The position numbers and the translations under genes are program-made. Below the pieces are notes generated by a model. It searched no databases, had not been told where the DNA came from, and saw only the letters and a program-made list of their open reading frames with translations. A stretch of DNA of 64,000 nucleotides from an uncultured Pseudomonadota bacterium (GTDB taxonomy: Bacteria > Pseudomonadota > Alphaproteobacteria > RF32 > CAG-239), in contig CASFJK010000003.1 of the NCBI GenBank assembly GCA_949295025.1, positions 34,858 through 98,857 on the forward strand, given 5' to 3'. Shown piece by piece: positions 1-64,000 of the stretch. Within the stretch, counting starts at the first letter, position 1, and each line of letters begins with the position of its first letter.

Positions 1-124
1 CAAAAAATTTCATCCTGAACTTTTGAAAAAATATCAGCATTTTGTCCTTCCCTCGACCAGCCCTGCCAATGCTGCACTCTCCTTTGATAAAAAATTGGCG
101 CTTTGGCAAAAAACATTGTTTTAG
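1..124 (+). CDS. DNA-deoxyinosine (hypoxanthine-DNA) glycosylase, C-terminal fragment
   Basis: Only the last 40 codons are in the window; the open frame enters at base 2 and stops at TAG 122-124. The tail contains the stretch VLPSTSPANA followed by a Phe-Asp-Lys-Lys...Trp end. That is the C-terminal signature I associate with the bacterial/archaeal hypoxanthine-DNA glycosylase branch of the uracil-DNA glycosylase superfamily, which removes deaminated adenine from DNA. The catalytic N-terminal part lies outside the window. Family assignment rests on one motif, so a related Mug/UDG-type enzyme is possible. Confidence 0.6.
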   Translation, partial: KKFHPELLKKYQHFVLPSTSPANAALSFDKKLALWQKTLF

Positions 125-134
125 ACAAAAAAAT

Positions 135-162
135 TTGACTATTAGAAAAAATATGTTATATT
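135..162 (+). promoter_or_regulatory. Sigma-70-like promoter for the 205-975 gene
   Basis: TTGACT (135-140), a 16-bp spacer and TATATT (157-162); each hexamer matches the consensus at 5 of 6 positions. Predicted transcription start is near 169, giving a leader of about 35 nt with no obvious Shine-Dalgarno sequence. Confidence 0.55.
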
Positions 163-204
163 GTTTTCAATTAAACTTATTACTAATTTTAAATTATTAA
201 ATTT

Positions 205-975
205 ATGGAACAAATGATTGCTTACATTGAAAACGTTACCAGAGAAAAAAACTTATCTTTGAAATCTTGGAAGGAAATTGTGGACACAGTTGTCCTACCT
301 AAAATGGCTGGTCCCAAAAACGAAATACAGTCTCGTTACGCAATAAACGATATGTATATGAACTTGCTGGCAAAATATGCCTACGATATTTCATGCAAGG
401 ATCAGACTTTGGCTCCGATTTTATTTGAAATTGCTTTGCAGAGGCTTTCTTGCGGTGCGGTTTTACATGATTCTACACCATGGCCGGAACCTCTTCCTGA
501 AAAATATTGGGAATATTCTTCCAAATGGGATGAAGGGCATGTCATGACTGAAGGATGTTACAATTTCATTATGAACGGATTGGAACAAGCTCTAAAATTT
601 GACATGACCAGAGATCATGCCTTGAAAATTCTCTTTGGATTGATGCAACACATTTCTCCGACAGGAAATGTTGATATTGACTATTCTTTGAGCGATTTTG
701 AAGACAAGGCTGCTCCACTTTATCGTCATGCAGAGAGATTGGTTGAGGAATATGCTTCTTTTGAGGAAATCTATCCTTATTATGTCCGCCCTGTACAATG
801 GGAAAAACATATTTTCTATTTAAGTCAGCATAAGGATAAAATCAAATGGAATAATTTCTTTGAAAGGACAAAAGCTGTTTCAAAAGGCAATTTTATCAGC
901 CGGCGCTTACAAAAAAATGCTCTTCGCAAAAAAATTGAAAGAGCAGCCATGTCTGTTGCCGGACCTTCAATGTAA
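205..975 (+). CDS. Hypothetical protein, 256 aa
   Basis: I do not recognise this protein. It is soluble, has no signal peptide or membrane segment, and looks mostly helical, with several aromatic-rich loops (for example a Trp-Pro-Glu-Pro-Leu stretch near residue 93 and a Tyr-Pro-Tyr-Tyr stretch near 191) and a basic C-terminus rich in Arg/Lys. It is transcribed alone from a good promoter at 135-162 and ends at the shared hairpin 991-1025. No purine-rich ribosome binding site precedes ATG 205; the second ATG (217) has none either. Coding is supported by the long frame, the promoter and the terminator, not by homology. Confidence 0.7.
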   Translation: MEQMIAYIENVTREKNLSLKSWKEIVDTVVLPKMAGPKNEIQSRYAINDMYMNLLAKYAYDISCKDQTLAPILFEIALQRLSCGAVLHDSTPWPEPLPEKYWEYSSKWDEGHVMTEGCYNFIMNGLEQALKFDMTRDHALKILFGLMQHISPTGNVDIDYSLSDFEDKAAPLYRHAERLVEEYASFEEIYPYYVRPVQWEKHIFYLSQHKDKIKWNNFFERTKAVSKGNFISRRLQKNALRKKIERAAMSVAGPSM

Positions 976-990
976 CGTTTTTTCACTAAA

Positions 991-1025
991 AAAAAGCTCT
1001 GATTTTTATCAGAGCTTTTGCTTTT
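991..1025. terminator. Bidirectional intrinsic terminator
   Basis: Stem AAAAGCTCTGAT / ATCAGAGCTTTT with a short T loop and flanking A and T runs. It lies between convergent genes 205-975 (+) and 1025-1471 (-). Confidence 0.85.
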
Positions 1026-1471
1026 TAATAAGGTCTTTTGTTTGTATCTGCGTACCAATCGTCCATAACGGCTCGCGCGGTTTTTAAGTCAATATGATGC
1101 AGATTTATCACATCTTCATCATAAAAGACTCTATCTCTGAAGCCAATGGCATCGGCATCATCGCGCGTGGCGGCATAATAAACTTCTGCAATATTTGCCC
1201 ATTTAGCTGAATTCAAACACATTGGGCATGGCTCACATGATGTATAAAGCACACAACCGGATAAATCAAAAGTGCCTAACTCTTTGCAGGCTTTTCTGAT
1301 GCAGTTGACCTCAGCATGCGCTGTTGGATCATTATCAATAACAACTGTGTTGTGCGCTTTGGCAATAATCTTACCGTCTTTCACAATCACGGCTCCAAAC
1401 GGAGAACTTCCGCTTTCAATTGACAATTTGCTCTCATCAATAGCTGCTTGTAAAAATTCTTTATCCGTCAT
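1025..1471 (-). CDS. Guanine deaminase-like nucleoside/nucleobase deaminase
   Basis: A 148-aa cytidine-deaminase-fold enzyme with the zinc and catalytic motifs HAE (within DPTAHAEV, about residue 53) and PCPMC (about residues 81-85). The order of motifs, a GFRDRVFYDE stretch and the C-terminal Trp-Tyr-Ala-Asp...Lys-Arg-Pro-Tyr tail resemble Bacillus-type guanine deaminase (GuaD) more than tRNA-adenosine deaminase TadA. The expected reaction is guanine to xanthine in the cytoplasm. The start follows AGAGGAAAA. It is the last gene on the minus strand of this block, separated from merR by hairpin 1489-1513, so it may have its own promoter. Substrate is inferred; a related deaminase of cytosine-like or modified bases is possible. 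Confidence 0.75.
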   Translation of the reverse strand: MTDKEFLQAAIDESKLSIESGSSPFGAVIVKDGKIIAKAHNTVVIDNDPTAHAEVNCIRKACKELGTFDLSGCVLYTSCEPCPMCLNSAKWANIAEVYYAATRDDADAIGFRDRVFYDEDVINLHHIDLKTARAVMDDWYADTNKRPY

Positions 1472-1488
1472 TTTTCCTCTCTTCCCAT

Positions 1489-1513
1489 AAAAAAAGCTTC
1501 TGTTACGAAGCTT
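1489..1513 (-). terminator. Terminator of the rpmF-plsX-fabH-ihfA-merR unit
   Basis: On the minus strand AAGCTTC-GTAACA-GAAGCTT is followed by a T run. The merR stop codon (1503-1505) lies inside the loop. Confidence 0.75.
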
Positions 1514-1919
1514 TGTTTATTTTATTCAATGTTTGAGTTAAATCTTCTTTCATTACTTTAAGTTCATCTATCAAACCTGTTATAAATTCTCGGCTTTGCA
1601 AATCTAACTTAACATCGGGTATCACTTCTTCAAAAAAGTCTTTCTGAATTTCTTCGCCCAAAATGTTTTTTAAGCCTTTTTCCTTAAAAACTTTTTGAAC
1701 ACCCTCGATGGTGTAACGCTTGTTATACAAAAAGTCTTTAATGGTTTTAACGATTTCTACATCGTCAGGACGATAGTATCTTCTACCGCCGTTTCTTTTC
1801 ATCGGCTTGATTTGCGGAAACTTTGTTTCCCAAAAGCGAAGCACATGCGTTGCCACACCTAGTTCTTCAGCTACTTCGGCAATGGTTCTGAATGCGGCTT
1901 TGCTCTTGTTTACAGCCAT
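1503..1919 (-). CDS. MerR-family transcriptional regulator
   Basis: A 138-aa protein with an N-terminal MerR winged helix-turn-helix: residues about 12-80 include [10 protein letters not shown], a [10 protein letters not shown] recognition/wing segment and RYYRPDDVE. The last 50 residues form a predicted dimerisation coiled coil. No cysteines suited to metal sensing are visible. It lies 15 nt after ihfA, the order seen in many alphaproteobacteria (plsX-fabH-ihfA-merR), so it is probably cotranscribed. Its effector and targets are unknown. Confidence 0.9.
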
Positions 1920-1934
1920 TAAACTTCCCCTCTA

Positions 1935-2219
1935 TTAGGCGTTGATAATTTTTCTCATGGTTTGAGAAGGTTTGAAAGAAATAACACGACGAGAAGAAAT
2001 AACTGCTTCTACACCGGTTTTAGGATTGCGACCGGCACGAGCTTTTTTATCTCTTAAGGAGAAAGTACCGAAAGAAGACAATTTTACATCATTGCCGTTG
2101 CTCAATTCATTGACAATTTCATCAAGAATCATATCTAAAACATCTGTAGAATCTTTACGGGACAAGCCAATTTCTTCATAAATGGTTTCTGCAACATCTG
2201 CACGTGTAATTGTTTTCAT
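1935..2219 (-). CDS. ihfA: Integration host factor subunit alpha
   Basis: A 94-aa HU/IHF-fold DNA-bending protein. It starts MKTITRADVA, carries the conserved GxFxxRxKxARxGRNPKTG arm (about residues 47-66) and ends with the SSRRVISFKPSQ strand, as in IHF-alpha. The frame stays open upstream without a stop, but the ATG at 2219 follows AAGAGGAT with correct spacing and gives the family length, so I take it as the start. It lies 103 nt after fabH. In that gap TTGTCA, 17 bp and TATTTG could form an extra promoter. IHF-beta is not in the window. Confidence 0.95.
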   Translation of the reverse strand: MKTITRADVAETIYEEIGLSRKDSTDVLDMILDEIVNELSNGNDVKLSSFGTFSLRDKKARAGRNPKTGVEAVISSRRVISFKPSQTMRKIINA

Positions 2220-2322
2220 ATTTATAATCCTCTTATTAATTTTTTTTGTTGCAAACAAATAGCGTATATTTTTTTCTCTGACAAGCCCTAAAAGATGACT
2301 TATCCAAAGTATTATAATTCGC

Positions 2323-3303
2323 TTATATACGAACCAAAGCTCCGCCCCAGGTAAAACCTGCACCCATGGCATTCAAAACAACCAAGTCGCCTTTTTTGAT
2401 GGTTCCATCTGTCATTTTTTCTGACAAAGCCAAAGGAATGGTTGCTGCTGAGGTGTTGGCTTGATGATCAATAGTAACAATGACTTTTTCTTCTGGCAAG
2501 CCCAATTTTTGACCGACACCAGAGATAATGCGAACATTGGCTTGGTGCGGAACCAACCAGTCGATATCTTCTGCGGTTACGCCACCCATTTTCATAACTT
2601 CTTCAGCTGCTTCAGACAAACTGTTGATTGCATATTTGAAAACTTCTTTACCGTTCATCCAAATATAACCAGCTGTTTGTGTGGTTGAAACACCACCAGT
2701 GCAAAGCAGATTTTCATATTGTGTACCATCGGCATAAATTTTTGTTGCCAAAACGCCGGTATCTTCTGCTGTGCCATTGCCTTCTTTGGCGCGCAAGATA
2801 ATGGCGCCTGCACCATCACCAAACAAAACGCAAGTATTTCTGTCGGTCCAATCGGTGATTTTTGACAAGGTTTCAGCGCTGACGACCAAAACAGTTTTCA
2901 TTTGACCTAAACGAATCATATTATCAGCCATGGTCAAAGCATATACAAAACCTGAACAAGCAGCAGAAATATCCATTGCAGCGGCACCAACGCGCATACC
3001 CAATTTTCCGGCAATTTTTGCTGAGGTTGCCGGAGTGGTGTTATCCGGAGTTACTGTTGCCAAAACAATAGCATCAATTTCTTCAACAGAAATTCCAGCT
3101 GTTTTGATTGCCATTTGAGCTGCCTTCATAGCCAAATCTGATGTATATTCATCTTTTTCAGCAACATGACGACTCTTGATACCTGTACGAGTGCTAATCC
3201 ACTCATCGTTAGTATCTACGATTTTTGCTAAATCATCATTTGTTAATTCTTTGGCCGGCAAATAGTGACCGTGACCAATAATTTCAGATCTAATACATGT
3301 CAT
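2323..3303 (-). CDS. fabH: 3-oxoacyl-ACP synthase III (FabH)
   Basis: A 326-aa thiolase-fold enzyme that starts type II fatty acid synthesis by condensing acetyl-CoA with malonyl-ACP. The catalytic triad is visible: Cys116 in SAACSGFVYA, His near 253 in VPHQANVRII, and Asn near 283 in HQANTSAATIP. The substrate-binding WISTRTGIKSRH segment is at residues 35-46. Length is normal. It overlaps the end of plsX by 14 nt, so translation is probably coupled to this phospholipid gene. Confidence 0.97.
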   Translation of the reverse strand: MTCIRSEIIGHGHYLPAKELTNDDLAKIVDTNDEWISTRTGIKSRHVAEKDEYTSDLAMKAAQMAIKTAGISVEEIDAIVLATVTPDNTTPATSAKIAGKLGMRVGAAAMDISAACSGFVYALTMADNMIRLGQMKTVLVVSAETLSKITDWTDRNTCVLFGDGAGAIILRAKEGNGTAEDTGVLATKIYADGTQYENLLCTGGVSTTQTAGYIWMNGKEVFKYAINSLSEAAEEVMKMGGVTAEDIDWLVPHQANVRIISGVGQKLGLPEEKVIVTIDHQANTSAATIPLALSEKMTDGTIKKGDLVVLNAMGAGFTWGGALVRI

Positions 3304-4351
3304 ATAATATTTCCTGTGATAATTCGTCTAAATCGACTTTTTCAATTTCAGATTTTATTGTTGCTACAAAATTTTGACGCACTAAATTTGCGGCATTGCT
3401 AACAGCAACGGAAAAGCCCAAAGCATCTGTACCGCCATGACTTTTTACCGTCAAACCATTTAAGCCGACCATCATGGCACCATTATACAAGCGGGGATCC
3501 ATTGTTTTTTTGACCTTAAGCATTACACCTAACATAAAAGGCAAACCAAATTTGGCCAAAAATGAATGTTTGATGGCGTCTTTTAACAAACGAACGACTA
3601 ATTTTGCCGTGCCTTCTATTGATTTGAGGGCAATATTGCCGGTAAAACCATCGGCAACGACAACATCAGCAATACCATTTGAAAGTTCGTGAGGCTCAAT
3701 GTAACCGATAAAATCAATATTCATATGTGAATGTTTGATAATCTTGGCTGCTTGTTTAATCTCTTCTTTGCCTTTCATTTCTTCGGCACCAATATTAAGC
3801 AATGCCACGCGAGGTCTTTCAACATTCAGAGCGTGACGTGCCAAAATATCACCCATCAGAGCGAACTCTGCCAGATTAATAGCATCACATTCGGTATTTG
3901 CACCCAAATCAAGCATCACATACTTTCCGGTACGATGTGGCATGATACTTACAATTGCAGGGCGATGAATCTTGGTAATTGTGCGCAAAACAATTTTAGA
4001 AATTGCCATCAGAGCGCCTGTGTTACCGGCAGAAACAACGGCCTGTGCCTCGCCTTTGCGAACAGCATCTATTGCCATATACATACTGGTATTTTTATTA
4101 CGGATGACTTGTGAAGGCTTATCTTCATTATGGACCATCTCGGCACAATGACGAAGTTCACAAACCTTTTGGAGTGCGGGGTATTGAGTTAAAATCGGCG
4201 TTACCTTTGCTTCATCGCCAAAAAGTAAAAACCGAACATCGGGATTCTTTTTGGCAGCAATGGCAAGCCCTTCTATCACGACTCTGGGGGAATTATCTCC
4301 CCCCATTGCGTCTATTGATATGACCAGATTACTAGACAAAACCTGCTCCAT
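3290..4351 (-). CDS. plsX: Phosphate acyltransferase PlsX
   Basis: A 353-aa enzyme that converts acyl-ACP to acyl-phosphate, the donor used by PlsY in phospholipid synthesis. It has the typical SIDAMGGDNSP start (about residues 12-22), the AVVSAGNTGALM segment near 104-115, LDLGANTECD near 148-157 and VVADGFTGNIALK near 230. It acts at the inner membrane face. It sits between rpmF (61 nt upstream) and fabH (overlapping), the usual arrangement linking ribosome and lipid synthesis. Confidence 0.97.
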   Translation of the reverse strand: MEQVLSSNLVISIDAMGGDNSPRVVIEGLAIAAKKNPDVRFLLFGDEAKVTPILTQYPALQKVCELRHCAEMVHNEDKPSQVIRNKNTSMYMAIDAVRKGEAQAVVSAGNTGALMAISKIVLRTITKIHRPAIVSIMPHRTGKYVMLDLGANTECDAINLAEFALMGDILARHALNVERPRVALLNIGAEEMKGKEEIKQAAKIIKHSHMNIDFIGYIEPHELSNGIADVVVADGFTGNIALKSIEGTAKLVVRLLKDAIKHSFLAKFGLPFMLGVMLKVKKTMDPRLYNGAMMVGLNGLTVKSHGGTDALGFSVAVSNAANLVRQNFVATIKSEIEKVDLDELSQEILYDMY

Positions 4352-4412
4352 ATAGATATTTGCGACATTTGTACTTTTGTATAAAAGAAAACAAATGCCT
4401 CGATTTTTTTAA

Positions 4413-4604
4413 TTATTCTTCAGCAGCTGCTTTTTTAGCAACAACTTCACGACCATCGTATTGACCGCAAGACGGGCAAACACTGTGAGGTCTTTTCAAC
4501 TCGCCACAATTCGGGCATTCCATGTATGAATTGGGTTTCAAAGCATCATGTGAACGACGCATGTTGCGACGAGAAGGTGTTGTTTTCTTCTTTGGTGTAG
4601 CCAT
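4413..4604 (-). CDS. rpmF: 50S ribosomal protein L32
   Basis: A 63-aa basic protein starting [20 protein letters not shown], with a four-cysteine zinc knuckle (Cys30, Cys33, Cys43, Cys46). C-terminal Ala/Glu tail. It starts the rpmF-plsX-fabH run, downstream of the DUF177 gene. The 18 nt before its ATG (AAGAGTATAAGAAA plus ATGGC) are the same as those before rpmG at 25557. Confidence 0.97.
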
Positions 4605-4718
4605 TTTCTTATACTCTTATTCTATTACACTTAAAATTAATACACTTTCACAGCCATTAATAAACCATTTAGTTTTTTAAATCAACTAATAAAAACGGCT
4701 TTATGAACTGAATGACGT

Positions 4719-4745
4719 TTTATATAATATTTTTGCTTTTGGCAA
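4719..4745 (-). promoter_or_regulatory. Possible rpmF promoter
   Basis: Minus-strand TTGCCA, 15-bp spacer, TATAAA. The spacer is short, so this is tentative. It would give rpmF a leader of about 105 nt in the 192-nt gap after DUF177, where I see nothing else. Confidence 0.35.
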
Positions 4746-4796
4746 GTCTTTTTTATTATATTTTACCTTTTTATTTGGTTTTTCCGCCGTTTAATC

Positions 4797-5315
4797 TTAT
4801 TTTTTTAGTTTTTTTAATACATTGAACGGGTTATTGGCCTCGGTTGTCTCTTCATCAAACTCTGATTTGAAATGAAATTCTTCTCCTTCCTTGCGTGGAT
4901 TATCATCCATAACAAGAGCTACTTGCTCAATGGCTATCTGACATAAGTCTATTTTGCCATTGTCCAACAAGTATGGTTCATCATCATAAATATCAAAGTC
5001 AAAATCTTTCAAATCTTGCGGCGTAGCTTGTGTATCAAAACAAATGGAAAACTCCGGTGAATAAGTCTTATAAAAATTTTCAAGACTGATTACACTTTTG
5101 AGCTCAAACTCGGCATCTACTTTACCCCAAACATCTAAACGATGTTCTTTTTTCTTATATTTTAAAAATATTTCGGCGGTAAAAGAACGAACACTCTCTA
5201 CTTTAAAAACTTCTTTTAAATATTCTAACTCAGCCTCATTGGCATGAAGATGATATTTTTTTTCCGAGGCTGTTAATTCATCAACAACCAAAGGATAAGA
5301 AAAAAGATTTTGCAT
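4797..5315 (-). CDS. DUF177 (YceD-like) family protein
   Basis: A 172-aa acidic protein of the DUF177/YceD family, linked in other bacteria and in plastids to 23S rRNA accumulation and early large-subunit assembly. Support is its place just upstream of rpmF-plsX, plus the FKVESVRSFTAEIFLKYK-like beta-strand region and the acidic DLCQIAIEQVALVMDDNPRKE segment near residues 122-142. The Cys pair found in some homologues is absent. It is divergent from bamE with a 63-nt shared promoter region. In many alphaproteobacteria a cytochrome-bc1 chaperone gene lies between this gene and bamE; none is present here. Confidence 0.8.
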   Translation of the reverse strand: MQNLFSYPLVVDELTASEKKYHLHANEAELEYLKEVFKVESVRSFTAEIFLKYKKKEHRLDVWGKVDAEFELKSVISLENFYKTYSPEFSICFDTQATPQDLKDFDFDIYDDEPYLLDNGKIDLCQIAIEQVALVMDDNPRKEGEEFHFKSEFDEETTEANNPFNVLKKLKK

Positions 5316-5357
5316 TAATTTTTTCCTTATGTTATAAGTTCTACTAAATGTTTATGA

Positions 5358-5363
5358 TATAAT
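5358..5363 (+). promoter_or_regulatory. -10 box for bamE
   Basis: Perfect TATAAT in the DUF177/bamE divergent gap, with no good -35 at the right distance. It is followed by AAGGA (5367-5371), 7 nt before ATG 5379. Confidence 0.4.
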
Positions 5364-5378
5364 AGCAAGGATTATGAG

Positions 5379-5840
5379 ATGTCAACAAACAAAATTTTTA
5401 TTATGTGCGTGGCTTTTTCCATTGTACTTTCGGCTTGTTCCAATGATTTGTTTTTAACTCATAACGGTAATATGCCTTCTAATGAACGCATATCTCAGCT
5501 CAAAATTGGTGACACAAAAGAACAAGTGGTCAGAACCCTCGGGGCTCCATCTTCTGTTGTTTCTTTTGATAAAAACACATGGATTTATATGTCTTCTGCC
5601 ATCAAACGTGTGGCTTTTATGGAACCCAAAGAAGTTAGTCGCGATATTTTAACCATTGAATTTAACAACGAAGGAAAAATTTCTAACATTCAACGCTTAA
5701 GTAAAGCTGATGGAAAGGAAATTGCAGTCAGTACCGATGCTACAAAATCGCAAGGACATGAACCTGGTTTCTTTGAAAAATATTTTGGTGGCGTTGGAGG
5801 TTATTCTCCTTTCCCCGTGGTTGATCCAAGACAATTATAA
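5379..5840 (+). CDS. bamE: Outer membrane protein assembly factor BamE (SmpA/OmlA lipoprotein)
   Basis: A 153-aa lipoprotein. The signal peptide ends in lipobox LSAC with lipidated Cys20. The BamE domain follows, with ISQLKIGDTKEQVVRTLGAPS (about residues 39-59) and a second strand-helix unit to about residue 110. The last 40 residues are a Gly/Pro-rich tail without a recognised fold. BamE is a periplasm-facing subunit of the BAM complex that inserts beta-barrel proteins. Start ATG 5379 has SD AAGGA. Transcribed alone, ending at hairpin 5842-5872. Confidence 0.93.
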   Translation: MSTNKIFIMCVAFSIVLSACSNDLFLTHNGNMPSNERISQLKIGDTKEQVVRTLGAPSSVVSFDKNTWIYMSSAIKRVAFMEPKEVSRDILTIEFNNEGKISNIQRLSKADGKEIAVSTDATKSQGHEPGFFEKYFGGVGGYSPFPVVDPRQL

Positions 5841-5841
5841 T

Positions 5842-5872
5842 AAAAAAGGCTTCTTATCGGAGCCTTTTTTAT
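5842..5872. terminator. Bidirectional terminator between bamE and the TerB-like gene
   Basis: AAAAAAGGCT, 9-nt loop, AGCCTTTTTT between convergent genes. Confidence 0.85.
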
Positions 5873-5875
5873 TGC

Positions 5876-6547
5876 TTATAAACCAACATCTGGCTCAACT
5901 CCCTGCTCTCTTAAAATTTGCAAAATTTCGGCCAAATATATTTTCTCATTATAGGCTAAAAAGCCATCACCAATACAAATTTTAACAACGGCTTGCACCA
6001 GTTCTTCTGCTTCTTCCGGTGTTTTTTGACTCAAGTTTTCTACCGCCTGATAAAATTCTTCTGTGGTGGGTTGTAATGCTTTTAGACAACTTTCAACATA
6101 ATTTTTGCTTAAACTTTGCGGATGCGGATGATGCTGCTCGATATATTGCAAAATAGTTTTTTTCTTTATCTCTGAAAAATAATCAACACATTTGGCAATA
6201 TAGAGCAAAATGATGATATCATCTTTTAAGACTTTTAATAATTCTAAATTTACAGGCGCTTTTTTTACAGGCACATCTTCTACTTGCTCTGTTTGAGATT
6301 TAAACTCGTTATAATCGCGCAACAATACCGAACATGAAGTATACAGCTTTTCGGTATTTAAATTCATAATATCTTTAATGTAAGCCGAATCTATTACCTT
6401 GGAACTTTTATCTCGATAGAAATATAGATTGAGCATAATATTACCGCCATGGTCCCAAATGTTTTTTAAGGCCACATTTTCTTCACGCACATCATCTCCA
6501 TATTTGATGTGCGCTAAAAGATTATAGAACCTTATATTTTCTGACAT
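5876..6547 (-). CDS. Possible TerB-like domain protein cotranscribed with mfd
   Basis: A 223-aa soluble protein I cannot name. The N-terminal half (to about residue 95) has no family signature. The C-terminal 110 residues are helical and end with a VKICIGDGFLAYNEKIYLAEI-like segment, resembling the acidic helix pair of TerB-like (tellurite-resistance fold) domains. Its start codon directly follows the mfd stop with no gap, so it is translated from the mfd message. A role next to transcription-coupled repair is suggested by position only. Confidence 0.65.
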   Translation of the reverse strand: MSENIRFYNLLAHIKYGDDVREENVALKNIWDHGGNIMLNLYFYRDKSSKVIDSAYIKDIMNLNTEKLYTSCSVLLRDYNEFKSQTEQVEDVPVKKAPVNLELLKVLKDDIIILLYIAKCVDYFSEIKKKTILQYIEQHHPHPQSLSKNYVESCLKALQPTTEEFYQAVENLSQKTPEEAEELVQAVVKICIGDGFLAYNEKIYLAEILQILREQGVEPDVGL

Positions 6548-9500
6548 TTAGCCCTCAAGCAGTTGATTGAGTTTGTTTACATAATTTTTTATAGTTTCTA
6601 CGCGCAAGGCATAACTGTCAAGATTTTTCTCAATGAACAACTTTTGGTCTGGACGAATCTTAATAGCGCCGAACTGCCGGGCAACAAAATCTATCAATTT
6701 TTCCGGTTTGACAAAGGTATTGTTTCTCAAAGTAATCAAAATACCTTTAGCGCCGGCATCAATTTTTTCAATATTGGCTTTGCGGCAAAGTTGTTTTATC
6801 TCAACTGTTTTTAATAAGTTATCAACCTCTACAGGCAACGGTCCAAAGCGGTCAATCAATTCTTCTCTGATGTCATCCAAACCGGCTTTGTCTTCAATAT
6901 CACCAATGCGTTTATACAAGCCCAAACGAACGCCCAAATCTCTGACATAGGTTTCAGGAATCATAATCGGGATACCTGTAGTGATTTGCGGAGCCCAATC
7001 TGTAGTAATGGATGTTTCCTCTTTCTCGCCTTTTGTACCTTGAGTCTTGAGGCGCATTATTTCTTCTTCCAACATGTGTTGGTACAAAGCAATACCCACT
7101 TCTTTGATGTGTCCGGATTGCTCCTCACCCAAAATATTTCCCGAGCCACGAATATCCATATCATGGCTGGCTAAAGAGAAGCCTGCACCCAAAGAATCTA
7201 AGGCCTGCAAAATATTCAGTCTTCTTTCGGCAATCGGTTTCAATGCTTTTTGTTTGGGTACGGTAAAATAGCAATAGCCCCTCACCTTACCGCGACCGAC
7301 ACGTCCTTTGAGTTGGTACAATTGAGCCAAGCCAAACATATCTGCCCTATGAACAATCATAGTATTCACACTCGGCATATCAATACCTGACTCAATGATG
7401 GTGGTGGAAAGCAATAAATCTGCCTTTCCATCGGCAAAATCGTTCATCACGGTTTCTAGCTGTTTGACCGGCATTTGTCCGTGAGCGACTAAAATTTTGA
7501 CATCCGGCACCAATTCGCGCAATTCTTTTTCAACGCCAAAAATATCCGACACGCGCGGACAAACAAAGAAGGTTTGACCATGACGGAATTTTTCGCGATA
7601 GATGGCCTCTTTTATCATCACCTTATCAAAAGGCATGACGAATGTACGCGCGGCTAATCTATCTACCGGCGGGGTGGCAATCAAGCTCAACTGCTTAACT
7701 CCCGTCAAAGAAAGCTGTAAGGTTCTCGGAATCGGGGTTGCGGTCATGGTTAAAACGTGAACATCCGACTTAATGGACTTCAGTTTTTCTTTATGAGCCA
7801 CACCGAAATGTTGTTCCTCATCAATAATCAGCAAACCCAAATTGCAGAATTTGATATCTTTGGCGAGCAAAGCATGGGTTCCAATCACAATCTCAACCGA
7901 GCCCTCTTCCAAACCTTTTTTGGTTTCGGCGGCTTCTTTCGGGGTGACCAAACGCGAGAGCATTCTCACTCTTATCGGAAAACCTTCCATACGTTTTTTG
8001 AAGTTCATGTAGTGCTGACGAGCAAGCAAGGTTGTCGGTACTATCAAGGCCACTTGCGCACCACTCGCAGCAACGGCAAAGGCTGCTCTTAATGCCACCT
8101 CGGTTTTGCCGAAGCCGACATCACCGCAGACCAATCTATCCATCGGCACGGTGTCTGCCAAATCTTGCAAAACATCGCTTATGGCGTTTAACTGGTCATC
8201 GGTTTCGGAATATGGAAAACGAGAGCAAAATTCATCATACATGCCTTGCGGTGCAATAAAGCTATCGGCTTTTTTCAAATGACGTTCGGCGGCAATTTTA
8301 ATCAGTTTTTCAGCAATATCTTTAATGCGCTGTTTAACTTTAGCTTTCTTTGCCTGCCATGCCAAACCGCCCAATGTGTCTAGCTGAATATTATCATCAT
8401 CCAAACCATAGCGCGACAAAACATCAATGTTTTCAACCGGAACAAAAAGTTTGGCATCGTTAGCATATAAAATCTTCAAACAATCATGCGGAGCACCACC
8501 GGCGGTGATATTCTCCAGCCCCATAAATTTACCGATACCATGTTCGATATGAACAACCAATTCGCCAACGCTCAAGGAACCTACATCGGCAATAAAATCT
8601 TTACTAGATGCTTTTTTCTTGGTGGCACGATGCTGACGCTCACCCAAAACATCTTGCTCGGAAATAAAGCACAAACCATCGCCTCTAAAGCCATGCGGCA
8701 GATTCAAAACCACCAAGGCTGTGCGTTTATTTTCCGGATGATTGGCATCTTTCCAACTATCAGCAAAATATAAATTTTCAATGCTGTGCTCGTGCATCAA
8801 CGTAAATAATCTATCACGAGAACCTTCGGAATAGCAGCAAATTACACGGCGAAGTTTATTGTTTTCTTTAAGATATTCATCAAGTTCTTTATACACTTCC
8901 TGAAGGTTGACGTTTTTGGCTTGAGCAAAACTGCGTCCCGGTAACACTCCTGCATTGACCGTATTATCATTCTCTGCCAAGGTCATGGAGGTGAAATAAA
9001 CGGCTTCTTTTTTCTTGAAAATATCTGTGATTTCTTTTTCGGTCAGATACAATAACTCGGGCGCAATCGGGCGGTAAATATCCACCTCGTTGACCGACTT
9101 GACGTTCAAAGCCTCTAAACGCGCCTGATAATAATCAGCAATGCTTTCACATTTGGATTTAACTGCTTCTAAAACATTGCGACCGACAATCACTTGAGCT
9201 TGCGGCAAATAGGAAAAAATATCGGGCAGCGGTTCTTCATAGAAAAACGGCAGCCAGTTTTCCATACCCAGATGTTTAACTCCGTTACTAATGTCGGCGT
9301 AAATTTCATCATCTTTGAATGCGGCGCCAAAAGCCTCGCGATATTTGGTGCGGAAAGACTTGATGGTGTTTTCATCCAAAGTTACCTCGCCCATCACCTG
9401 AAAAGTATAATGGCTGAGTTCGCCCGTGGTGCGTTGGGTCATAGCATCAAAAGTGCGGATACGTTCAACCTCATCATCAAACATATCAATACGCAACGGC

Positions 9501-10030
9501 TCATCGGTACCAACTGGAAAGATATCGATAATATCACCCCTGACAGCATATTCTCCGGGTTCAATTACCTGTTCTACACGATTATAACCATTGATGGCAG
9601 CATAATGTACAAAGTCATTAAAACTCAACTTATTGCCGACTTTGACTTGTCTTATGGCATTTAAGAAAATTTTTTGCGGCGGTAATTTTTGCAAAACTGA
9701 GCCGACACTTGCCAATATCACACGTGATTTTTGGGGTTGCGGGTTGCTGACAATGGCGGTCAGCGTTTCTATTCTTTGGGCAACGATATTGATGTTGGGC
9801 GAAACTCTATCATACGGCACGGTATCCCATGACGGCAGGAGCAAAACCTCCAAATCGGGGTTGAGCCAGCGCAACATATCGGCGGTTTTCTCCATGGAAA
9901 TACCGTCGCTCAAAATATATAAAATATCTTGCTTTTTCTTTTGGCTGAATTTCTCTGCCAGTACGGCATCATATCCGTCCGGCACGGAGGAAATGATTTT
10001 GCCCTTTAACTTTTCAATATCGTCCAACAT
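6548..10030 (-). CDS. mfd: Transcription-repair coupling factor Mfd
   Basis: A 1160-aa protein of normal length. It removes RNA polymerase stalled at DNA damage and recruits UvrA. Order: UvrB-like N-terminal region; RNAP-interacting domain around residues 480-550 (VHIEHGIGKFMG); RecG-like translocase with Walker A GDVGFGKTE near residue 635, DEEQ box in IDEEQHFG, TATPIPRTL motif III and the GRVGRG motif; C-terminal TRCF domain to residue 1160. It is divergent from recG across about 84 nt. In many alphaproteobacteria a small sdhE gene lies between the two; it is absent here. Confidence 0.98.
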   Translation of the reverse strand: MLDDIEKLKGKIISSVPDGYDAVLAEKFSQKKKQDILYILSDGISMEKTADMLRWLNPDLEVLLLPSWDTVPYDRVSPNINIVAQRIETLTAIVSNPQPQKSRVILASVGSVLQKLPPQKIFLNAIRQVKVGNKLSFNDFVHYAAINGYNRVEQVIEPGEYAVRGDIIDIFPVGTDEPLRIDMFDDEVERIRTFDAMTQRTTGELSHYTFQVMGEVTLDENTIKSFRTKYREAFGAAFKDDEIYADISNGVKHLGMENWLPFFYEEPLPDIFSYLPQAQVIVGRNVLEAVKSKCESIADYYQARLEALNVKSVNEVDIYRPIAPELLYLTEKEITDIFKKKEAVYFTSMTLAENDNTVNAGVLPGRSFAQAKNVNLQEVYKELDEYLKENNKLRRVICCYSEGSRDRLFTLMHEHSIENLYFADSWKDANHPENKRTALVVLNLPHGFRGDGLCFISEQDVLGERQHRATKKKASSKDFIADVGSLSVGELVVHIEHGIGKFMGLENITAGGAPHDCLKILYANDAKLFVPVENIDVLSRYGLDDDNIQLDTLGGLAWQAKKAKVKQRIKDIAEKLIKIAAERHLKKADSFIAPQGMYDEFCSRFPYSETDDQLNAISDVLQDLADTVPMDRLVCGDVGFGKTEVALRAAFAVAASGAQVALIVPTTLLARQHYMNFKKRMEGFPIRVRMLSRLVTPKEAAETKKGLEEGSVEIVIGTHALLAKDIKFCNLGLLIIDEEQHFGVAHKEKLKSIKSDVHVLTMTATPIPRTLQLSLTGVKQLSLIATPPVDRLAARTFVMPFDKVMIKEAIYREKFRHGQTFFVCPRVSDIFGVEKELRELVPDVKILVAHGQMPVKQLETVMNDFADGKADLLLSTTIIESGIDMPSVNTMIVHRADMFGLAQLYQLKGRVGRGKVRGYCYFTVPKQKALKPIAERRLNILQALDSLGAGFSLASHDMDIRGSGNILGEEQSGHIKEVGIALYQHMLEEEIMRLKTQGTKGEKEETSITTDWAPQITTGIPIMIPETYVRDLGVRLGLYKRIGDIEDKAGLDDIREELIDRFGPLPVEVDNLLKTVEIKQLCRKANIEKIDAGAKGILITLRNNTFVKPEKLIDFVARQFGAIKIRPDQKLFIEKNLDSYALRVETIKNYVNKLNQLLEG

Positions 10031-10046
10031 TTTTTTATTTCTGTTA

Positions 10047-10075
10047 TTTACTTAACCGAATAAACTATATACAAT
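10047..10075 (+). promoter_or_regulatory. Promoter for recG
   Basis: TTTACT (10047-10052), 17-bp spacer, TACAAT (10070-10075). The predicted start near 10082 lies downstream of the in-frame ATG at 10076, favouring recG initiation at 10115. Confidence 0.45.
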
Positions 10076-10114
10076 ATGCGCATAAGTACAACCATTTTTT
10101 TGAAAAAAAAGCAG

Positions 10115-12193
10115 ATGCGTCCCGAGATTTTATATCCCTTATTTGGCTCACTTACTTCCATCGGCGGATTGGGAGAAAAAAGTGCCAAGCTCTTGCAAAA
10201 TTTGGATTGCCGCCTGATTAAAGACCTTATCTTTCATCTGCCGTCAAATATGGTTGACCGTCGCTATTCGCCAAAGCTTGCCGATGCTATTCCAGGGCGT
10301 GTGGCAACACTTAAAGTGAAAGTGATTGAGCATATTGCGCCACAAAAAAAATCGCAGCCGTATAAGGTGATTGCCGCCGATGAAACCGAACAAATCATCA
10401 TCAGCTTTTTTAAGGCTTATCCCTCCACCATTCAAAAAAATCTGCCGCTCAATCAATGGGTAGCTATCAGCGGCAAGCTTGAAAAATTTAACAATTCTTT
10501 GCAAATGAGCCATCCCGACTATATTGTCCCTGCCGCACAAATTGATAGCATTCGCACGATTGAGCCGGTTTATCCGCTCACTGCCGGCATCAGCAACAAA
10601 ATGCTGCGTAAATGGATTTTACAAGCCCTTGCTCGCACACCGCAGCTTCCGGAATGGATTGATGAAAACTTGCTCAAGGAGAAAAAATGGCTCTCGTTTA
10701 ATCAATCTCTTCTTAACTTACATCATCCACAATATCTCGCCGATTTAGATATTAATTCACCTGAACGTCAGCGCCTCGCTTATGATGAGTTGCTCGCCAA
10801 TCAACTCACCCTAGCCATTGCTCGACAAAAAATAAAAAAACAAGCCGGACGCTCACTCAAAGGCAACGGACTTTTGCGCAAAAAGCTTATGGAAATTTTA
10901 CCGTTCAAACTTACGGAAGCACAAGAGAAAGTTCTCCGCGAGATTTTTGCTGACCAAGCCTCGCCTTACCGCATGCTTCGACTTTTGCAAGGTGATGTCG
11001 GTTGCGGTAAAACTATTGTCGCTTTTTTCTCCATGCTTAACGCTATTGAATGCGGTGCCCAGGCTGCCATTATGGCTCCAACCGAAATTTTAGCCAAGCA
11101 GCACCAAGAAACAATTGCACCTCTCTGTGAGGAACTCGGTATTACTTGTGCGCTTCTGACCGGCAAGACCAAACCCAAACAACGCAAAGAGATTCTTGCC
11201 GAATTGGAAGAAGGAAAAATCAACATTCTTATCGGCACACACGCCCTCTTTCAAGAAAACGTCATTTTCAAAGACCTTGCTTATGCGGTGATTGATGAGC
11301 AACATCGCTTTGGTGTGCATCAACGTCTCAACTTTTCTAACAAAGGTAACAAAGCCGATATTTTGGTTATGACCGCAACCCCTATTCCGAGAACTCTCTT
11401 ACTTACCGCATACGGAGATATGGAATATTCCAAAATCGACCAAGTGCCGGAAGGTCGAAAACCGGTTTCAACCCTTGTAATGCCGATTGATAAAATTCAT
11501 GACGTCGTCTCTGCCCTTTCTCGCAAACTCCAACAAGGCGCGCGTGCTTATTGGGTTTGTCCGCTTGTCGAAGAATCGGAAAAAATTGACCTTGCAGCTG
11601 CCGAAGAGCGTTACGAATCGCTTAAAAAATATTTTGGCGACCAAGTCGGGCTTGTTCACGGTAAGATGAAAGAAGCAGAAAAAGATGCGGTCATGGAAAA
11701 ATTCAAAAAAGGAGAAATTTCGCTTCTTGTTGCCACAACCGTGATTGAAGTGGGTGTCAATGTGCCTGAGGCAACACTCATGATTATTGAACATGCCGAG
11801 CGTTTTGGTTTGGCGCAACTACACCAACTGCGCGGACGTATTAAACGTGGTTTTCAGGCTTCAACCTGTATTCTGCTCTATTCACATCCGCTTTCGGAAA
11901 CCTCACGCGCTCGCCTTAACATTATGAAAGAAACCGAAGACGGTTTCCGCATTGCCGAAGAAGATCTTGACCTACGCGGCGGCGGCGAGCTACTCGGCAC
12001 CAAGCAAAGCGGTTTTAATACCTTCAAACTTGCAGACCTTTCCGTGCACAAAGGTTTGCTTTTAACAGCATCACAAGATGCTAAACTTTTCATCGCACAA
12101 GACCCCGATTTCACCTCTCCACGAGGCAAAGCGCTTAAAAATCTGCTTTATCTATTTGAACGCGATGAAGCTGTTAAGACCTACAATCAATAA
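10115..12193 (+). CDS. recG: ATP-dependent DNA helicase RecG
   Basis: A 692-aa branch-migration helicase that remodels stalled forks and Holliday junctions. N-terminal wedge/OB region (about residues 1-250), Walker A GDVGCGKTIVAF near residue 293, DEQH box in VIDEQHRFGVHQ, TATPIPRTLL motif, and the C-terminal LRGRIKRG and ELLGTKQSGF motifs. An in-frame ATG at 10076 would add 13 residues, but the family start is MRPEIL..LF and the predicted promoter overlaps 10076, so I prefer 10115. Initiation context is weak at both. Confidence 0.96.
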   Translation: MRPEILYPLFGSLTSIGGLGEKSAKLLQNLDCRLIKDLIFHLPSNMVDRRYSPKLADAIPGRVATLKVKVIEHIAPQKKSQPYKVIAADETEQIIISFFKAYPSTIQKNLPLNQWVAISGKLEKFNNSLQMSHPDYIVPAAQIDSIRTIEPVYPLTAGISNKMLRKWILQALARTPQLPEWIDENLLKEKKWLSFNQSLLNLHHPQYLADLDINSPERQRLAYDELLANQLTLAIARQKIKKQAGRSLKGNGLLRKKLMEILPFKLTEAQEKVLREIFADQASPYRMLRLLQGDVGCGKTIVAFFSMLNAIECGAQAAIMAPTEILAKQHQETIAPLCEELGITCALLTGKTKPKQRKEILAELEEGKINILIGTHALFQENVIFKDLAYAVIDEQHRFGVHQRLNFSNKGNKADILVMTATPIPRTLLLTAYGDMEYSKIDQVPEGRKPVSTLVMPIDKIHDVVSALSRKLQQGARAYWVCPLVEESEKIDLAAAEERYESLKKYFGDQVGLVHGKMKEAEKDAVMEKFKKGEISLLVATTVIEVGVNVPEATLMIIEHAERFGLAQLHQLRGRIKRGFQASTCILLYSHPLSETSRARLNIMKETEDGFRIAEEDLDLRGGGELLGTKQSGFNTFKLADLSVHKGLLLTASQDAKLFIAQDPDFTSPRGKALKNLLYLFERDEAVKTYNQ

Positions 12194-12226
12194 AAAAAGA
12201 GGGGTGACTCACGTCAGCCCTCTTTC
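12191..12226. terminator. Bidirectional terminator between recG and the 12266-12856 gene
   Basis: A 13-bp stem with one mismatch (12196-12208 with 12213-12225), loop TCAC. A T run follows on the minus strand only, so it is strongest for the minus gene. It overlaps the recG stop. Confidence 0.8.
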
Positions 12227-12265
12227 AACTAATGTTCTATTATTCGTCTATATGGAAACCATATT

Positions 12266-12856
12266 TTATGAAATTTTGGTTATTTGCAAGCCTTTCGTAG
12301 ACTTATATTCCACTTGCGAATCTTTTTGCTTCACAAAGAAAGCATAAGTTCCACGATGTTGCATCAACCAATATTTTTCATTGTCTATTAGACACGAAAA
12401 TATTTCTTGTCCTGGGATTTTGAAATAGTCCTGCAGCAAAGATATTTCAGAAAATGCTACGAATGCCTTAATCAAAGCTTCCGCCATTGACTTATCTTTA
12501 CAAACATTCTCTGTGTCTTCTTTGTTTAAAACGATATTTGCATCATCAACCTCGCCTATCACATCGGCATTCAAATATCCTTGATGATACGTATTCCCTA
12601 TTTCCAATTGCGGCGCCAAAGGAAGTTCATCAAAAATATTGATATTCATCTGTAAAGGTGAGTAAATCAAATATTTTACTTCATTTCCCTTTGCTGCTTC
12701 AATAATAATTCCGGGGACATAGTCCAAAATTGAAGTGCTGAATAACAGTTTTACGCGAGGAGAGCCAAGTTCAAATCCTTGCAACTCATCCATAAACAAG
12801 TTTGACAACATGTTTTTCACTTCTTCTTTTGAAACTGTTAAAAATTTTTTCTCCAT
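12266..12856 (-). CDS. Hypothetical protein, 196 aa
   Basis: I do not recognise this protein. It is soluble, has no signal peptide, and alternates predicted strands and helices, with a VPGIIIEAAKGNEVKYLIYSP-like hydrophobic core and a C-terminal YWLMQHRGTYAFFVKQK segment. I chose ATG 12856 (MEKKFLTVSKEE). A TTG 27 nt upstream extends the frame, but it overlaps a perfect TATAAT -10 box (minus strand, 12872-12877). No Shine-Dalgarno sequence is evident. It is bounded by terminators on both sides, so probably monocistronic. Confidence 0.65.
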   Translation of the reverse strand: MEKKFLTVSKEEVKNMLSNLFMDELQGFELGSPRVKLLFSTSILDYVPGIIIEAAKGNEVKYLIYSPLQMNINIFDELPLAPQLEIGNTYHQGYLNADVIGEVDDANIVLNKEDTENVCKDKSMAEALIKAFVAFSEISLLQDYFKIPGQEIFSCLIDNEKYWLMQHRGTYAFFVKQKDSQVEYKSTKGLQITKIS

Positions 12857-12975
12857 AGCTTTTAATTTTAAATTATACAACAAAAAATAATAAAATTCGC
12901 AGAAAGGAATTTATTACTGCATTAGACAAAAGTCAACAAAAAAAATAAAATTTTTATTTTGATATATTTTCTCAA

Positions 12976-13016
12976 AAAAAAAGAAGAGCGAAAAATTTCG
13001 CTCTTCTTTTTTTTTG
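12976..13016 (-). terminator. Terminator after the 13022-13492 gene
   Basis: Long stem AAGAAGAGCGA / TCGCTCTTCTT with A and T runs. Confidence 0.85.
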
Positions 13017-13021
13017 TTTTC

Positions 13022-13492
13022 TTATATATGTAATCTGTTTTCTTGGAGTTTTGTTAATATACTTGGTGAAACCGTTTGGGTTTTCTGATGTTCTGCTGTA
13101 TATTTATCATATTCTTTATAAAAACCATCTATAGTATGGGTCTTATCCATTTTCAAATATCTATTTAACCCAATAACCGCATAATCAAATTTTTGAGGAG
13201 CCATTTTATTTAACATGTCTAAAATTTCACGTTTTTTACTTTTATTGGCAATCTTAGATATTTGGGGCAAGGCCTTGCTAACATGTTTGGTATAAGTATC
13301 AGCTCTTTTGATTGCCTCAAAACTTTTTAACGAAACCACAGCGGCTATCGTGGGCAAACCAAGATCACGTAACTTTGCTTGTTCTCCTACGGCTTCATGC
13401 AAGGTTTGAAACAAAGTTTGCTTATCTGTGGTTGGCGATTTCAGCTTATCTATAATTTTTACCCAAGGCATCTTGTTTTTTGTTTGTATCAT
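13022..13492 (-). CDS. Hypothetical basic helical protein, 156 aa
   Basis: Unrecognised. It is Lys-rich and largely alpha-helical, with no membrane segment or signal peptide. The start is well supported by GGGGGAGGATT before ATG 13492. It follows the glycerol-1-phosphate dehydrogenase gene by 92 nt with no hairpin between them, so cotranscription is possible. It ends at terminator 12976-13016. Confidence 0.65.
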   Translation of the reverse strand: MIQTKNKMPWVKIIDKLKSPTTDKQTLFQTLHEAVGEQAKLRDLGLPTIAAVVSLKSFEAIKRADTYTKHVSKALPQISKIANKSKKREILDMLNKMAPQKFDYAVIGLNRYLKMDKTHTIDGFYKEYDKYTAEHQKTQTVSPSILTKLQENRLHI

Positions 13493-13584
13493 AATAATCC
13501 TCCCCCTTTTCAGGTTCTCTTTTCAATATCTTTATTATAGCATATTTGGCTTGTCTAAACAAGCTTTATCATTCCAAAAAAGTT

Positions 13585-14661
13585 TTATTTTATAATTTTT
13601 TTTAATATATTTTCTGTCTCGACCAAGTGTAAGGCTTTGCCAAAGCTTTCTTTTTCACTCAAGACAGTGTAATAATCTTTTTTCATCATTGGAGCTTGTT
13701 GCAAGGCTTGTATATATATGTCTTTTGAAAGCGGATCTGAAGCAACATACTCAAAGAAACCACTCGTTAATAAAAAATTGCGAATTTTATCTATTGCAGG
13801 ATTGTTTTGTAATAACGCACATAAATATGTGGAAACTCCAACCTGAATGCCATGTAAATGCGGACGCTTGGAAATGTTATCCAAAGCATGCGATATTAAA
13901 TGCTCTCCTCCGCTGGCCGGCCTTGATGTTCCAGCTATTTCCATGGACACACCGCTTAATAATAATGAATTGCTTAAATTGCGTAAGAATTCAGAACTTT
14001 CCATATTATATTCCGGCATTGATAACAAAATATCAATGGAATTATATGCCAGCATGGCTGCAAAGTCGTTATATCTTTCATAACCTTTTCTAAATGCCAC
14101 TTTCCAATCCCACAGCGCTGTGATTTTAGATATCATATCTCCCATACCGGAATACAAAAACATCTTTGGACTTTTTGAAACAATATCTAAATCGATAATC
14201 ACACCGAACGGAATACTGGATTTAACACTTGTCCTTTTTCCATCTACCAGCAAAGAGGTGTTGGGGCTACAAAATCCATCATTTGAAATGGATGTTGGAA
14301 CAGATATAAATGGCTTTTTTAATAGATGGGCGCAATATTTTGCAAAGTCAATAACTTTACCTCCTCCTATGCCGATAATGGCATCGGTATTTCGAGGCAA
14401 ATTAAAAGCAACTTTATCCACCTCTTCGATGTTGATATATTGAACTATTTTATTGCACACAATTTCAATATCGTGCTGTTCAAAGCCTTTATAAAGCTTG
14501 CCACCAATAAGTTCTTCCAAACCATCACTCCAAAATAAAGCAACGTTTGACATGCCTTTATCAATTAAATATTTTCCGATACGACTGATTTTTCCATAAC
14601 CGATTTTTACCAGATAAGGGATATTGATTTGGCGATTGGTAAAAAAGTTTTGATATGGCAT
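13585..14661 (-). CDS. sn-Glycerol-1-phosphate dehydrogenase-like protein (EgsA/AraM family)
   Basis: A 358-aa member of the iron-containing alcohol dehydrogenase / dehydroquinate synthase superfamily. It has the NAD-binding GIGGGKVIDFAK motif (97-108), PTSISNDGFCSP (122-133), SGMGDMISK with metal ligand Asp175, TSRPASGGEH with His254, and His270 in HLHGIQVG. These match NAD(P)-dependent glycerol-1-phosphate dehydrogenases, which reduce dihydroxyacetone phosphate to sn-glycerol-1-phosphate, the archaeal-type stereoisomer. Bacterial homologues (AraM) exist but are scattered. The start follows AGCGAGGAGGG. A TATAAT box at 14698-14703 lies upstream, after the hairpin that ends the preceding gene, so it probably has its own promoter. 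Confidence 0.85.
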   Translation of the reverse strand: MPYQNFFTNRQINIPYLVKIGYGKISRIGKYLIDKGMSNVALFWSDGLEELIGGKLYKGFEQHDIEIVCNKIVQYINIEEVDKVAFNLPRNTDAIIGIGGGKVIDFAKYCAHLLKKPFISVPTSISNDGFCSPNTSLLVDGKRTSVKSSIPFGVIIDLDIVSKSPKMFLYSGMGDMISKITALWDWKVAFRKGYERYNDFAAMLAYNSIDILLSMPEYNMESSEFLRNLSNSLLLSGVSMEIAGTSRPASGGEHLISHALDNISKRPHLHGIQVGVSTYLCALLQNNPAIDKIRNFLLTSGFFEYVASDPLSKDIYIQALQQAPMMKKDYYTVLSEKESFGKALHLVETENILKKIIK

Positions 14662-14760
14662 AATCCCTCCTCGCTTTAGAGATGATAGTGTCTATATATT
14701 ATATCTAACATATATTTTTCTAACACGCTAGAAAAAAACTCTTTTACATTCTAATTCAAT

Positions 14761-14790
14761 AAAAAAAGAGCTCTTTCGAGCTCTTTTTTT
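14761..14790 (-). terminator. Terminator after the 14793-16136 gene
   Basis: Perfect 13-bp stem AAAAAAAGAGCTC / GAGCTCTTTTTTT, loop TTTC. Confidence 0.9.
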
Positions 14791-14792
14791 TA

Positions 14793-16136
14793 TTAAGAAA
14801 ATTTGGTTTTATTATTTTGCAAAAATACGGCAATGTAATTTTGACTGACTATTTTTTCTTTTTGTTTGTTCTTCAGAATAGCTAAATCATTGGCTCTGGA
14901 TTTGATACTTTCTCCCAAATTACAAATATAACCACCCATTGATGTTAACTTGTCCATTTTATCAATATCCATTCTGACAATACGATTATTATTATAAGCT
15001 AACAAATATGCTTTTTTATCACCGGCGCCAATCACCGTCATTCTATGCAAGTTGCCGGATTTATTTCTGATCCAGACCATATAAATGCCATGTTTATTGT
15101 GTTGCAACTCTTGCTCCAAGGTTCTTCTCAAATTTTTGCTATAATAGCTTTTAAATGTTTGTTTATTTGAGTGGCAGGCATGCGGATTAGGAACTTGTAA
15201 TAAAAGATCTTTGCATGCTGAAGCAACATAATCATCCGGATTGGAACGATTATCCAATACCTTTAAAAATGTTGCATAAGACATGGATTCACAACTTGAT
15301 TGAGGTATGATATGTGCATATTTACCATATTTTGCAATCAAATTTTCTTGTTCTTTATAAAACTTTCTTCTGTTTGTTTTAGCGTTTTGCAATGTTAAAA
15401 TATTTTCACGAAATTGATCAATCAAATCATGAACAAATTGTTCATATTTTTGTTCGTTGTCTTTTATCGGTTGAAAAAACTCTGCTTGGTACGGAGAGAT
15501 GAGACTATCTTTTTTATCTGCTTGTTGGACAGGTATTTTGTTCAGAACAAAAGTTGTATCCAAGTTGCTGATTTTTGGTTTAGACATCATCTGATTTTTT
15601 TCCAATTCAACTTTTTTATTTTGCAACAAACTTGTGGTATTGCAATTGCCAAATGACAAAACAGCCAAACCAGTTGCTGCTGCATATTTTAAACCTTTGA
15701 CCACAGTTTGTTTTGAGTTGTTTAATTTTGTTTTTAACTTGCCCCAAAAAGTATTTTTTTTAGGTTCTTCAACCTCTATAACTTGAGGCTTGGAGATTTT
15801 GTTCTCTACTTGCAAAATGGAAGCTTCTTTTGATGGGCTTTTTTGGCTTACAATCATTGCTTTTTTATATAATTGAAGCAAATCATAAGATACAGAATAT
15901 TTGTCCTGTTTGCATTTTTGAAAAAAATCTTGCGCCATTTGGTTAAATTCTTCTCGGGCATCGGGATGTAATATTTTCTTCTCAGAAACTATGTTTTTTA
16001 GTACCTGACCAAAATTCTTCATCAATACATTGATACGGCGATTTCTGTTGCTATCTTTTGTATAGGTTCCGCAATAAAAATTGCGCATTTTTTTTATGTC
16101 TTCTAACTTAATATATTTGCTATCCATCTTCTTCAT
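14793..16136 (-). CDS. Unrecognised 447-aa protein with a possible papain-like Cys/His domain
   Basis: No family I can name. Residues 1-100 are basic and helical; about 100-135 is a low-complexity linker; about 148-168 is a short hydrophobic segment with a Cys (Gly-Leu-Ala-Val-Leu-Ser-Phe-Gly-Asn-Cys), possibly membrane-associated. The C-terminal domain (about 225-447) has SSCESMSYATF with Cys282, then GNLHRMTVIGAG with His364, and LLAYNNNR (Asn382-384). That Cys, His-before-strand, Asn order matches papain-like folds. Start could be ATG 16136 or 16127; neither has a clear SD. A perfect inverted repeat lies 63 nt upstream (16199-16221), and a 13-bp terminator follows immediately. Confidence 0.65.
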   Translation of the reverse strand: MKKMDSKYIKLEDIKKMRNFYCGTYTKDSNRNRRINVLMKNFGQVLKNIVSEKKILHPDAREEFNQMAQDFFQKCKQDKYSVSYDLLQLYKKAMIVSQKSPSKEASILQVENKISKPQVIEVEEPKKNTFWGKLKTKLNNSKQTVVKGLKYAAATGLAVLSFGNCNTTSLLQNKKVELEKNQMMSKPKISNLDTTFVLNKIPVQQADKKDSLISPYQAEFFQPIKDNEQKYEQFVHDLIDQFRENILTLQNAKTNRRKFYKEQENLIAKYGKYAHIIPQSSCESMSYATFLKVLDNRSNPDDYVASACKDLLLQVPNPHACHSNKQTFKSYYSKNLRRTLEQELQHNKHGIYMVWIRNKSGNLHRMTVIGAGDKKAYLLAYNNNRIVRMDIDKMDKLTSMGGYICNLGESIKSRANDLAILKNKQKEKIVSQNYIAVFLQNNKTKFS

Positions 16137-16198
16137 CTCTTTATCTTTTTCTATTCTTTTTCACTCACAAAGTAGATGAACATACACAAATATTTTTG

Positions 16199-16221
16199 AT
16201 TGTAAATAGGCTTTTTACAAT
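16199..16221. promoter_or_regulatory. Perfect inverted repeat ATTGTAAA-N7-TTTACAAT
   Basis: 8-bp arms around a 7-nt centre, 63 nt upstream of the 447-aa gene. It could be an operator or an mRNA hairpin. No U-run follows on the minus strand, which argues against a terminator. Confidence 0.45.
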
Positions 16222-16277
16222 TTAACAAAAATGAAACATTGTTTTGTTTTTACGTCATTTTTTATACAAAATTTCAC

Positions 16278-16315
16278 AAAAAAAGAGTCTATTTTGACAA
16301 TAGACTCTTTTTTTT
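16278..16315 (-). terminator. Terminator of the atpHAGDC operon
   Basis: Stem AGTCTATT / AATAGACT extended by A and T runs, loop TTGAC, 19 nt after the atpC stop. Confidence 0.9.
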
Positions 16316-16333
16316 GTTTATTTTGGAAATTGA

Positions 16334-16702
16334 TTAGGATTTTTGTTCCAAAACACTCACTACATATTCGTAAAATTTTTTATCTTCTTCATGAAGAGCC
16401 GAATCTCTTTTCTCTTTTGCTCGCTCCAAAGTGATTCCATCCACGCAAAAAACTTTTTCACAGGATACGGCACATCTGTCTCGGGCAATATCGGCTATTC
16501 CGCCTTTAACAAAATAGCTTTCAATGATTTTTAACTGGTTGTCCAACACATTAACAATACCATTTCTTAGCAACAATAAAGTCGGCGCCCTATCCGGCAG
16601 GATGGTGATGTCACCATCCACGGCCGGAAGCTGTAAGGCTGCTACCTTTTTGGTATTGAATACTTTATATGGGCGAGAAATTCGAAAAAGTATTTCTTTC
16701 AT
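16334..16702 (-). CDS. atpC: ATP synthase F1 subunit epsilon
   Basis: A 122-aa rotor-stalk subunit and regulator of F1. The N-terminal beta-sandwich has the family GDITILPDRAP-like segment (about residues 30-40) and LLLLRNGIVNV. The C-terminal helix pair is short (about residues 90-120). Last gene of the F1 operon, 10 nt after atpD, followed by a strong terminator. Confidence 0.92.
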   Translation of the reverse strand: MKEILFRISRPYKVFNTKKVAALQLPAVDGDITILPDRAPTLLLLRNGIVNVLDNQLKIIESYFVKGGIADIARDRCAVSCEKVFCVDGITLERAKEKRDSALHEEDKKFYEYVVSVLEQKS

Positions 16703-16712
16703 GATATTTTAC

Positions 16713-18257
<1,545 letters not shown>

Positions 18258-18275
18258 CTAACTCTCCTAAATTAT

Positions 18276-19196
18276 TTAAAGTGCCTCAGCACCTGATATA
18301 ATCTCTGTCAGTTCAGTTGTAATTGCAGACTGACGAATGCGGTTATATTTAATTGTCAGTTTGTTTATCATATCGCTTGCATTTCTGGTGGCATTATCCA
18401 TTGATGTCATACGAGCACCATGCTCTGATGCTTGAGAATGAACAACGGCTTTAAAAATAACACCTCGGAAAATAAGCGGCAACATTCCTTCCAATAAGGT
18501 CAACTTATCTGGCTCATAATCGTAAAAAGCGCCCCTGACAACATTGGTTGGTAAATGCATCTTATTATATTCAAACTCTTCAATTTTCAGCGGCAAAATT
18601 TGTTCATCAACAATTTCTCTGCTGATTGCAGACTTAAAACGACTAACAATCACTTCGCAGACATCAAATTTTTCTTGGTTATAGGCGTCTAAAACATCAT
18701 AACCAATATCTGATGCCTCGTAGTATTTTGCACCTTTTGCTGCAACACCTTCTTTAGTTTTTATAATCAAATCGCCATAACGGCTTTTCAAAATATCGCG
18801 TCCTTTTTTGCCGACACAATAAATTGAAACATTCTTGCCTGCCTCTTTAAGCTCTTCAATACGGCGAATTGCTTCTTTGGCAACACCGGCATTGTAACTT
18901 CCACAAAGGCCTCGATCTGAAGTAAAGACAAGAAGAAGATAGTTTTGAGCTTGAGGATTTTCTCTCATCATTTTAGGCCATTCGACCTTATGCCCACTAA
19001 CCTCTTCTTCTTGCTTTAATTCATAAATAACTCGATTGGCGCAAGACAAAAGATTGTGATTATAAAACTCAGACTTGCCGATTAAACCTTGAGATCGACG
19101 CAGGCGCGCAGCAGCAACCATCTTCATCGCCGAAGTTATTTTACTTGTTGATTTGACGGTGCTGATGCGAGTTCTTAACTCTTTTAATCCTGCCAT
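18276..19196 (-). CDS. atpG: ATP synthase F1 subunit gamma
   Basis: A 306-aa central shaft of F1. The N-terminal ELRTRISTVKSTSKITSAMKM helix and the C-terminal ARMTSMDNATRNASDMI helix are both clear. Spacing to atpA is 9 nt and to atpD 18 nt. Length is slightly above the usual 285-295 aa, with extra residues in the central Rossmann-like domain. Confidence 0.97.
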   Translation of the reverse strand: MAGLKELRTRISTVKSTSKITSAMKMVAAARLRRSQGLIGKSEFYNHNLLSCANRVIYELKQEEEVSGHKVEWPKMMRENPQAQNYLLLVFTSDRGLCGSYNAGVAKEAIRRIEELKEAGKNVSIYCVGKKGRDILKSRYGDLIIKTKEGVAAKGAKYYEASDIGYDVLDAYNQEKFDVCEVIVSRFKSAISREIVDEQILPLKIEEFEYNKMHLPTNVVRGAFYDYEPDKLTLLEGMLPLIFRGVIFKAVVHSQASEHGARMTSMDNATRNASDMINKLTIKYNRIRQSAITTELTEIISGAEAL

Positions 19197-19205
19197 AGTT
19201 TAACC

Positions 19206-20756
19206 TCAAGCTGCTTCTTCAATCTTTTTAAACTCAGCCAAGAAATTATCATAGAACTCTGTTAATTTTTTATCCAGTTCATCTGACAAAACTTTCTTGT
19301 CTGCAATTTCCTCCAGATATTCGGGATAATTGGTTTTCAAGGCTTTCAATGCTGATTGCTCAAAATCATTTACCTCTTTAAGATCCAATTTATCCAAATA
19401 TCCTCTTACGCCGGCAAAAATTGCAACAACTTGTTCTTCAACCGGCATCGGTCGATATTGAGGCTGCTTCAACAATTCAGTCAAACGAGCACCGCGTGAC
19501 AACAAATTCTTGGTTGCAGCATCCAAATCCGATGCAAATTGAGCAAAAGATGCCATTTCACGGTATTGCGCTAATTCAAGCTTAATTTTACCGGCAACTT
19601 GTTTCATTGCCTTAATTTGAGCAGCTGAACCAACACGACTTACCGAGATACCAACGTTGACAGCTGGACGAATACCTTGATAGAACAACCCTGTTTCCAA
19701 AAAGATTTGTCCATCAGTAATAGAAATCACATTAGTCGGAATGTATGCTGATACGTCGCCGGCTTGTGTTTCAATTACCGGAAGAGCTGTCAAAGAACCG
19801 CCGCCCAATTCATCATTCATTTTAGCAGCACGTTCCAACAAACGAGAGTGCAAATAGAACACATCTCCTGGAAAAGCTTCACGCCCTGGCGGACGACGGA
19901 GCAACAAAGACATTTGTCTGTATGCCGTTGCTTGCTTGGTTAAGTCATCATAAAAGATAACAGCATTCATGCCATTATCTCTGAAGTACTCGCCCATAGC
20001 ACAACCGGAATAAGGAGCCATAAATTGCATCGGGGCCGGATCTGAAGCTGTTGCAGCCACTACAATAGTATAATCCATTGCGCCATGATCACGTAATGTC
20101 TTAACTACTTGAGCCACTGTTGAGCGTTTTTGTCCGACTGCAACATAAATGCAGTAAAGTTTTTCTTTTTCAGATTTTGCTTTGTCGTTAATACGTTTTT
20201 GATTCAAGATTGTATCGACAATAATTGCCGTTTTACCTGTCTGACGATCACCAATAATCAACTCACGCTGACCACGACCAATCGGAACCAGTGAATCTAC
20301 AACTTTCAAACCGGTTTGCATCGGTTCATAAACGCTGCGTCTGGTAATAATACCGGGAGCTTTTACTTCTGACAATCTAAACTCATCAGACTTAATAGCG
20401 CCTTTACCATCAATCGGCTCTCCCAAAGCATCAACCACACGACCGAGAAGACTTTTTCCCACAGGAACGCTAACAATTTTGTCAGTACGTCTTACCGTAT
20501 CACCTTCTTTGATGCTTTGGTCTGAACCGAAGATAACGATACCGACATTATCTTCTTCCAGATTTAACGCCATGCCTTTGATGCCGCCATCGAATTCGAC
20601 CAACTCTCCAGCCTGTACTTTATCCAGACCATAGACACGAGCAATACCATCACCAACGGATAAAACTCGACCCACTTCAGAGACGTCAATATCTACTTTG
20701 GCACCGGCGATTTTTTCCTTTATAATGGAAGATATTTCGCTTGCTTGCACAGACAT
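19206..20756 (-). CDS. atpA: ATP synthase F1 subunit alpha
   Basis: A 516-aa non-catalytic nucleotide-binding subunit. Walker [11 protein letters not shown] is near residue 170; the [17 protein letters not shown] segment is near 360. Length and motif order are normal. Its start overlaps the atpH stop by 1 nt, so translation is coupled. Confidence 0.98.
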
Positions 20757-21310
20757 TATTGTCCACCTTTCATCATCATTTCTAAACGATTTAATTTTCC
20801 CAGAACAGAATCGTCTATCATGGTTGAGCCATATTGTATTCTCAATCCACCCAAAAGTTCAGGATTAACACGATAACTAACCACAATTTTTTTGCCGAAT
20901 TTCTGTTCCAGCATTTGTAAAACTTTTTTGTTTTGGGTTTCAGTTAATTTTTTTGCCGAATCAACAGCTATTTCTGTAATATTTTGCTTTTGATAGTATA
21001 AATGCACAAACGCTTCGAGAATCATTTCAATTTCCCCGAAGCGATTATTATCAGCAATAATATCCAAACCATTTAAGCTTTCTTTGGAAAGTTTTAATTT
21101 TGCAGCAATTTCTTTCAATGCTGACTTTTTAGAATCTATATTCCAGAGTGGATTGGCAAAATATTTTGTGAAATCTTTTTCTTCTTTAATTGTTTGCAAC
21201 AATGTCAAAACATCAGCATGGACTTTAGCAACCGCTTTTAGATCATCAGCGGCTCCATACAAGGCTTCGGCATAGACAGAAGCAATTTTACTTTTAGAAT
21301 CTTTTTTCAA
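20756..21310 (-). CDS. atpH: ATP synthase F1 subunit delta
   Basis: A 184-aa peripheral-stalk subunit (OSCP). The N-terminal helical domain begins [15 protein letters not shown] and the C-terminal domain includes [26 protein letters not shown]. First gene of the F1 operon, downstream of priA with its own promoter at 21352-21381. The F0 genes are not in the window, as expected for alphaproteobacteria, where F0 and F1 operons are separate. Confidence 0.95.
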
Positions 21311-21351
21311 TGTTTTTCACTCTACTCAAATATTCATCCAATGGCTCACAT

Positions 21352-21381
21352 ATTATAAGCTAATAGTTTCTAATTTGTTAA
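21352..21381 (-). promoter_or_regulatory. Promoter of the atpHAGDC operon
   Basis: Minus-strand TTAACA (5/6), 18-bp spacer, TATAAT (6/6). Predicted start near 21345, about 35 nt before atpH. Confidence 0.65.
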
Positions 21382-21429
21382 AATATTTAATTTTCACTTT
21401 AAAAACATTTTGCTTAAAGTATGTAATTT

Positions 21430-23610
21430 TTACATAAAGTTATAGGGATCAATATCAACCTCCACTCTTACTGATGGCGGGACATTTACTCTACTTAGCC
21501 ATTGATATAAAACATCTTGAATTTTAATCAATTTAGTTGTCTTCAACAGCAACCTATAACGAAATTTTCCTCTTAATTTATATATCGGAGCTTGTGCAGG
21601 TCCTAAAACCGAAATAGAATCTGTGTTTGGAGCTATTTCGCCTAGCTGATTGGCAACACGTTCGGTTTGTTCTTGATTGGCACCGCTGATAATCAATGCA
21701 GCCAAACGCCCATACGGCGGCAACTTTAACATTCTGCGGGTTTTCTTTTCCAAGCTCAAAAACTCTTCTCTATTTCCACTTAACAAAGCTTTCAAAACGG
21801 CATTTTCTGGATACAGAGTCTGTAAATAAACAATGCCTTTTTTCTCTCCTCTTCCGGCACGACCTGATACCTGAGATAAAAGCTGATACGTCTGCTCGGT
21901 GGCACGCAAATCGCTTCCCATCAAGCCTAAGTCTGCATCGACAATTCCCACTAAGGTCAGACAAGGAAAGTGGTGTCCTTTGGCTAAAATTTGCGTACCG
22001 ATTAAAATATCTACCTCGCCTTTTTCCATTTCTTGGATGACTTCGGAAACATCTGACAATGTTGATGTTATATCGCTAGATATCACACGAATCCTTGCAT
22101 CAGGAAAACGGCATTTTACTTCTTCAGCCACACGCTCTACTCCAGGACCGCAAGCCGTTAATCCGGTTTGAGAACCACATTCGGGGCAAGTTTCAGGAAT
22201 CGGAATTGAATAACCGCAATGATGACAAACCAAATTTTTGGTATTGCGATGCTCAGTCAGCCATGCGGTACAATGCGGGCATTGGATGCGATGTCCGCAA
22301 TCGCGACAAATGATAAGCGGCGCATAGCCTCTACGGTTTAAAAACAACATAGACTGCTCGCCTTTTTGCAAATTGCTTTTTAATGCTTCAACCAAGCTCG
22401 GGGCAAGCCATGATGTTCCCCACTCACCTTTTTGCGGTTTGTCTTTTTTCAAATCTATAATTTCAATTTTCGGCAATTCGGCAGCAGCATAGCGGCTGGT
22501 TAATTTAACCACATCATATTTGCCTTCATCTACATTATTCAAGGTTTCCAAATCCGGTGTTGCCGTTGCCAAAATAATTGGAAATGCTTCCATTTTAGCT
22601 CTAACAACAGCCATATCGCGTCCTTGATAGTTGACCCCGTCTTCTTGCTTATAAGAATGGTCATGACTTTCATCAACTACTATCAAGCCTAAATTTTTAT
22701 ACGGCAAAAACAATGCTGAGCGTGCCCCGACAATCACTTTGGCTCGACCTTCGGCTATAGCTATCCAGTTATCCGTTCTTTCTTTTGTCCCCAAGCCGGA
22801 ATGCCAGCAAGCCGGCTTTACGCCGAATCTTCTCTCAAATCGGCCCAACCATTGGCTGGTCAAAGCAATTTCAGGAACGGTAACCAAAACTTGCTTGCCT
22901 TTGCTCAAAGCCTCGGCCACAGCCTCAAAATAAACTTCAGTTTTACCCGAGCCGGTTACACCGTCTAGCAATGTTACGGAAAAACCTTCACTAACCTTGG
23001 CAACTAATTGTTCTGCTGCAGCTTTTTGCTCCGACGTCAAGTCAACTTTATGAAACTCTCCTTTGGGCTCGGCAAACTCTTTTTTCTTCTCCACCTCTAT
23101 GGGCTTCAGGACACCTGCATCTATCATGGTTTTAATCACGCTTTGACTAACACCTGCGCCTTTAGCAATCTCAGCTCTTGAATAAGGATAATGTTTCAAT
23201 AAATCTATCACACGCCAACGTGCATCGGAATTTTTTAGTTTTGCCTCAGCCAAAGTTTTGCCCGACAGTGTATAAAGCACATTCATTTTGGGGTCTTCAA
23301 AAGCACCTTTGGCAGAGAGCACCATTTTCAGGCTCAAGCCCAAAAATGCCATATTATAAGTAGCGACAAAGCTGACAAATTTTCTTAAAGCATCAGATAA
23401 AGGTGGAAGTCTTAAAACCTCGATAATCGGTTTGATTTTGCTTTCGGAAATATCTGCCGATTTACCTAACTTCCAGACCACGCCGACCTGTTGTTCCCGC
23501 CCCCACGGCACCCTTACGATTGAGCCCAAAGCCACATTATCGCTTTCAACCTTATAGTCAAAAACGTCATTAAAAGGCAGTGGTAACAATACGCCGACAA
23601 TCTCAGACAA
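21430..23610 (-). CDS. priA: Primosomal protein N' (PriA helicase)
   Basis: A 726-aa restart helicase. The N-terminal DNA-binding domain begins VGVLLPLPFNDVFDYKV. The helicase core has GVTGSGKTEVY (Walker A), VDESHDHSYKQ (DEXH) and the LVSQVSGRAGRG motif. A zinc-binding insertion has paired CxxC knuckles (CRDCGHRIQCPHC, then CHHCG and CPECG). I place the start at TTG 23610, preceded by AAGGA with an 8-nt spacer. The upstream in-frame ATG at 23703 lies inside the terminator of the 23738-24037 gene. The next gene downstream is atpH. Confidence 0.95.
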   Translation of the reverse strand: MSEIVGVLLPLPFNDVFDYKVESDNVALGSIVRVPWGREQQVGVVWKLGKSADISESKIKPIIEVLRLPPLSDALRKFVSFVATYNMAFLGLSLKMVLSAKGAFEDPKMNVLYTLSGKTLAEAKLKNSDARWRVIDLLKHYPYSRAEIAKGAGVSQSVIKTMIDAGVLKPIEVEKKKEFAEPKGEFHKVDLTSEQKAAAEQLVAKVSEGFSVTLLDGVTGSGKTEVYFEAVAEALSKGKQVLVTVPEIALTSQWLGRFERRFGVKPACWHSGLGTKERTDNWIAIAEGRAKVIVGARSALFLPYKNLGLIVVDESHDHSYKQEDGVNYQGRDMAVVRAKMEAFPIILATATPDLETLNNVDEGKYDVVKLTSRYAAAELPKIEIIDLKKDKPQKGEWGTSWLAPSLVEALKSNLQKGEQSMLFLNRRGYAPLIICRDCGHRIQCPHCTAWLTEHRNTKNLVCHHCGYSIPIPETCPECGSQTGLTACGPGVERVAEEVKCRFPDARIRVISSDITSTLSDVSEVIQEMEKGEVDILIGTQILAKGHHFPCLTLVGIVDADLGLMGSDLRATEQTYQLLSQVSGRAGRGEKKGIVYLQTLYPENAVLKALLSGNREEFLSLEKKTRRMLKLPPYGRLAALIISGANQEQTERVANQLGEIAPNTDSISVLGPAQAPIYKLRGKFRYRLLLKTTKLIKIQDVLYQWLSRVNVPPSVRVEVDIDPYNFM

Positions 23611-23690
23611 AATCTTTTTCCTTAACTTTTCTAAAGCCGATAATAGCAATCTGCTTTGCTTTATACAAATCTGTTTATATTTTACACACA

Positions 23691-23727
23691 AAAAAATCCG
23701 CATTTGATTTTACTCAAATACGGATTT
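23691..23727 (-). terminator. Terminator after the 23738-24037 gene
   Basis: Stem AAATCCG-x-ATTTGA / TCAAAT-x-CGGATTT with one mismatch, loop about 6 nt, T run on the minus strand. Confidence 0.8.
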
Positions 23728-23737
23728 GCTTTTCTTC

Positions 23738-24037
23738 TTAGAAAAACGGACTCAATAGCTTGATGATAAAATACATCAGCAAAGAAGCAATAATCAAGCC
23801 AATGCATTGTTGTGTTGTACTATATTGAGCTATCAATGGGGTTTGCACCAGCAAATATTTGCATCCGGCAATACATCCAATATAGCCCAAGCCGCTCAGA
23901 ATCGTACTTAGAAAACTAAAAACCCTGAAAGCTGTGGCCAACAAAAGCGCGCTTATAAACAATAAGGCATAAATCCACAAATTTTGTACACATAACAAAT
24001 TCCAAATTTGTCCGATTAAATCTACTACATTTTGCAT
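23738..24037 (-). CDS. Small integral membrane protein, 99 aa
   Basis: Unrecognised. It has three hydrophobic segments (about residues 20-40, 42-62 and 77-97) with only short polar links and few charges. It is divergent from xerC (114-nt gap) and ends at terminator 23691-23727, so it is transcribed alone. No function can be proposed from sequence. Confidence 0.6.
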   Translation of the reverse strand: MQNVVDLIGQIWNLLCVQNLWIYALLFISALLLATAFRVFSFLSTILSGLGYIGCIAGCKYLLVQTPLIAQYSTTQQCIGLIIASLLMYFIIKLLSPFF

Positions 24038-24151
24038 AATGATAAAATTTAAATTAATAATCTGAATTAAGGCTCACAATCTACTTACTTCATCAACGTT
24101 TGTCAAACTAAAATACACAAAATTTTAAACTATTTTTGCTATTCTTTTTAT

Positions 24152-25072
24152 ATGAAACAAGAAATTAGATATAATATTGATGCCAGCTTAAACCAAATTG
24201 TGCAAGAGTGGCTTGGTTGGCTTGCAGATGAACGAAAATATTCGCCACATACGCTTGACGGATATGCTCGCGATTTGGCCGATTTTACCGCTTCTTTTGC
24301 TAAGCCCATCTCTGTTAAACAACTTGAAAAAATGGACGTGCGCGCTTTTCGCAATTATATCGCAGAGGCTTCTGCTCGCGGACTTGAAAAATCTTCCCTC
24401 GCACGACACATCTCTACGCTGCGCAATTTTTTCAAATTTCTTAATGCGCGCAAAATCATCAAAAATACCGCAATTTCGGTTATATCAACGCCAAGGCGCA
24501 ATAAGGTTTTACCCAAAGCGCTTGATGTGAACCAAACTTTTGATGTGTTGGAAGAAAGCAAAAATTTTGCTACCAACGCTTGGCAAGGGCTCCGTGATGC
24601 CGCTATTTTTACTCTGCTCTACGGCTGCGGTTTGCGTATCTCTGAAGCCCTTAACCTCAACGTTGGTGATATAGACAGCAATGATTTCGTACGCATCCGG
24701 GGTAAAGGTAATAAAGAAAGAATCGTGCCCGTGCTACCTCAAATCAAAGATGCCATCAATGCTTATTTGAAAGAATGCCCCTATCATCTTAAAAATGGCG
24801 AACCGCTTTTCTTGGGCGCTAGGGGTGAGCGCCTCTCGCCACGGATTATACAACGGCAGCTGCAAAAAATTCGCGCGGGGCTCGGACTTCCAGAAAACTT
24901 AACTCCTCATGCGCTGCGACATTCTTTTGCAACTCACCTCTTGGCGGAAGGAACCGACCTGCGCTCCATCCAAGAGCTTCTTGGTCATGCTTCCCTCTCG
25001 ACAACTCAGCGATATACGGATGTTAATATCGAAACCCTCAAAAAAGAATACTCTAAACTGAAGCCAGCTTAA
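24152..25072 (+). CDS. xerC: Tyrosine recombinase XerC
   Basis: A 306-aa tyrosine recombinase. N-terminal SAM-like core-binding domain (about 12-100), then the catalytic domain with Arg162 (GCGLRISEAL), Lys185 (GKGNKER), His253 and Arg256 (HALRHSFATHL), His279 (LLGHASLSTT) and Tyr288. Xer proteins resolve chromosome dimers at dif. I call XerC rather than XerD from its place divergent to priA, common in alphaproteobacteria. The last codons and stop lie in the first copy of an imperfect repeat (25064-25320), so the C-terminal Lys-Pro-Ala may be repeat-derived. Confidence 0.92.
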   Translation: MKQEIRYNIDASLNQIVQEWLGWLADERKYSPHTLDGYARDLADFTASFAKPISVKQLEKMDVRAFRNYIAEASARGLEKSSLARHISTLRNFFKFLNARKIIKNTAISVISTPRRNKVLPKALDVNQTFDVLEESKNFATNAWQGLRDAAIFTLLYGCGLRISEALNLNVGDIDSNDFVRIRGKGNKERIVPVLPQIKDAINAYLKECPYHLKNGEPLFLGARGERLSPRIIQRQLQKIRAGLGLPENLTPHALRHSFATHLLAEGTDLRSIQELLGHASLSTTQRYTDVNIETLKKEYSKLKPA

Positions 25073-25320
25073 CCGCATCAGTTAGACGGCCGCTCTTGCG
25101 GTGCCTTGTGGACCGCGATGCTCTCTTAGTTCTTGGCGGAGCGAATGTGCCTTGTTCAGACAAACGTAGCGTGTTCGACAAGCTGTAGGCAGCTTGACCC
25201 CATCAGTTAAACTGCCGCTCTGACAGTGCCCAGAAACCGCGATGCTCTCAATGTGCAAGGCAGTACTTTCGTGCCTCGTCCAGATAAAAACAGACGTAGC
25301 ACATTTGATACTAAAATGTA
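25064..25320. repeat. Imperfect tandem duplication (about 125 bp x 2) at the xerC 3' end
   Basis: Unit 1 is about 25064-25188 and unit 2 about 25189-25320. Shared blocks include CAGCTT-ACC-CATCAGTTA, GCCGCTCT, ACCGCGATGCTCTC and CAGA-ACGTAGC. The units have diverged by substitutions and small indels and are richer in G+C than the surroundings. Unit 1 can form small hairpins (CCGC/GCGG, GCGGT/ACCGC). The stretch 25073-25389 holds no convincing gene. It ends in terminator 25332-25365. It may be a dispersed repeat family. Confidence 0.7.
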
Positions 25321-25331
25321 CAATAATCACA

Positions 25332-25365
25332 AAAAAAATACCGACGCCTTGCGCCGGTATTTTTC
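25332..25365. terminator. Bidirectional terminator between xerC and rpmG
   Basis: AAAATACCG-x-CGC / GCG-x-CGGTATTTT, loop CTT, with A and T runs. Confidence 0.85.
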
Positions 25366-25389
25366 TAAACTTAAAAAGATTGAATGAAA

Positions 25390-25557
25390 TTACTTCAATT
25401 TCTTTTCAACGAACTCTTCGTGTTTTCTAGACTTCTTGTCATATTTTTTCAAAGTCAATTTTTCCGGATGAGTTCTCGGATTCTTTTCAGCAAGAAAAAA
25501 TGTGCCGGTTCCGGCTGTGCTTTCCATTTTAACTTTTACTTTTACTGCTTTTGCCAT
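25390..25557 (-). CDS. rpmG: 50S ribosomal protein L33
   Basis: A 55-aa basic protein read directly from the minus strand: it starts MAKAVKVKVKMESTAGTGTF and continues through FLAEKNPRTHPEKLTLKKYD to a Lys-rich end. This is the alphaproteobacterial L33 pattern without zinc cysteines. It has a consensus promoter at 25605-25632 and terminator 25332-25365. Bases just before its ATG (AAGAGTATAAGAAA) match those before rpmF. Confidence 0.93.
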   Translation of the reverse strand: MAKAVKVKVKMESTAGTGTFFLAEKNPRTHPEKLTLKKYDKKSRKHEEFVEKKLK

Positions 25558-25604
25558 TTTCTTATACTCTTTATTTTAGGTTTCAAATTAAAACATTTAG
25601 CCGC

Positions 25605-25632
25605 ATTATGCACGTTTCCCCAAGTTTGTCAA
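25605..25632 (-). promoter_or_regulatory. rpmG promoter
   Basis: Minus-strand TTGACA (6/6), 16-bp spacer, CATAAT (5/6), located in the gap after the S41 protease gene. Predicted leader about 40 nt. Confidence 0.7.
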
Positions 25633-25644
25633 TAAATTTTTTTA

Positions 25645-26766
25645 TTATAACTCAGAATCTATGATATATTTGGCTACAGTCATATCAAATTCTTGTTTTT
25701 CTCGCTCTTCTTTAGAGCAATTTGTTTTTTTCTTTTGGTTGATGAACTTTTCCATATCAATAACATCATCTTGGCCATAAGTGCAAATATCGGGGATTAT
25801 TCCTATTTTATCCAGCGCCTCTCCTCCAGCTGAATAAAAATAACCTCGCGTTAAACCCAATACAGCGCCATTAGCCAATGCATATAATTCTTGCTTGCTG
25901 GCTTTTCCAAATGTATTGGTACCTATCAATTTTCCTCGGCTTTGTACTTGTATGGCTGATGCAACCAGCTCTGCCGCAGATGTTGTCTTTGCATCTACTA
26001 AAACGACCAAGGGTTTATCTTCGGTTTTGTCTTCCTCATCGGCATGATAATATGAAAAATCACCGTCGGATTTGGTTTCCAAAATCATAATTCCACCAGA
26101 CAAAAACATGTCTGCAACTTTCAGAGCTTCAGCCAAATCGCCACCGACAGAACCTCTTAAATCTAATATAATACCTTTAGCATTGTTATTTTCTGCCAAA
26201 GCTTTTTCCAGATTTTTGACGGTATGCTGATTGAAAGCCGCTATTTTAATATATAAAATGTGGTCTTGCATATTGGCGACAAAATTTCTGGTTATTCCTT
26301 TTTCTATTGCGGCATCACTTTGACCCTCCGGATAATATTGAGATACTCCATCCAGAGTTTTATTAATGCCGTTTTTCATAATTGTATCTAATATTTCAAA
26401 GTCGCGCTTATTAATCTCTTTGGAAACTTTTTGCGCAGCTTTGACCATATTATCATTCAGTTTGCTCCAAGCCTGTATATTTTGTCTGTCTTCCGGTTTG
26501 AGATGGCTTCTTACAACTCTGCCTTTATAATATAATGTAACACGCTTGCCATCATCTGCCACCGACAAATTTTTATCCATTTGATGCAAAGACTTCAAAC
26601 CGTTTATGGCTATTTTTTCCGTATCTTGCGCTTGATAATTGATATATTTATCTTGCACAAGCTTCAATCCGGTTTGATAAACTTCGGCATCGGTATATTC
26701 TTGAGCTTGAACAAATGAAGACAGTAATACGCTCAGAGGGATTATTCCAAAATATTTTTTATTCAT
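25645..26766 (-). CDS. S41-family (tail-specific) peptidase
   Basis: A 373-aa exported serine peptidase of the C-terminal-processing type. Signal peptide residues 1-21 (cleavage after VQA). Catalytic Ser is near 262 in TTSAAELVASA and Lys near 287 in GTNTFGKAS; ILDLRGSVGGD supplies the oxyanion region. A classical PDZ domain is not evident between the helical N-terminal region and the protease core, unlike CtpA. Expected to act in the periplasm on protein tails. It overlaps rnr by 4 nt (ATGA type), so translation is coupled. Confidence 0.85.
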   Translation of the reverse strand: MNKKYFGIIPLSVLLSSFVQAQEYTDAEVYQTGLKLVQDKYINYQAQDTEKIAINGLKSLHQMDKNLSVADDGKRVTLYYKGRVVRSHLKPEDRQNIQAWSKLNDNMVKAAQKVSKEINKRDFEILDTIMKNGINKTLDGVSQYYPEGQSDAAIEKGITRNFVANMQDHILYIKIAAFNQHTVKNLEKALAENNNAKGIILDLRGSVGGDLAEALKVADMFLSGGIMILETKSDGDFSYYHADEEDKTEDKPLVVLVDAKTTSAAELVASAIQVQSRGKLIGTNTFGKASKQELYALANGAVLGLTRGYFYSAGGEALDKIGIIPDICTYGQDDVIDMEKFINQKKKTNCSKEEREKQEFDMTVAKYIIDSEL

Positions 26767-28919
26767 TTGGCGTTAGACTTCTTTCTTTTTTGTTTTAATT
26801 TATTCTTATCTTTAATTTTTTGCTTACGTTGTTTTTTAGGCAACTTTTCTTTCTTTTTCTTTGCCTTCTTTTCCGGCTTTTCTTTTTTCAAGGCTTTCTT
26901 TTGCGCCATTACCTTTTTATAGCCGCCAAAGAATCTGCCTCCCTTTTCAACATAAGAAACACCTTCTTCCGGGTCAATATACTTAAATATCAAGCCACCG
27001 GTTATTGGGCTCGCTTCTAACAAACGGGCTTGCAACTTTTGCCCAAAATGGAAACTCAGACCATAGCGTTGTCCGGTTAAGCTCATATTACTTTCGTTCA
27101 ACACATACATATCCGTCGGCAAGCTTGACATAGGTATCAGCCCTTCTGCACCAATACTTTCAATCTCGGCAAACACACCGGCAGCCGATACACCAGATAC
27201 CTTAACCTCAAAATCTGAGTCTATCATCGGTAGTAAATAATCGGAAACATAACGCGCCATCATCTCTCGTTCGGCATTGGCGGCTCTTCGCTCGGTAACA
27301 CATAAATGCTCGCCGGTTTCTTCAAACGTTTTGATACTCGTTGAATCTTCCAGATCGCCACCTTCAGGCATTTTATAGGCTTTTACCAGCGCACGATGCA
27401 CCAGCAAATCGGCATATCTTCTAATCGGTGAAGTAAAATGCGCATAATCTGTTAATCCCAAACCAAAGTGTCCTAAATTATGTGGAGAATATTTGGCTTG
27501 GCACTGCAATCTTAAAATCAATTCCCCAACACCGGCATTATATCCGCCATCACTGCACATAGCCAAAATCTTGTTAAAATGCTCCGGCTTTAAGGCATTT
27601 ATATCCGGCAGTTTCAAATGCAGATTATGAAGTAAAGGTTCAATGTCTTTCAGCTTTTCTTCTAAAGGTTTTTCATGCACGCGATACATGGTCGGCAGCT
27701 TGCTCTTGCCCAAAGCTTTGGCGGCGCAGACATTGGCTGCTATCATAAACTCTTCTATCATCTTATTTGATTCAAGACTTTCTTCTTTTTCAATAGCTAC
27801 AACCTCGCCTTTATCATTAAAGCGAATCTTATATTCGTTGGTTTCCAAATTGAGGGCGCCGCGTTTTTCTCTTGCCATTTTCAAAGCTAAATACGCACGA
27901 TAAACCGGCTCTATGGTCTTGACATATACTTCTTTTATATTTGCCGATTTTTTTCCCTCTAACGCATTTTGCACTTCTTTATAAGTCAATCTAGCCGCAG
28001 ATTTTATCACGGCACGTTTGAAATCATATTGTATGATATTTCCTTGCTTATCAATATCAATAAAGCAAGCAATGGCGGCGCGTTCTTCTTTGGGGCGCAA
28101 AGAGCACAAATCGTTGCAGAGGATTTCGGGCAACATCGGCACAACTCTGTCCGGCAGATATACCGAATTGCCGCGCTTATAGGCTTCTTTATCCAAAGCT
28201 GTGAACGGGCGAACATAGAAACTGACATCGGCAATGGCAACAATCAACAAAAAGCCATCCGGCGTTGGCATGGCATAAACCGCATCATCAAAATCTTTGG
28301 CATCATCACCATCTATTGTCACCAACGGAATGTTGGTTAAATCTTCGCGCGCTTTTCTATCTAATACAGGTAATATATTCGTGTCTTTGATAACCTCTTT
28401 GGGAAACTCATGCGGAATGTCATACTTATCCAACACCAGCAAAGAAGCAGCTTTTTGTAAAGCAAACGGGCCGTAAGATTTTATCACGCGGGCTTGCTTA
28501 AAGCGTCTGCTACCGCCCAAAGCCACTTTTACAAAGTCACCTTCCTTAAAACTTGAATCATTTTCCAACAGATAAGACATATAGTCTTTTTTCTCTGATG
28601 GTTTGAGATAAAACTTACCTTCTTTTTTCTCAACAATACCATAGATGATTTCATCCGGAATATTTGGATTGCCCAAACGCATAATCGGCTTGGCCATATA
28701 GCAATCTTTGCGTTTACTCAAGTTTGCTAAAAACTTATCACCCATACCCAGAGCCGGTTTGAGGCGCTTGTTCTCTACCACATAAATCGGAATGTTTAAC
28801 GGATTGTCGCTCGGCTCAGACGTTACCGCCATATAATCGCCAAAATCACTCACTCCGGAAATTTCCAACACACAACTTTCGGGCAAATCTTTCTGCTGAT
28901 TTTTGATCTTTCTATTCAT
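26763..28919 (-). CDS. rnr: Ribonuclease R (RNB-family exoribonuclease)
   Basis: A 718-aa 3'-5' exoribonuclease for structured RNA. The RNB core starts at VTIDGDDAKDFDDAVYA (about residues 199-215) with the metal-binding aspartates, and FTSPIRRYADLLVHR is near 500. An S1 domain follows (about 570-655), then a Lys-rich tail of about 45 residues. The N-terminal helix-turn-helix seen in many RNase R proteins is not obvious, so the protein is on the short side. Overlaps xthA by 8 nt. Confidence 0.95.
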   Translation of the reverse strand: MNRKIKNQQKDLPESCVLEISGVSDFGDYMAVTSEPSDNPLNIPIYVVENKRLKPALGMGDKFLANLSKRKDCYMAKPIMRLGNPNIPDEIIYGIVEKKEGKFYLKPSEKKDYMSYLLENDSSFKEGDFVKVALGGSRRFKQARVIKSYGPFALQKAASLLVLDKYDIPHEFPKEVIKDTNILPVLDRKAREDLTNIPLVTIDGDDAKDFDDAVYAMPTPDGFLLIVAIADVSFYVRPFTALDKEAYKRGNSVYLPDRVVPMLPEILCNDLCSLRPKEERAAIACFIDIDKQGNIIQYDFKRAVIKSAARLTYKEVQNALEGKKSANIKEVYVKTIEPVYRAYLALKMAREKRGALNLETNEYKIRFNDKGEVVAIEKEESLESNKMIEEFMIAANVCAAKALGKSKLPTMYRVHEKPLEEKLKDIEPLLHNLHLKLPDINALKPEHFNKILAMCSDGGYNAGVGELILRLQCQAKYSPHNLGHFGLGLTDYAHFTSPIRRYADLLVHRALVKAYKMPEGGDLEDSTSIKTFEETGEHLCVTERRAANAEREMMARYVSDYLLPMIDSDFEVKVSGVSAAGVFAEIESIGAEGLIPMSSLPTDMYVLNESNMSLTGQRYGLSFHFGQKLQARLLEASPITGGLIFKYIDPEEGVSYVEKGGRFFGGYKKVMAQKKALKKEKPEKKAKKKKEKLPKKQRKQKIKDKNKLKQKRKKSNAK

Positions 28920-29712
28920 ACTTATTTATCTCCGCAATTAACGGGGTATGATCAGATGGTTTGATACCTCGTCTCGGGTTTTTATCGATAGCTACGCTTA
29001 CCAATTTATCGGCCACACTCGGCGATAACAATAAATAGTCTATTCTCAGGCCCGAATCTGCAGCAAAAGCATTGCCGGCATAATCCCAATAGGTATAACC
29101 GACATGATTGGGATAGAGCATGCGATAAGCATCATAATACCCTAAATGCAAAATAGATTTCAAACGGCTTATGACTTCCGGTCGGTATAAGGCATTGCCG
29201 AGAAAGGCTTTTTCATCATAAACATCCAACGCACTCATAATCACATTAAAGTCGCCACCCAATATCACATTCTCTCCGCTTTCAAGCAACTTTTGAGCAT
29301 GATTATACAAAGCATCCATAAAAGCCAATTTATAAACAAATTTGCTTTCATCTTTGCTGTTATTATACGGCGGATTGCCGTTGGGCAGATAAATGGAGGC
29401 AACGCGATATTTTTGTCCTTCGGCCTCAATTTCGGCTTCAATATAACGTGCATGCTCATCGGTAAAATTAGGCAAACCCTCTGCCGCAACTTTTATCTTA
29501 TGGCGGCTTAGGATAGCCACACCGTTATAGCTTTTTTCTCCCAGCATAACGGCATTATACCCTAAAGCGCTTATCTCCAAAAACGGAAAAGCTGCTTTTT
29601 CACATTTGAGCTCTTGTAATAAAACAATGTCTGGTTGCTCGGCTTTGAGCCATGCACTCAAGTTTTCCATACGAGCATTGATTGAATTGACGTTAAAAGT
29701 TGAAATCTTCAT
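28912..29712 (-). CDS. xthA: Exodeoxyribonuclease III
   Basis: A 266-aa AP endonuclease/3' exonuclease of the EEP fold. Motifs in order: STFNVNSINAR (3-13), LLQELKCEK with catalytic Glu, GGDFNV near residue 149, and the C-terminal SDHTPLIAEI with catalytic Asp-His. Acts in base-excision repair. First gene of the xthA-rnr-S41 unit and divergent from dgt (68 nt). Confidence 0.95.
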   Translation of the reverse strand: MKISTFNVNSINARMENLSAWLKAEQPDIVLLQELKCEKAAFPFLEISALGYNAVMLGEKSYNGVAILSRHKIKVAAEGLPNFTDEHARYIEAEIEAEGQKYRVASIYLPNGNPPYNNSKDESKFVYKLAFMDALYNHAQKLLESGENVILGGDFNVIMSALDVYDEKAFLGNALYRPEVISRLKSILHLGYYDAYRMLYPNHVGYTYWDYAGNAFAADSGLRIDYLLLSPSVADKLVSVAIDKNPRRGIKPSDHTPLIAEINKYE

Positions 29713-29780
29713 ATTGTGCCTTTACTTTCTTTTGTTTGGCATTGTATATTAAAAATATATTTTAGCAAAGGGAATTTACA

Positions 29781-30935
29781 ATGGATTTAGCAACTTATGC
29801 CACCAAGCCTGAAGATAGCCGCGGGCGTCTTTATCCGGATTTTACCAATATCATTCGTTCGCCGTTCCAACGCGACCGAGACAGACTTATCCATTCTTCG
29901 GCTTTTCGCCGCTTGGACGGAAAAACACAAGTATTTGCCTACCATGAAGGCAAAAACTATCGTACCCGACTCACCCATAGCATTGAAGTGGCTCAAATCA
30001 CCCGTACCATCTGCAAAAGTCTTAACCTCAATGAAGAATTGGCAGAAGCGCTTGCCCTTGCACATGACCTCGGACATTCTCCTTTTGGGCATGCCGGTGA
30101 ACGCGGTTTGCAAAACTCCATGAAAAAATATGGCGGCTTTGACCATAATATCCATTCCTTAAAAATTATGACCAAGACGGAAATTCACTATCCTGAATTT
30201 GAAGGTCTTAACCTTACTTGGGAAACTCTGGAGGGAACTGTTAAACACAATGGTCCGATTAAAAAAATATCAAACAATTACCTTAAGGAATTTAACCAAA
30301 AGTTTGATTTAGATTTGAAAAATTATCCTTCCTTAGAGGCGCAAGTGGCCTCTTTTGCCGATGATATTGCCTATAACAACCATGATATTGATGATGGTTT
30401 CCGTGCCGGATTTTTCTCAATCAATGACTTGAGAGAACTTCCGTTCATCAATGAAATTTTGACTAAGTTTGAGGCAGAAAATCCTAATGCCGATGACAAT
30501 TTGCGAATCTATTCCGTAACACGAAACATGATTGCCCGCATGATTTTTGACGTGCTTGATAATTCTCGCGAAAACATCAAAAAATATAAAATTCAAACAC
30601 CGCAAGACGTGCGTAAACAGAAATGTTTTATTGTTGATTTTTCTTCAGCCATGCATGAAGAAATTTCACAACTTCATCAATTTTTGAAAAAATATTTCTA
30701 CACCAACACCTCAGTTGCTCGTATGGATATGAAATCGCAACGCATTGTTGAAGAGCTCTTTGCCATATTTACCAATGACTGGATGCTTTTGCCGATGGAT
30801 GTGCGCAAACATCTTGATAAAAACGCAAGCGATGAAAGAATCGCCGATGTGATTTGTGAATATATTGCCAACATGACTGATATGCACGCAATTGAAGAAC
30901 ATAAAAAACTTTATGATCCACATACTCGCTTTTAA
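29781..30935 (+). CDS. dgt: Deoxyguanosinetriphosphate triphosphohydrolase-like protein
   Basis: A 384-aa HD-domain protein that hydrolyses dNTPs to nucleosides and triphosphate. Metal-binding residues: His66 (RLTHSIEV), His95-Asp96 (LAHDLGHSPFGH) and Asp near 194 (ADDIAYNNHD). SD AAAGGG precedes ATG 29781. In many alphaproteobacteria it is followed by argS and then a SPOR gene; argS is missing here and the SPOR gene follows directly after 85 nt. Confidence 0.93.
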   Translation: MDLATYATKPEDSRGRLYPDFTNIIRSPFQRDRDRLIHSSAFRRLDGKTQVFAYHEGKNYRTRLTHSIEVAQITRTICKSLNLNEELAEALALAHDLGHSPFGHAGERGLQNSMKKYGGFDHNIHSLKIMTKTEIHYPEFEGLNLTWETLEGTVKHNGPIKKISNNYLKEFNQKFDLDLKNYPSLEAQVASFADDIAYNNHDIDDGFRAGFFSINDLRELPFINEILTKFEAENPNADDNLRIYSVTRNMIARMIFDVLDNSRENIKKYKIQTPQDVRKQKCFIVDFSSAMHEEISQLHQFLKKYFYTNTSVARMDMKSQRIVEELFAIFTNDWMLLPMDVRKHLDKNASDERIADVICEYIANMTDMHAIEEHKKLYDPHTRF

Positions 30936-30984
30936 GAAAAAGCATATTTGTTAAATGATTATAAAGTTTTTTGTTATAGAATCC

Positions 30985-31007
30985 GTACAAAAGTAAAAGT
31001 TTTGTAC
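30985..31007 (+). promoter_or_regulatory. Perfect inverted repeat GTACAAAA-N7-TTTTGTAC before the SPOR gene
   Basis: 8-bp arms and a 7-nt centre, ending one base before the Shine-Dalgarno AGGAG (31008-31012). In the mRNA the hairpin would stack against the ribosome binding site; as DNA it could be an operator. Confidence 0.45.
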
Positions 31008-31020
31008 AGGAGTGAAGCTT

Positions 31021-32016
31021 ATGTTTCCGGATTTTCCAGATGATAATAAAAATGATGATTTTTTAAATGAATTTCGTCAAAAGATTGCTGAGCAATCTAA
31101 TATTTCTTTTGAAGAAAGAAGAAATGAGTTAAATAAATCTAAAAGTGTGTTTATCGGTGCTGTGTCCGGTGTGGTTTTGGCTGGTATGGTCGGATGGTTT
31201 ATTTTATCTCCACGCTATACGCAAGATGCAAATGTTGAACTTCCGGTCATTCGCAGACCTCAGACTGCCATTAAAGTTCAACCGACAGAACCCGGCGGTA
31301 TGGAGATTTTGAATCAAGATAAATCTGTTTATGATATTTTGGATAAATCTAAAAATGATAAAAAAGTGGTTGAAAATTTGCTTCCTCCGCCAGAAGAGCC
31401 CAAACTTCCGGTTATTGCTCCCAGTGAAAAAATTGCTCCGACCACTGTTGAAGACATTTTAACTCAAACAGAAAAAGAAAATCCGACTGATAAAGTTGCT
31501 CAAGAAGCAGAAAAAATTATCAACATCGCCACAGCGCCTCAACCCAAAGCTGCTCAAGAACCAAAACCAGAAGTTCAAGTCAAATCTTTATCTGAAGCTA
31601 TGAATGAGGCTGAAAAAGTGGTTAAAGCAGAAGAACCTAAAGCTGCTCAAGAAAAGGCTCCGGAAAAAGAACCCGTAAAAATTTCTGTTGAAGACGTTAA
31701 AAGTGTTTATTCTGCTCAAATTAAAGACGGAAAAGTTGTTCCGGCTTCTTCATCCAACAAGATTGTAGCCGGTGTATGGCAAGTTCAATTGATGTCATCA
31801 AACAACAAAGCCGCAGTTGAAAAATCATGGAAGACATTGAGCGGAAAATATAAGATGTTAAATAATCATCCGCATGAGATTGAAACTGCCAATTTAGGTG
31901 ATAAAGGAACTTATTATCGCTTGAAAGCCGGTGCTTTCAGCACACGTGACGGTGCCGATGAACTCTGCAAAGATATTAAAGCTTTGGGCGGAACTTGTAT
32001 TGTGAAGAAAAAATAA
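31021..32016 (+). CDS. SPOR-domain inner-membrane protein
   Basis: A 331-aa bitopic protein: cytoplasmic acidic N-terminus (1-41), one membrane segment (about 42-63), a long Pro/Glu/Lys/Ala-rich periplasmic linker (about 65-240), and a C-terminal SPOR domain (about 250-331: VWQVQLMSSNNKAA ... YYRLKAGAFSTRDGAD). SPOR domains bind denuded septal peptidoglycan, suggesting a cell-division role. The start is ATG 31021, 8 nt after AGGAG; an upstream in-frame GTG at 31012 overlaps that SD. Its stop overlaps the next start (TAATG). Confidence 0.88.
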   Translation: MFPDFPDDNKNDDFLNEFRQKIAEQSNISFEERRNELNKSKSVFIGAVSGVVLAGMVGWFILSPRYTQDANVELPVIRRPQTAIKVQPTEPGGMEILNQDKSVYDILDKSKNDKKVVENLLPPPEEPKLPVIAPSEKIAPTTVEDILTQTEKENPTDKVAQEAEKIINIATAPQPKAAQEPKPEVQVKSLSEAMNEAEKVVKAEEPKAAQEKAPEKEPVKISVEDVKSVYSAQIKDGKVVPASSSNKIVAGVWQVQLMSSNNKAAVEKSWKTLSGKYKMLNNHPHEIETANLGDKGTYYRLKAGAFSTRDGADELCKDIKALGGTCIVKKK

Positions 32017-32678
32017 TGTTAGCTCAAATCTTTGTTATTCTGCTCAATTTTATTCCGATTATATTAGCAATCGTTTTGCATGAGATTGCTCATGGCTATG
32101 CTGCACTCAAGCTCGGTGATAATACGGCTAAACGTTTTGGCAGATTGTCTCTGAATCCGATTAAGCACATAGACTTATTTGGCACAATTATATTGCCGGC
32201 ATTGCTTTATGCTTCCAATGTAGGATTTATTTTTGGTTGGGCTCGTCCCGTGCCGGTAAACTATGCCAAAATCAATACTCGTAAAGATATGGTAATTGTT
32301 GCTTCTGCGGGTATTGTTACAAATATGGCTTTAGCTTTTATCTCTGCGCTTTTACTTTTGTTGATAGATTTTATTCCCTCACCGCTTGTGCATGGTGTGT
32401 TAGAAGTATTTTTTGTAAATATGGTGGTTTATAACATTGTGTTAACCGTATTTAACATTTTGCCTTTTCCTCCGATGGATGGTTCAAAAATCTTCTTTGG
32501 CGGCATTCATAAAGAATGGGCTCAAAGATATATTTCTGCTGACAGAATTGGTTTAACAGCGTTCTTTGCCATTGCAATTGTTTTACCTTTAATCGGCAGC
32601 CTTTTAGGACAAGATTGGAATATTATCGGTTGGTATGTGATGAGTGTTTCTAAGTTTTTTATCACAGCTCTTATCTAG
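32016..32678 (+). CDS. Site-2 protease family (M50) membrane metalloprotease
   Basis: A 220-aa intramembrane protease with zinc motif HEIAH (22-26) in the second half of the first membrane segment and Asp155 in PFPPMDGSK as third ligand. About five membrane segments. It lacks the PDZ domain of RseP, so it belongs to the compact S2P group. ATG 32016 overlaps the SPOR stop by 1 nt; an in-frame TTG upstream is inside the SPOR gene and not needed. It lies between the SPOR gene and nagZ, where I do not expect an S2P gene in most relatives. Confidence 0.87.
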   Translation: MLAQIFVILLNFIPIILAIVLHEIAHGYAALKLGDNTAKRFGRLSLNPIKHIDLFGTIILPALLYASNVGFIFGWARPVPVNYAKINTRKDMVIVASAGIVTNMALAFISALLLLLIDFIPSPLVHGVLEVFFVNMVVYNIVLTVFNILPFPPMDGSKIFFGGIHKEWAQRYISADRIGLTAFFAIAIVLPLIGSLLGQDWNIIGWYVMSVSKFFITALI

Positions 32679-32687
32679 GAAAAAAAG

Positions 32688-33782
32688 ATGGATAAACCTG
32701 TTCTTGCTGCTACGCTTTCTATCTTGGGAACAAAACTTTCCGATGATGAAAAAAAATTGTTTGAACAGTTTAACCCTTTGGGTGTGACCCTTTTTGCAAA
32801 AAACATTGAATCTAAACAACAACTGAAAAAGTTGACCCAAGAAATCAGAGATGTTTGCGGACGCAACGATGTGTTAATTGCCATTGACCAAGAAGGCGGG
32901 CGGGTTCGACGCTTGAGAGAACCAGAGTTCAGAAGTTATGCCTCACAAATTGATTTAGGGAAAACAGAAAAATATTTCGGTTTTGAAAAAACATTAGAAA
33001 CCGTACGCAACCATGCATTGCTTATTGCTCAAGATTTGCTTGAATGCGGAATTAATTGGAATTATGCCCCTTGTTTGGATATTGCGTATCCTGAAACTTC
33101 AGATGTTTTGAAAAGTCGATGCTTTGGTAATGATGAGAAAAAGATTGCTCTTCTTGGCAAAGCAGCCATAGATGCCTATTTAGCTTCAACGATTTGTCCT
33201 TGCATTAAGCATATTCCCGGACATGGGCGCGCAAATGTTGATCCTCACCTACAATTACCAATTTTAGAAAACAGCTTATCTGAATTGAAAAAAGATTTTT
33301 ATCCTTTTAGATTTAATCGTCATGCGCCTGCCGGTATGACAGCACACATCGTTATCAGAGAAGTTGATGATAAACATCCAGTTACACAAAGCAAAATTGC
33401 CATAGATAAAATCATTCGTGGAGAAATTGGCTTTGATGGATTTTTAATTTCAGATTCAATTAATATGAACGCACTTAAAGGAAGCATTTCTGACAGAGCT
33501 CTTGCTTGCCTTGAAGCAGGTTGTGATGCCGTATGCTATTGTTATGGTGATATTGGCGAAATGACTGATTTTTGCAAAAGATGTCCGGTTTTAACGGATA
33601 AGTCGCGGATTAGACTTGCCAAGATTGAAAATATATTTAAAAATAAGCCTCAGATACAAGAATATAATAAACTTGAAGAAGATTATGCACGCGTTTGCGG
33701 AAGCATTGAAAAATATGATGACAAATATGATGCGACCGAAACTTTGCGCCTTATGGAAAAGATAAAGTTACAGGAGAATTGA
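32688..33782 (+). CDS. nagZ: Beta-N-acetylhexosaminidase NagZ (GH3)
   Basis: A 364-aa cytoplasmic GH3 enzyme that removes GlcNAc from anhydro-muropeptides in peptidoglycan recycling. Signature KHIPGHG...DPH near residues 173-187 includes the catalytic His loop; nucleophile Asp is in ISDSINMNAL near 253. AIDQEGGRVRRLR at 65-77. The usual DSH is DPH here. It follows the S2P gene by 9 nt and precedes a small TatA-like gene by 1 nt; scpA and scpB, often found after nagZ in relatives, are absent. Confidence 0.93.
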   Translation: MDKPVLAATLSILGTKLSDDEKKLFEQFNPLGVTLFAKNIESKQQLKKLTQEIRDVCGRNDVLIAIDQEGGRVRRLREPEFRSYASQIDLGKTEKYFGFEKTLETVRNHALLIAQDLLECGINWNYAPCLDIAYPETSDVLKSRCFGNDEKKIALLGKAAIDAYLASTICPCIKHIPGHGRANVDPHLQLPILENSLSELKKDFYPFRFNRHAPAGMTAHIVIREVDDKHPVTQSKIAIDKIIRGEIGFDGFLISDSINMNALKGSISDRALACLEAGCDAVCYCYGDIGEMTDFCKRCPVLTDKSRIRLAKIENIFKNKPQIQEYNKLEEDYARVCGSIEKYDDKYDATETLRLMEKIKLQEN

Positions 33783-33783
33783 T

Positions 33784-33957
33784 ATGTTGGAATGGATTCT
33801 GATTATTGCCGTTTTGGCCGCTATTTTCTTTGCTAAAGATTTGCCCGCAGTGAAAGATAAGGCTGTTGATTTGGGAAAAGTTTTATTGCAAAAAGCAAAA
33901 GAAAAAAAAGACCAAATAGCGGCTGAAAAAAAAGAAAATAAAACAGATAAAGAATAA
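33784..33957 (+). CDS. Small TatA-like membrane protein, 57 aa
   Basis: Read directly: MLEWILIIAVLAAIFFAKDL, then PAVKDKAVDLGK and a Lys-rich charged tail. One N-terminal membrane segment, a short hinge and an amphipathic helix match the TatA/TatE layout (hinge then LPxxxxxLGK), and tatA commonly follows nagZ in alphaproteobacteria. The typical Phe-Gly hinge is replaced by Phe-Ala, and the protein is shorter than TatA, so this may be a divergent or repurposed member. ATG lies 1 nt after the nagZ stop with GGAGAATTGAT upstream; terminator 33958-33988 follows. Confidence 0.65.
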   Translation: MLEWILIIAVLAAIFFAKDLPAVKDKAVDLGKVLLQKAKEKKDQIAAEKKENKTDKE

Positions 33958-33988
33958 ATAAAAAAGGCGTCTTAGACGTCTTTTTTTA
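33958..33988 (+). terminator. Terminator of the SPOR-S2P-nagZ-TatA-like operon
   Basis: AAAAAGGCGTC, loop TTA, GACGTCTTTTT with one G-T wobble, then a T run. Confidence 0.85.
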
Positions 33989-34051
33989 TTTATTATTATT
34001 TTATATGAGAAATCAAATAATTAAATAATTATAGATTCTAATTATTTTTTG

Positions 34052-34060
34052 TGCTATAAA
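34052..34060 (+). promoter_or_regulatory. Extended -10 for the 34095 gene
   Basis: TGCTATAAA, with a perfect TATAAT at 34061-34066 also available. No good -35 for either. SD GGAG lies at about 34084-34087. Confidence 0.35.
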
Positions 34061-34094
34061 TATAATATGTGTTAAGTACCGTTGGAGAATAACA

Positions 34095-34538
34095 ATGAGT
34101 ATATCGTCTACCAGAAAAGTATCAGGCGCTACCTTAACAACTAAAAAAAATGATCGCTTATATGCCGTGCAAGGTCAAAGCGATAGTTTTGTTGAGCACA
34201 TTGATACAGCTAATAATGTGTTGATAAAACAAGATTTTGATGAAGGGAATCAAAATCAACAAGGTTATCAACAAGCTAAGAAAGAGCCAGCTGATGAGCC
34301 TGAGTTATCAGGAAATCAGTCGCAGACTTATGTGCCCAGCGCTTTAGAAGCTTTGGCTGCCAGCGGTGTTTATGAAACTTCTGAAAATACTTTACCGAAC
34401 AATATTAGCAAGATTGGGATTTATGGCAACAACCAATCTATGATTTCTCAAGAAGAAAAAGAACGCAAAAGTCAATCTTACCTCAAACATTTTTATGAAA
34501 AAAATGAACCGATTGAGGAAGTGGACAAATTGGTTTGA
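34095..34538 (+). CDS. Hypothetical hydrophilic protein, 147 aa
   Basis: Unrecognised. It is rich in Gln, Asn, Ser and Glu, with no signal peptide, membrane segment or conserved fold visible, and is probably largely disordered until a charged C-terminal helix (about 115-140). A good SD (GGAG) precedes ATG 34095. It is convergent with the molybdopterin/NTP-transferase gene with 2 nt between stops, and I see no hairpin there. Confidence 0.6.
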   Translation: MSISSTRKVSGATLTTKKNDRLYAVQGQSDSFVEHIDTANNVLIKQDFDEGNQNQQGYQQAKKEPADEPELSGNQSQTYVPSALEALAASGVYETSENTLPNNISKIGIYGNNQSMISQEEKERKSQSYLKHFYEKNEPIEEVDKLV

Positions 34539-34540
34539 AT

Positions 34541-36193
34541 TTAGTTTGTTTTCTTATTCACAGCCTTTGCATATTCTTCCAAATCTAACGGATAAGTAAT
34601 ATCCAAGGCTTCTTTTTTATCTTTTATCTCAATGGTCTTGGTATAATCGGCAAACTCAACAAAAACCGGTCGCAAATGTGCATTCTCGGGAACGATATCG
34701 GCAAAATCATATAACTCTTTGCTCCATATAATCGGGTTGATTTTTTTACCCTCACACATGGACATTATAACTTGTTTGTCTTTTCCTTTTTTGAAATTTT
34801 TAATCATATTATCAATATGTTCTTTGGTGATATTCGGCATATCTGCCGGAATGAGAATTGCACCGTCGCAAAAACTCGGCACAGACTTAATACCCATGGA
34901 AATAGATGTTTTTATACCAGAGCGATAACCGGAGTTATATAACACATTAACATCAACTTTATCTAAATATTCTTCCATCAAATCGGCTTGATAACCGGTA
35001 ATCAGAAACACCGGAGATGCTTTAGACTTAACGGCAGCTTGCAGAGCTTTCATAAACAATGGCTCACCATTTATATCAACCAACAACTTATTACCACGGC
35101 AACGAGTGCCTAAGCCTGCTGCCAAAACAATTGCTGCTATTCTGGCTTCTTTACCATTTTCATCATGGCCGGCGGAGGTGATGTAATTGCGCATCAATTC
35201 TTCAGGTAATTTTGTTTCGCGAGTGATTATAAAGTTTTGCGGATGATCAAAGTCAAACACATTTAGTTTATCGGCAACAATGGCCTGTTTGATATAACGC
35301 ACCGCATATGAACTATCAATAATTCCGTAATTATATGGCACAACGATAATACGTTTTCCTTTTTTGGAAGCAATTATAAAGTCGCCGGCATTAACTTGCG
35401 GCAAATAAGGACAAACAATTTCATCAACAATGCTTTTTAGGGCTTGAACAATGGTATCATGCGGGCAACGTGTTTGCTGAGCTGGTAGAATGAACAAAAC
35501 ATCATTATCATCTTTTAAGGCACGTTGCAAAATATTGGCAACCTCTTCTGTTTGATGCGGTGTTTCATATTCATGCTCAAACTTTAAATCCATATTAGGA
35601 AAATCTTTCACCAAGCGTTTGACAATATTGGTAAAATGTCTGGTTTCGGCCTTATCGTTGGTTAAACGGGTATACATCAGTCCAACTTTTTTTGAACTTA
35701 TATCATGTATGGAGAGCATATCGCTATTGCCGGAAAGGCTATATAAAATTTCGTCTACCATTGTTTGAGGGATAATCGGCAAGTTTAATTCTAATTCAGC
35801 GATGATAGTATCTGCTTCGACCATTTTATATGGCTGGATGGTATTTAAGATAAAGAAACTACCATGACGATTGAATTTAGCCACACGCTCTTCATTGAGC
35901 ATAAACACGCCACTTATACCGGCTGCAATGCGACAGATTCCGTCTTCACCTACACTATAAGCCGTATTTTTGCCGCAAAGTTTGGCCGCAACCTCTCCTA
36001 AAGCCGCTTCAAAAGTAATATCGCCATCTTCCATTCCCGCTACAAAAATTTTATCAATATTATTTTGTTTGAACAAAATGATATCATCTTCGCTGAGTTT
36101 GTGCGCTTTTGGAAAAAAAACACCCCCGACAACCATTTGGTTGAACAGGTACATTCCTATGGCTTCTGTTACTTTGAGTTCTTGGCAAATCAT
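34541..36193 (-). CDS. Molybdopterin-binding / NTP-transferase (MobA-like) fusion protein
   Basis: A 550-aa two-domain protein. Residues about 1-340 resemble the MoeA/MogA molybdopterin-binding region (an N-terminal MoeA-like part, then a VGLMYTRLTND...FILPAQQTRCPHD Rossmann-like part). Residues about 352-545 are a MobA/MocA-like nucleotidyltransferase with IVLAAGLGTRCRGNKLL, VFLITGYQAD and LIPADMPNI. Such fusions are annotated in alphaproteobacteria as molybdopterin-binding/glycosyltransferase family 2 proteins and may transfer CMP or GMP to molybdopterin. No other molybdenum-cofactor gene is in the window. Confidence 0.8.
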   Translation of the reverse strand: MICQELKVTEAIGMYLFNQMVVGGVFFPKAHKLSEDDIILFKQNNIDKIFVAGMEDGDITFEAALGEVAAKLCGKNTAYSVGEDGICRIAAGISGVFMLNEERVAKFNRHGSFFILNTIQPYKMVEADTIIAELELNLPIIPQTMVDEILYSLSGNSDMLSIHDISSKKVGLMYTRLTNDKAETRHFTNIVKRLVKDFPNMDLKFEHEYETPHQTEEVANILQRALKDDNDVLFILPAQQTRCPHDTIVQALKSIVDEIVCPYLPQVNAGDFIIASKKGKRIIVVPYNYGIIDSSYAVRYIKQAIVADKLNVFDFDHPQNFIITRETKLPEELMRNYITSAGHDENGKEARIAAIVLAAGLGTRCRGNKLLVDINGEPLFMKALQAAVKSKASPVFLITGYQADLMEEYLDKVDVNVLYNSGYRSGIKTSISMGIKSVPSFCDGAILIPADMPNITKEHIDNMIKNFKKGKDKQVIMSMCEGKKINPIIWSKELYDFADIVPENAHLRPVFVEFADYTKTIEIKDKKEALDITYPLDLEEYAKAVNKKTN

Positions 36194-36300
36194 CTTATTT
36201 TCCTTTATTTTTACTTTTTAAGATTATCAAAATTTTGCAAAAGTAAAAGCATGAATTGAAACTTTACAACAACCTTTATCCGCAAAATTGTAAAAAAGTG

Positions 36301-36329
36301 ATGACTTTTTGTAAAAAATAAGATATATT
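36301..36329 (+). promoter_or_regulatory. Promoter of the CoA-transferase operon, flanked by direct repeats
   Basis: ATGACT (36301-36306), 17-bp spacer, TATATT (36324-36329). TTGTAAAAAA occurs at 36288 and again at 36309, 21 bp apart, bracketing the -35; an inverted half-site TTTACAA lies at 36263. This is an arrangement suited to a repressor or activator. Confidence 0.55.
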
Positions 36330-36362
36330 GCTTCCAATCATTTCAACAAATAAAGGTCTATT

Positions 36363-37004
36363 GTGAAAAAGATAATTTCGATTGCAGAGGCCGGAAAGCT
36401 TGTTAAAGATAACGCTTCCGTTATGATTGGCGGTTTTTTGCGTTGTGGTACTCCGGCTAAGATTATTGATGAATTGGTAAAAAATAAAACTTCTAACCTT
36501 ACGCTTATTGCCAACGATACCTGTATTCCGGATTCAGGTCGAGGTAAACTTATTGTCAATAAACAGGTGAAAAAAGTGATTACTACCCACATTGGCACCA
36601 ACCCTGAAACAGGAAAACAAATGACCAATAAAGAAATTGAGGTCGAATTGGTACCTATGGGCACTTTGGTTGAACGTATTCGCGCGGCAGGAGCCGGCTT
36701 GGGCGGCGTGCTTACTCCGACAGGCGTTGGTACTGTGGTCGAAGAAGGTAAAAAAGTTTTAGAAATAGACGGCAAAAAGTTTATTTATGAAAAGCCGCTT
36801 AAAGCAGATTTTGCTCTGATTTATGCAAATAAAGTTGATAAATTCGGCAATGCCTTTTTGGAAGGTACAACCCGCAATTTTAACGTGGTGATGGCTACGG
36901 CTGCTGACACTGTTATTGTGGAAGCTCAGGAGATTTCTGAAGAGCCGCTTGATCCAAATTATGTTACTATCCCTGGGGTATTTGTGGATTATATTGCCAA
37001 TTAA
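36363..37004 (+). CDS. Acetate/acetoacetate-type CoA-transferase, subunit A
   Basis: A 213-aa alpha subunit of a family I CoA-transferase (AtoD/CtfA/ScoA type). Family features: IGGFLRCGTPAKIIDEL (about 22-38), LTLIANDT, the Gly-rich GAGLGGVLTPTGVGT (about 113-127) and the YANKVDKFGNAF segment. GTG start preceded by AAAGG with 6-nt spacing. With the B subunit 9 nt downstream it moves CoA between short-chain acids, typical of butyrate, acetate or acetoacetate metabolism. The exact substrate cannot be read from sequence. Confidence 0.9.
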   Translation: MKKIISIAEAGKLVKDNASVMIGGFLRCGTPAKIIDELVKNKTSNLTLIANDTCIPDSGRGKLIVNKQVKKVITTHIGTNPETGKQMTNKEIEVELVPMGTLVERIRAAGAGLGGVLTPTGVGTVVEEGKKVLEIDGKKFIYEKPLKADFALIYANKVDKFGNAFLEGTTRNFNVVMATAADTVIVEAQEISEEPLDPNYVTIPGVFVDYIAN

Positions 37005-37013
37005 GGAGTTATG

Positions 37014-37679
37014 ATGGAACTTTCTAAAGAACAAAAACGTGAAATTATTGCCAAACGTGTTGCTCAAGAGCTTCACGATGGTGATGTTGTTACTCTGGGT
37101 ATCGGCTTACCGACCGAAGTGGCAAACTATGTTCCGCACGATGTTAATATTGTTATTCAATCTGAAAACGGAATGATTGGAGTTGGGCATCGCGATTTTA
37201 ATGCTCCTGAACGACCGATTGTTACCAATGCCGGTGGAATTCCCGTGACAACAAAACAAGGTGCTTGTTTTTTTGACACAACGATGTCTTTTACCCTTAT
37301 TCGCGGAGGTCACGTTGATGTGACTGTTTTGGGAGCCCTCCAAGTTGATGAAGAAGGAAACCTTGCCAACTGGATGGTGCCGGAAGTTTTTGTTCCGGGT
37401 ATGGGCGGTGCTATGGACTTGGTGGTTGGAGCCAAGAAAGTGATTATTGCCATGGAACACACAGCCAAAGGAGAAAAACGCATTGTAAAAAAATGCACAC
37501 TTCCCCTCACCGCAGCTCATGAAGTGGACATGATTATTACTGAAATGTGCGTTATTGATGTTACGCCTCAAGGTTTGGTCTTGAAAGAAATTAACCCGCT
37601 CTTTTCTTTGGAAGATGTTTTGGATGCAACCGATGCTGAGTTGATTGTACCTGAGGCATTTGTTCAAAAAGCTGTATAG
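37014..37679 (+). CDS. Acetate/acetoacetate-type CoA-transferase, subunit B
   Basis: A 221-aa beta subunit with catalytic Glu51 in QSENGMIGVG, GIGLPTEVANY near 29-39 and MGGAMDLVVGAKKVI near 122-136. Two ATGs in a row occur at 37011 and 37014; AAGGAG spacing (5 nt) favours 37014. Ends before terminator 37694-37726. Partner of the 36363-37004 subunit. Confidence 0.9.
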   Translation: MELSKEQKREIIAKRVAQELHDGDVVTLGIGLPTEVANYVPHDVNIVIQSENGMIGVGHRDFNAPERPIVTNAGGIPVTTKQGACFFDTTMSFTLIRGGHVDVTVLGALQVDEEGNLANWMVPEVFVPGMGGAMDLVVGAKKVIIAMEHTAKGEKRIVKKCTLPLTAAHEVDMIITEMCVIDVTPQGLVLKEINPLFSLEDVLDATDAELIVPEAFVQKAV

Positions 37680-37693
37680 TTTATTTTATGCTT

Positions 37694-37726
37694 AAAGGCT
37701 CGAGATTATTCTCGAGCCTTTCTTAA
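37694..37726. terminator. Terminator between CoA-transferase and surE
   Basis: Perfect 11-bp stem AAAGGCTCGAG / CTCGAGCCTTT, 6-nt loop, T-rich tail; convergent genes. Confidence 0.85.
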
Positions 37727-37730
37727 TTAT

Positions 37731-38543
37731 TTACAAAAATATTTTTGCTAGCTTCTGATTTTCTTTTTCATCTGTCAGATTAATACTCAAAGCCGAAATA
37801 GTGATGTTTTTAGAATGAATTTCGTTGTCATCATCCGGAAAAGCACTTTCCGGAACATATATTCCATCCAAATTTTGCATACACATTCTTTTCTTTTCCA
37901 CGCTTCCTTCTTTAAAGCGTCTGGTTCCATGGCGGCAAACTACTATTTTGCCAATTTCTTCCGTGGGAACGTTAGGGAAATTGACATTTATTAAGCAATC
38001 TGCGTTAAAGGATTGAGCACACACTTTTCGGATTATGTCCTCCAAATAAATATCCGCCAGATCCCAATTAACAATCTCGGCTCCATCTGTTAACTGAGAA
38101 ACCGCTATAGACATGACGCCTCGCAACAAACCTTCTATTGCAACACCGATTGTTCCCGAATAGGTGATATCATCCGCAATATTTCTGCCGTTATTTATGC
38201 CCGAAACTATTAAATTAGGAGTTTGATTTTTCATAATTATTGATAAAGCAATCCGAACACAATCCGTTGGTGTTCCTTCTATGGCAAAATGGCGCTCATC
38301 AATCTTATGAATAACATTGGGAAAACTTTCGGCTGAACTATGCCCTGCCATACTTCTCAAAGTATCTGAACTTATGGCATGACTGGCACCACTTTTTTCT
38401 TTGTTGGGAGCTACGACCCAAACATCCGCACCCAAACGTTTTAATATTTTTTCAAGAAGTTTTATCCCCCTTGCCTCAATTCCATCATCATTAGAAATAA
38501 GAATTGTTGCCGAAGAAAAATTGGTTATTGGTTTGAAATGCAT
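37731..38543 (-). CDS. surE: 5'/3'-nucleotidase SurE
   Basis: A 270-aa metal-dependent nucleotidase. Signature ILISNDDGIEARGI (Asp19-Asp20), VVAPNKEKSGASHAIS with Ser52, EGTPTDCVRIAL near 90-101 and VSGINNGRNIADDITYSGT with Asn118. SurE proteins dephosphorylate nucleoside monophosphates in the cytoplasm. It lies 2 nt after the zeta-toxin-like kinase gene and is surely cotranscribed with it, which is not its usual context (pcm/rpoS or tRNA-synthetase neighbours). Confidence 0.92.
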   Translation of the reverse strand: MHFKPITNFSSATILISNDDGIEARGIKLLEKILKRLGADVWVVAPNKEKSGASHAISSDTLRSMAGHSSAESFPNVIHKIDERHFAIEGTPTDCVRIALSIIMKNQTPNLIVSGINNGRNIADDITYSGTIGVAIEGLLRGVMSIAVSQLTDGAEIVNWDLADIYLEDIIRKVCAQSFNADCLINVNFPNVPTEEIGKIVVCRHGTRRFKEGSVEKKRMCMQNLDGIYVPESAFPDDDNEIHSKNITISALSINLTDEKENQKLAKIFL

Positions 38544-38545
38544 TA

Positions 38546-39526
38546 TTATCTCCCTCCATAGCGGAATTTATGATAAGCAAGATTTTGGTGGTTGGATAAA
38601 CGACCATTAAAGAACTCTGATAAAATTCTTTTTTCTTGCTTGCTCAAGCCTAACATTTGAATTGATTCTGCAATATAATTTAATTCAAAAGATAATCTCT
38701 TTTCCTCATAATGAGACAATGGCTGGCGCTCTTTGGCTTTGATAACATGAGGGATTTTTTGATAATCTTTTTCATCACAAAGCAAATTGTTGTTTCTGTC
38801 AACAACCTGCATGGTTATTGGAGAACCTTGGCTTATACCTTTAACAACAAAATTGATTTTTTTTAGAGTTTCTCCACACAAAAAATCATGATTTTGAAAA
38901 GAGACCAATCTGGGAATTATAGGTTCTTCTTCAGGATGCTCTATATTGTGACGCAGAGCCTGAAAATATCTGGTTATATTACTCAAACAACACATATGTT
39001 TATTGGCGGCAACATAGGTGATGTTGAGATGATAACCTTTTTTTCCAAATATCGCTTCTAAAGATTTTTTAGGATGCTCATTTATATCTATGCATGGTGT
39101 AGATATCATAATGTGCCTTTGGGCTTCTGCCGTGCGATAAAGCATGTTATCTCGCAAAGCTAACGGAAGTTGACAATAATAATCTGCGACTAAGGGATTT
39201 TCTTTGATTGCCTCTAAAACACGTTTATCATAAGGACGAAACTCATCAAAATCAGCCCCGACTAAATTGCCATTATATTTTTTTAACAAAGACCTTTCGA
39301 CATTAGATTTTCCTGCACCGGGATACCCTAAAACAATTTCGGCGGTTGGGGTCTCTCCTTCTGCAAGAGGTTTGGAAAGACCAATTTGTTGGGTACAAAC
39401 TTTATTGACCATCAAATTGACATAAGTTTCTGATAACGGTTCTACTTCCGATTTTGCTTTTTTAGGATAAGAAACCGTTTTACTATTAGCAATGGTATGA
39501 CGCAGCTCACGATATATATCATTCAT
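38546..39526 (-). CDS. Zeta-toxin-like P-loop kinase
   Basis: A 326-aa protein with Walker A GYPGAGKS at residues 67-74 and GADFDEFRPYDKR at 91-103, the substrate/Asp pair typical of zeta-toxin/UDP-GlcNAc kinase-like proteins. The C-terminal region (about 230-326) is charged and helical and has no assignment. No epsilon-type antitoxin gene flanks it; the next gene is surE, 2 nt away. It could be a toxin without a classical antitoxin or a housekeeping nucleotide-sugar or nucleotide kinase. Confidence 0.7.
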   Translation of the reverse strand: MNDIYRELRHTIANSKTVSYPKKAKSEVEPLSETYVNLMVNKVCTQQIGLSKPLAEGETPTAEIVLGYPGAGKSNVERSLLKKYNGNLVGADFDEFRPYDKRVLEAIKENPLVADYYCQLPLALRDNMLYRTAEAQRHIMISTPCIDINEHPKKSLEAIFGKKGYHLNITYVAANKHMCCLSNITRYFQALRHNIEHPEEEPIIPRLVSFQNHDFLCGETLKKINFVVKGISQGSPITMQVVDRNNNLLCDEKDYQKIPHVIKAKERQPLSHYEEKRLSFELNYIAESIQMLGLSKQEKRILSEFFNGRLSNHQNLAYHKFRYGGR

Positions 39527-39628
39527 ATTACTATTCTTTGCTGTCTAAATAATTTTATTCAATGGCAATAGATTAATATGAAATGGTTATCTTAGCAAGC
39601 TATGTAAACAGAGCCTGTTTATAGATAA

Positions 39629-39669
39629 ATAAAAGAGTGCTAAAAATCTTAGCACTCTTTTATTTTTTT
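39629..39669 (-). terminator. Terminator at the distal end of the surface-glycan operon
   Basis: Stem AAAAGAGTGCTAA / TTAGCACTCTTTT, loop AAATC, 28 nt after the stop of the last glycosyltransferase gene. Confidence 0.85.
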
Positions 39670-39696
39670 AGACTAGAATTAAAATGATGCATTATC

Positions 39697-40551
39697 TTAT
39701 TGTAGCTCATCCATTAATTTTTTTACCTGTTCAAACTTGTTATGTTTTCCACCCCAACAAGATCCACCTTGAATGTGCAACCATCTATCATCAATAAATT
39801 CTATCTCATCAGAATATACTTCTTCATTTTTACGTTCTTCTTCATAATATTCTTTTGTTTTAATATTATATTTTTTTACACTTAATATTTTGACATCATC
39901 TCGTTTTAAATATCGATATATAGTAAAATAATTACCTCCGCCTGTATCTAAAAATTCTCTTTTTGAGCCTCTATTAGGTAAAAAATCAGTTTTATAATTA
40001 GTTAATGTTTTAAATTCAAAACCACATATGATGGGTGTTAAGTACCAATATATTCCCTTTTCTCTTATTCTTCCAAAAAAAGGTTTTTGAAGATAATGAT
40101 TTAAATCAATTTTTTTAAAAGGAAACATATCATGATCAAGAAACATAAAATCTCTTTTATTTTTTTTAACTACATTTCTCATAATCCAATTTAATGCTCT
40201 TCCATGATTATGACTTGGACTCTCAAACATAAAATGCGGAACTTTTATATAAGTGATATCATTGTCAATACAAAAATGATAAATTGCTTCTGACTTACTT
40301 TTATCATTTGAATTATCGCAAATAATTTCTCTATAATTTGTTAGATATTTTTTCATCAGTCCATATTGATATTGAATAAGACCAAGATCATTGAATGCAA
40401 CGACAATTACGTCCACGCCCTCTTTGTTCTTGTCATTCACAGATAAGTAAACTCTTGGAGATTGTGGATTTAATATAGATAAAATAACATTTACATAACG
40501 ATCAAAAATCTTTTTTATCTTTTTTAAATGCTTATTTATAAATGTCTTCAT
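39697..40551 (-). CDS. Glycosyltransferase-like protein (GT-A fold), last gene of the glycan locus
   Basis: A 284-aa protein. After about 45 basic residues, VDVIVVAFNDLGLIQYQY starts a GT-A-like Rossmann region; DFMFLDHDMFPF near residues 140-151 is a DxD-like metal site. The C-terminal part has Gly-Gly-rich FLDTGGGNYF and a Trp/Gly-rich WLHIQGGSCWGGK motif. I take it as a glycosyltransferase or a relative; the sugar is unknown. Terminator 39629-39669 follows. Confidence 0.7.
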   Translation of the reverse strand: MKTFINKHLKKIKKIFDRYVNVILSILNPQSPRVYLSVNDKNKEGVDVIVVAFNDLGLIQYQYGLMKKYLTNYREIICDNSNDKSKSEAIYHFCIDNDITYIKVPHFMFESPSHNHGRALNWIMRNVVKKNKRDFMFLDHDMFPFKKIDLNHYLQKPFFGRIREKGIYWYLTPIICGFEFKTLTNYKTDFLPNRGSKREFLDTGGGNYFTIYRYLKRDDVKILSVKKYNIKTKEYYEEERKNEEVYSDEIEFIDDRWLHIQGGSCWGGKHNKFEQVKKLMDELQ

Positions 40552-40595
40552 AGTATATTTATTCCCTGCCTATCATGTTTTGACTATTATAAACT

Positions 40596-41339
40596 CTATT
40601 CATGGTGTAATACTTTATTTCTGACTTTTTTTCTAAGTTTTTTGATTGGAATAAAATTAATAAGAGGTTTCAATAATGCAATTTTAAACTTATGGCTTAA
40701 GCTATAGTTCAAATAATATTTTTTAAATATTTGATTGCATTTTTTTATATTTCCTCTTGTGAAGCCCTCTACTTCATCATCTTTCTTTGCAAAAAGAGTA
40801 TATTTCATTATATTTTGAGAGAGCTCATTATATTTAATAGTTTTATGGTCTAACTGTTCATCATGTTCTATAATTAAAATATCTATATTCTTATTAAATT
40901 TTTTATTTAGTTTATTAGACGCGTCTACAAGTTCTCCATCATTTATTTTTGAATCTAAACTAAACCAGACGAGCAGGACCTTTGAATTTTCATTTATATT
41001 TCGATAAAATCTGGCTATTCTGCGATCATATTTTTGTTTTACCTCTTCAAAACAATCTTTCAATGCAACATTTTTAGGAAAATCATGTAGAAAGGAAAAA
41101 TTTGTTTTTTTATTTATGTAATATTCATTTTCTACACTTCTGTCTTGAAAAACAGCTTCAAAATCTTCAATATTCATAAAGCCATCAAAATCATTCAAAA
41201 TTAAAGCTATTCTTGATTTAAAATCTGCACCTGTTAACCAATCAAAAGGACCGGATATCTTTCTTAAATTATTTTTATTTAAATATATGGCGCATGCACA
41301 ATTAGAACCGATTGAATAAACGATGTCATATTCTTTCAT
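40596..41339 (-). CDS. DUF1796-family putative cysteine peptidase
   Basis: A 247-aa protein with the family start YSIGSNCACAIYLNKNNLRK (Cys14, Cys16) followed by SGPFDWL (29-35). DUF1796 proteins are predicted papain-like enzymes found in glycan loci; their substrate is unproven. ATG 41339 follows GGGGG by 5 nt, one base after the stop of the preceding GT2 gene. The tail is very basic. Confidence 0.8.
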   Translation of the reverse strand: MKEYDIVYSIGSNCACAIYLNKNNLRKISGPFDWLTGADFKSRIALILNDFDGFMNIEDFEAVFQDRSVENEYYINKKTNFSFLHDFPKNVALKDCFEEVKQKYDRRIARFYRNINENSKVLLVWFSLDSKINDGELVDASNKLNKKFNKNIDILIIEHDEQLDHKTIKYNELSQNIMKYTLFAKKDDEVEGFTRGNIKKCNQIFKKYYLNYSLSHKFKIALLKPLINFIPIKKLRKKVRNKVLHHE

Positions 41340-41340
41340 T

Positions 41341-42321
41341 TCAGCCCCCAAATCTAGCAAATATCTTTGCTAATTTATATTGCTTGTGCAACAGTAAAGA
41401 CCAGATAATTTTGTTTTTTAAAGTGAGTTGTTTTTCATCAAAAAAGTTATCTTCTTTTAATTCTTCTAGAGCTTTTATCTCATCTATTATTTCTTTAATT
41501 GGAGTTTTTTTCTTTAATATGTATATTATTCTGTCTCTAAAAATAAGTCTATTATGTAGATAATAATTGCAGAGATTGTATTTTTTTTCATCTTGAGCAA
41601 AATTTTGAATAATTCTTCTGATATTTTCTGCAATTATTATTTTAGATTGTTTTATTTTTTGTTCTTGACTTGTGTGCATAATTGATGATGGATTTTGGTT
41701 ATAAAAATATAATTCATTATCAATAACCGCTATTTTTTTACTTTTGCCTAAACATTCAAAGACAAAAATATTATCCTCTCCCGGATTTATTTTTACAAAT
41801 TTTATTCCTCTTATCAAATCTGCTCTATATATTTTATTCCAAACAACTCCCGTGGTTTTATATTTTCTTTTAATAAAATTGATAAGAGGATTGGAATATA
41901 ATTTAAATTTTGAAGGTTTCTTATAGTTTTTTTGTTTAAAATTTCCATTTAAAACTTTTTTATAAGAAAATGAAATAATATCACATTCTTCTTTTTTTAT
42001 TATATTAACTAATATACTTAAGATTTCTGAATGCCAAAAATCATCACTATCCAAAAACATTATATATTGTCCTTGAACTTGTTCAAGACCAATATTTCTT
42101 GTTTCACTCAAACCTTTATTTTCCTGATTTATTACCTTTATTCTTTCGTCTCGATTGGCATAATCATTCAAAATGTGCAATGAATTGTCTTTGGAACCGT
42201 CGTTAATGCAAATTGCTTCCCAATTTTTATATGATTGAGCTAATACACTATCCAAACATTCAGAGAGATATTTTTCGGTATTATAAACAGGTATTATGAT
42301 TGATATTAGAGGGTTTTCCAT
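41341..42321 (-). CDS. Family 2 glycosyltransferase
   Basis: A 326-aa GT-A enzyme: ISIIIPVYNTEKYLSECLDS (about 6-25), CINDGSKDNS and the metal motif MFLDSDDFW near 90-98. The acceptor-side C-terminal half is Lys-rich. It overlaps the upstream GT4 stop by 1 nt. Donor and linkage not readable. Confidence 0.9.
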   Translation of the reverse strand: MENPLISIIIPVYNTEKYLSECLDSVLAQSYKNWEAICINDGSKDNSLHILNDYANRDERIKVINQENKGLSETRNIGLEQVQGQYIMFLDSDDFWHSEILSILVNIIKKEECDIISFSYKKVLNGNFKQKNYKKPSKFKLYSNPLINFIKRKYKTTGVVWNKIYRADLIRGIKFVKINPGEDNIFVFECLGKSKKIAVIDNELYFYNQNPSSIMHTSQEQKIKQSKIIIAENIRRIIQNFAQDEKKYNLCNYYLHNRLIFRDRIIYILKKKTPIKEIIDEIKALEELKEDNFFDEKQLTLKNKIIWSLLLHKQYKLAKIFARFGG

Positions 42322-43373
42322 TATATTAGCTCCTTATATTTTTGTAATGCCGTATTCAGTTTTCTACTGATTTCTGGAATTGTATATTTTTGGCTACACA
42401 AATTCCATGCTCTTTGAGCTTTGTTTTGCGTTTCTTCAAAATTTTGCAAAGATGTTTTCAATTTTTCTGCTAGATCAAATTCATCTCCTTTTGCAAACAT
42501 TGATACACAGTCTTGATTATCTTTAAATATCTCTGATGGGCCTTCCGCATCGGAACTAATGATCGGAATCCCCATAGACATTGCTTCTAACAAAACGATA
42601 CCAAAAGGTTCATAATTAGAAGAAAGGACAAAGACATCTATATTTTTATAAAAATCCTCTTTATTTTTAACCCAGCCAATAAATTTTACATTATCTTGGA
42701 GATTATTCTCTGCAACAATTTGTAGATATTTTGCTTTTTCTTCCGGATATGCTTTTTGAATATCTCCTCCCAAAACAGCTTGAAAAGATATATGTTGTTT
42801 TTTTAATATACCTAGAGCTTTGAGATAAGTATCAAACCCTTTCATAGGATCAAAACGCCCCATGGTTCCAATTATTGGCGGATTATGCCACTCTTTTTTT
42901 TGATATGGTTTTATATCAGAGATACTATTCGGTATTACAAAAATACTTTCTGCTGAAAAACCTTGTTTGATAAATATATCTTTTTGATATTGGGTGATGG
43001 AAAAAATGGCATCACACTTATTTACAAGTTTATATTTCGGATTATGAGAAACGCCAATCAACGGAACATGCAATAAACTCGCTACTATTCTTAAAATTGG
43101 GACAGCTTTTTTACTATGTGTGATAATAACGTCTGCTTTAAACTGTTTAAAAGATTTGTACAAACTCCATATTAGAATATAATTAAATTGATTAAAGTTA
43201 ATATATTGGACGTTTAATCCTTTTTGAATAGAAAGCTTATCAAAAAGCTTGGTCTTTTTATGTACAACAGATAAAACATCGTTTCCGGCAAGAAGCAATG
43301 CTTGATTATAGTCAAGGAAGGCTTGCTCAACACCACCTAATGTTTTGCTTATCATCACATTAACTATATGCAT
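42321..43373 (-). CDS. Family 4 glycosyltransferase (GT-B)
   Basis: A 350-aa GT-B enzyme. The acceptor domain begins VNVMISKTLGGVEQAFLDY; the donor domain has IIGTMGRFDPMKGFDTYLKA (about 166-185) and the catalytic EPFGIVLLEAMSMGIP motif (about 262-277). It retains anomeric configuration as in other GT4 enzymes. Cytoplasmic face of the inner membrane. Overlaps the next gene by 1 nt. Confidence 0.92.
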   Translation of the reverse strand: MHIVNVMISKTLGGVEQAFLDYNQALLLAGNDVLSVVHKKTKLFDKLSIQKGLNVQYINFNQFNYILIWSLYKSFKQFKADVIITHSKKAVPILRIVASLLHVPLIGVSHNPKYKLVNKCDAIFSITQYQKDIFIKQGFSAESIFVIPNSISDIKPYQKKEWHNPPIIGTMGRFDPMKGFDTYLKALGILKKQHISFQAVLGGDIQKAYPEEKAKYLQIVAENNLQDNVKFIGWVKNKEDFYKNIDVFVLSSNYEPFGIVLLEAMSMGIPIISSDAEGPSEIFKDNQDCVSMFAKGDEFDLAEKLKTSLQNFEETQNKAQRAWNLCSQKYTIPEISRKLNTALQKYKELI

Positions 43374-43397
43374 GGAATTTATTACTCCGTATTTTTT

Positions 43398-44477
43398 TTA
43401 ATTATCTGTTATTTTCATTAGTTTCATTTTCAAAAAATTGTATAAATTTAATTTTTTTATCTTAATTTTTATTAATCCTAAAAAATTGAAATATAAATTT
43501 TTGGTTATCGGTTGGAATGATAGCTTCCCAACATATACATTTTTTTCAATTTTTTTAGGAGCAAAATTTGATTGGATAAAATTATCGTAACGACAGAAAA
43601 GATACCAACAATATGCTATTGCCTCATCTATATTTATATCCTTTATAAACTTTGAAATGGCATTTTTACGCTTTATTTCATAAAATAAGTTATCTAATTG
43701 TTTTTGGTATTCAATTTTTTTATTTTTTTTCATTTCTTTATAATTTTGTTCTCTTCTACTTTTCAGTAAAAAATTAGGACAAGAACAGTCAATATTAAAA
43801 TAGTACTTTAAATTATGGTAAACTATTTTTGTATCATATTCGCCCAAAATATCTACCTTTTGTGTTGTGACACTTTGATTGTGAATTCTATATTTTCCAA
43901 GTACTTCTGGAATATTGGAAACATTGATAAATTCAATTGCTTTCGACCACAACTCATAATCTTCAATTGGAGAATTTTCCGGATAAAATAAATTATTTTG
44001 AATAAAGACATCACGACGAAACATTGCTGTAGAATGGCAAAAATCACAAGTAAAGATTAATGCCATCTTTGCAATATCTGGATTTGAACTGGGTTTATGG
44101 AAACCATGCTTACGACCAAAGTGTTCTTGCCAAGTTCCTAATAACGAAATTTCTGGGTGAGCATCTAGATAATCTGCTTGCTTTTCAAAACGTGTTGGCA
44201 AGGAAATATCATCAGCATCCATGCGGGCAATATATTCTCCCTGAGCTAAAGATATGCCAAGATTGAGCGCTGCGGATAATCCCTTTTGCGTACCATTAAT
44301 AAGTTTGATGCGCTTATCATGATAGGAACGGATAATATCTAATGTATTATCCGTTGAAGCATCATCTATTATCAGAAATTCAAAATCTGAAAATGTCTGA
44401 TCTAAAATACTATCAATAGCTTCAGCGATGTATTTTCCAGCATTTTTTGTTGGCATTATTACAGATATCTTTGGCAT
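43398..44477 (-). CDS. Family 2 glycosyltransferase, paralogue of the 53245-54810 enzyme
   Basis: A 359-aa GT2. KISVIMPTKNAGKYIAEAID, IIDDASTDNT, then YIARMDADDISLPTRFEKQ (metal motif) and LGTWQEHFGR. The N-terminal 210 residues closely match the 53245-54810 glycosyltransferase, including the same LPTRFEKQ and GTWQEHFGR runs, so the two derive from a duplication. The C-terminus has a weak LYFNFLGLIKIK unit like the FIPLL repeats. A 65-nt AT-rich gap precedes it, where an internal promoter is possible but not clear. Confidence 0.92.
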   Translation of the reverse strand: MPKISVIMPTKNAGKYIAEAIDSILDQTFSDFEFLIIDDASTDNTLDIIRSYHDKRIKLINGTQKGLSAALNLGISLAQGEYIARMDADDISLPTRFEKQADYLDAHPEISLLGTWQEHFGRKHGFHKPSSNPDIAKMALIFTCDFCHSTAMFRRDVFIQNNLFYPENSPIEDYELWSKAIEFINVSNIPEVLGKYRIHNQSVTTQKVDILGEYDTKIVYHNLKYYFNIDCSCPNFLLKSRREQNYKEMKKNKKIEYQKQLDNLFYEIKRKNAISKFIKDINIDEAIAYCWYLFCRYDNFIQSNFAPKKIEKNVYVGKLSFQPITKNLYFNFLGLIKIKIKKLNLYNFLKMKLMKITDN

Positions 44478-44542
44478 TTCACTCCACTATATATATCTTA
44501 TATGTTTAGTATAAAACAATAAAATATAGCAAGATATTTTTA

Positions 44543-46342
44543 TCATTTATCATCTAGACCTTTATTTAGAGATAATAGCATAGGAATAGCTGATTCTTGA
44601 AGTACTATAATCAAAATATCAGTATTATTTTCTTTAATGTTTTTTTCCCATCTAGAAATATTTAAGTTGGATTCTTTATATGTATTTGCTCTATATTTGA
44701 AGGATTTTTTGAAATTATATGGAAAAAACTGCATAAAATTTTCAATAAAAGAAGTTCCAACTACTACAGCTGTTAGATTAGCGCCATGAGGATAAGTATA
44801 TTCTTTAGTCTCCAGCCTATCATCTTTTAAGACGGTCAAAAGTTTTTCTTCCTTATGTTCATAATATTTATAGTTAGCGTCTAAATTGATATACTTATCA
44901 GGAAAGTTTAGATTACGTTTGGCTGTGCCCAAGCCAAAACCGCGCCCATGTTCAGCACGAACCTTGTTTGAATAAAATACATTAAAATCACTTTCTGGAA
45001 TGGCCTGTATCGCGGGAAATGTTTTTTGAATTTCTTTCATTAAAGCTTGATAAGCAATATAAGCCCCCCATTCTGTCCAATGATGGTCGGTTTTAAAAAA
45101 TACATAATCTTTTTGTTTTGCAGCCATACTTTCTGATAAAGGATAAATAATAGGAATGTCTACTTGTTTACTCAACTTTTGCAAAAACAATGTTGTATTG
45201 TTATAAAAGTGTTTCTTCCTTGGCGAAAATTCAGAATAAACATTGTCTTTAACAGGAGCAATTAGTATATAAGGTTTAATATTGTTTTTTGAACAAAACG
45301 TATATAACCAATTTAATTGTATTATATATTTTTGAATATATTCTGGTCGATTATCTAGCTCAATCATATTCATGCCAACGGTATATACAAATCCTTCCTT
45401 GCCTATATATGCTTTTGATGTTTCATAGTAAGTATTAATATTAAACAGAATATAAGTATGTAAGCTTGTTAGTAAATCTCTCGCATTAAACCTATCATTA
45501 AACCAAGCCTCAAAGTTTTTACCGTATTTGAGGTTGATATGACCTTGATTATCAATCAGCGGAACATATTTCGCCAACATCCGATTTTCTTGAACAGATT
45601 TTTCGTCTTGATTGATATGAGACATTGGTATCAACAACAAAGCAAAAAATACACTCAAAAAGACAATATCAATGCGGGAATGATGCTCTTTGATTTTGAA
45701 TTGGCTCAACCAATATACCAGTAAACGTGACAGCAAAAATGATATTGCAAAGCAACTGATGAATAACAAAGGTTCAATTCCGGAAATCAAATTAAGCGGA
45801 ATATACCGTTTGGCTTCAAACTCAATCTTTAACGAGTCACCATGTTTTAATGAAATGTCATATTTGTAACCTTTTTCATAACTCAACTTCTTTGTATCGA
45901 AAAATATCTCCTTACCATTAACTTTGAAGTTTTTATAATAAACCCAAACCGGATAAATTTTTCCATTATCCCATTTGTTATGAGGGCCAAGTAGATGGAT
46001 TGAAACTGTGCCGTTACCGATAGCTTTATATTGTAATTCGTATTTGCGGAATTGACGATATATTTTGGCTTGAACCATAGTACCGCGACCGGGGGTCTTC
46101 ATCCAAGATGGGTTATTATACCAATCAGGTTGCTCGCTTTTGACCCTTTTGCTCAAATCTACAACTTGCAACTGATTATCCTTATCTCCGCCAAAAAAGA
46201 TGTTTAAACGAACCTCTTTACTATTAAAAGCGCGAAAAAAATTATCCATATTAGCACCGGAATAAAGTGGTGAAATTAATAACATTATCACCAAAGTCAG
46301 TAATAAACTGATTATCAATCTTTTTTTGCGCTTAATCTGCAT
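44543..46342 (-). CDS. AlgJ/AlgX-like DHHW-family O-acetylation protein with an N-terminal glycan module
   Basis: A 599-aa protein. Membrane segment about 10-28; periplasmic module 43-178 shared with two other proteins of the locus; second membrane segment about 190-212; a third hydrophobic segment about 228-245; then an SGNH-like domain beginning NQDEKSVQENRMLA, with KTDHHWTEWGAY near residue 419 and a late VVVGTSF segment. DHHW/AlgJ proteins act with MBOAT partners to transfer acetyl groups to exported polysaccharide; the MBOAT gene lies 15 nt upstream. Confidence 0.82.
   Translation of the reverse strand: MQIKRKKRLIISLLLTLVIMLLISPLYSGANMDNFFRAFNSKEVRLNIFFGGDKDNQLQVVDLSKRVKSEQPDWYNNPSWMKTPGRGTMVQAKIYRQFRKYELQYKAIGNGTVSIHLLGPHNKWDNGKIYPVWVYYKNFKVNGKEIFFDTKKLSYEKGYKYDISLKHGDSLKIEFEAKRYIPLNLISGIEPLLFISCFAISFLLSRLLVYWLSQFKIKEHHSRIDIVFLSVFFALLLIPMSHINQDEKSVQENRMLAKYVPLIDNQGHINLKYGKNFEAWFNDRFNARDLLTSLHTYILFNINTYYETSKAYIGKEGFVYTVGMNMIELDNRPEYIQKYIIQLNWLYTFCSKNNIKPYILIAPVKDNVYSEFSPRKKHFYNNTTLFLQKLSKQVDIPIIYPLSESMAAKQKDYVFFKTDHHWTEWGAYIAYQALMKEIQKTFPAIQAIPESDFNVFYSNKVRAEHGRGFGLGTAKRNLNFPDKYINLDANYKYYEHKEEKLLTVLKDDRLETKEYTYPHGANLTAVVVGTSFIENFMQFFPYNFKKSFKYRANTYKESNLNISRWEKNIKENNTDILIIVLQESAIPMLLSLNKGLDDK
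45809..46216 (-). other. Shared extracytoplasmic module, copy A (DHHW protein residues 43-178)
   Basis: Landmarks shared with copies B and C: VRLNIFF, PDWYNNPSWM, IGNGTVSIHLLG, PVWVYYKNFKVNG and KHGDSLKIEF. It looks like an all-beta accessory or carbohydrate-binding domain placed outside the cytoplasm. Confidence 0.6.
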
Positions 46343-46357
46343 GAATATTTCCTCAGT

Positions 46358-47758
46358 CTAAAATCTAAAATAGATAAATGGATTGTAGGTTGAAGCTGCC
46401 ACCGTGGCTGATGATAAGATAAACAGTATAATCAACCAGATATTAACCAGACTACGCCAGACCTTATGCTCGTATTTGATATCTAATATTTTCTTAAATA
46501 TCGGCATTGAACATATAATACCGGCAACAATAGCCATAATCTCGATATTATCAATATAATAAGCATATTCATAAGCAATTTTATGTTCACTTATCAATCC
46601 AAACATATTTTGGAGATAGTCTCCGGCATAGCTCAAATTCGGAGCTCGGAAAATTACCCACCCAATAACAAAGGCAAAAATGGTATAAACATGTTGAGCT
46701 AAATTTAATTTCCAGTCTTTTTTCTCTTTATGCCAGCCGGTGGCTTTTTCTAAAATAATGAAAAATCCATGCCATAGCCCCCAAACCACGAAAGTCCACT
46801 CGGCTCCATGCCAAATACCGGTAGCCAAGAAAACTACAAACAAGTTGAAATACATTCGGCTCCGAGCAACTCGATTGCCTCCGAGCGGTATATATAAATA
46901 TTCCTTAAACCAGGTGGAGAGCGAAATGTGCCATCTTCTCCAGAACTCGGTAATTGATTTGGAAATATAGGGATAATTAAAGTTTTCCATAAAGCGGAAT
47001 CCAAATATCAGGCCCAAACCAATCGCCATATCGGAATAACCACTAAAGTCATAAAACAGTTGCAGACTATAACAAATGGCACCAAGCCAGGCTGTCCAAG
47101 CATCAAACTGCTCAACCGGTTGAGCAAATATTTTATCAGCAACCGCACCTAAGGTATTGGCAATCAACATCTTTTTAGATAAGCCGATAATAAACCGCTT
47201 TACACCTAAAGCAACTTTGTCAAAGGTCACGCTTCGTTTGTCAATCTGCTCGGCAACATCGTGATATTTAACAATCGGACCGGCGACCAACTGCGGAAAA
47301 AGTGTAATATATAAAGACAATTTATAAATATCTTTTTGTACCGGACAATCTTTGCGGTAAACGTCAATCAAATAGGACATGGCCTGAAAAGTATAAAAGG
47401 AAATTCCTATCGGCATAATAACGTCAATAAACTTGACATCCATGGCAAACAAAGCATTAGCATTATCAATAATAAAATTAAAATATTTGAAATAAACTAA
47501 AAAGGCCAAGTCAATGACAATGGTAGAAGTTAAAATCAGCTTAGCTTTAGAACGATACTTACTGAGTAATATAGCTCCATAATAATTGACCAAGATGGTG
47601 ATTATCATAATTGCCAGATATCTCGGTTCTCCCCAAGCATAAAAAATAATGCTGGCAATAAGCAAAAGATAGTTTTTAAGCTCTTGTTTAATCAGCAGAT
47701 AGCTGATGCAAACAATCGGCATAAATACATATATAAAAGTCATACTTGAGAATAACAT
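46358..47758 (-). CDS. MBOAT-family O-acyltransferase (AlgI-like)
   Basis: A 466-aa polytopic membrane protein with about 10-12 hydrophobic segments. The signature FWRRWHISLSTWFKEYLYIPLGG (positions about 272-294) and catalytic His in ATGIWHGAEWTF near residue 319 are clear. AlgI-type proteins pass acetyl groups across the inner membrane to AlgJ/X-type partners, here the 44543-46342 product. Length is normal. Confidence 0.95.
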   Translation of the reverse strand: MLFSSMTFIYVFMPIVCISYLLIKQELKNYLLLIASIIFYAWGEPRYLAIMIITILVNYYGAILLSKYRSKAKLILTSTIVIDLAFLVYFKYFNFIIDNANALFAMDVKFIDVIMPIGISFYTFQAMSYLIDVYRKDCPVQKDIYKLSLYITLFPQLVAGPIVKYHDVAEQIDKRSVTFDKVALGVKRFIIGLSKKMLIANTLGAVADKIFAQPVEQFDAWTAWLGAICYSLQLFYDFSGYSDMAIGLGLIFGFRFMENFNYPYISKSITEFWRRWHISLSTWFKEYLYIPLGGNRVARSRMYFNLFVVFLATGIWHGAEWTFVVWGLWHGFFIILEKATGWHKEKKDWKLNLAQHVYTIFAFVIGWVIFRAPNLSYAGDYLQNMFGLISEHKIAYEYAYYIDNIEIMAIVAGIICSMPIFKKILDIKYEHKVWRSLVNIWLIILFILSSATVAASTYNPFIYFRF

Positions 47759-47770
47759 TTTCTTAGTCCT

Positions 47771-48688
47771 TTAAATTACCAACAATCCGTCCATAATTAT
47801 CGAGCTAATATCCTTCACGGCAACAAAATCATCTTTTAGTTGAATAGTATTAGGATGGGTATTGGTGCAATATATTCGTTCAATCAACCCGCAATCTTTC
47901 ATTTTATCCAATGCACCGGGAACAAAAACACCGTGCGTGGTCAAGACATATATTTTATCGGCTCCTGCTTCTTTATAAGCTTTGGCTGCATTGATAATTG
48001 AACTACCAGATCGTATCATATCATCATAAATGGCAACATTGCGCCCTTTAACATTGGCACTCAGGGCGATGACGCGAGTTTGGCTACCGGACACTCGTTC
48101 TTTCATCAGATAGGCACTTTCCAAATTGAGCCTTTGGCTCATCTTTTCAATCCACTTGGCACGCCCCATATCAGTCGAGGCCAATATAATATCTTCTCCG
48201 AACCCGCTGATAATCTCTTTCATAATCGGCTCTGATGTCAAGTGAATAGTATGAACAGAGCCTTCGAAATAATATTGCACACCTAGAGAGTGTAAATCAA
48301 TCAGATAAATGAAATTACCCTGCGCCGACAATGGAATTGTGCTCAACATACGGGCAATGTTTTTAGCCGGCACAACCTCGCCACTCTTGGTGGCTCGTTC
48401 CATAGTGGAATAGCCAAAATATGGAATCACCAAGTGTAAAGAAGAACATTGCTCACTGACCAACTCACAAGCTAAATTGTAGGTTTCCATAATTGCAGCA
48501 TCATTTATCGTACCGGAAATTAATACAGCTGGCTGATTACGCACAGTTTCGGGCTTGACAATTCGATGATATACCTCACCATCAGGAAACTTCAGTGTTT
48601 CAATTTCTCCTTTCTGAAACTGCTTGTTCTTTTCCAATATCGAATCTTGGAGATATCTATATATTTCGGTTGCAAATAAATTAACCAT
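47771..48688 (-). CDS. Ribose-phosphate pyrophosphokinase-like protein
   Basis: A 305-aa PRPP-synthetase family protein. It has FPDGEVYHRI (34-43), PYFGYSTMERATKSGEV (89-105), DLHSLGVQYYF with Asp131-His133, the flexible-loop KERVSGSQTR, and the PRPP loop YDDMIRSGSS (221-230). These motifs favour an active enzyme making PRPP from ribose-5-phosphate and ATP. Located with a UbiA-type phosphoribosyltransferase homologue, it probably supplies PRPP for a polyprenyl-phosphate sugar, not general metabolism. Overlaps the SDR gene by 8 nt. Confidence 0.85.
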   Translation of the reverse strand: MVNLFATEIYRYLQDSILEKNKQFQKGEIETLKFPDGEVYHRIVKPETVRNQPAVLISGTINDAAIMETYNLACELVSEQCSSLHLVIPYFGYSTMERATKSGEVVPAKNIARMLSTIPLSAQGNFIYLIDLHSLGVQYYFEGSVHTIHLTSEPIMKEIISGFGEDIILASTDMGRAKWIEKMSQRLNLESAYLMKERVSGSQTRVIALSANVKGRNVAIYDDMIRSGSSIINAAKAYKEAGADKIYVLTTHGVFVPGALDKMKDCGLIERIYCTNTHPNTIQLKDDFVAVKDISSIIMDGLLVI

Positions 48689-49643
48689 GTTGCTTCTTAA
48701 TCCTTTGATATTCTTCGAATGCGGCTTGCATCATATCAGAATCACTATATTGCGGTATCCAGCCTAATTCATCTTTTGTCAGAGAAATGTCTATTAGATA
48801 ATTTTCATCAGCAATCATATATTGCTCTTTGTACATGATTTCCAAACCGATTTTCCCTAAGCAGGCTAACGTAAATTTTACCAACCGGCCCCAGGTCGGA
48901 ATCAAAACTGAATGGGATTTATTTTTATGAATAACATCTCGCAAAAGTTCTCGAACTTGCGGTGGATTATTTGATCCTAAATTATATTCTCGATTAGGAA
49001 CTCCATGTGAAACGGCTTTGATAATGGCCGAAGCACAATCATTAACCGAAACCATTTGATAGCAATTTTTGCCATTACCAATCATCGGAACCGGTAAATT
49101 CAGTTCAATCAATTTAAAGAGTTTGGTTAATATACCGAGACGACCTTTGCCGATAATCATACGCGGGCGAAAGATGGCAATATTCATGCCCATATCCCGA
49201 TATTGGCGACAAACCGACTCGGCTTTTTTCTTACTAATGCCGTAATAACCAAAGGGATTTTGCGGATGTTTTGTGTCAACCGGAAGATATTGCGGTTTCC
49301 CGTAGACCATATCTGTACTGAAAAAAACCATCCGTTTGGCACCGTCTTGTTGCATTTTGCGGAGTAAATTCTCGGTACCATGCAAATTGACGCTCTCAAA
49401 AAACTCTTGTCTTCCTTTTCTTGGAACGCGATGATGATACTGATTTGCCGCCAGTTGAATAACCACATCATCCGGTTTGAAAACAAAACTAATGGGTTGG
49501 GTTATATCTTGATATTCATAAGCTGTAGAAATATGCGGCGGTACAATATCTAAAACAACAATATCGTTTTCTCCTTGAGTTTGCAATTGTCGAACCAACT
49601 CTTGTCCGACAAAACCAGCGCCACCAACAATAACATATCTCAT
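48681..49643 (-). CDS. NAD-dependent epimerase/dehydratase (extended SDR)
   Basis: A 320-aa SDR. Rossmann motif VGGAGFVGQELV (6-17), catalytic FFSTDMVYGKP with Ser/Thr and YYGISKKKAES supplying Tyr-Lys (about 143-147), and PRMIIGKGR. Substrate unknown. Between the PRPP synthetase and SMR-type genes it may epimerise or reduce a pentose or nucleotide sugar; DprE1/DprE2 oxidoreductases for decaprenyl-phosphate arabinose are not present. Overlaps both neighbours (8 and 4 nt). Confidence 0.85.
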   Translation of the reverse strand: MRYVIVGGAGFVGQELVRQLQTQGENDIVVLDIVPPHISTAYEYQDITQPISFVFKPDDVVIQLAANQYHHRVPRKGRQEFFESVNLHGTENLLRKMQQDGAKRMVFFSTDMVYGKPQYLPVDTKHPQNPFGYYGISKKKAESVCRQYRDMGMNIAIFRPRMIIGKGRLGILTKLFKLIELNLPVPMIGNGKNCYQMVSVNDCASAIIKAVSHGVPNREYNLGSNNPPQVRELLRDVIHKNKSHSVLIPTWGRLVKFTLACLGKIGLEIMYKEQYMIADENYLIDISLTKDELGWIPQYSDSDMMQAAFEEYQRIKKQHG

Positions 49644-50020
49644 TTTACAAAATCCTTACTATAGGTTAAGACCACAACACCAAGGCAAATAATTACAATG
49701 CCCAATATTTTTTGAGCTGTTAAAGGCTCCTTAAATATTAGATATGCCAAAATGGCCGTAACGACATATCCGACACTAAGAAAAGGATAGGCCAGTGATA
49801 CATTAACTTTAGACAAGACAATCATCCACAAAATGATGCTGATGCCATAACTAAACATACCCGAAAGAAGGTAGATATTAGTAAAAACAGACAATGCCAT
49901 GTGCCAAATTTGCTCCATATTCAGCGAAATATTGCCAAGTTTGAGCATCCCTTGACGAATGAATATTTGAGCTAAAGCATTGAGAAACACACTAGATAAA
50001 ATAAGTGGAATATGTTGCAA
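49640..50020 (-). CDS. SMR/EamA-type four-span membrane protein (possible lipid-linked sugar flippase)
   Basis: A 126-aa protein with four membrane segments. The first begins IPLILSSVFLNALAQIFIRQG and the last ends ILGIVIICLGVVVLTY, like ArnE/EmrE proteins. I take TTG 50020 as start: TAGGAG precedes it by 7 nt, and it lies 10 nt after the UbiA stop. A longer frame from 50047 would begin inside the UbiA gene. Such small proteins flip undecaprenyl-phosphate aminosugars in other bacteria. Transport of a polyprenyl-phosphate pentose is inferred from neighbours. Confidence 0.75.
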   Translation of the reverse strand: MQHIPLILSSVFLNALAQIFIRQGMLKLGNISLNMEQIWHMALSVFTNIYLLSGMFSYGISIILWMIVLSKVNVSLAYPFLSVGYVVTAILAYLIFKEPLTAQKILGIVIICLGVVVLTYSKDFVK

Positions 50021-50030
50021 GTTTTTTCTC

Positions 50031-50900
50031 CTATAAAATTTCGGCAAAAATAGCTAATACATACAATACATACAGTATGCAAACTCCTATTAAGCCTTTA
50101 TCTTTATATAAGCCGTCGGTAGGATCTTCGATACTCTCATCTTTATCCAAAATATAGACATAGCGGAACATCCCATAGATTACAAAAATCACACTATAGA
50201 TAAGTCTGTTTGTAGAAAAACGGGCAATCGTTGAGGGCTCAAGAGTGTAAAGGGCATAGCACATTATGGTCAAGGTTGCAGAGATGATAATATATTGGTC
50301 TATAACTTTAAGCGGATATTGCTCCAAAACGGCCCTTCCATCACTTCCACGACGCATTAATTCTCCTTTACGCTTTGTAAAACCCAAGAAGAGCGATAGA
50401 AACAAAGTGGCCATGAAAATAAAACTAGATACGGGAACATCAATGGCATAAGCACCGGCATACACGCGCAAAATGAAGCCAAAGGCAATTATCAGCACAT
50501 CAATCAAGACCATCTGTTTGAGTTTATAGGAATATAAAATATTTATGACAACATAAATACCTATAACTAAAGCCGTTTTGATATTTCCTAATAACAATAA
50601 ACAAACAAAAACTAAAGCCAGCAAAACAACCTCGATTACACCACCAGCCCAAGGACTAATTCGACCACTGGCAATCGGGCGATTTTTCTTTTTAGGGTGC
50701 AGAGCATCTTTCTTGCGGTCTAAGATGTCGTTCATGACATACACAACCGAAGATACAAAACAAAAAGCGGCAAAAGCCAAGCCGGCCTTGATTATTGAAT
50801 CTGTCTCTGTAAATTTCAGAGAGAACAGCAACGGAGCCAAAACAAAAGCGTTTTTAACCCATTGCTTAACGCGGATAAGTTTGACAATATCTTTTATCAT
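50031..50900 (-). CDS. UbiA-family prenyltransferase, decaprenyl-phosphate phosphoribosyltransferase-like
   Basis: A 289-aa polytopic enzyme with the RVKQWVKNAFVLAPLLFS start (10-27) and Asp-rich VYVMNDILDRKKDALHPKKK (53-72, Asn57-Asp58), followed by RPIASG. That wording is closer to decaprenyl-phosphate 5-phosphoribosyltransferase (mycobacterial UbiA) than to ubiquinone UbiA. Such enzymes join PRPP to polyprenyl phosphate. Flanked by a PgpA-like phosphatase (1-nt overlap) and, further on, a PRPP synthetase, which fits the same reaction. Confidence 0.85.
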   Translation of the reverse strand: MIKDIVKLIRVKQWVKNAFVLAPLLFSLKFTETDSIIKAGLAFAAFCFVSSVVYVMNDILDRKKDALHPKKKNRPIASGRISPWAGGVIEVVLLALVFVCLLLLGNIKTALVIGIYVVINILYSYKLKQMVLIDVLIIAFGFILRVYAGAYAIDVPVSSFIFMATLFLSLFLGFTKRKGELMRRGSDGRAVLEQYPLKVIDQYIIISATLTIMCYALYTLEPSTIARFSTNRLIYSVIFVIYGMFRYVYILDKDESIEDPTDGLYKDKGLIGVCILYVLYVLAIFAEIL

Positions 50901-51382
50901 TAAAGTATCTCCACGAAGTTGCTGATAGCATATAAAACAATTGCGGCATAAATTCCGGCAAATACGTCATCTAGCATGACACCCCAAGCATTAAGCACCT
51001 TTTGGTCAGCCCAACGTGCAGGTTGAGGTTTCCAAATATCAAACAGGCGGAACAGAAAAAAGCCGATGATATAAGTCGACCAAGCGTTCAAATTCTCTAC
51101 TAATTGGTTGGCCACAAGCGTAAATGTCAACAGCTGCCCGACAACTTCATCGATAATGATAATTGATGGGTCATGTTTGGTATATTTCAACACTTCTTTA
51201 GAGGCGATAACTCCAATAACAAAGCTAAATAGTGCCAAAGCTAATATACCCCAAATTCCATAGAAATAGGCAGCGGCAAAAGCAAATGGTAAAGTGGCAA
51301 ACGAGCCGGCTGTGCCTGATGCAAAAGGAAAATATCCGACACCAAAACCACTAACAGCCGTATAACAAAGAAATTTATACAT
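50900..51382 (-). CDS. pgpA: PgpA-family phosphatase (phosphatidylglycerophosphatase A)
   Basis: A 160-aa membrane phosphatase with all PgpA landmarks: GTAGSFATLP (about 24-33), IIIIDEVVGQLLT (about 74-86), FRLFDIWKPQPARWAD (about 111-126) and VMLDDVFAGIYA. In lipid metabolism it dephosphorylates phosphatidylglycerophosphate. In this locus, directly before the UbiA homologue, it might instead or additionally remove the 5-phosphate from polyprenyl-phospho-phosphoribose, the step done by a different phosphatase in mycobacteria. Confidence 0.88.
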   Translation of the reverse strand: MYKFLCYTAVSGFGVGYFPFASGTAGSFATLPFAFAAAYFYGIWGILALALFSFVIGVIASKEVLKYTKHDPSIIIIDEVVGQLLTFTLVANQLVENLNAWSTYIIGFFLFRLFDIWKPQPARWADQKVLNAWGVMLDDVFAGIYAAIVLYAISNFVEIL

Positions 51383-53234
51383 GTTTTGCTCCTTTAGAAA
51401 ATAATTTCAGTTTTATCTGTTTTAACTCTGTTTTGTCAGATTTCAGAAAACTGATGGTGGATTCAACCGTGAGTATAATCAGCATAAGATGTGCAGAAAT
51501 TGCCCTGAGCACCTCGTTATTTAATATTTTCAAAGGATTTAATATGGCAACAAACAAAAACAAATACGCCAGATTTAACTTGGTCAGTTTGGCTTGATTG
51601 AGAAACATCACAATGCAAACAAATAAGTACAAACCAAAATATGGATATGAACGATTGTTCACAATGGTTAAAATTACCAATACCAGCTGGGTAATACGTT
51701 TCCATTCGTTTTTCTGAAAATAGTTGGTTGCAAAAATCAATATAAATAAAATACCATTTAACCCAAGGATAAATTTATCTACTAAAAGGGCATAATCGGC
51801 TCCAATCAAGCTGGTTAAATCACCTCTCAAAACACCATCAAAACCGGCATTGGCATATATCAAGTAGCGAAAACTAAAATAATTCCACATACCCGTATTA
51901 TATTTACTAATGTTTTCTATAATTAAAGGAACATTAGCCAAACCACCCTTAAAAAACAAAAACGGTAAGAAAACAAAAGCTAAACCATATAACACCAAGC
52001 GCAAAGTTTCTTTGAAATTACCACGATACAAAGTCAAAAGACCAAACACACAAGGATATAATTTCAGACCAGAGGCAATGCCAAGCGAAATTAATGCAAA
52101 CTCTCTAACTCTGGCATTCTCATTATCGTAATTTAGCAGATACACCGTAGTGAGAGCTACAGATAAAATCATCGGATTACCTGTGCTAATAGCATTGCTA
52201 AAAGGTAGGCTGAATATTAAAATAAACATTAAAGCATATTTATATGGCTTATCTGTTTTGTATTTATCAAATAAAGACAACAATAAAAATGTGGCCATTG
52301 CAAAAATAAACAAATGTGCCTTAGCATAATTTCCGGTTTGATGGAAAGCATCAAAAGAATTTTTGCTTACATAATCTCCGGTTTGCCCAAACAAATAATA
52401 TAAAATATTCAGCAAAGGAGGATTTTGCACACCTCGGCTGTAACTATCGAGACCAAGAGCCTTGGTAATCGGTTCGAAGAAATCGCAAAAATATGTATGG
52501 TTTCCATATCCTGAAGAAAAATAGCCATTTTCATTGACCAGTAAGAACCACAAATACAGTAAAGAAATTGGCAACATAATACCGATAAATACCTTATTTA
52601 TATCCCATTTTATTTCTGTGATATTTTTATATCCATACCAAAATCCGCTAAACAGCAATGCAAATAGAATAATATCTGTGATAATAAAGCGATAAAAGCC
52701 ATTAATTTGTGAAAGCGGAGCTTTTTTATGTTTGACTACAATATCAATCTTTTCACCATTTTGCACATCTAAAGTAATACTATAAGATTTATCGTGGCTC
52801 ACAACAATGGGCAAATCAGATATAGGTTGGCCATTTATCAACACCTCTTCATAGTTTATCCAGACAGGGATTCTTTTATTAGCTTTTTTGTAATCTGTCC
52901 CCATAAGTTTAAGGATAAGTTTTCCTTTACCTTCAGACGTAAGTTGAAAAGTTGCGATGCGATTATGACTAGCTGTTTTAAGGATTATACTTGCTCCTGT
53001 CCCACTATTTTTTATCCAAGAAATCGACTTCATCCATTCAGGATATAATATTTGAACTCTTTTATCTTCAGTATTAACCTTTACAGAATTTTTGACATTC
53101 CCTTGAGTATAAATATCTATCCGGGCTCTGTTATTATCAAAATTGGCCTTAAGCTCAATAGGCATTATAAACGGATTAATAATCCATAAAATTACTAAAG
53201 CAGCTAGCGCAGAAAACAGATACTTTTTAGTCAT
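51375..53234 (-). CDS. GT-C-type membrane glycosyltransferase (GT87-like) with an N-terminal periplasmic module
   Basis: A 619-aa protein: membrane segment about 6-24; module about 36-170 (copy B); then about 10 membrane segments with loops such as FEPITKALGLDSYSRGVQNP. The layout (polyprenyl-sugar-using multi-span enzyme, lipid-linked donor) resembles GT87/DUF2029 mannosyl- or arabinosyl-transferases. Start ATG 53234 follows AAGGA by 7 nt. Fits a transferase using the polyprenyl-phosphate sugar made by the neighbouring UbiA block. Overlaps pgpA by 8 nt. Confidence 0.75.
   Translation of the reverse strand: MTKKYLFSALAALVILWIINPFIMPIELKANFDNNRARIDIYTQGNVKNSVKVNTEDKRVQILYPEWMKSISWIKNSGTGASIILKTASHNRIATFQLTSEGKGKLILKLMGTDYKKANKRIPVWINYEEVLINGQPISDLPIVVSHDKSYSITLDVQNGEKIDIVVKHKKAPLSQINGFYRFIITDIILFALLFSGFWYGYKNITEIKWDINKVFIGIMLPISLLYLWFLLVNENGYFSSGYGNHTYFCDFFEPITKALGLDSYSRGVQNPPLLNILYYLFGQTGDYVSKNSFDAFHQTGNYAKAHLFIFAMATFLLLSLFDKYKTDKPYKYALMFILIFSLPFSNAISTGNPMILSVALTTVYLLNYDNENARVREFALISLGIASGLKLYPCVFGLLTLYRGNFKETLRLVLYGLAFVFLPFLFFKGGLANVPLIIENISKYNTGMWNYFSFRYLIYANAGFDGVLRGDLTSLIGADYALLVDKFILGLNGILFILIFATNYFQKNEWKRITQLVLVILTIVNNRSYPYFGLYLFVCIVMFLNQAKLTKLNLAYLFLFVAILNPLKILNNEVLRAISAHLMLIILTVESTISFLKSDKTELKQIKLKLFSKGAKHV
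52725..53129 (-). other. Shared extracytoplasmic module, copy B (GT-C protein residues 36-170)
   Basis: Landmarks: RARIDIYTQGN, YPEWMKSISWIKN, EGKGKLILKLMG, RIPVWINYEEVLINGQ, HDKSYSITLDVQNG. It aligns end to end with copies A (45809-46216) and C (53260-53700). Confidence 0.65.
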
Positions 53235-53244
53235 AACGAATTCC

Positions 53245-54810
53245 TTATCTTGTGAGTTGAGCAATTAATTCCTTTATTGATGGAATATGACGGCGATATT
53301 TTAGTTTTAGATTACAATATTCTCCGTCTTTTACCGAAATAGAATATTTTAATGGCTTATCATGCCAAGCAACAGCTTGTGATGATTGAATTGTCTTGTT
53401 GTTAATTTGAACATCTTTATAATCAAAAAGTATGGGTTTGTTATGCCCTCCTTTATTAATCTGCACCCCGCGAAGCCAAATATCTAAGTTTCCGGAGCCA
53501 ATGCATCGAAAAGAAAAATTAATTTTTTTATAAAAGAACGAGGTTATCAAATCTAAAACAAAACCATTTCCAACTTTAGTAATCCACTTAGGATTTTGAT
53601 ACCAGTTGGGAGCAGAAAAGATAATCTTTTTATCATAGGAAAGCTGTATAATGTTATTTTCAGCAGAACCGGTAAAAATTAAATCAATACGCGCATTTTT
53701 GCTTACCACATTGCATATTGAAATAAGTGGAATGAATTTGAACAAAAAGTATTTAGTTTTATTTCTATGTTGCTCAACATCAAGCAAGGGGATATATTTA
53801 AACAAATGGTAACAATATCTTTTTAACTTTTTATAAACTGAAAGTAACGGTATTTTTCCAATGCTATATACTCGTATCGGAAGAGATTTCATATATTTTG
53901 TAGATATTATATTCCCATAGCCACGAGCAAAATTTGGATAATTTAATTTTAGTGTTCGATGCAATATTTTCGGATCAAAAATATTGAATTTTTTATTCTT
54001 TTTTTCAATCTTCTCAAATAGTTTGTTTAGTCTGATGATATAGTCTTTAATTTCTACTTCGCTTTTTCCCGATAACGGATTATATTTTCTTTGCAGCAAA
54101 TCTAAGTCTGAATCTGCTAGTTTTATATGGAGATTTTCTCTTAAAAACTTCTGCAATAATTTAACGTGATATGTTGTTAAAATATCTGTTTTCTGCGTTG
54201 TAATGCTACCTTCATAAGTGCGATGCCGACATAAATTCTCTTGCAAATTGGCAAAACGAACTTTGTTATATATACTTAACCATAACTCATAATCCTCTTG
54301 AGGTGAGCCTTCAGGATATTGGATATTATTCTTAATAAAATCAGATTTGCGAAATATTAAAGTAGAATGGCATAAATCACAGTTAAACAGTAATTCAGCT
54401 TTGCATTCTTCATGTGTTCCTTTGGCTTTATGCACAAAATTCCATCTACCAAAATGCTCTTGCCAGGTGCCTAAAATTGTAATTTCAGGGTGTTTATCAA
54501 GATATGTAACTTGCTTTTCAAATCTGGTAGGTAAGGAAATATCGTCAGCATCCATTCGAGCAATATATTTACCTTTAGCCACTTTAATTCCATAGTTCAA
54601 GGCAGTAGCCAAACCTTTTTGAGGGCCTTTAATCAGCTTAATTCTCTTATCTTTATAAGATTTTACGATGTTGCACGTGTTATCTTTCGAGTTATCGTCA
54701 ATCACCAATAATTCAAAATCTTGATAAGTTTGGTCTAAAATGCTGTCAATCGCTTCTTTCAAAAATTTTTCAGCATTATAAGTCGGCATAACAACCGAAA
54801 CCGTTGGCAT
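53245..54810 (-). CDS. Family 2 glycosyltransferase with FIPLL repeats and a C-terminal glycan module
   Basis: A 521-aa protein. GT2 domain 1-220 (SVVMPTYNAEKFLKEAID, VIDDNSKDNT, RMDADDISLPTRFEKQ). Middle basic helical region. Three tandem units near 325-370 (KIPLLSVYKK, HLFKYIPLLDVE, FLFKFIPLISI). C-terminal module (copy C). ATG 54810 follows AAGGAG and overlaps the GT8 stop by 1 nt. The GT2 part is a near-paralogue of 43398-44477, which lacks the module. Confidence 0.9.
   Translation of the reverse strand: MPTVSVVMPTYNAEKFLKEAIDSILDQTYQDFELLVIDDNSKDNTCNIVKSYKDKRIKLIKGPQKGLATALNYGIKVAKGKYIARMDADDISLPTRFEKQVTYLDKHPEITILGTWQEHFGRWNFVHKAKGTHEECKAELLFNCDLCHSTLIFRKSDFIKNNIQYPEGSPQEDYELWLSIYNKVRFANLQENLCRHRTYEGSITTQKTDILTTYHVKLLQKFLRENLHIKLADSDLDLLQRKYNPLSGKSEVEIKDYIIRLNKLFEKIEKKNKKFNIFDPKILHRTLKLNYPNFARGYGNIISTKYMKSLPIRVYSIGKIPLLSVYKKLKRYCYHLFKYIPLLDVEQHRNKTKYFLFKFIPLISICNVVSKNARIDLIFTGSAENNIIQLSYDKKIIFSAPNWYQNPKWITKVGNGFVLDLITSFFYKKINFSFRCIGSGNLDIWLRGVQINKGGHNKPILFDYKDVQINNKTIQSSQAVAWHDKPLKYSISVKDGEYCNLKLKYRRHIPSIKELIAQLTR
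53260..53700 (-). other. Shared extracytoplasmic-type module, copy C (C-terminus of the GT2)
   Basis: Landmarks: ARIDLIFTGSAENN, APNWYQNPKWITK, IGSGNLDIWLRG, ILFDYKDVQINN, HDKPLKYSISVKDG. Best match to copy B. No signal peptide or membrane anchor is visible on this protein, so here the module may be cytoplasmic or peripheral. Confidence 0.65.
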
Positions 54811-55895
54811 TACAATTCTCCTTTGATTTTGCATTTTAGAAACGGCAATACTGCAAATAGTTTGTAATAAATTTTATTTTTATGCACTTTCTTTTCTAAA
54901 ATTGGTATGAAGTTGAACAACAAATATGTCGTTTTTTGATCATAATATTCAACTTTGAGCAAAGGAATAAAAGAAAACAGCAATAATTTTGATACTTTGT
55001 TTGGTTTTGCCAAAATAGTTTTATCTCTATTTTGTATGATCATTTTTTTCAATTCTTTATAAAAAGGCGTCATCTTGGCATATTTCCACCACTCATTGCC
55101 ATATAATATGCTTTTATCATGCCATGGTTTAATTTTATCGGCAAAATGGAATATTGTAGGATCTTTTCTGGCCTCATTAATTTCATCTTGGCTGAATGTT
55201 TTTCTTAACTCCTCATCAGAATATTTTGAACAATTTATTGTAAAGTTGTTCTTTAGAGGCAAATGTTTTATATGTCCATAACACGCAACATTTAAAATAT
55301 CTTGGTCTTGACTCTTGAATTTTTTATCCGTTAACTGTAAAAATTCTGAGGTTATATTGTCCTTACGTATTGCATCTAAATTCATTAATACGACACCGGC
55401 TTGAATATAGCCCTTTAATGATGGTATTCCTAAGTCTTTCCCATACCATGCATTTTCAGGAAATGTGTACCACCCAGCTTTTGCTCCGGCTAAATAGTAG
55501 CCCTCCATATCTGTAGAATATAAGTTCCACAAATCATGCCGAACTAAAATATCTATATCTAAGTATATGCATTTTGATATTTGTGGTAGCGCTTCAGCTA
55601 TCAATAATCTGTAATATGTAGCATAAATGATGCGTTCATGCATTTTTGGAGCATTAATAAATGCATCTTTCATATTTATAAAAATTACTTTGCAATCGTT
55701 ATATTGACGTTCTAATGTACCAATTTTCTGTTTACTGGTGTCTGAAAAATTGTCAGGAACCAAAATATAGAATTCATAATTTGTTGTTTTTAATTTATTT
55801 TTAAGCATGGAAACCATGGTGACATACATGCAGTATATCAATTCATCATCGATTGTTGCAAAGACTATCGGTATCGTATGTTGTACTTTGGGCAT
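54810..55895 (-). CDS. Family 8 glycosyltransferase with C-terminal FIPLL repeats
   Basis: A 361-aa GT8 enzyme. IPIVFATIDDELIYCMYVTM start, CIYLDIDILVRHDL metal motif (about 115-128), and a GYIQAGVVLMNLDAIRK acceptor segment, as in LgtC/RfaI-type galactosyl/glucosyl transferases. The last 60 residues are three tandem units (LLLFSFIPLLKVE, YLLFNFIPILEKK, YYKLFAVLPFLKCK). Confidence 0.9.
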   Translation of the reverse strand: MPKVQHTIPIVFATIDDELIYCMYVTMVSMLKNKLKTTNYEFYILVPDNFSDTSKQKIGTLERQYNDCKVIFINMKDAFINAPKMHERIIYATYYRLLIAEALPQISKCIYLDIDILVRHDLWNLYSTDMEGYYLAGAKAGWYTFPENAWYGKDLGIPSLKGYIQAGVVLMNLDAIRKDNITSEFLQLTDKKFKSQDQDILNVACYGHIKHLPLKNNFTINCSKYSDEELRKTFSQDEINEARKDPTIFHFADKIKPWHDKSILYGNEWWKYAKMTPFYKELKKMIIQNRDKTILAKPNKVSKLLLFSFIPLLKVEYYDQKTTYLLFNFIPILEKKVHKNKIYYKLFAVLPFLKCKIKGEL

Positions 55896-55905
55896 TAAAT
55901 TTCTC

Positions 55906-57111
55906 CTATAAACTTTGAAAATATTTCTCTAACATTTTTTTACTGTATGGGGTACGCAAATCTGTAAGTTGTCCGGATAATATCCCTAAAGCTGTTTCTA
56001 TGGCGCTTTGATGTGATAAACAATCAAATAAGTGATACCATACTGCATAATCTTGTTTTGATAATTGATTGCGGCGGCATAAAAACTTATCATATTTGCC
56101 CGATGCTACCAGTTTAATATCTGAAATCTTATCTTTTATGGTGATGTTCTTAGGAGTGGGAGGAATTACTTTAAGAGATTTACCATAATGAGTTTCAAAC
56201 ATTATCATGGCAAATTCCTGCCATAGAGCCTCCAAAGCATTTGAGTTGTTTATGGGATAATTGGCCTCTGCGATATAATCTGCATAACTATTTATATTTC
56301 CGGCTTTTATTTCTATTGTATCGTTATCAACTGAATTGATTATAACCGGAATGATTTGGAAAGATTTTACTTTTTTATCAACTATTTCTATGGTAACGGA
56401 AAGCGACCATAAGCCATTTTGGCGTTGGCTCCATCTTTGCGGAGAAACAACAAAATTACCTAACCCGTACAATATCAATCCATTGTGATATTCTTCCCAT
56501 CCTTGTGGTACGTGTGCATGGTGACCATGGATAATATCTGCACCACAATCAATATAACTTCTAAACAACTCTTGTATTTGTGGTGATGGCCAGCGACTCA
56601 TTTCGGCAGCAGCATGAATAGACACTATAACAATGTCATTGGTGGCTTTAGCTTGTCTTATTTTTTGATATAAGTTAGGGGAAAAATAATCTACACCAAT
56701 AGATGATCTCTGAGAGACACCAAATTGTTTTTCGGCAATGCAAAAAACTGCAATTGAAACCCCATTTTGTTGAATTATCATGGGTTCCTGTTGATTATTA
56801 TTACTTACTCCGCCATAAATAGTTTGAGTTTCTTTGCAGGCATTTATTGTGTCATTAATACCATCTTCGCCAAAATCTCCGGTATGATTGTTGGCTATGG
56901 AAACCATAAATTTATTAGGAAAATTATTCCTTATTTTCTTAAAGTTCTCCAAAGATGACTTTAAACAGGGACCTGCTTTGACTATACCCTTTTGAGCATC
57001 GGTAACGGGAGTTTCTAAATCACATATGCTTAATTCTGCTTCTGTAAGAGACTTATCAAATTTAATATTTTCATTAATGCCCCAAATATCACCAAAAAGC
57101 TGTATTCTCAT
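55906..57111 (-). CDS. CapA-family poly-gamma-glutamate-synthesis-like metallophosphatase
   Basis: A 401-aa protein with the CapA/YwtB signature: MRIQLFGDIWGINENI, DLETPVTD, SIANNHTGDFGEDG and HGHHAHVPQGWEEYHNG with the metal-binding His/Asn set, then ILYGLGNFV. There is no obvious signal peptide, unlike secreted CapA. CapA-like proteins act on polymeric or peptidic surface material; the substrate here is unknown. It starts 4 nt within the end of the GT2-TupA gene. Confidence 0.85.
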   Translation of the reverse strand: MRIQLFGDIWGINENIKFDKSLTEAELSICDLETPVTDAQKGIVKAGPCLKSSLENFKKIRNNFPNKFMVSIANNHTGDFGEDGINDTINACKETQTIYGGVSNNNQQEPMIIQQNGVSIAVFCIAEKQFGVSQRSSIGVDYFSPNLYQKIRQAKATNDIVIVSIHAAAEMSRWPSPQIQELFRSYIDCGADIIHGHHAHVPQGWEEYHNGLILYGLGNFVVSPQRWSQRQNGLWSLSVTIEIVDKKVKSFQIIPVIINSVDNDTIEIKAGNINSYADYIAEANYPINNSNALEALWQEFAMIMFETHYGKSLKVIPPTPKNITIKDKISDIKLVASGKYDKFLCRRNQLSKQDYAVWYHLFDCLSHQSAIETALGILSGQLTDLRTPYSKKMLEKYFQSL

Positions 57112-59093
57112 TTTAACCTCTCTTTACTTAAATCAATTAGTTTTCCTAATCTTAAGTCCCATTCTTTGGGCTGCCATTGACAATAACCGCTGGCACTGGT
57201 GAATGTCATTTCTCCGAATTTGATGGTACCATCATTTAATCGGTAAAAATCAACCCGAACATGGCTAAATCCTGAAGATAGTTTTTCGGCCAACATAATC
57301 ATTTCATCTAAATTATTCGGCTTTGTGATTTCATCCTGATTTAAGGGATAATTATAGGTAAATTCTTGTTTTTGCCATTGCCGATTAAAGAATGCCATTT
57401 TTAATCCTTTGGCTCTTTCACTCAAAAATTGAATATAATGCACCTTCCCGTCAAAACACCAAAACTTATAGTCATATAAATCTTTATCATCATTTTCCAT
57501 ATAAATTTCGGCTATAATTTTAGGTTTAATTATTTTATATTGGAGTTCCAAGCCGACACAATATGCAAAATTTGTTTTCATCCATTTTTCTATCTTTTGA
57601 CGGGCGTCTTTTTTATTAAATTGTTTTTTATCTGTGACAATTATATTCATACCGCAACCATGATTGCATTTGAGAACAAATTTATCTGGAAATTTATCAA
57701 AATCAATATCATCAAATTTGTCCCACGCTCCAATCAGCGGAATCAAATATTTTTCGCCAATTTTTTCTTTAATCCAATCACGAACTAAATATTTATCCGA
57801 AAGCCGAGATTTCAAAGCTGTTGATGCATGAAGTTTCAGCCATTGAATCTTTTCATTATATGTTTGCGGATTTTCCAGATTTAAATCTGTTTTCATAGCC
57901 CGCTTATACCAAAATTTCAGCTCTTCCGGATAATACTTTTCAGGCAGATTTTTGTAGTATTCATAGTTTCTTTCCAGCATCTTATTCTTTATCTTAATTA
58001 ACGGGATAAAACCAAATAACAAATATTTTTCTGATTTACTGGATGTACAAATTTTGAGTATAGGCAAAATATTTAGAAGCATAAATTCTTCTTTTTGAGC
58101 ATTAGTTTTCTTTGTTATTAACGGCAAAAAATTAAATAACCTAATGGAATATATCTTGCTATAAACATTTGAACTTTTATTAAAACTAAACAATCGAAAA
58201 TATGGATTAATTTCTCGTATTAGTGACACATCAATACTTTTATATAATTGACACAACAACATCAAAAAAGTTAACGAAAAGAAATTAGGAAATTTAAATA
58301 TTTTATCCTTAAATTCTTTTTTTATTCTCAAAACGGTCAAATAATGAAGTTTGGCCAATTTGTTGTTTTTGCTCAGTTGCAAATCAAAAATCAACCCACG
58401 CATCATGTCAAATAATTTGCGTTGCTTGTAGATTACCTTTTTATAACTGGTGCGATATACATACGTCGGATAATTTAAAGCATAAAACTCCTTGGCTGTT
58501 ATCATAGCTTTTATAAAAAACGGAGGATCTTGGAAACGACGCAAATCTGGAAAATATATCTGATTGGCTTTTAAAAACTTACGTTTATACAAAAACCTGT
58601 GGTAGCCATAGTCAAATTGCCAATCTTTGTAACATATTTTTTCACACTTATCGAATGTATACCCCCAAAAATTTCCGGCTTGATCAAAAGTTGTCCTAAT
58701 TTCTCCGTTATGCAGTTCGCTAAAACAACCGCCACATATCAATACTTTATTTTCTTTGGCGGCAGTATACATCTTTTGGAGTGTTGTTTTTTCCGGATAA
58801 TAATCATCAGGGTCCATAAAAGCTATAAACTCTCCTTTGGCATGACGAATACCATTGTTACGCGCGGGCCCTGCTCCTTGGTTCTTTTGAGTAATCAATA
58901 TAACGCGTTTATCTTGTTTTGCATATTCAGTGATTATATCGCGGCTATCATCTGTAGACCCATCATCGACACAAAGAATCTCTATATTTTTAAGAGTCTG
59001 TGTAATAACTGTATCTAGACATTCTCGAATATATTTTCCCATGTTAAATACTGGAATCACTACACTTACATTAAGTATTTTTTGGGATTTCAT
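57108..59093 (-). CDS. GT2 glycosyltransferase fused to a TupA-like ATP-grasp domain
   Basis: A 661-aa three-part protein. Residues 1-230: GT2 (VSVVIPVFNMGKYIRECLD, CVDDGSTDDS, IAFMDPDDYYPEKT). About 315-375: three FIPLL-type units (RLFNFLPLITK, MLLNILPILKI, YLLFGFIPLIKIK). About 385-655: TupA-like ATP-grasp domain (YNEKIQWLKLH, DKFVLKCNHGCGMN, VRVDFY near 625). ATP-grasp proteins of this type act in teichuronopeptide and capsule synthesis by ligating a carboxylate to an amine. A protein that both adds a sugar and attaches an amino acid is plausible. Overlaps CapA by 4 nt. Confidence 0.85.
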   Translation of the reverse strand: MKSQKILNVSVVIPVFNMGKYIRECLDTVITQTLKNIEILCVDDGSTDDSRDIITEYAKQDKRVILITQKNQGAGPARNNGIRHAKGEFIAFMDPDDYYPEKTTLQKMYTAAKENKVLICGGCFSELHNGEIRTTFDQAGNFWGYTFDKCEKICYKDWQFDYGYHRFLYKRKFLKANQIYFPDLRRFQDPPFFIKAMITAKEFYALNYPTYVYRTSYKKVIYKQRKLFDMMRGLIFDLQLSKNNKLAKLHYLTVLRIKKEFKDKIFKFPNFFSLTFLMLLCQLYKSIDVSLIREINPYFRLFSFNKSSNVYSKIYSIRLFNFLPLITKKTNAQKEEFMLLNILPILKICTSSKSEKYLLFGFIPLIKIKNKMLERNYEYYKNLPEKYYPEELKFWYKRAMKTDLNLENPQTYNEKIQWLKLHASTALKSRLSDKYLVRDWIKEKIGEKYLIPLIGAWDKFDDIDFDKFPDKFVLKCNHGCGMNIIVTDKKQFNKKDARQKIEKWMKTNFAYCVGLELQYKIIKPKIIAEIYMENDDKDLYDYKFWCFDGKVHYIQFLSERAKGLKMAFFNRQWQKQEFTYNYPLNQDEITKPNNLDEMIMLAEKLSSGFSHVRVDFYRLNDGTIKFGEMTFTSASGYCQWQPKEWDLRLGKLIDLSKERLK

Positions 59094-59098
59094 CTTAC

Positions 59099-59695
59099 CT
59101 ACTCTGCGGCTTTTATGTTATCATTAATCATTTGGTTGGTGATGACTTTCATGGAAAGATGGTCCACCATCATATGAAGATCTTCGCTGATCTGCATGTC
59201 ATCTACATTCATATTTACGCTATGAGCGCACATTTGTTTGAGTTTGCCACCGTTGAAACCTGTCAAGCCGATGGTAACACCGCCGTTAGCATTAGCATAT
59301 TCTATAGCTTTGAGCACGTTTTTAGAGTTACCGCTACCGGAAATTCCAATAACATAATCTCCAGGATTAAAAAAGTTTTTCAATTGTTCAACAAAAATAT
59401 CATCATAGCTTACATCATTAGCATAAGCCATCATTCCGGGAACATTGTCGTTTAAGCAAATAAACTTAAAGCGTTTGTTGAAACCATAACTGCTTCCCTT
59501 ATTAAAATCACAGCAAAAATGTGAGGCTGTTGAGGCGCTGCCACCGTTTCCCATGATGAAAATTTGTTTGTCGGCATCTCTGGCATCAAGCAACATATTG
59601 ATAAACTTGTTAATCTCTTCTCTATTCAAACGTTTGATGGTTTCTTGCAAACGGTTTAGATAAATTAAAATATCGGCATTAAAATCATATCTCAT
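59099..59695 (-). CDS. gmhA: D-sedoheptulose 7-phosphate isomerase
   Basis: A 198-aa SIS-domain protein with FIMGNGGSASTASHF (46-60), the GISGSGNSKNVLKAIEYA loop near 113-130, and a C-terminal EDLHMMVDHLS motif. It makes D-glycero-D-manno-heptose 7-phosphate, first step of NDP-heptose synthesis. Overlaps hddA by 4 nt. Confidence 0.93.
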   Translation of the reverse strand: MRYDFNADILIYLNRLQETIKRLNREEINKFINMLLDARDADKQIFIMGNGGSASTASHFCCDFNKGSSYGFNKRFKFICLNDNVPGMMAYANDVSYDDIFVEQLKNFFNPGDYVIGISGSGNSKNVLKAIEYANANGGVTIGLTGFNGGKLKQMCAHSVNMNVDDMQISEDLHMMVDHLSMKVITNQMINDNIKAAE

Positions 59696-60696
59696 CGATA
59701 TTCTCCTCGCAAAGCGTGCTTGTTATAATGGATGATGGTTGAACCTTTGTTATCAAATTTAAAAGGTAATTCTTTTAAATCTCTCATGGCATAGCGCAAT
59801 CTTTGGTGATTTTCTTCTTTGACATAAAACAACAAAAATCCACCACCACCGGCTCCAAGCAATTTGCCACCACTTGCGCCGTTTTTCATTGCTAAATCAT
59901 AATAATGATTGATAAACTCATTGCTAATACCACCGGCCAACTCTTTTTTATACATCCAACCTTGATGCAAAATTTCTCCCATGGCATCAATATTGTTATG
60001 CAAAAGCTCTTGTTTCAAATCTTTGGCCAACTGAACCATTTTGTGCAAATTGTTGATTTTTGCCACATCGTCTGTGGTATTTTTCTTCTGTTCTTTTAAA
60101 ATATCTCCGGCGGCACGTGTTTGTCCGGTATAAAACATCATCAAATTATTTTCGAGGCGCTTATAGCCTTCAGTTGTTAAAAACACTTTTTCTACATTTA
60201 CGCGACCATTTTTTTCAAACTCAATAAAATTCAGCCCACCGCAAGCACAAGCATATTGGTCTTGTTTGCCAATCGGCTCTTTTAATAAATCTATCTCAAC
60301 ATGACAGGCTTGTTCTGCAACTTCCTCTTTGCTGAGATAAGTTTCATTATAAGCATTGCAAAGCGTAATTAATCCTGACGTAAAGGCTGAAGATGAAGCC
60401 AATCCGGTTCCTGATGGAATATCGGCACTGGAATTAAAATCAACGCCTTTTATATTGTAAAGTTTGAAAACCTCACGAATGATGCGATGCTTAATTTCTT
60501 CAACATTATGCACATCTTCAACTTCTTTATATTTCAAAAAATAACCATCTTTGAAAAAATAAGGATGCATGGAAAGATAAACATATTTATCAATTGCCGT
60601 ACTCAAGACAGCTCCGCCAAATTTTTCATAATAGTTGGCTAAATCACTGCCTCCTCCGGCAAAACTAATTCTAAACGGTGTTCTAGTAATAATCAT
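59692..60696 (-). CDS. hddA: D-glycero-alpha-D-manno-heptose 7-phosphate kinase
   Basis: A 334-aa GHMP kinase. ITRTPFRISFAGGGSDLANY start, ADIPSGTGLASSSAFTSGL ATP loop (91-109), and C-terminal GGKLLGAGGGGFLLFY. The start and the GSDL box match HddA in the GDP-heptose route (alpha anomer), not the bacterial HldE kinase used for LPS heptose. Overlaps the hddC-gmhB gene by 4 nt. Confidence 0.92.
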   Translation of the reverse strand: MIITRTPFRISFAGGGSDLANYYEKFGGAVLSTAIDKYVYLSMHPYFFKDGYFLKYKEVEDVHNVEEIKHRIIREVFKLYNIKGVDFNSSADIPSGTGLASSSAFTSGLITLCNAYNETYLSKEEVAEQACHVEIDLLKEPIGKQDQYACACGGLNFIEFEKNGRVNVEKVFLTTEGYKRLENNLMMFYTGQTRAAGDILKEQKKNTTDDVAKINNLHKMVQLAKDLKQELLHNNIDAMGEILHQGWMYKKELAGGISNEFINHYYDLAMKNGASGGKLLGAGGGGFLLFYVKEENHQRLRYAMRDLKELPFKFDNKGSTIIHYNKHALRGEYR

Positions 60697-61967
60697 AACC
60701 GCTGCTCCAATATATAATTAACTGCCTCTGACAAATTCTGACAGTGATAATCTGCTTTTTCTGATGAAGGAATATTTCCAACTAAAATTGTTTTACAACC
60801 AGCCGCTCTTCCCGCTTTAACATCGCTTTCTCTATCTCCAATCATCCAAGAATTAGTAAGATTAATGTTATAATCTTGAGCTGCTTTTAAGAGCATTCCC
60901 GGTTTGGGTTTGCGACATTTACAATCAATCTTGAGTTCTGGAATTTCTCCTTCAAACCCCTTTTCCGGATGGTGCGGACAAAAATAAATGTCATCAAGAT
61001 AGGCTTTCTCTTGCCCTAAAGCGGTTTCAAGCTGCTTGTGCACTTCATCAACTTGCTCAAAAGTAACAAGACCTTTGGCTATCATGGGTTGGTTGGTTAC
61101 AACAATAGCTAAATAACCACTTTGATTTATTTTTTTGATAGAATCTGAAACCCCGTCAAGCATTTCAAAATTTTCAACGACCGGATTTTTATCCATATCT
61201 TTAATCAAAACACCATCACGATCTAAGAATATGGCTGGTCTTGGATTCTTTTTATTCAAGCGTTGAACTTTACCTGAAGCCACGTCTTCGCAGATTTTGG
61301 GCAAGCGGTCTTTGGTTCCCATATCTTTGATATATTCAGCTGACTTGTATGCGCATAAAACTTTACCAGCTTGCAGAATTTTTGGAAAAATATCTTTTCC
61401 AAAATCTTGTGGCACCATGGGGTCAATATAGTCAAAAACTTGCGTTGACAAGATATAGACTGCAGCGTTTACCAAATTGTGATATCTTTGACCTTCCGGA
61501 TGGGGTTTGGGGTAGAATGCTATAATTTTTTCTTCTTTTACTTCCAATAAATCACTATCATATGGGTGGTTATTAGGATGAACAAGAAGTGTTCCTATAG
61601 AATCCGTCTTTGCGTCAAATGTTTGCATGGATTGTATGTCAAAATCCATAACCACATCGCCGTAAAAGACCATAAATCTGTCGTTTAGCTTGTCTTTTAT
61701 GAGGCTTAAAGCACCGGCTGTACCTAATGGCTTTTCCTCAACAATGTGATGGATTTTAACGCCAAAACGTGTTCCGTCACCAAAATAATCAGAAATTACT
61801 TGAGCTAAATGACCTTCCAGCAAGAAAATTTCTTCAATGCCATAGCTTTGAGCAAGTTTTATTTGTCTTTCCAAGAGGGGAATTCCATCTATCGGACACA
61901 TTGGCTTTGGAATATCGGTTAAGCCAAGTCTGGTTCCTTTCCCTCCGGCCAAAATTACAAGTTGCAT
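60693..61967 (-). CDS. Fusion of heptose-1-phosphate nucleotidyltransferase (HddC-like) and heptose-1,7-bisphosphatase (GmhB-like)
   Basis: A 424-aa bifunctional protein. Residues 1-225: sugar nucleotidyltransferase (LAGGKGTRLGLTDIPKPM, FYGDVVMDFD). Residues about 245-424: HAD phosphatase of the GmhB type (AIFLDRDGVLIKD, IVVTNQP, zinc ligands in CPHHPEKGF and CKCRKPKPGM, GDRESDVKAGRAAG). It would perform the 7-phosphatase step and GDP-activation step of GDP-D-glycero-alpha-D-manno-heptose synthesis. These are usually two genes. Confidence 0.9.
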   Translation of the reverse strand: MQLVILAGGKGTRLGLTDIPKPMCPIDGIPLLERQIKLAQSYGIEEIFLLEGHLAQVISDYFGDGTRFGVKIHHIVEEKPLGTAGALSLIKDKLNDRFMVFYGDVVMDFDIQSMQTFDAKTDSIGTLLVHPNNHPYDSDLLEVKEEKIIAFYPKPHPEGQRYHNLVNAAVYILSTQVFDYIDPMVPQDFGKDIFPKILQAGKVLCAYKSAEYIKDMGTKDRLPKICEDVASGKVQRLNKKNPRPAIFLDRDGVLIKDMDKNPVVENFEMLDGVSDSIKKINQSGYLAIVVTNQPMIAKGLVTFEQVDEVHKQLETALGQEKAYLDDIYFCPHHPEKGFEGEIPELKIDCKCRKPKPGMLLKAAQDYNINLTNSWMIGDRESDVKAGRAAGCKTILVGNIPSSEKADYHCQNLSEAVNYILEQRL

Positions 61968-62911
61968 GCATCTTGCTCCAAAATATATTTGATGGCGAGC
62001 TTAACCGCTTCATCGGAAGAGTAAGATGCTTTCCAACCCAATTGATGAATTTTATCCAGATTATAAGCAAACTTAGGAACATCGCCAACCCAACCTCTGT
62101 CGCCGCCGGTATATCTGATTTTGGCATTTAGATTCATGGCTTGAATAACAAATTCGGCAATTTTTGTAACTGATGTTTGACCTTCCACACCCAAATTAAA
62201 ATAATTGATTTTGTCATTTGTATGATTGATGACAAATAAAATAGCATCAATCAAATCCTTGACATAAAGGTAAGGCTTTGCTTGTTTACCATCTCCCAAA
62301 ACCTCCAATTCGTCAGGATTTTTTTTCAGTTTTTTAACGAAATCATGCAAAATTCCGTGTGTGGTTCTTTCTCCGCAAACATTTGGAAAACGTGTAATCC
62401 ATGCTTGAATTCCATAGTTTTCAACAAAGCTTGAAATAAAAGCCTCACTAGCCAATTTACCCGCACCATAATGTGAGGCAGGAAACAAAGGACCATAATT
62501 TTCTTTAACCTCAGCACCGCCTGTTTGTCCATAAATGGCTGATGTTGAAGCAAACATTAACTTTTTAACATTATATTGACGCATTTTTTGCAAGACTGCA
62601 TAAGTTGTCAAAAATGTCATATCTAAATCGACATTGGGGTTTGCATGACTTCTTGCAATATCTGAATTTGCAGCCAAATGATAAACCATATCAAAATTAT
62701 GCTGCTTAAAGAGAGAATCCAATATTTCTTCGTGTAAAATATCACCTTCGATGAAAGTAAAATTAGGATTTTGCAAAGCCTGATTTAAATTACTTTTGCG
62801 GCCTAAAGAAAGGTTATCAAGAACAACGACCTTATTTCCAAGACTTAATAATCTATCTGTTAAATGGCTTCCTATAAAACCTGCACCGCCAGTTATTAAT
62901 ATTGAATTCAT
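61955..62911 (-). CDS. NAD-dependent epimerase/dehydratase (extended SDR), first gene of the glycan operon
   Basis: A 318-aa SDR: ILITGGAGFIGSHLTDRLL (4-22), DNLSLGRKSNL, Ser/Thr in FASTSAIYGQT and YGAGKLASEAF with Tyr-Lys near 145, and TRFPNVCGER. ATG 62911 follows AGAGGAAATA; an in-frame upstream extension to 62977 is not needed. Position before the heptose genes suggests action on GDP-heptose or another nucleotide sugar; the exact reaction is not readable. Overlaps the next gene by 13 nt. Confidence 0.88.
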   Translation of the reverse strand: MNSILITGGAGFIGSHLTDRLLSLGNKVVVLDNLSLGRKSNLNQALQNPNFTFIEGDILHEEILDSLFKQHNFDMVYHLAANSDIARSHANPNVDLDMTFLTTYAVLQKMRQYNVKKLMFASTSAIYGQTGGAEVKENYGPLFPASHYGAGKLASEAFISSFVENYGIQAWITRFPNVCGERTTHGILHDFVKKLKKNPDELEVLGDGKQAKPYLYVKDLIDAILFVINHTNDKINYFNLGVEGQTSVTKIAEFVIQAMNLNAKIRYTGGDRGWVGDVPKFAYNLDKIHQLGWKASYSSDEAVKLAIKYILEQDACNL

Positions 62912-63398
62912 TATTTCCTCTCTATTGATGAAATTCATAACAAAATTTAATTCTGCAATCACAGAAAGCCGAATCAAACCACCTTTTAAAAAGTATCATA
63001 TTCGATAAAAATAAACGGTGTTTTATACATTCTATTTTATTAATTTTGATTTCAGAAATTCTGCCTAGAATTATTACACGATTTAAACATAAATACACAT
63101 ACTGATTTTTAATTATTTGCATAAACATTTTATACAAATAATTAAAATTTTTTTTATTATATTTAAGTGTGTAAAATATAGTCATTTTGTTGCAATTTAT
63201 ATTATTTTAACCATCGTCTATTTTTGATATTTTGAGAATCATCATATAGATATTTATATTAATTGCAAGACAAAAAAAATTATTTCAAAGCCTAGAAAAA
63301 TCAGGATTTTTTATTAATATAATGCATTATGTATTTATACATACAATATGTGTCTAATATACTCTCCTATATGTTTGAGAAACGAGGATTAAACACAC
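62912..63398. other. AT-rich leader/intergenic region upstream of the glycan operon
   Basis: No coding sequence or tRNA found in this stretch. It holds the promoter at 63156-63185 and a leader of about 240 nt before ATG 62911. Within it CAGAAATTCTG (63053-63063) is a perfect 11-bp palindrome. No JUMPstart/ops-like GGCGGTAG element seen. Confidence 0.6.
63156..63185 (-). promoter_or_regulatory. Promoter of the surface-glycan operon
   Basis: Minus-strand ATGACT (4/6), 18-bp spacer, perfect TATAAT. No other candidate with comparable hexamers was seen in this gap. Confidence 0.5.
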
Positions 63399-63431
63399 AA
63401 AAAAAGAGGTGCAATTTGCACCCCTTTTTTG
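63399..63431 (-). terminator. Terminator of the rplM-rpsI operon
   Basis: AAAAAAG-x-GGTGCAA / TTGCACC-x-CTTTTTT, 25 nt after the rpsI stop. Confidence 0.85.
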
Positions 63432-63455
63432 TATCTTGTTTCCAAGCCCAAACGA

Positions 63456-63914
63456 TTAACGTTTAGAGAATTGGTAAGAACGACGAGCTTTTGCACGACC
63501 GTATTTTTTACGTTCAACAGTACGATCATCGCGGGTCAAGAAGCCAGCTTTCTTCAAAGCAGCTCTCAATTCCGGCTCATATTCGTTCAAAGCTTTAGAA
63601 ATACCGTGTTTGATAGCACCGGCTTGACCAGACAAGCCACCACCTTTAACAGTGCAAACAACGTCAAATTCATTAACGCGATTAGCAACTTCAAACGGTT
63701 GGTTGATAATCATTTTCAAAACCGGACGAGCAAAATATTGGTCAATGGATTTGTCATTGATAGTGATGTTGCCTTTACCGGGTTTAATCCATACGCGAGC
63801 TACAGCGTCTTTTCTTTTACCTGTGGCATAAGAACGACCCAATTTGTCGCGGTTGGGTTTACGAACCTTAACTTCTTCGTTGTTAGAGGCGTTTTTGATT
63901 TCTTGCAAATCCAT
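63456..63914 (-). CDS. rpsI: 30S ribosomal protein S9
   Basis: A 152-aa protein. After a 25-residue charged lead, [19 protein letters not shown] starts the S9 fold; [19 protein letters not shown] is near 90-108; the C-terminus ends SKR, whose Arg contacts tRNA in the P site. Start overlaps the rplM stop by 1 nt (TAATG). Confidence 0.97.
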
Positions 63915-64000
63915 TATAATGCACTCCTTTTATTTTTCGGGTTCTGAGCAGCAATATCCAAAACAATCGGATTTTGAGCTGTGTGCGGGTGATTTTCACC
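63914..64000 (-). CDS. rplM: 50S ribosomal protein L13, C-terminal fragment
   Basis: Last 28 codons, running off the window end: [20 protein letters not shown] and a Lys-rich tail. This is the conserved HPHxAQxP end of L13. Standard rplM-rpsI pair. Confidence 0.93.

Follow-up and report, generated by a model that had tools for sequence, protein, structure and literature searches.

The window analysed here (64,000 nucleotides of contig CASFJK010000003.1, from an uncultured alphaproteobacterium) contains an intact minus-strand run of GT-C, PgpA, UbiA, SMR, SDR and Prs genes between 53234 and 47771. Their consecutive, overlapping arrangement, as first described, is confirmed: neighbouring genes overlap or lie at most 10 bases apart (-8, -1, 10, -4 and -8 bases, from GT-C down to Prs). 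Each gene of the run has a best Pfam match above the curated cut-off, and the features, with their context genes, are as follows.

53245-54834, minus strand: GT2 glycosyltransferase (context; Pfam Glycos_transf_2, 136.6 bits), C-terminal beta-domain at 53724-53248
51375-53234, minus strand: candidate GT-C glycosyltransferase, GT87, 619 aa (Pfam GT87)
50900-51382, minus strand: PgpA-family phosphatase, candidate for the 5-phosphatase of polyprenyl-phosphate-ribose-5-phosphate (Pfam PgpA, PF04608, 131.9 bits, cut-off 28)
50031-50900, minus strand: predicted UbiA-superfamily polyprenyl-phosphate phosphoribosyltransferase (PPPRS; NF008977; Pfam UbiA, 101.3 bits)
49640-50020, minus strand: ArnF/ArnE-like small membrane transporter (SMR), proposed flippase (NF002816 ArnF; Pfam EamA)
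48681-49643, minus strand: extended SDR, proposed epimerase of a lipid-linked pentose (Pfam Epimerase, 114.9 bits)
47771-48688, minus strand: divergent ribose-phosphate diphosphokinase (Prs) that would supply PRPP locally (TIGR01251; Pfam Pribosyltran_N, 53.9 bits)
46358-47758, minus strand: MBOAT O-acyltransferase, next in the operon after a gap of 12 bases (context; Pfam MBOAT, 108.1 bits)
44543-46342, minus strand: AlgX-like SGNH protein (context; Pfam ALGX, 54.2 bits), beta-domain at 46255-45758

Gene content, order, homology and co-inheritance together make it quite probable that this block encodes a three-component system which adds a pentofuranose and employs an unusual phosphatase.

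The predicted phosphoribosyltransferase and its counterparts in known systems

The UbiA protein is predicted to be a polyprenyl-phosphate phosphoribosyltransferase by its family cut-off, its sole PDB relative, its active site and its tree position, which upholds the earlier assignment to the DPPR-synthase type and rules out a quinone enzyme. It scores 247 bits against the DPPR-synthase equivalog NF008977 (cut-off 234), and among the matches listed the 20 remaining NCBIfam models all stay below their cut-offs. The 4-hydroxybenzoate model TIGR01474 gives just 38 bits against a cut-off of 275.45 (true members in the tree outgroup score 283 and 309), and at E<=0.01 the only PDB relatives are structures of the mycobacterial enzyme (8j8j/8j8k). 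In a tree of 44 rows, each chosen by similarity, the 34 PPPRS-type rows separate from 10 other UbiA-superfamily rows with a value of 98, and the module rows form a single clade with a value of 100; four of the 10 outgroup rows are named (two 4-hydroxybenzoate enzymes and two haem O synthases), and two sequences with very long branches (L043 and L071, the distant UbiA of G022) were left out. The grouping with 4-hydroxybenzoate enzymes that had been held to count against the assignment was not seen.

Among the ten PRPP-site residues of mycobacterial Rv3806c named in PMC10994848, eight are matched in the window UbiA by a hand count from alignments (R22, K28, N73, D77, K87, R90, Y138 and K143); Q135 is replaced by Asn, as in the aligned Pseudomonas and Vibrio enzymes, and K208 by Ala. 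The NDxxDxxxD motif, probed by mutation in the Citrobacter enzyme, and the RxxE motif are both kept in the alignment, the latter being weak evidence because the Citrobacter R366A and E369A mutants keep activity (PMC11127046).

The block matches a published kind of three-component pentofuranose system, described in 2024 for Citrobacter youngae O1/O2 (Kelly et al.; PMC11127046). The alphaproteobacterial lipid-linked ribose pathway of the original prediction is therefore no novelty in itself. Both loci have a UbiA-type PPPRS with the same tested residues, a small transporter that resembles ArnE/EmrE (by sequence, in the window), a GT-C with an added beta-rich domain and an optional SDR that sets which pentofuranose gets added. 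The differences are that the Citrobacter phosphatase is a fused HAD domain, whereas the window has PgpA and no HAD match in ten proteins; that the window operon includes Prs; that its GT-C is GT87-type, or GtrII-type in relatives; and that relatives can have an acyltransferase gene where the SDR would be. The HAD-type PRP domain is that of the Citrobacter prototype, and other systems use other families (PMC11127046), so it was not taken as a defining trait here. In the Citrobacter work, products formed from farnesyl phosphate and PRPP were read by mass, at m/z 513 for the one carrying ribose phosphate and 435 for the one carrying ribose (PMC11127046).

With the mycobacterial decaprenyl-phosphate-arabinose pathway (Rv3806c, Rv3807c, DprE1/E2) the block would share the PPPRS reaction and shares most of the active site, but we found neither DprE1 in the window's genome nor a PAP2 match in the block, and the window transporter is nearest to ArnF. 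Gram-negative UbiA-DprE1-DprE2-GtrA-PAP2 sets (Pseudomonas indica L089, Vibrio L090 and others) are probably the arabinose version: they have the same PPPRS type with other phosphatase, flippase and epimerase genes. Their genes were identified by eye from sequence starts, with DprE1 found by search in two, and the remaining gene names are our assumption. A looser likeness is to Gtr O-antigen glucosylation, in which GtrA/GtrB/GtrC (described in PMC11127046) likewise pair a loader and a flippase with a variable GT-C, and relatives of the module carry GtrII Pfam proteins; the window lipid donor, however, would come from PRPP and that of Gtr from UDP-glucose.

The upstream GT-C had been proposed to use the lipid donor, and this is supported by its GT87 match, together with the GtrII-type proteins in the same slot of relatives. 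The assignment comes from a single modest Pfam match (32.8 bits against a cut-off of 25), and a single-sequence fold prediction of the whole protein gave a pLDDT of 40. In L075, L079, L118 and L078 the position preceding PgpA is taken by Pfam Glucos_trans_II (GtrII) proteins; L078 has two there, and the scan covered 757 aa of the one lying upstream. The window GT-C also has an extra beta-sandwich domain at 53162-52680, which recurs in the AlgX-like protein and at the GT2 C-terminus.

PRPP supply and the identity of the pentose

Prs is a diverged member of its family, scoring 182.4 bits against TIGR01251 (cut-off 113) where canonical alphaproteobacterial enzymes score 326-394, and in alignment it keeps DLH, KxR and DDM, which we take to be the ribose-phosphate diphosphokinase motifs. 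It is the only match above that cut-off in its genome, and we found no canonical PRPP synthetase among the 153 genomes of the window's family. The unusual dedicated PRPP synthetase of the original prediction is thus not an extra copy, an idea ruled out by the single Prs found in the genome. Nor is it a fixed part of the module, as judged from sequence searches, because at 1e-20 no Prs is matched in three module-bearing relatives (G084, G088 and G127); a genome with a HAD-type PPPRS, G002, has none at that threshold either.

A reading to be taken seriously, to which we give somewhat less than an even chance, is that Prs serves whole-cell purine salvage and merely happens to sit in the block. 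No second Prs was found, and the genome also has adenine and xanthine phosphoribosyltransferases; 17 of the 19 family Prs genes inspected lie away from a UbiA of this type, UbiA matches are lacking in G098 and G144, the other two genomes, and the three relatives just mentioned do without a Prs match. Against this, in both genomes that have the PgpA-type module and Prs the two lie side by side, the gene order differing between the genomes, and two such chance neighbours would be expected at about 3e-5 (a rough estimate that assumes 1500 genes and 8 slots).

The transporter gene probably starts at the TTG at 50020, behind AGGAG, rather than at 50047 as in the list of open reading frames. Its product scores 65.3 bits against NF002816 ArnF, under the equivalog cut-off of 99, and exceeds the Pfam cut-offs for EamA (40.8 bits) and, barely, Multi_Drug_Res. 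The SDR keeps GGxGxxG and YG.SK.

A lipid-linked ribose or arabinose had been proposed as the product; ribose stands in outline, and arabinose becomes less likely because DprE1 was not found and the SDR is epimerase-type, so ribofuranose or an epimer such as xylofuranose would be the likelier product. The absence of DprE1 noted earlier extends to all five module-bearing alphaproteobacterial genomes, with control matches in the query's own genome and in Vibrio (57%), and arabinose made via DprE1 is rejected on that basis; the seven Akkermansia module genomes all gave weak partial matches only (29-31% identity). With NAD bound, an extended SDR could carry out both oxidation and reduction unaided, and it could replace DprE1/DprE2 by a one-enzyme C2 epimerisation to lipid-linked arabinofuranose. 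A Neorhizobium SDR homologue (48%) indeed lies near a HAD-UbiA fusion and a DprE1-resembling FAD_binding_4 protein, but we regard this route as unlikely given the negative DprE1 searches and the published systems: the characterised system with an SDR, that of Citrobacter, yields the C3 epimer xylofuranose, and the listed systems for Araf have homologues of DprE1/E2 (PMC11127046).

It is similarly doubtful that the substrate of the SDR is a nucleotide sugar destined for this glycan, which would leave plain ribofuranose as the added sugar. Such a role fits the 60 of 81 PDB matches, among those listed, that are named as nucleotide-sugar enzymes, the lack of an SDR in seven of the 14 module loci with a readable tail, and an Azospirillum homologue (46%) that has neither UbiA nor SMR matched within 5 kb of it. 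Yet within modules the SDR gene lies directly 3' of the SMR gene, and other SDR relatives have UbiA and/or SMR genes close by in Streptomyces, two rhizobial plasmids, Neorhizobium, L116 and a faecal contig (five neighbourhoods were inspected of the 17 plasmid records with a match).

PgpA as candidate phosphatase and the spread of the module

One unusual trait of the block, besides the Prs inside it, is that PgpA occupies the place of the HAD or PAP2 phosphatase of other systems. Five alphaproteobacterial genomes, that of the window among them, have PgpA and UbiA genes side by side, as do seven Akkermansia genomes with 12 copies between them; this recurrence makes the adjacency more than chance. 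Among 76 Akkermansia genomes, PgpA was found in seven, the same seven that carry PPPRS, and all 12 of their PgpA genes adjoin it; since these genomes are related to one another, and most are drafts whose completeness is not given, the co-occurrence may reflect few events. A 13th Akkermansia UbiA piece, in G183, begins at a contig end and has no PgpA. The proposal that PgpA substitutes for the usual phosphatase finds good support in this co-inheritance, and the enzyme remains a candidate for the role.

The window PgpA keeps intact the motifs it has in common with E. coli PgpA in alignment, and scores 95.7 bits against the equivalog NF008288, under its cut-off of 226. No PgpA besides the module copy was found in G084 or G088, so there that copy may act on phosphatidylglycerophosphate. 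That PgpA is an ordinary phosphatidylglycerophosphatase travelling with the block, another enzyme dephosphorylating the lipid-linked ribose phosphate, has those shared motifs and sole copies in its favour and is nevertheless improbable, given that 69 of the 76 Akkermansia genomes have no PgpA match, that G000, G025 and G127 own an additional PgpA away from the module, that module copies form one group in the PgpA tree, and that a scan of ten locus proteins gave no HAD or PAP2 match at E<=0.01.

The module is common to gut Alphaproteobacteria and Akkermansia, with the SDR and an acyltransferase as alternative tails (L086, L114 and L115 end before the tail gene and stand outside this comparison). 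The acyltransferase match in L118 is split in two pieces. G025 has Prs-PgpA-UbiA with no adjoining SMR or SDR. A faecal contig, L170, has the order UbiA, HAD, SMR, SDR and a DUF6044 protein, its SMR and SDR being 45% and 55% identical to those of the window, and is a comparable set in which a HAD phosphatase would take the part of PgpA. Phage carriage was considered and set aside, as scans of viral_contigs, which reach close relatives only, gave no UbiA or PgpA relative. Two contigs of a phage collection carry related genes: MT837543.1, whose record is marked unverified, has a HAD-type set, and MT836925.1 has a 64% PgpA, about 420 bases from the contig end, with no UbiA match beside it.

Proposed pathway and implications

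We envision a pathway in which Prs would make PRPP and, as family, active site and tree suggest, UbiA would transfer phosphoribose from it to polyprenyl phosphate, giving polyprenyl-phosphate-ribofuranose-5-phosphate. PgpA, to which co-inheritance and intact motifs point, would take off the 5-phosphate at the membrane. The SDR would then epimerise the ribofuranose on its lipid; xylofuranose, which an SDR yields in Citrobacter, is the likeliest outcome and arabinofuranose a less likely one. The SMR protein would flip the lipid. Outside the membrane, the GT-C would attach the pentofuranose to the glycan of the flanking glycosyltransferase genes, and MBOAT, with the AlgX-like protein, may perhaps O-acetylate that same glycan.

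More tentatively, a gut lineage may have given up standard PRPP synthesis and kept or regained a diverged Prs in a surface-sugar operon feeding a lipid-linked pentose. The 5-phosphatase PgpA might have been recruited from phospholipid synthesis, and the PgpA-PPPRS cassette could have passed between gut Alphaproteobacteria and Akkermansia (in the latter, PgpA was found nowhere else), while swaps of SDR and acyltransferase changed the sugar shown.

PgpA becomes a third candidate family for the phosphatase step of polyprenyl-phosphate-ribose synthesis, beside HAD and PAP2, and Akkermansia strains in which PgpA is found only in the module offer a clean test of its role. A metabolic question is also raised, namely the source of PRPP in cells without a detectable PRPP synthetase. 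Pentofuranose decoration becomes predictable in gut Alphaproteobacteria and some Akkermansia, and surface sugars of this kind might matter for recognition by host and phage.

The gene block and its probable phosphoribosyltransferase

Our reading of the block starts from what we observe directly: gene content, order, homology and co-inheritance. The host genome, a draft of 1.68 Mb in 43 contigs that is listed as 100% complete, belongs to a bacterial family (f1) represented by 153 genomes. On the minus strand the genes run GT-C (a candidate glycosyltransferase), PgpA, UbiA, SMR, SDR and Prs (a diverged ribose-phosphate diphosphokinase), then MBOAT and AlgX; every gene of the block is intact, and the intergenic gaps from GT-C to Prs are -8, -1, 10, -4 and -8 bases. 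The window's glycan locus also contains GT2 and GT8 genes and what we take to be heptose-type genes. A glycan locus in the same genus (L065, genome G004) has heptose-type genes 82–96% identical to these and a diverged Prs but lacks UbiA.

The UbiA, originally predicted to resemble decaprenyl-phosphate phosphoribosyltransferases, scores 247 bits against the NCBIfam model for that enzyme (cut-off 234) versus 38 bits against the 4-hydroxybenzoate model (cut-off 275), and in the PDB just two entries relate to it at E ≤ 0.01, both decaprenyl-phosphate phosphoribosyltransferases. By hand count on an alignment, it keeps eight of the ten PRPP-site residues named in excerpts of PMC10994848, the changes being K to A and Q to N, the latter also present in other Gram-negative enzymes aligned. 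A tree of 44 rows splits 34 polyprenyl-phosphate phosphoribosyltransferase (PPPRS)-type proteins from 10 other UbiA-superfamily members (support 98), four of which are named by NCBIfam (two 4-hydroxybenzoate enzymes and two haem O synthases), and it unites the 11 module rows, from loci with adjacent PgpA and UbiA genes, in a single clade (support 100).

PgpA in the proposed phosphatase position

UbiA proteins of at least 66% identity occur in five of the 153 f1 genomes (the window's G000, G025, G084, G088 and G127), each time adjoined by PgpA; three further f1 genomes have distant UbiAs. Module PgpA proteins keep the E. coli PgpA motifs in alignment. Additional PgpA genes lie outside the module in G000, G025 and G127, and a genome search found no second PgpA in G084 or G088. 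Among 76 Akkermansia genomes, the identical seven carry PgpA and PPPRS, and all 12 PgpA genes are adjoined by a PPPRS match on the same contig, with a 13th UbiA piece (in G183) starting at a contig end. The naive chance of this exact overlap is 5e-10, but the genomes are related to one another and their completeness is not stated; few events may lie behind it.

Judging from gene arrangement, PgpA appears to fill the slot where other phosphatases occur elsewhere, because a faecal contig (UbiA - HAD - SMR - SDR - DUF6044 protein) and a Lactococcus plasmid (UbiA - HAD - GtrA) have a HAD protein there and a Marivivens plasmid (UbiA - PAP2) a PAP2 protein. The SMR and SDR of the faecal contig are 45% and 55% identical to those of the window; this contig (L170, MT837543.1), from human faeces, is listed in a phage collection.

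A pathway of the same kind is known in Citrobacter, where, according to the main text of PMC11127046, the PPPRS has a fused HAD phosphatase, the transporter is ArnE/EmrE-like, the GT-C bears a carbohydrate-binding domain and an SDR converts ribofuranose to xylofuranose, whereas arabinose systems carry DprE1/E2 homologues. A word search of that main text returned neither PgpA, Akkermansia nor "PRPP synth-", and no paper among the matches listed from the open-licence PMC literature tied PgpA to this pathway. For the block itself, we infer every reaction.

Tail genes, GT-C types and the SDR

We compared 17 module loci, window included, with L075, L076, L077 and L087 (from G084, G127, G088 and G025) each counted once. 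Seven have an SDR (window, L075–L078, L081, L085), six an acyltransferase gene (L079, L080, L082, L083, L084, L118; Pfam Acyl_transf_3 over cut-off in L080, below it in L079) and one neither (L087), and three are cut off before the tail. None of the 17 combines both as module genes; two bins, Lapin-003-2 bin78 and Lapin-032 bin68, each carry one locus of either type. The GT-C varies between loci, and that of the window matches GT87. GtrII Pfam matches were found in four scanned GT-C-slot proteins from Akkermansia and Alphaproteobacteria (L075, L078, L079, L118), and the Pfam scan assigned no confident family to those of L076 and L087. The Akkermansia module L078 has two consecutive GtrII-type GT-C matches (5686-9514).

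The module SDR proteins keep GGxGxxG and YG.SK. Homologues of 27–55% identity lie near UbiA and/or SMR on the faecal contig, in Neorhizobium (with a FAD_binding_4 protein between), in Streptomyces, at L116 and on two rhizobial plasmids, and an Azospirillum homologue (46%) is near neither; plasmid neighbourhoods were inspected for 5 of 17 records. Since most homologues seen lie near UbiA and/or SMR, the SDR is probably tied to PPPRS pathways in most of the cases seen. On the rhizobial symbiosis plasmid pNGR234a (L237, 299625-307690), a HAD-UbiA fusion, SDR, SMR transporter and GMC oxidoreductase lie a few kb from nodS/nodU.

Possible PRPP supply and a shared extra domain

Prs matches at E ≤ 1e-20 occur in 21 of the 153 f1 genomes, with a best score of at most 201 bits, and are missing in 132; none of the 153 yielded a canonical PRPP synthetase, and 21 of 24 genomes outside f1 have one (326–394 bits). 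The f1 proteins form a single diverged clade with motifs kept (19 of 21 in the tree), and by eye their genes are often near glycosyltransferases. Besides Prs, three proteins of the window's genome match Pribosyltran: two of them, adenine and xanthine phosphoribosyltransferases, score above their cut-offs, and the third, which is ComF-like, falls short. Only G000 and G025 combine a PgpA-type module with Prs, and in each of them the Prs lies inside the module; in G055 and G168 a Prs and a distant UbiA are on separate contigs. Prs would be helpful to the module at most, because in G084, G088 and G127 the module is present although no Prs match reaches E ≤ 1e-20.

Three proteins of the window share an extra domain of about 145 residues:
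53162-52680, minus strand, extra domain of the GT-C
53724-53248, minus strand, extra domain of the GT2
46255-45758, minus strand, extra domain of the AlgX-like protein

The domain has no Pfam match, its model is a beta-sandwich (pLDDT 88) and the PDB search gave no clear relative. In Akkermansia module loci it recurs in GT-Cs, GT2s and one AlgX-like protein, and in f1 it is also seen in further open frames, many of them large. It may bind a common glycan, in the manner of the carbohydrate-binding domain on the GT-C from Citrobacter (main text of PMC11127046). Overall, the block is a genuine variant, both conserved and mobile, of a pathway already known.
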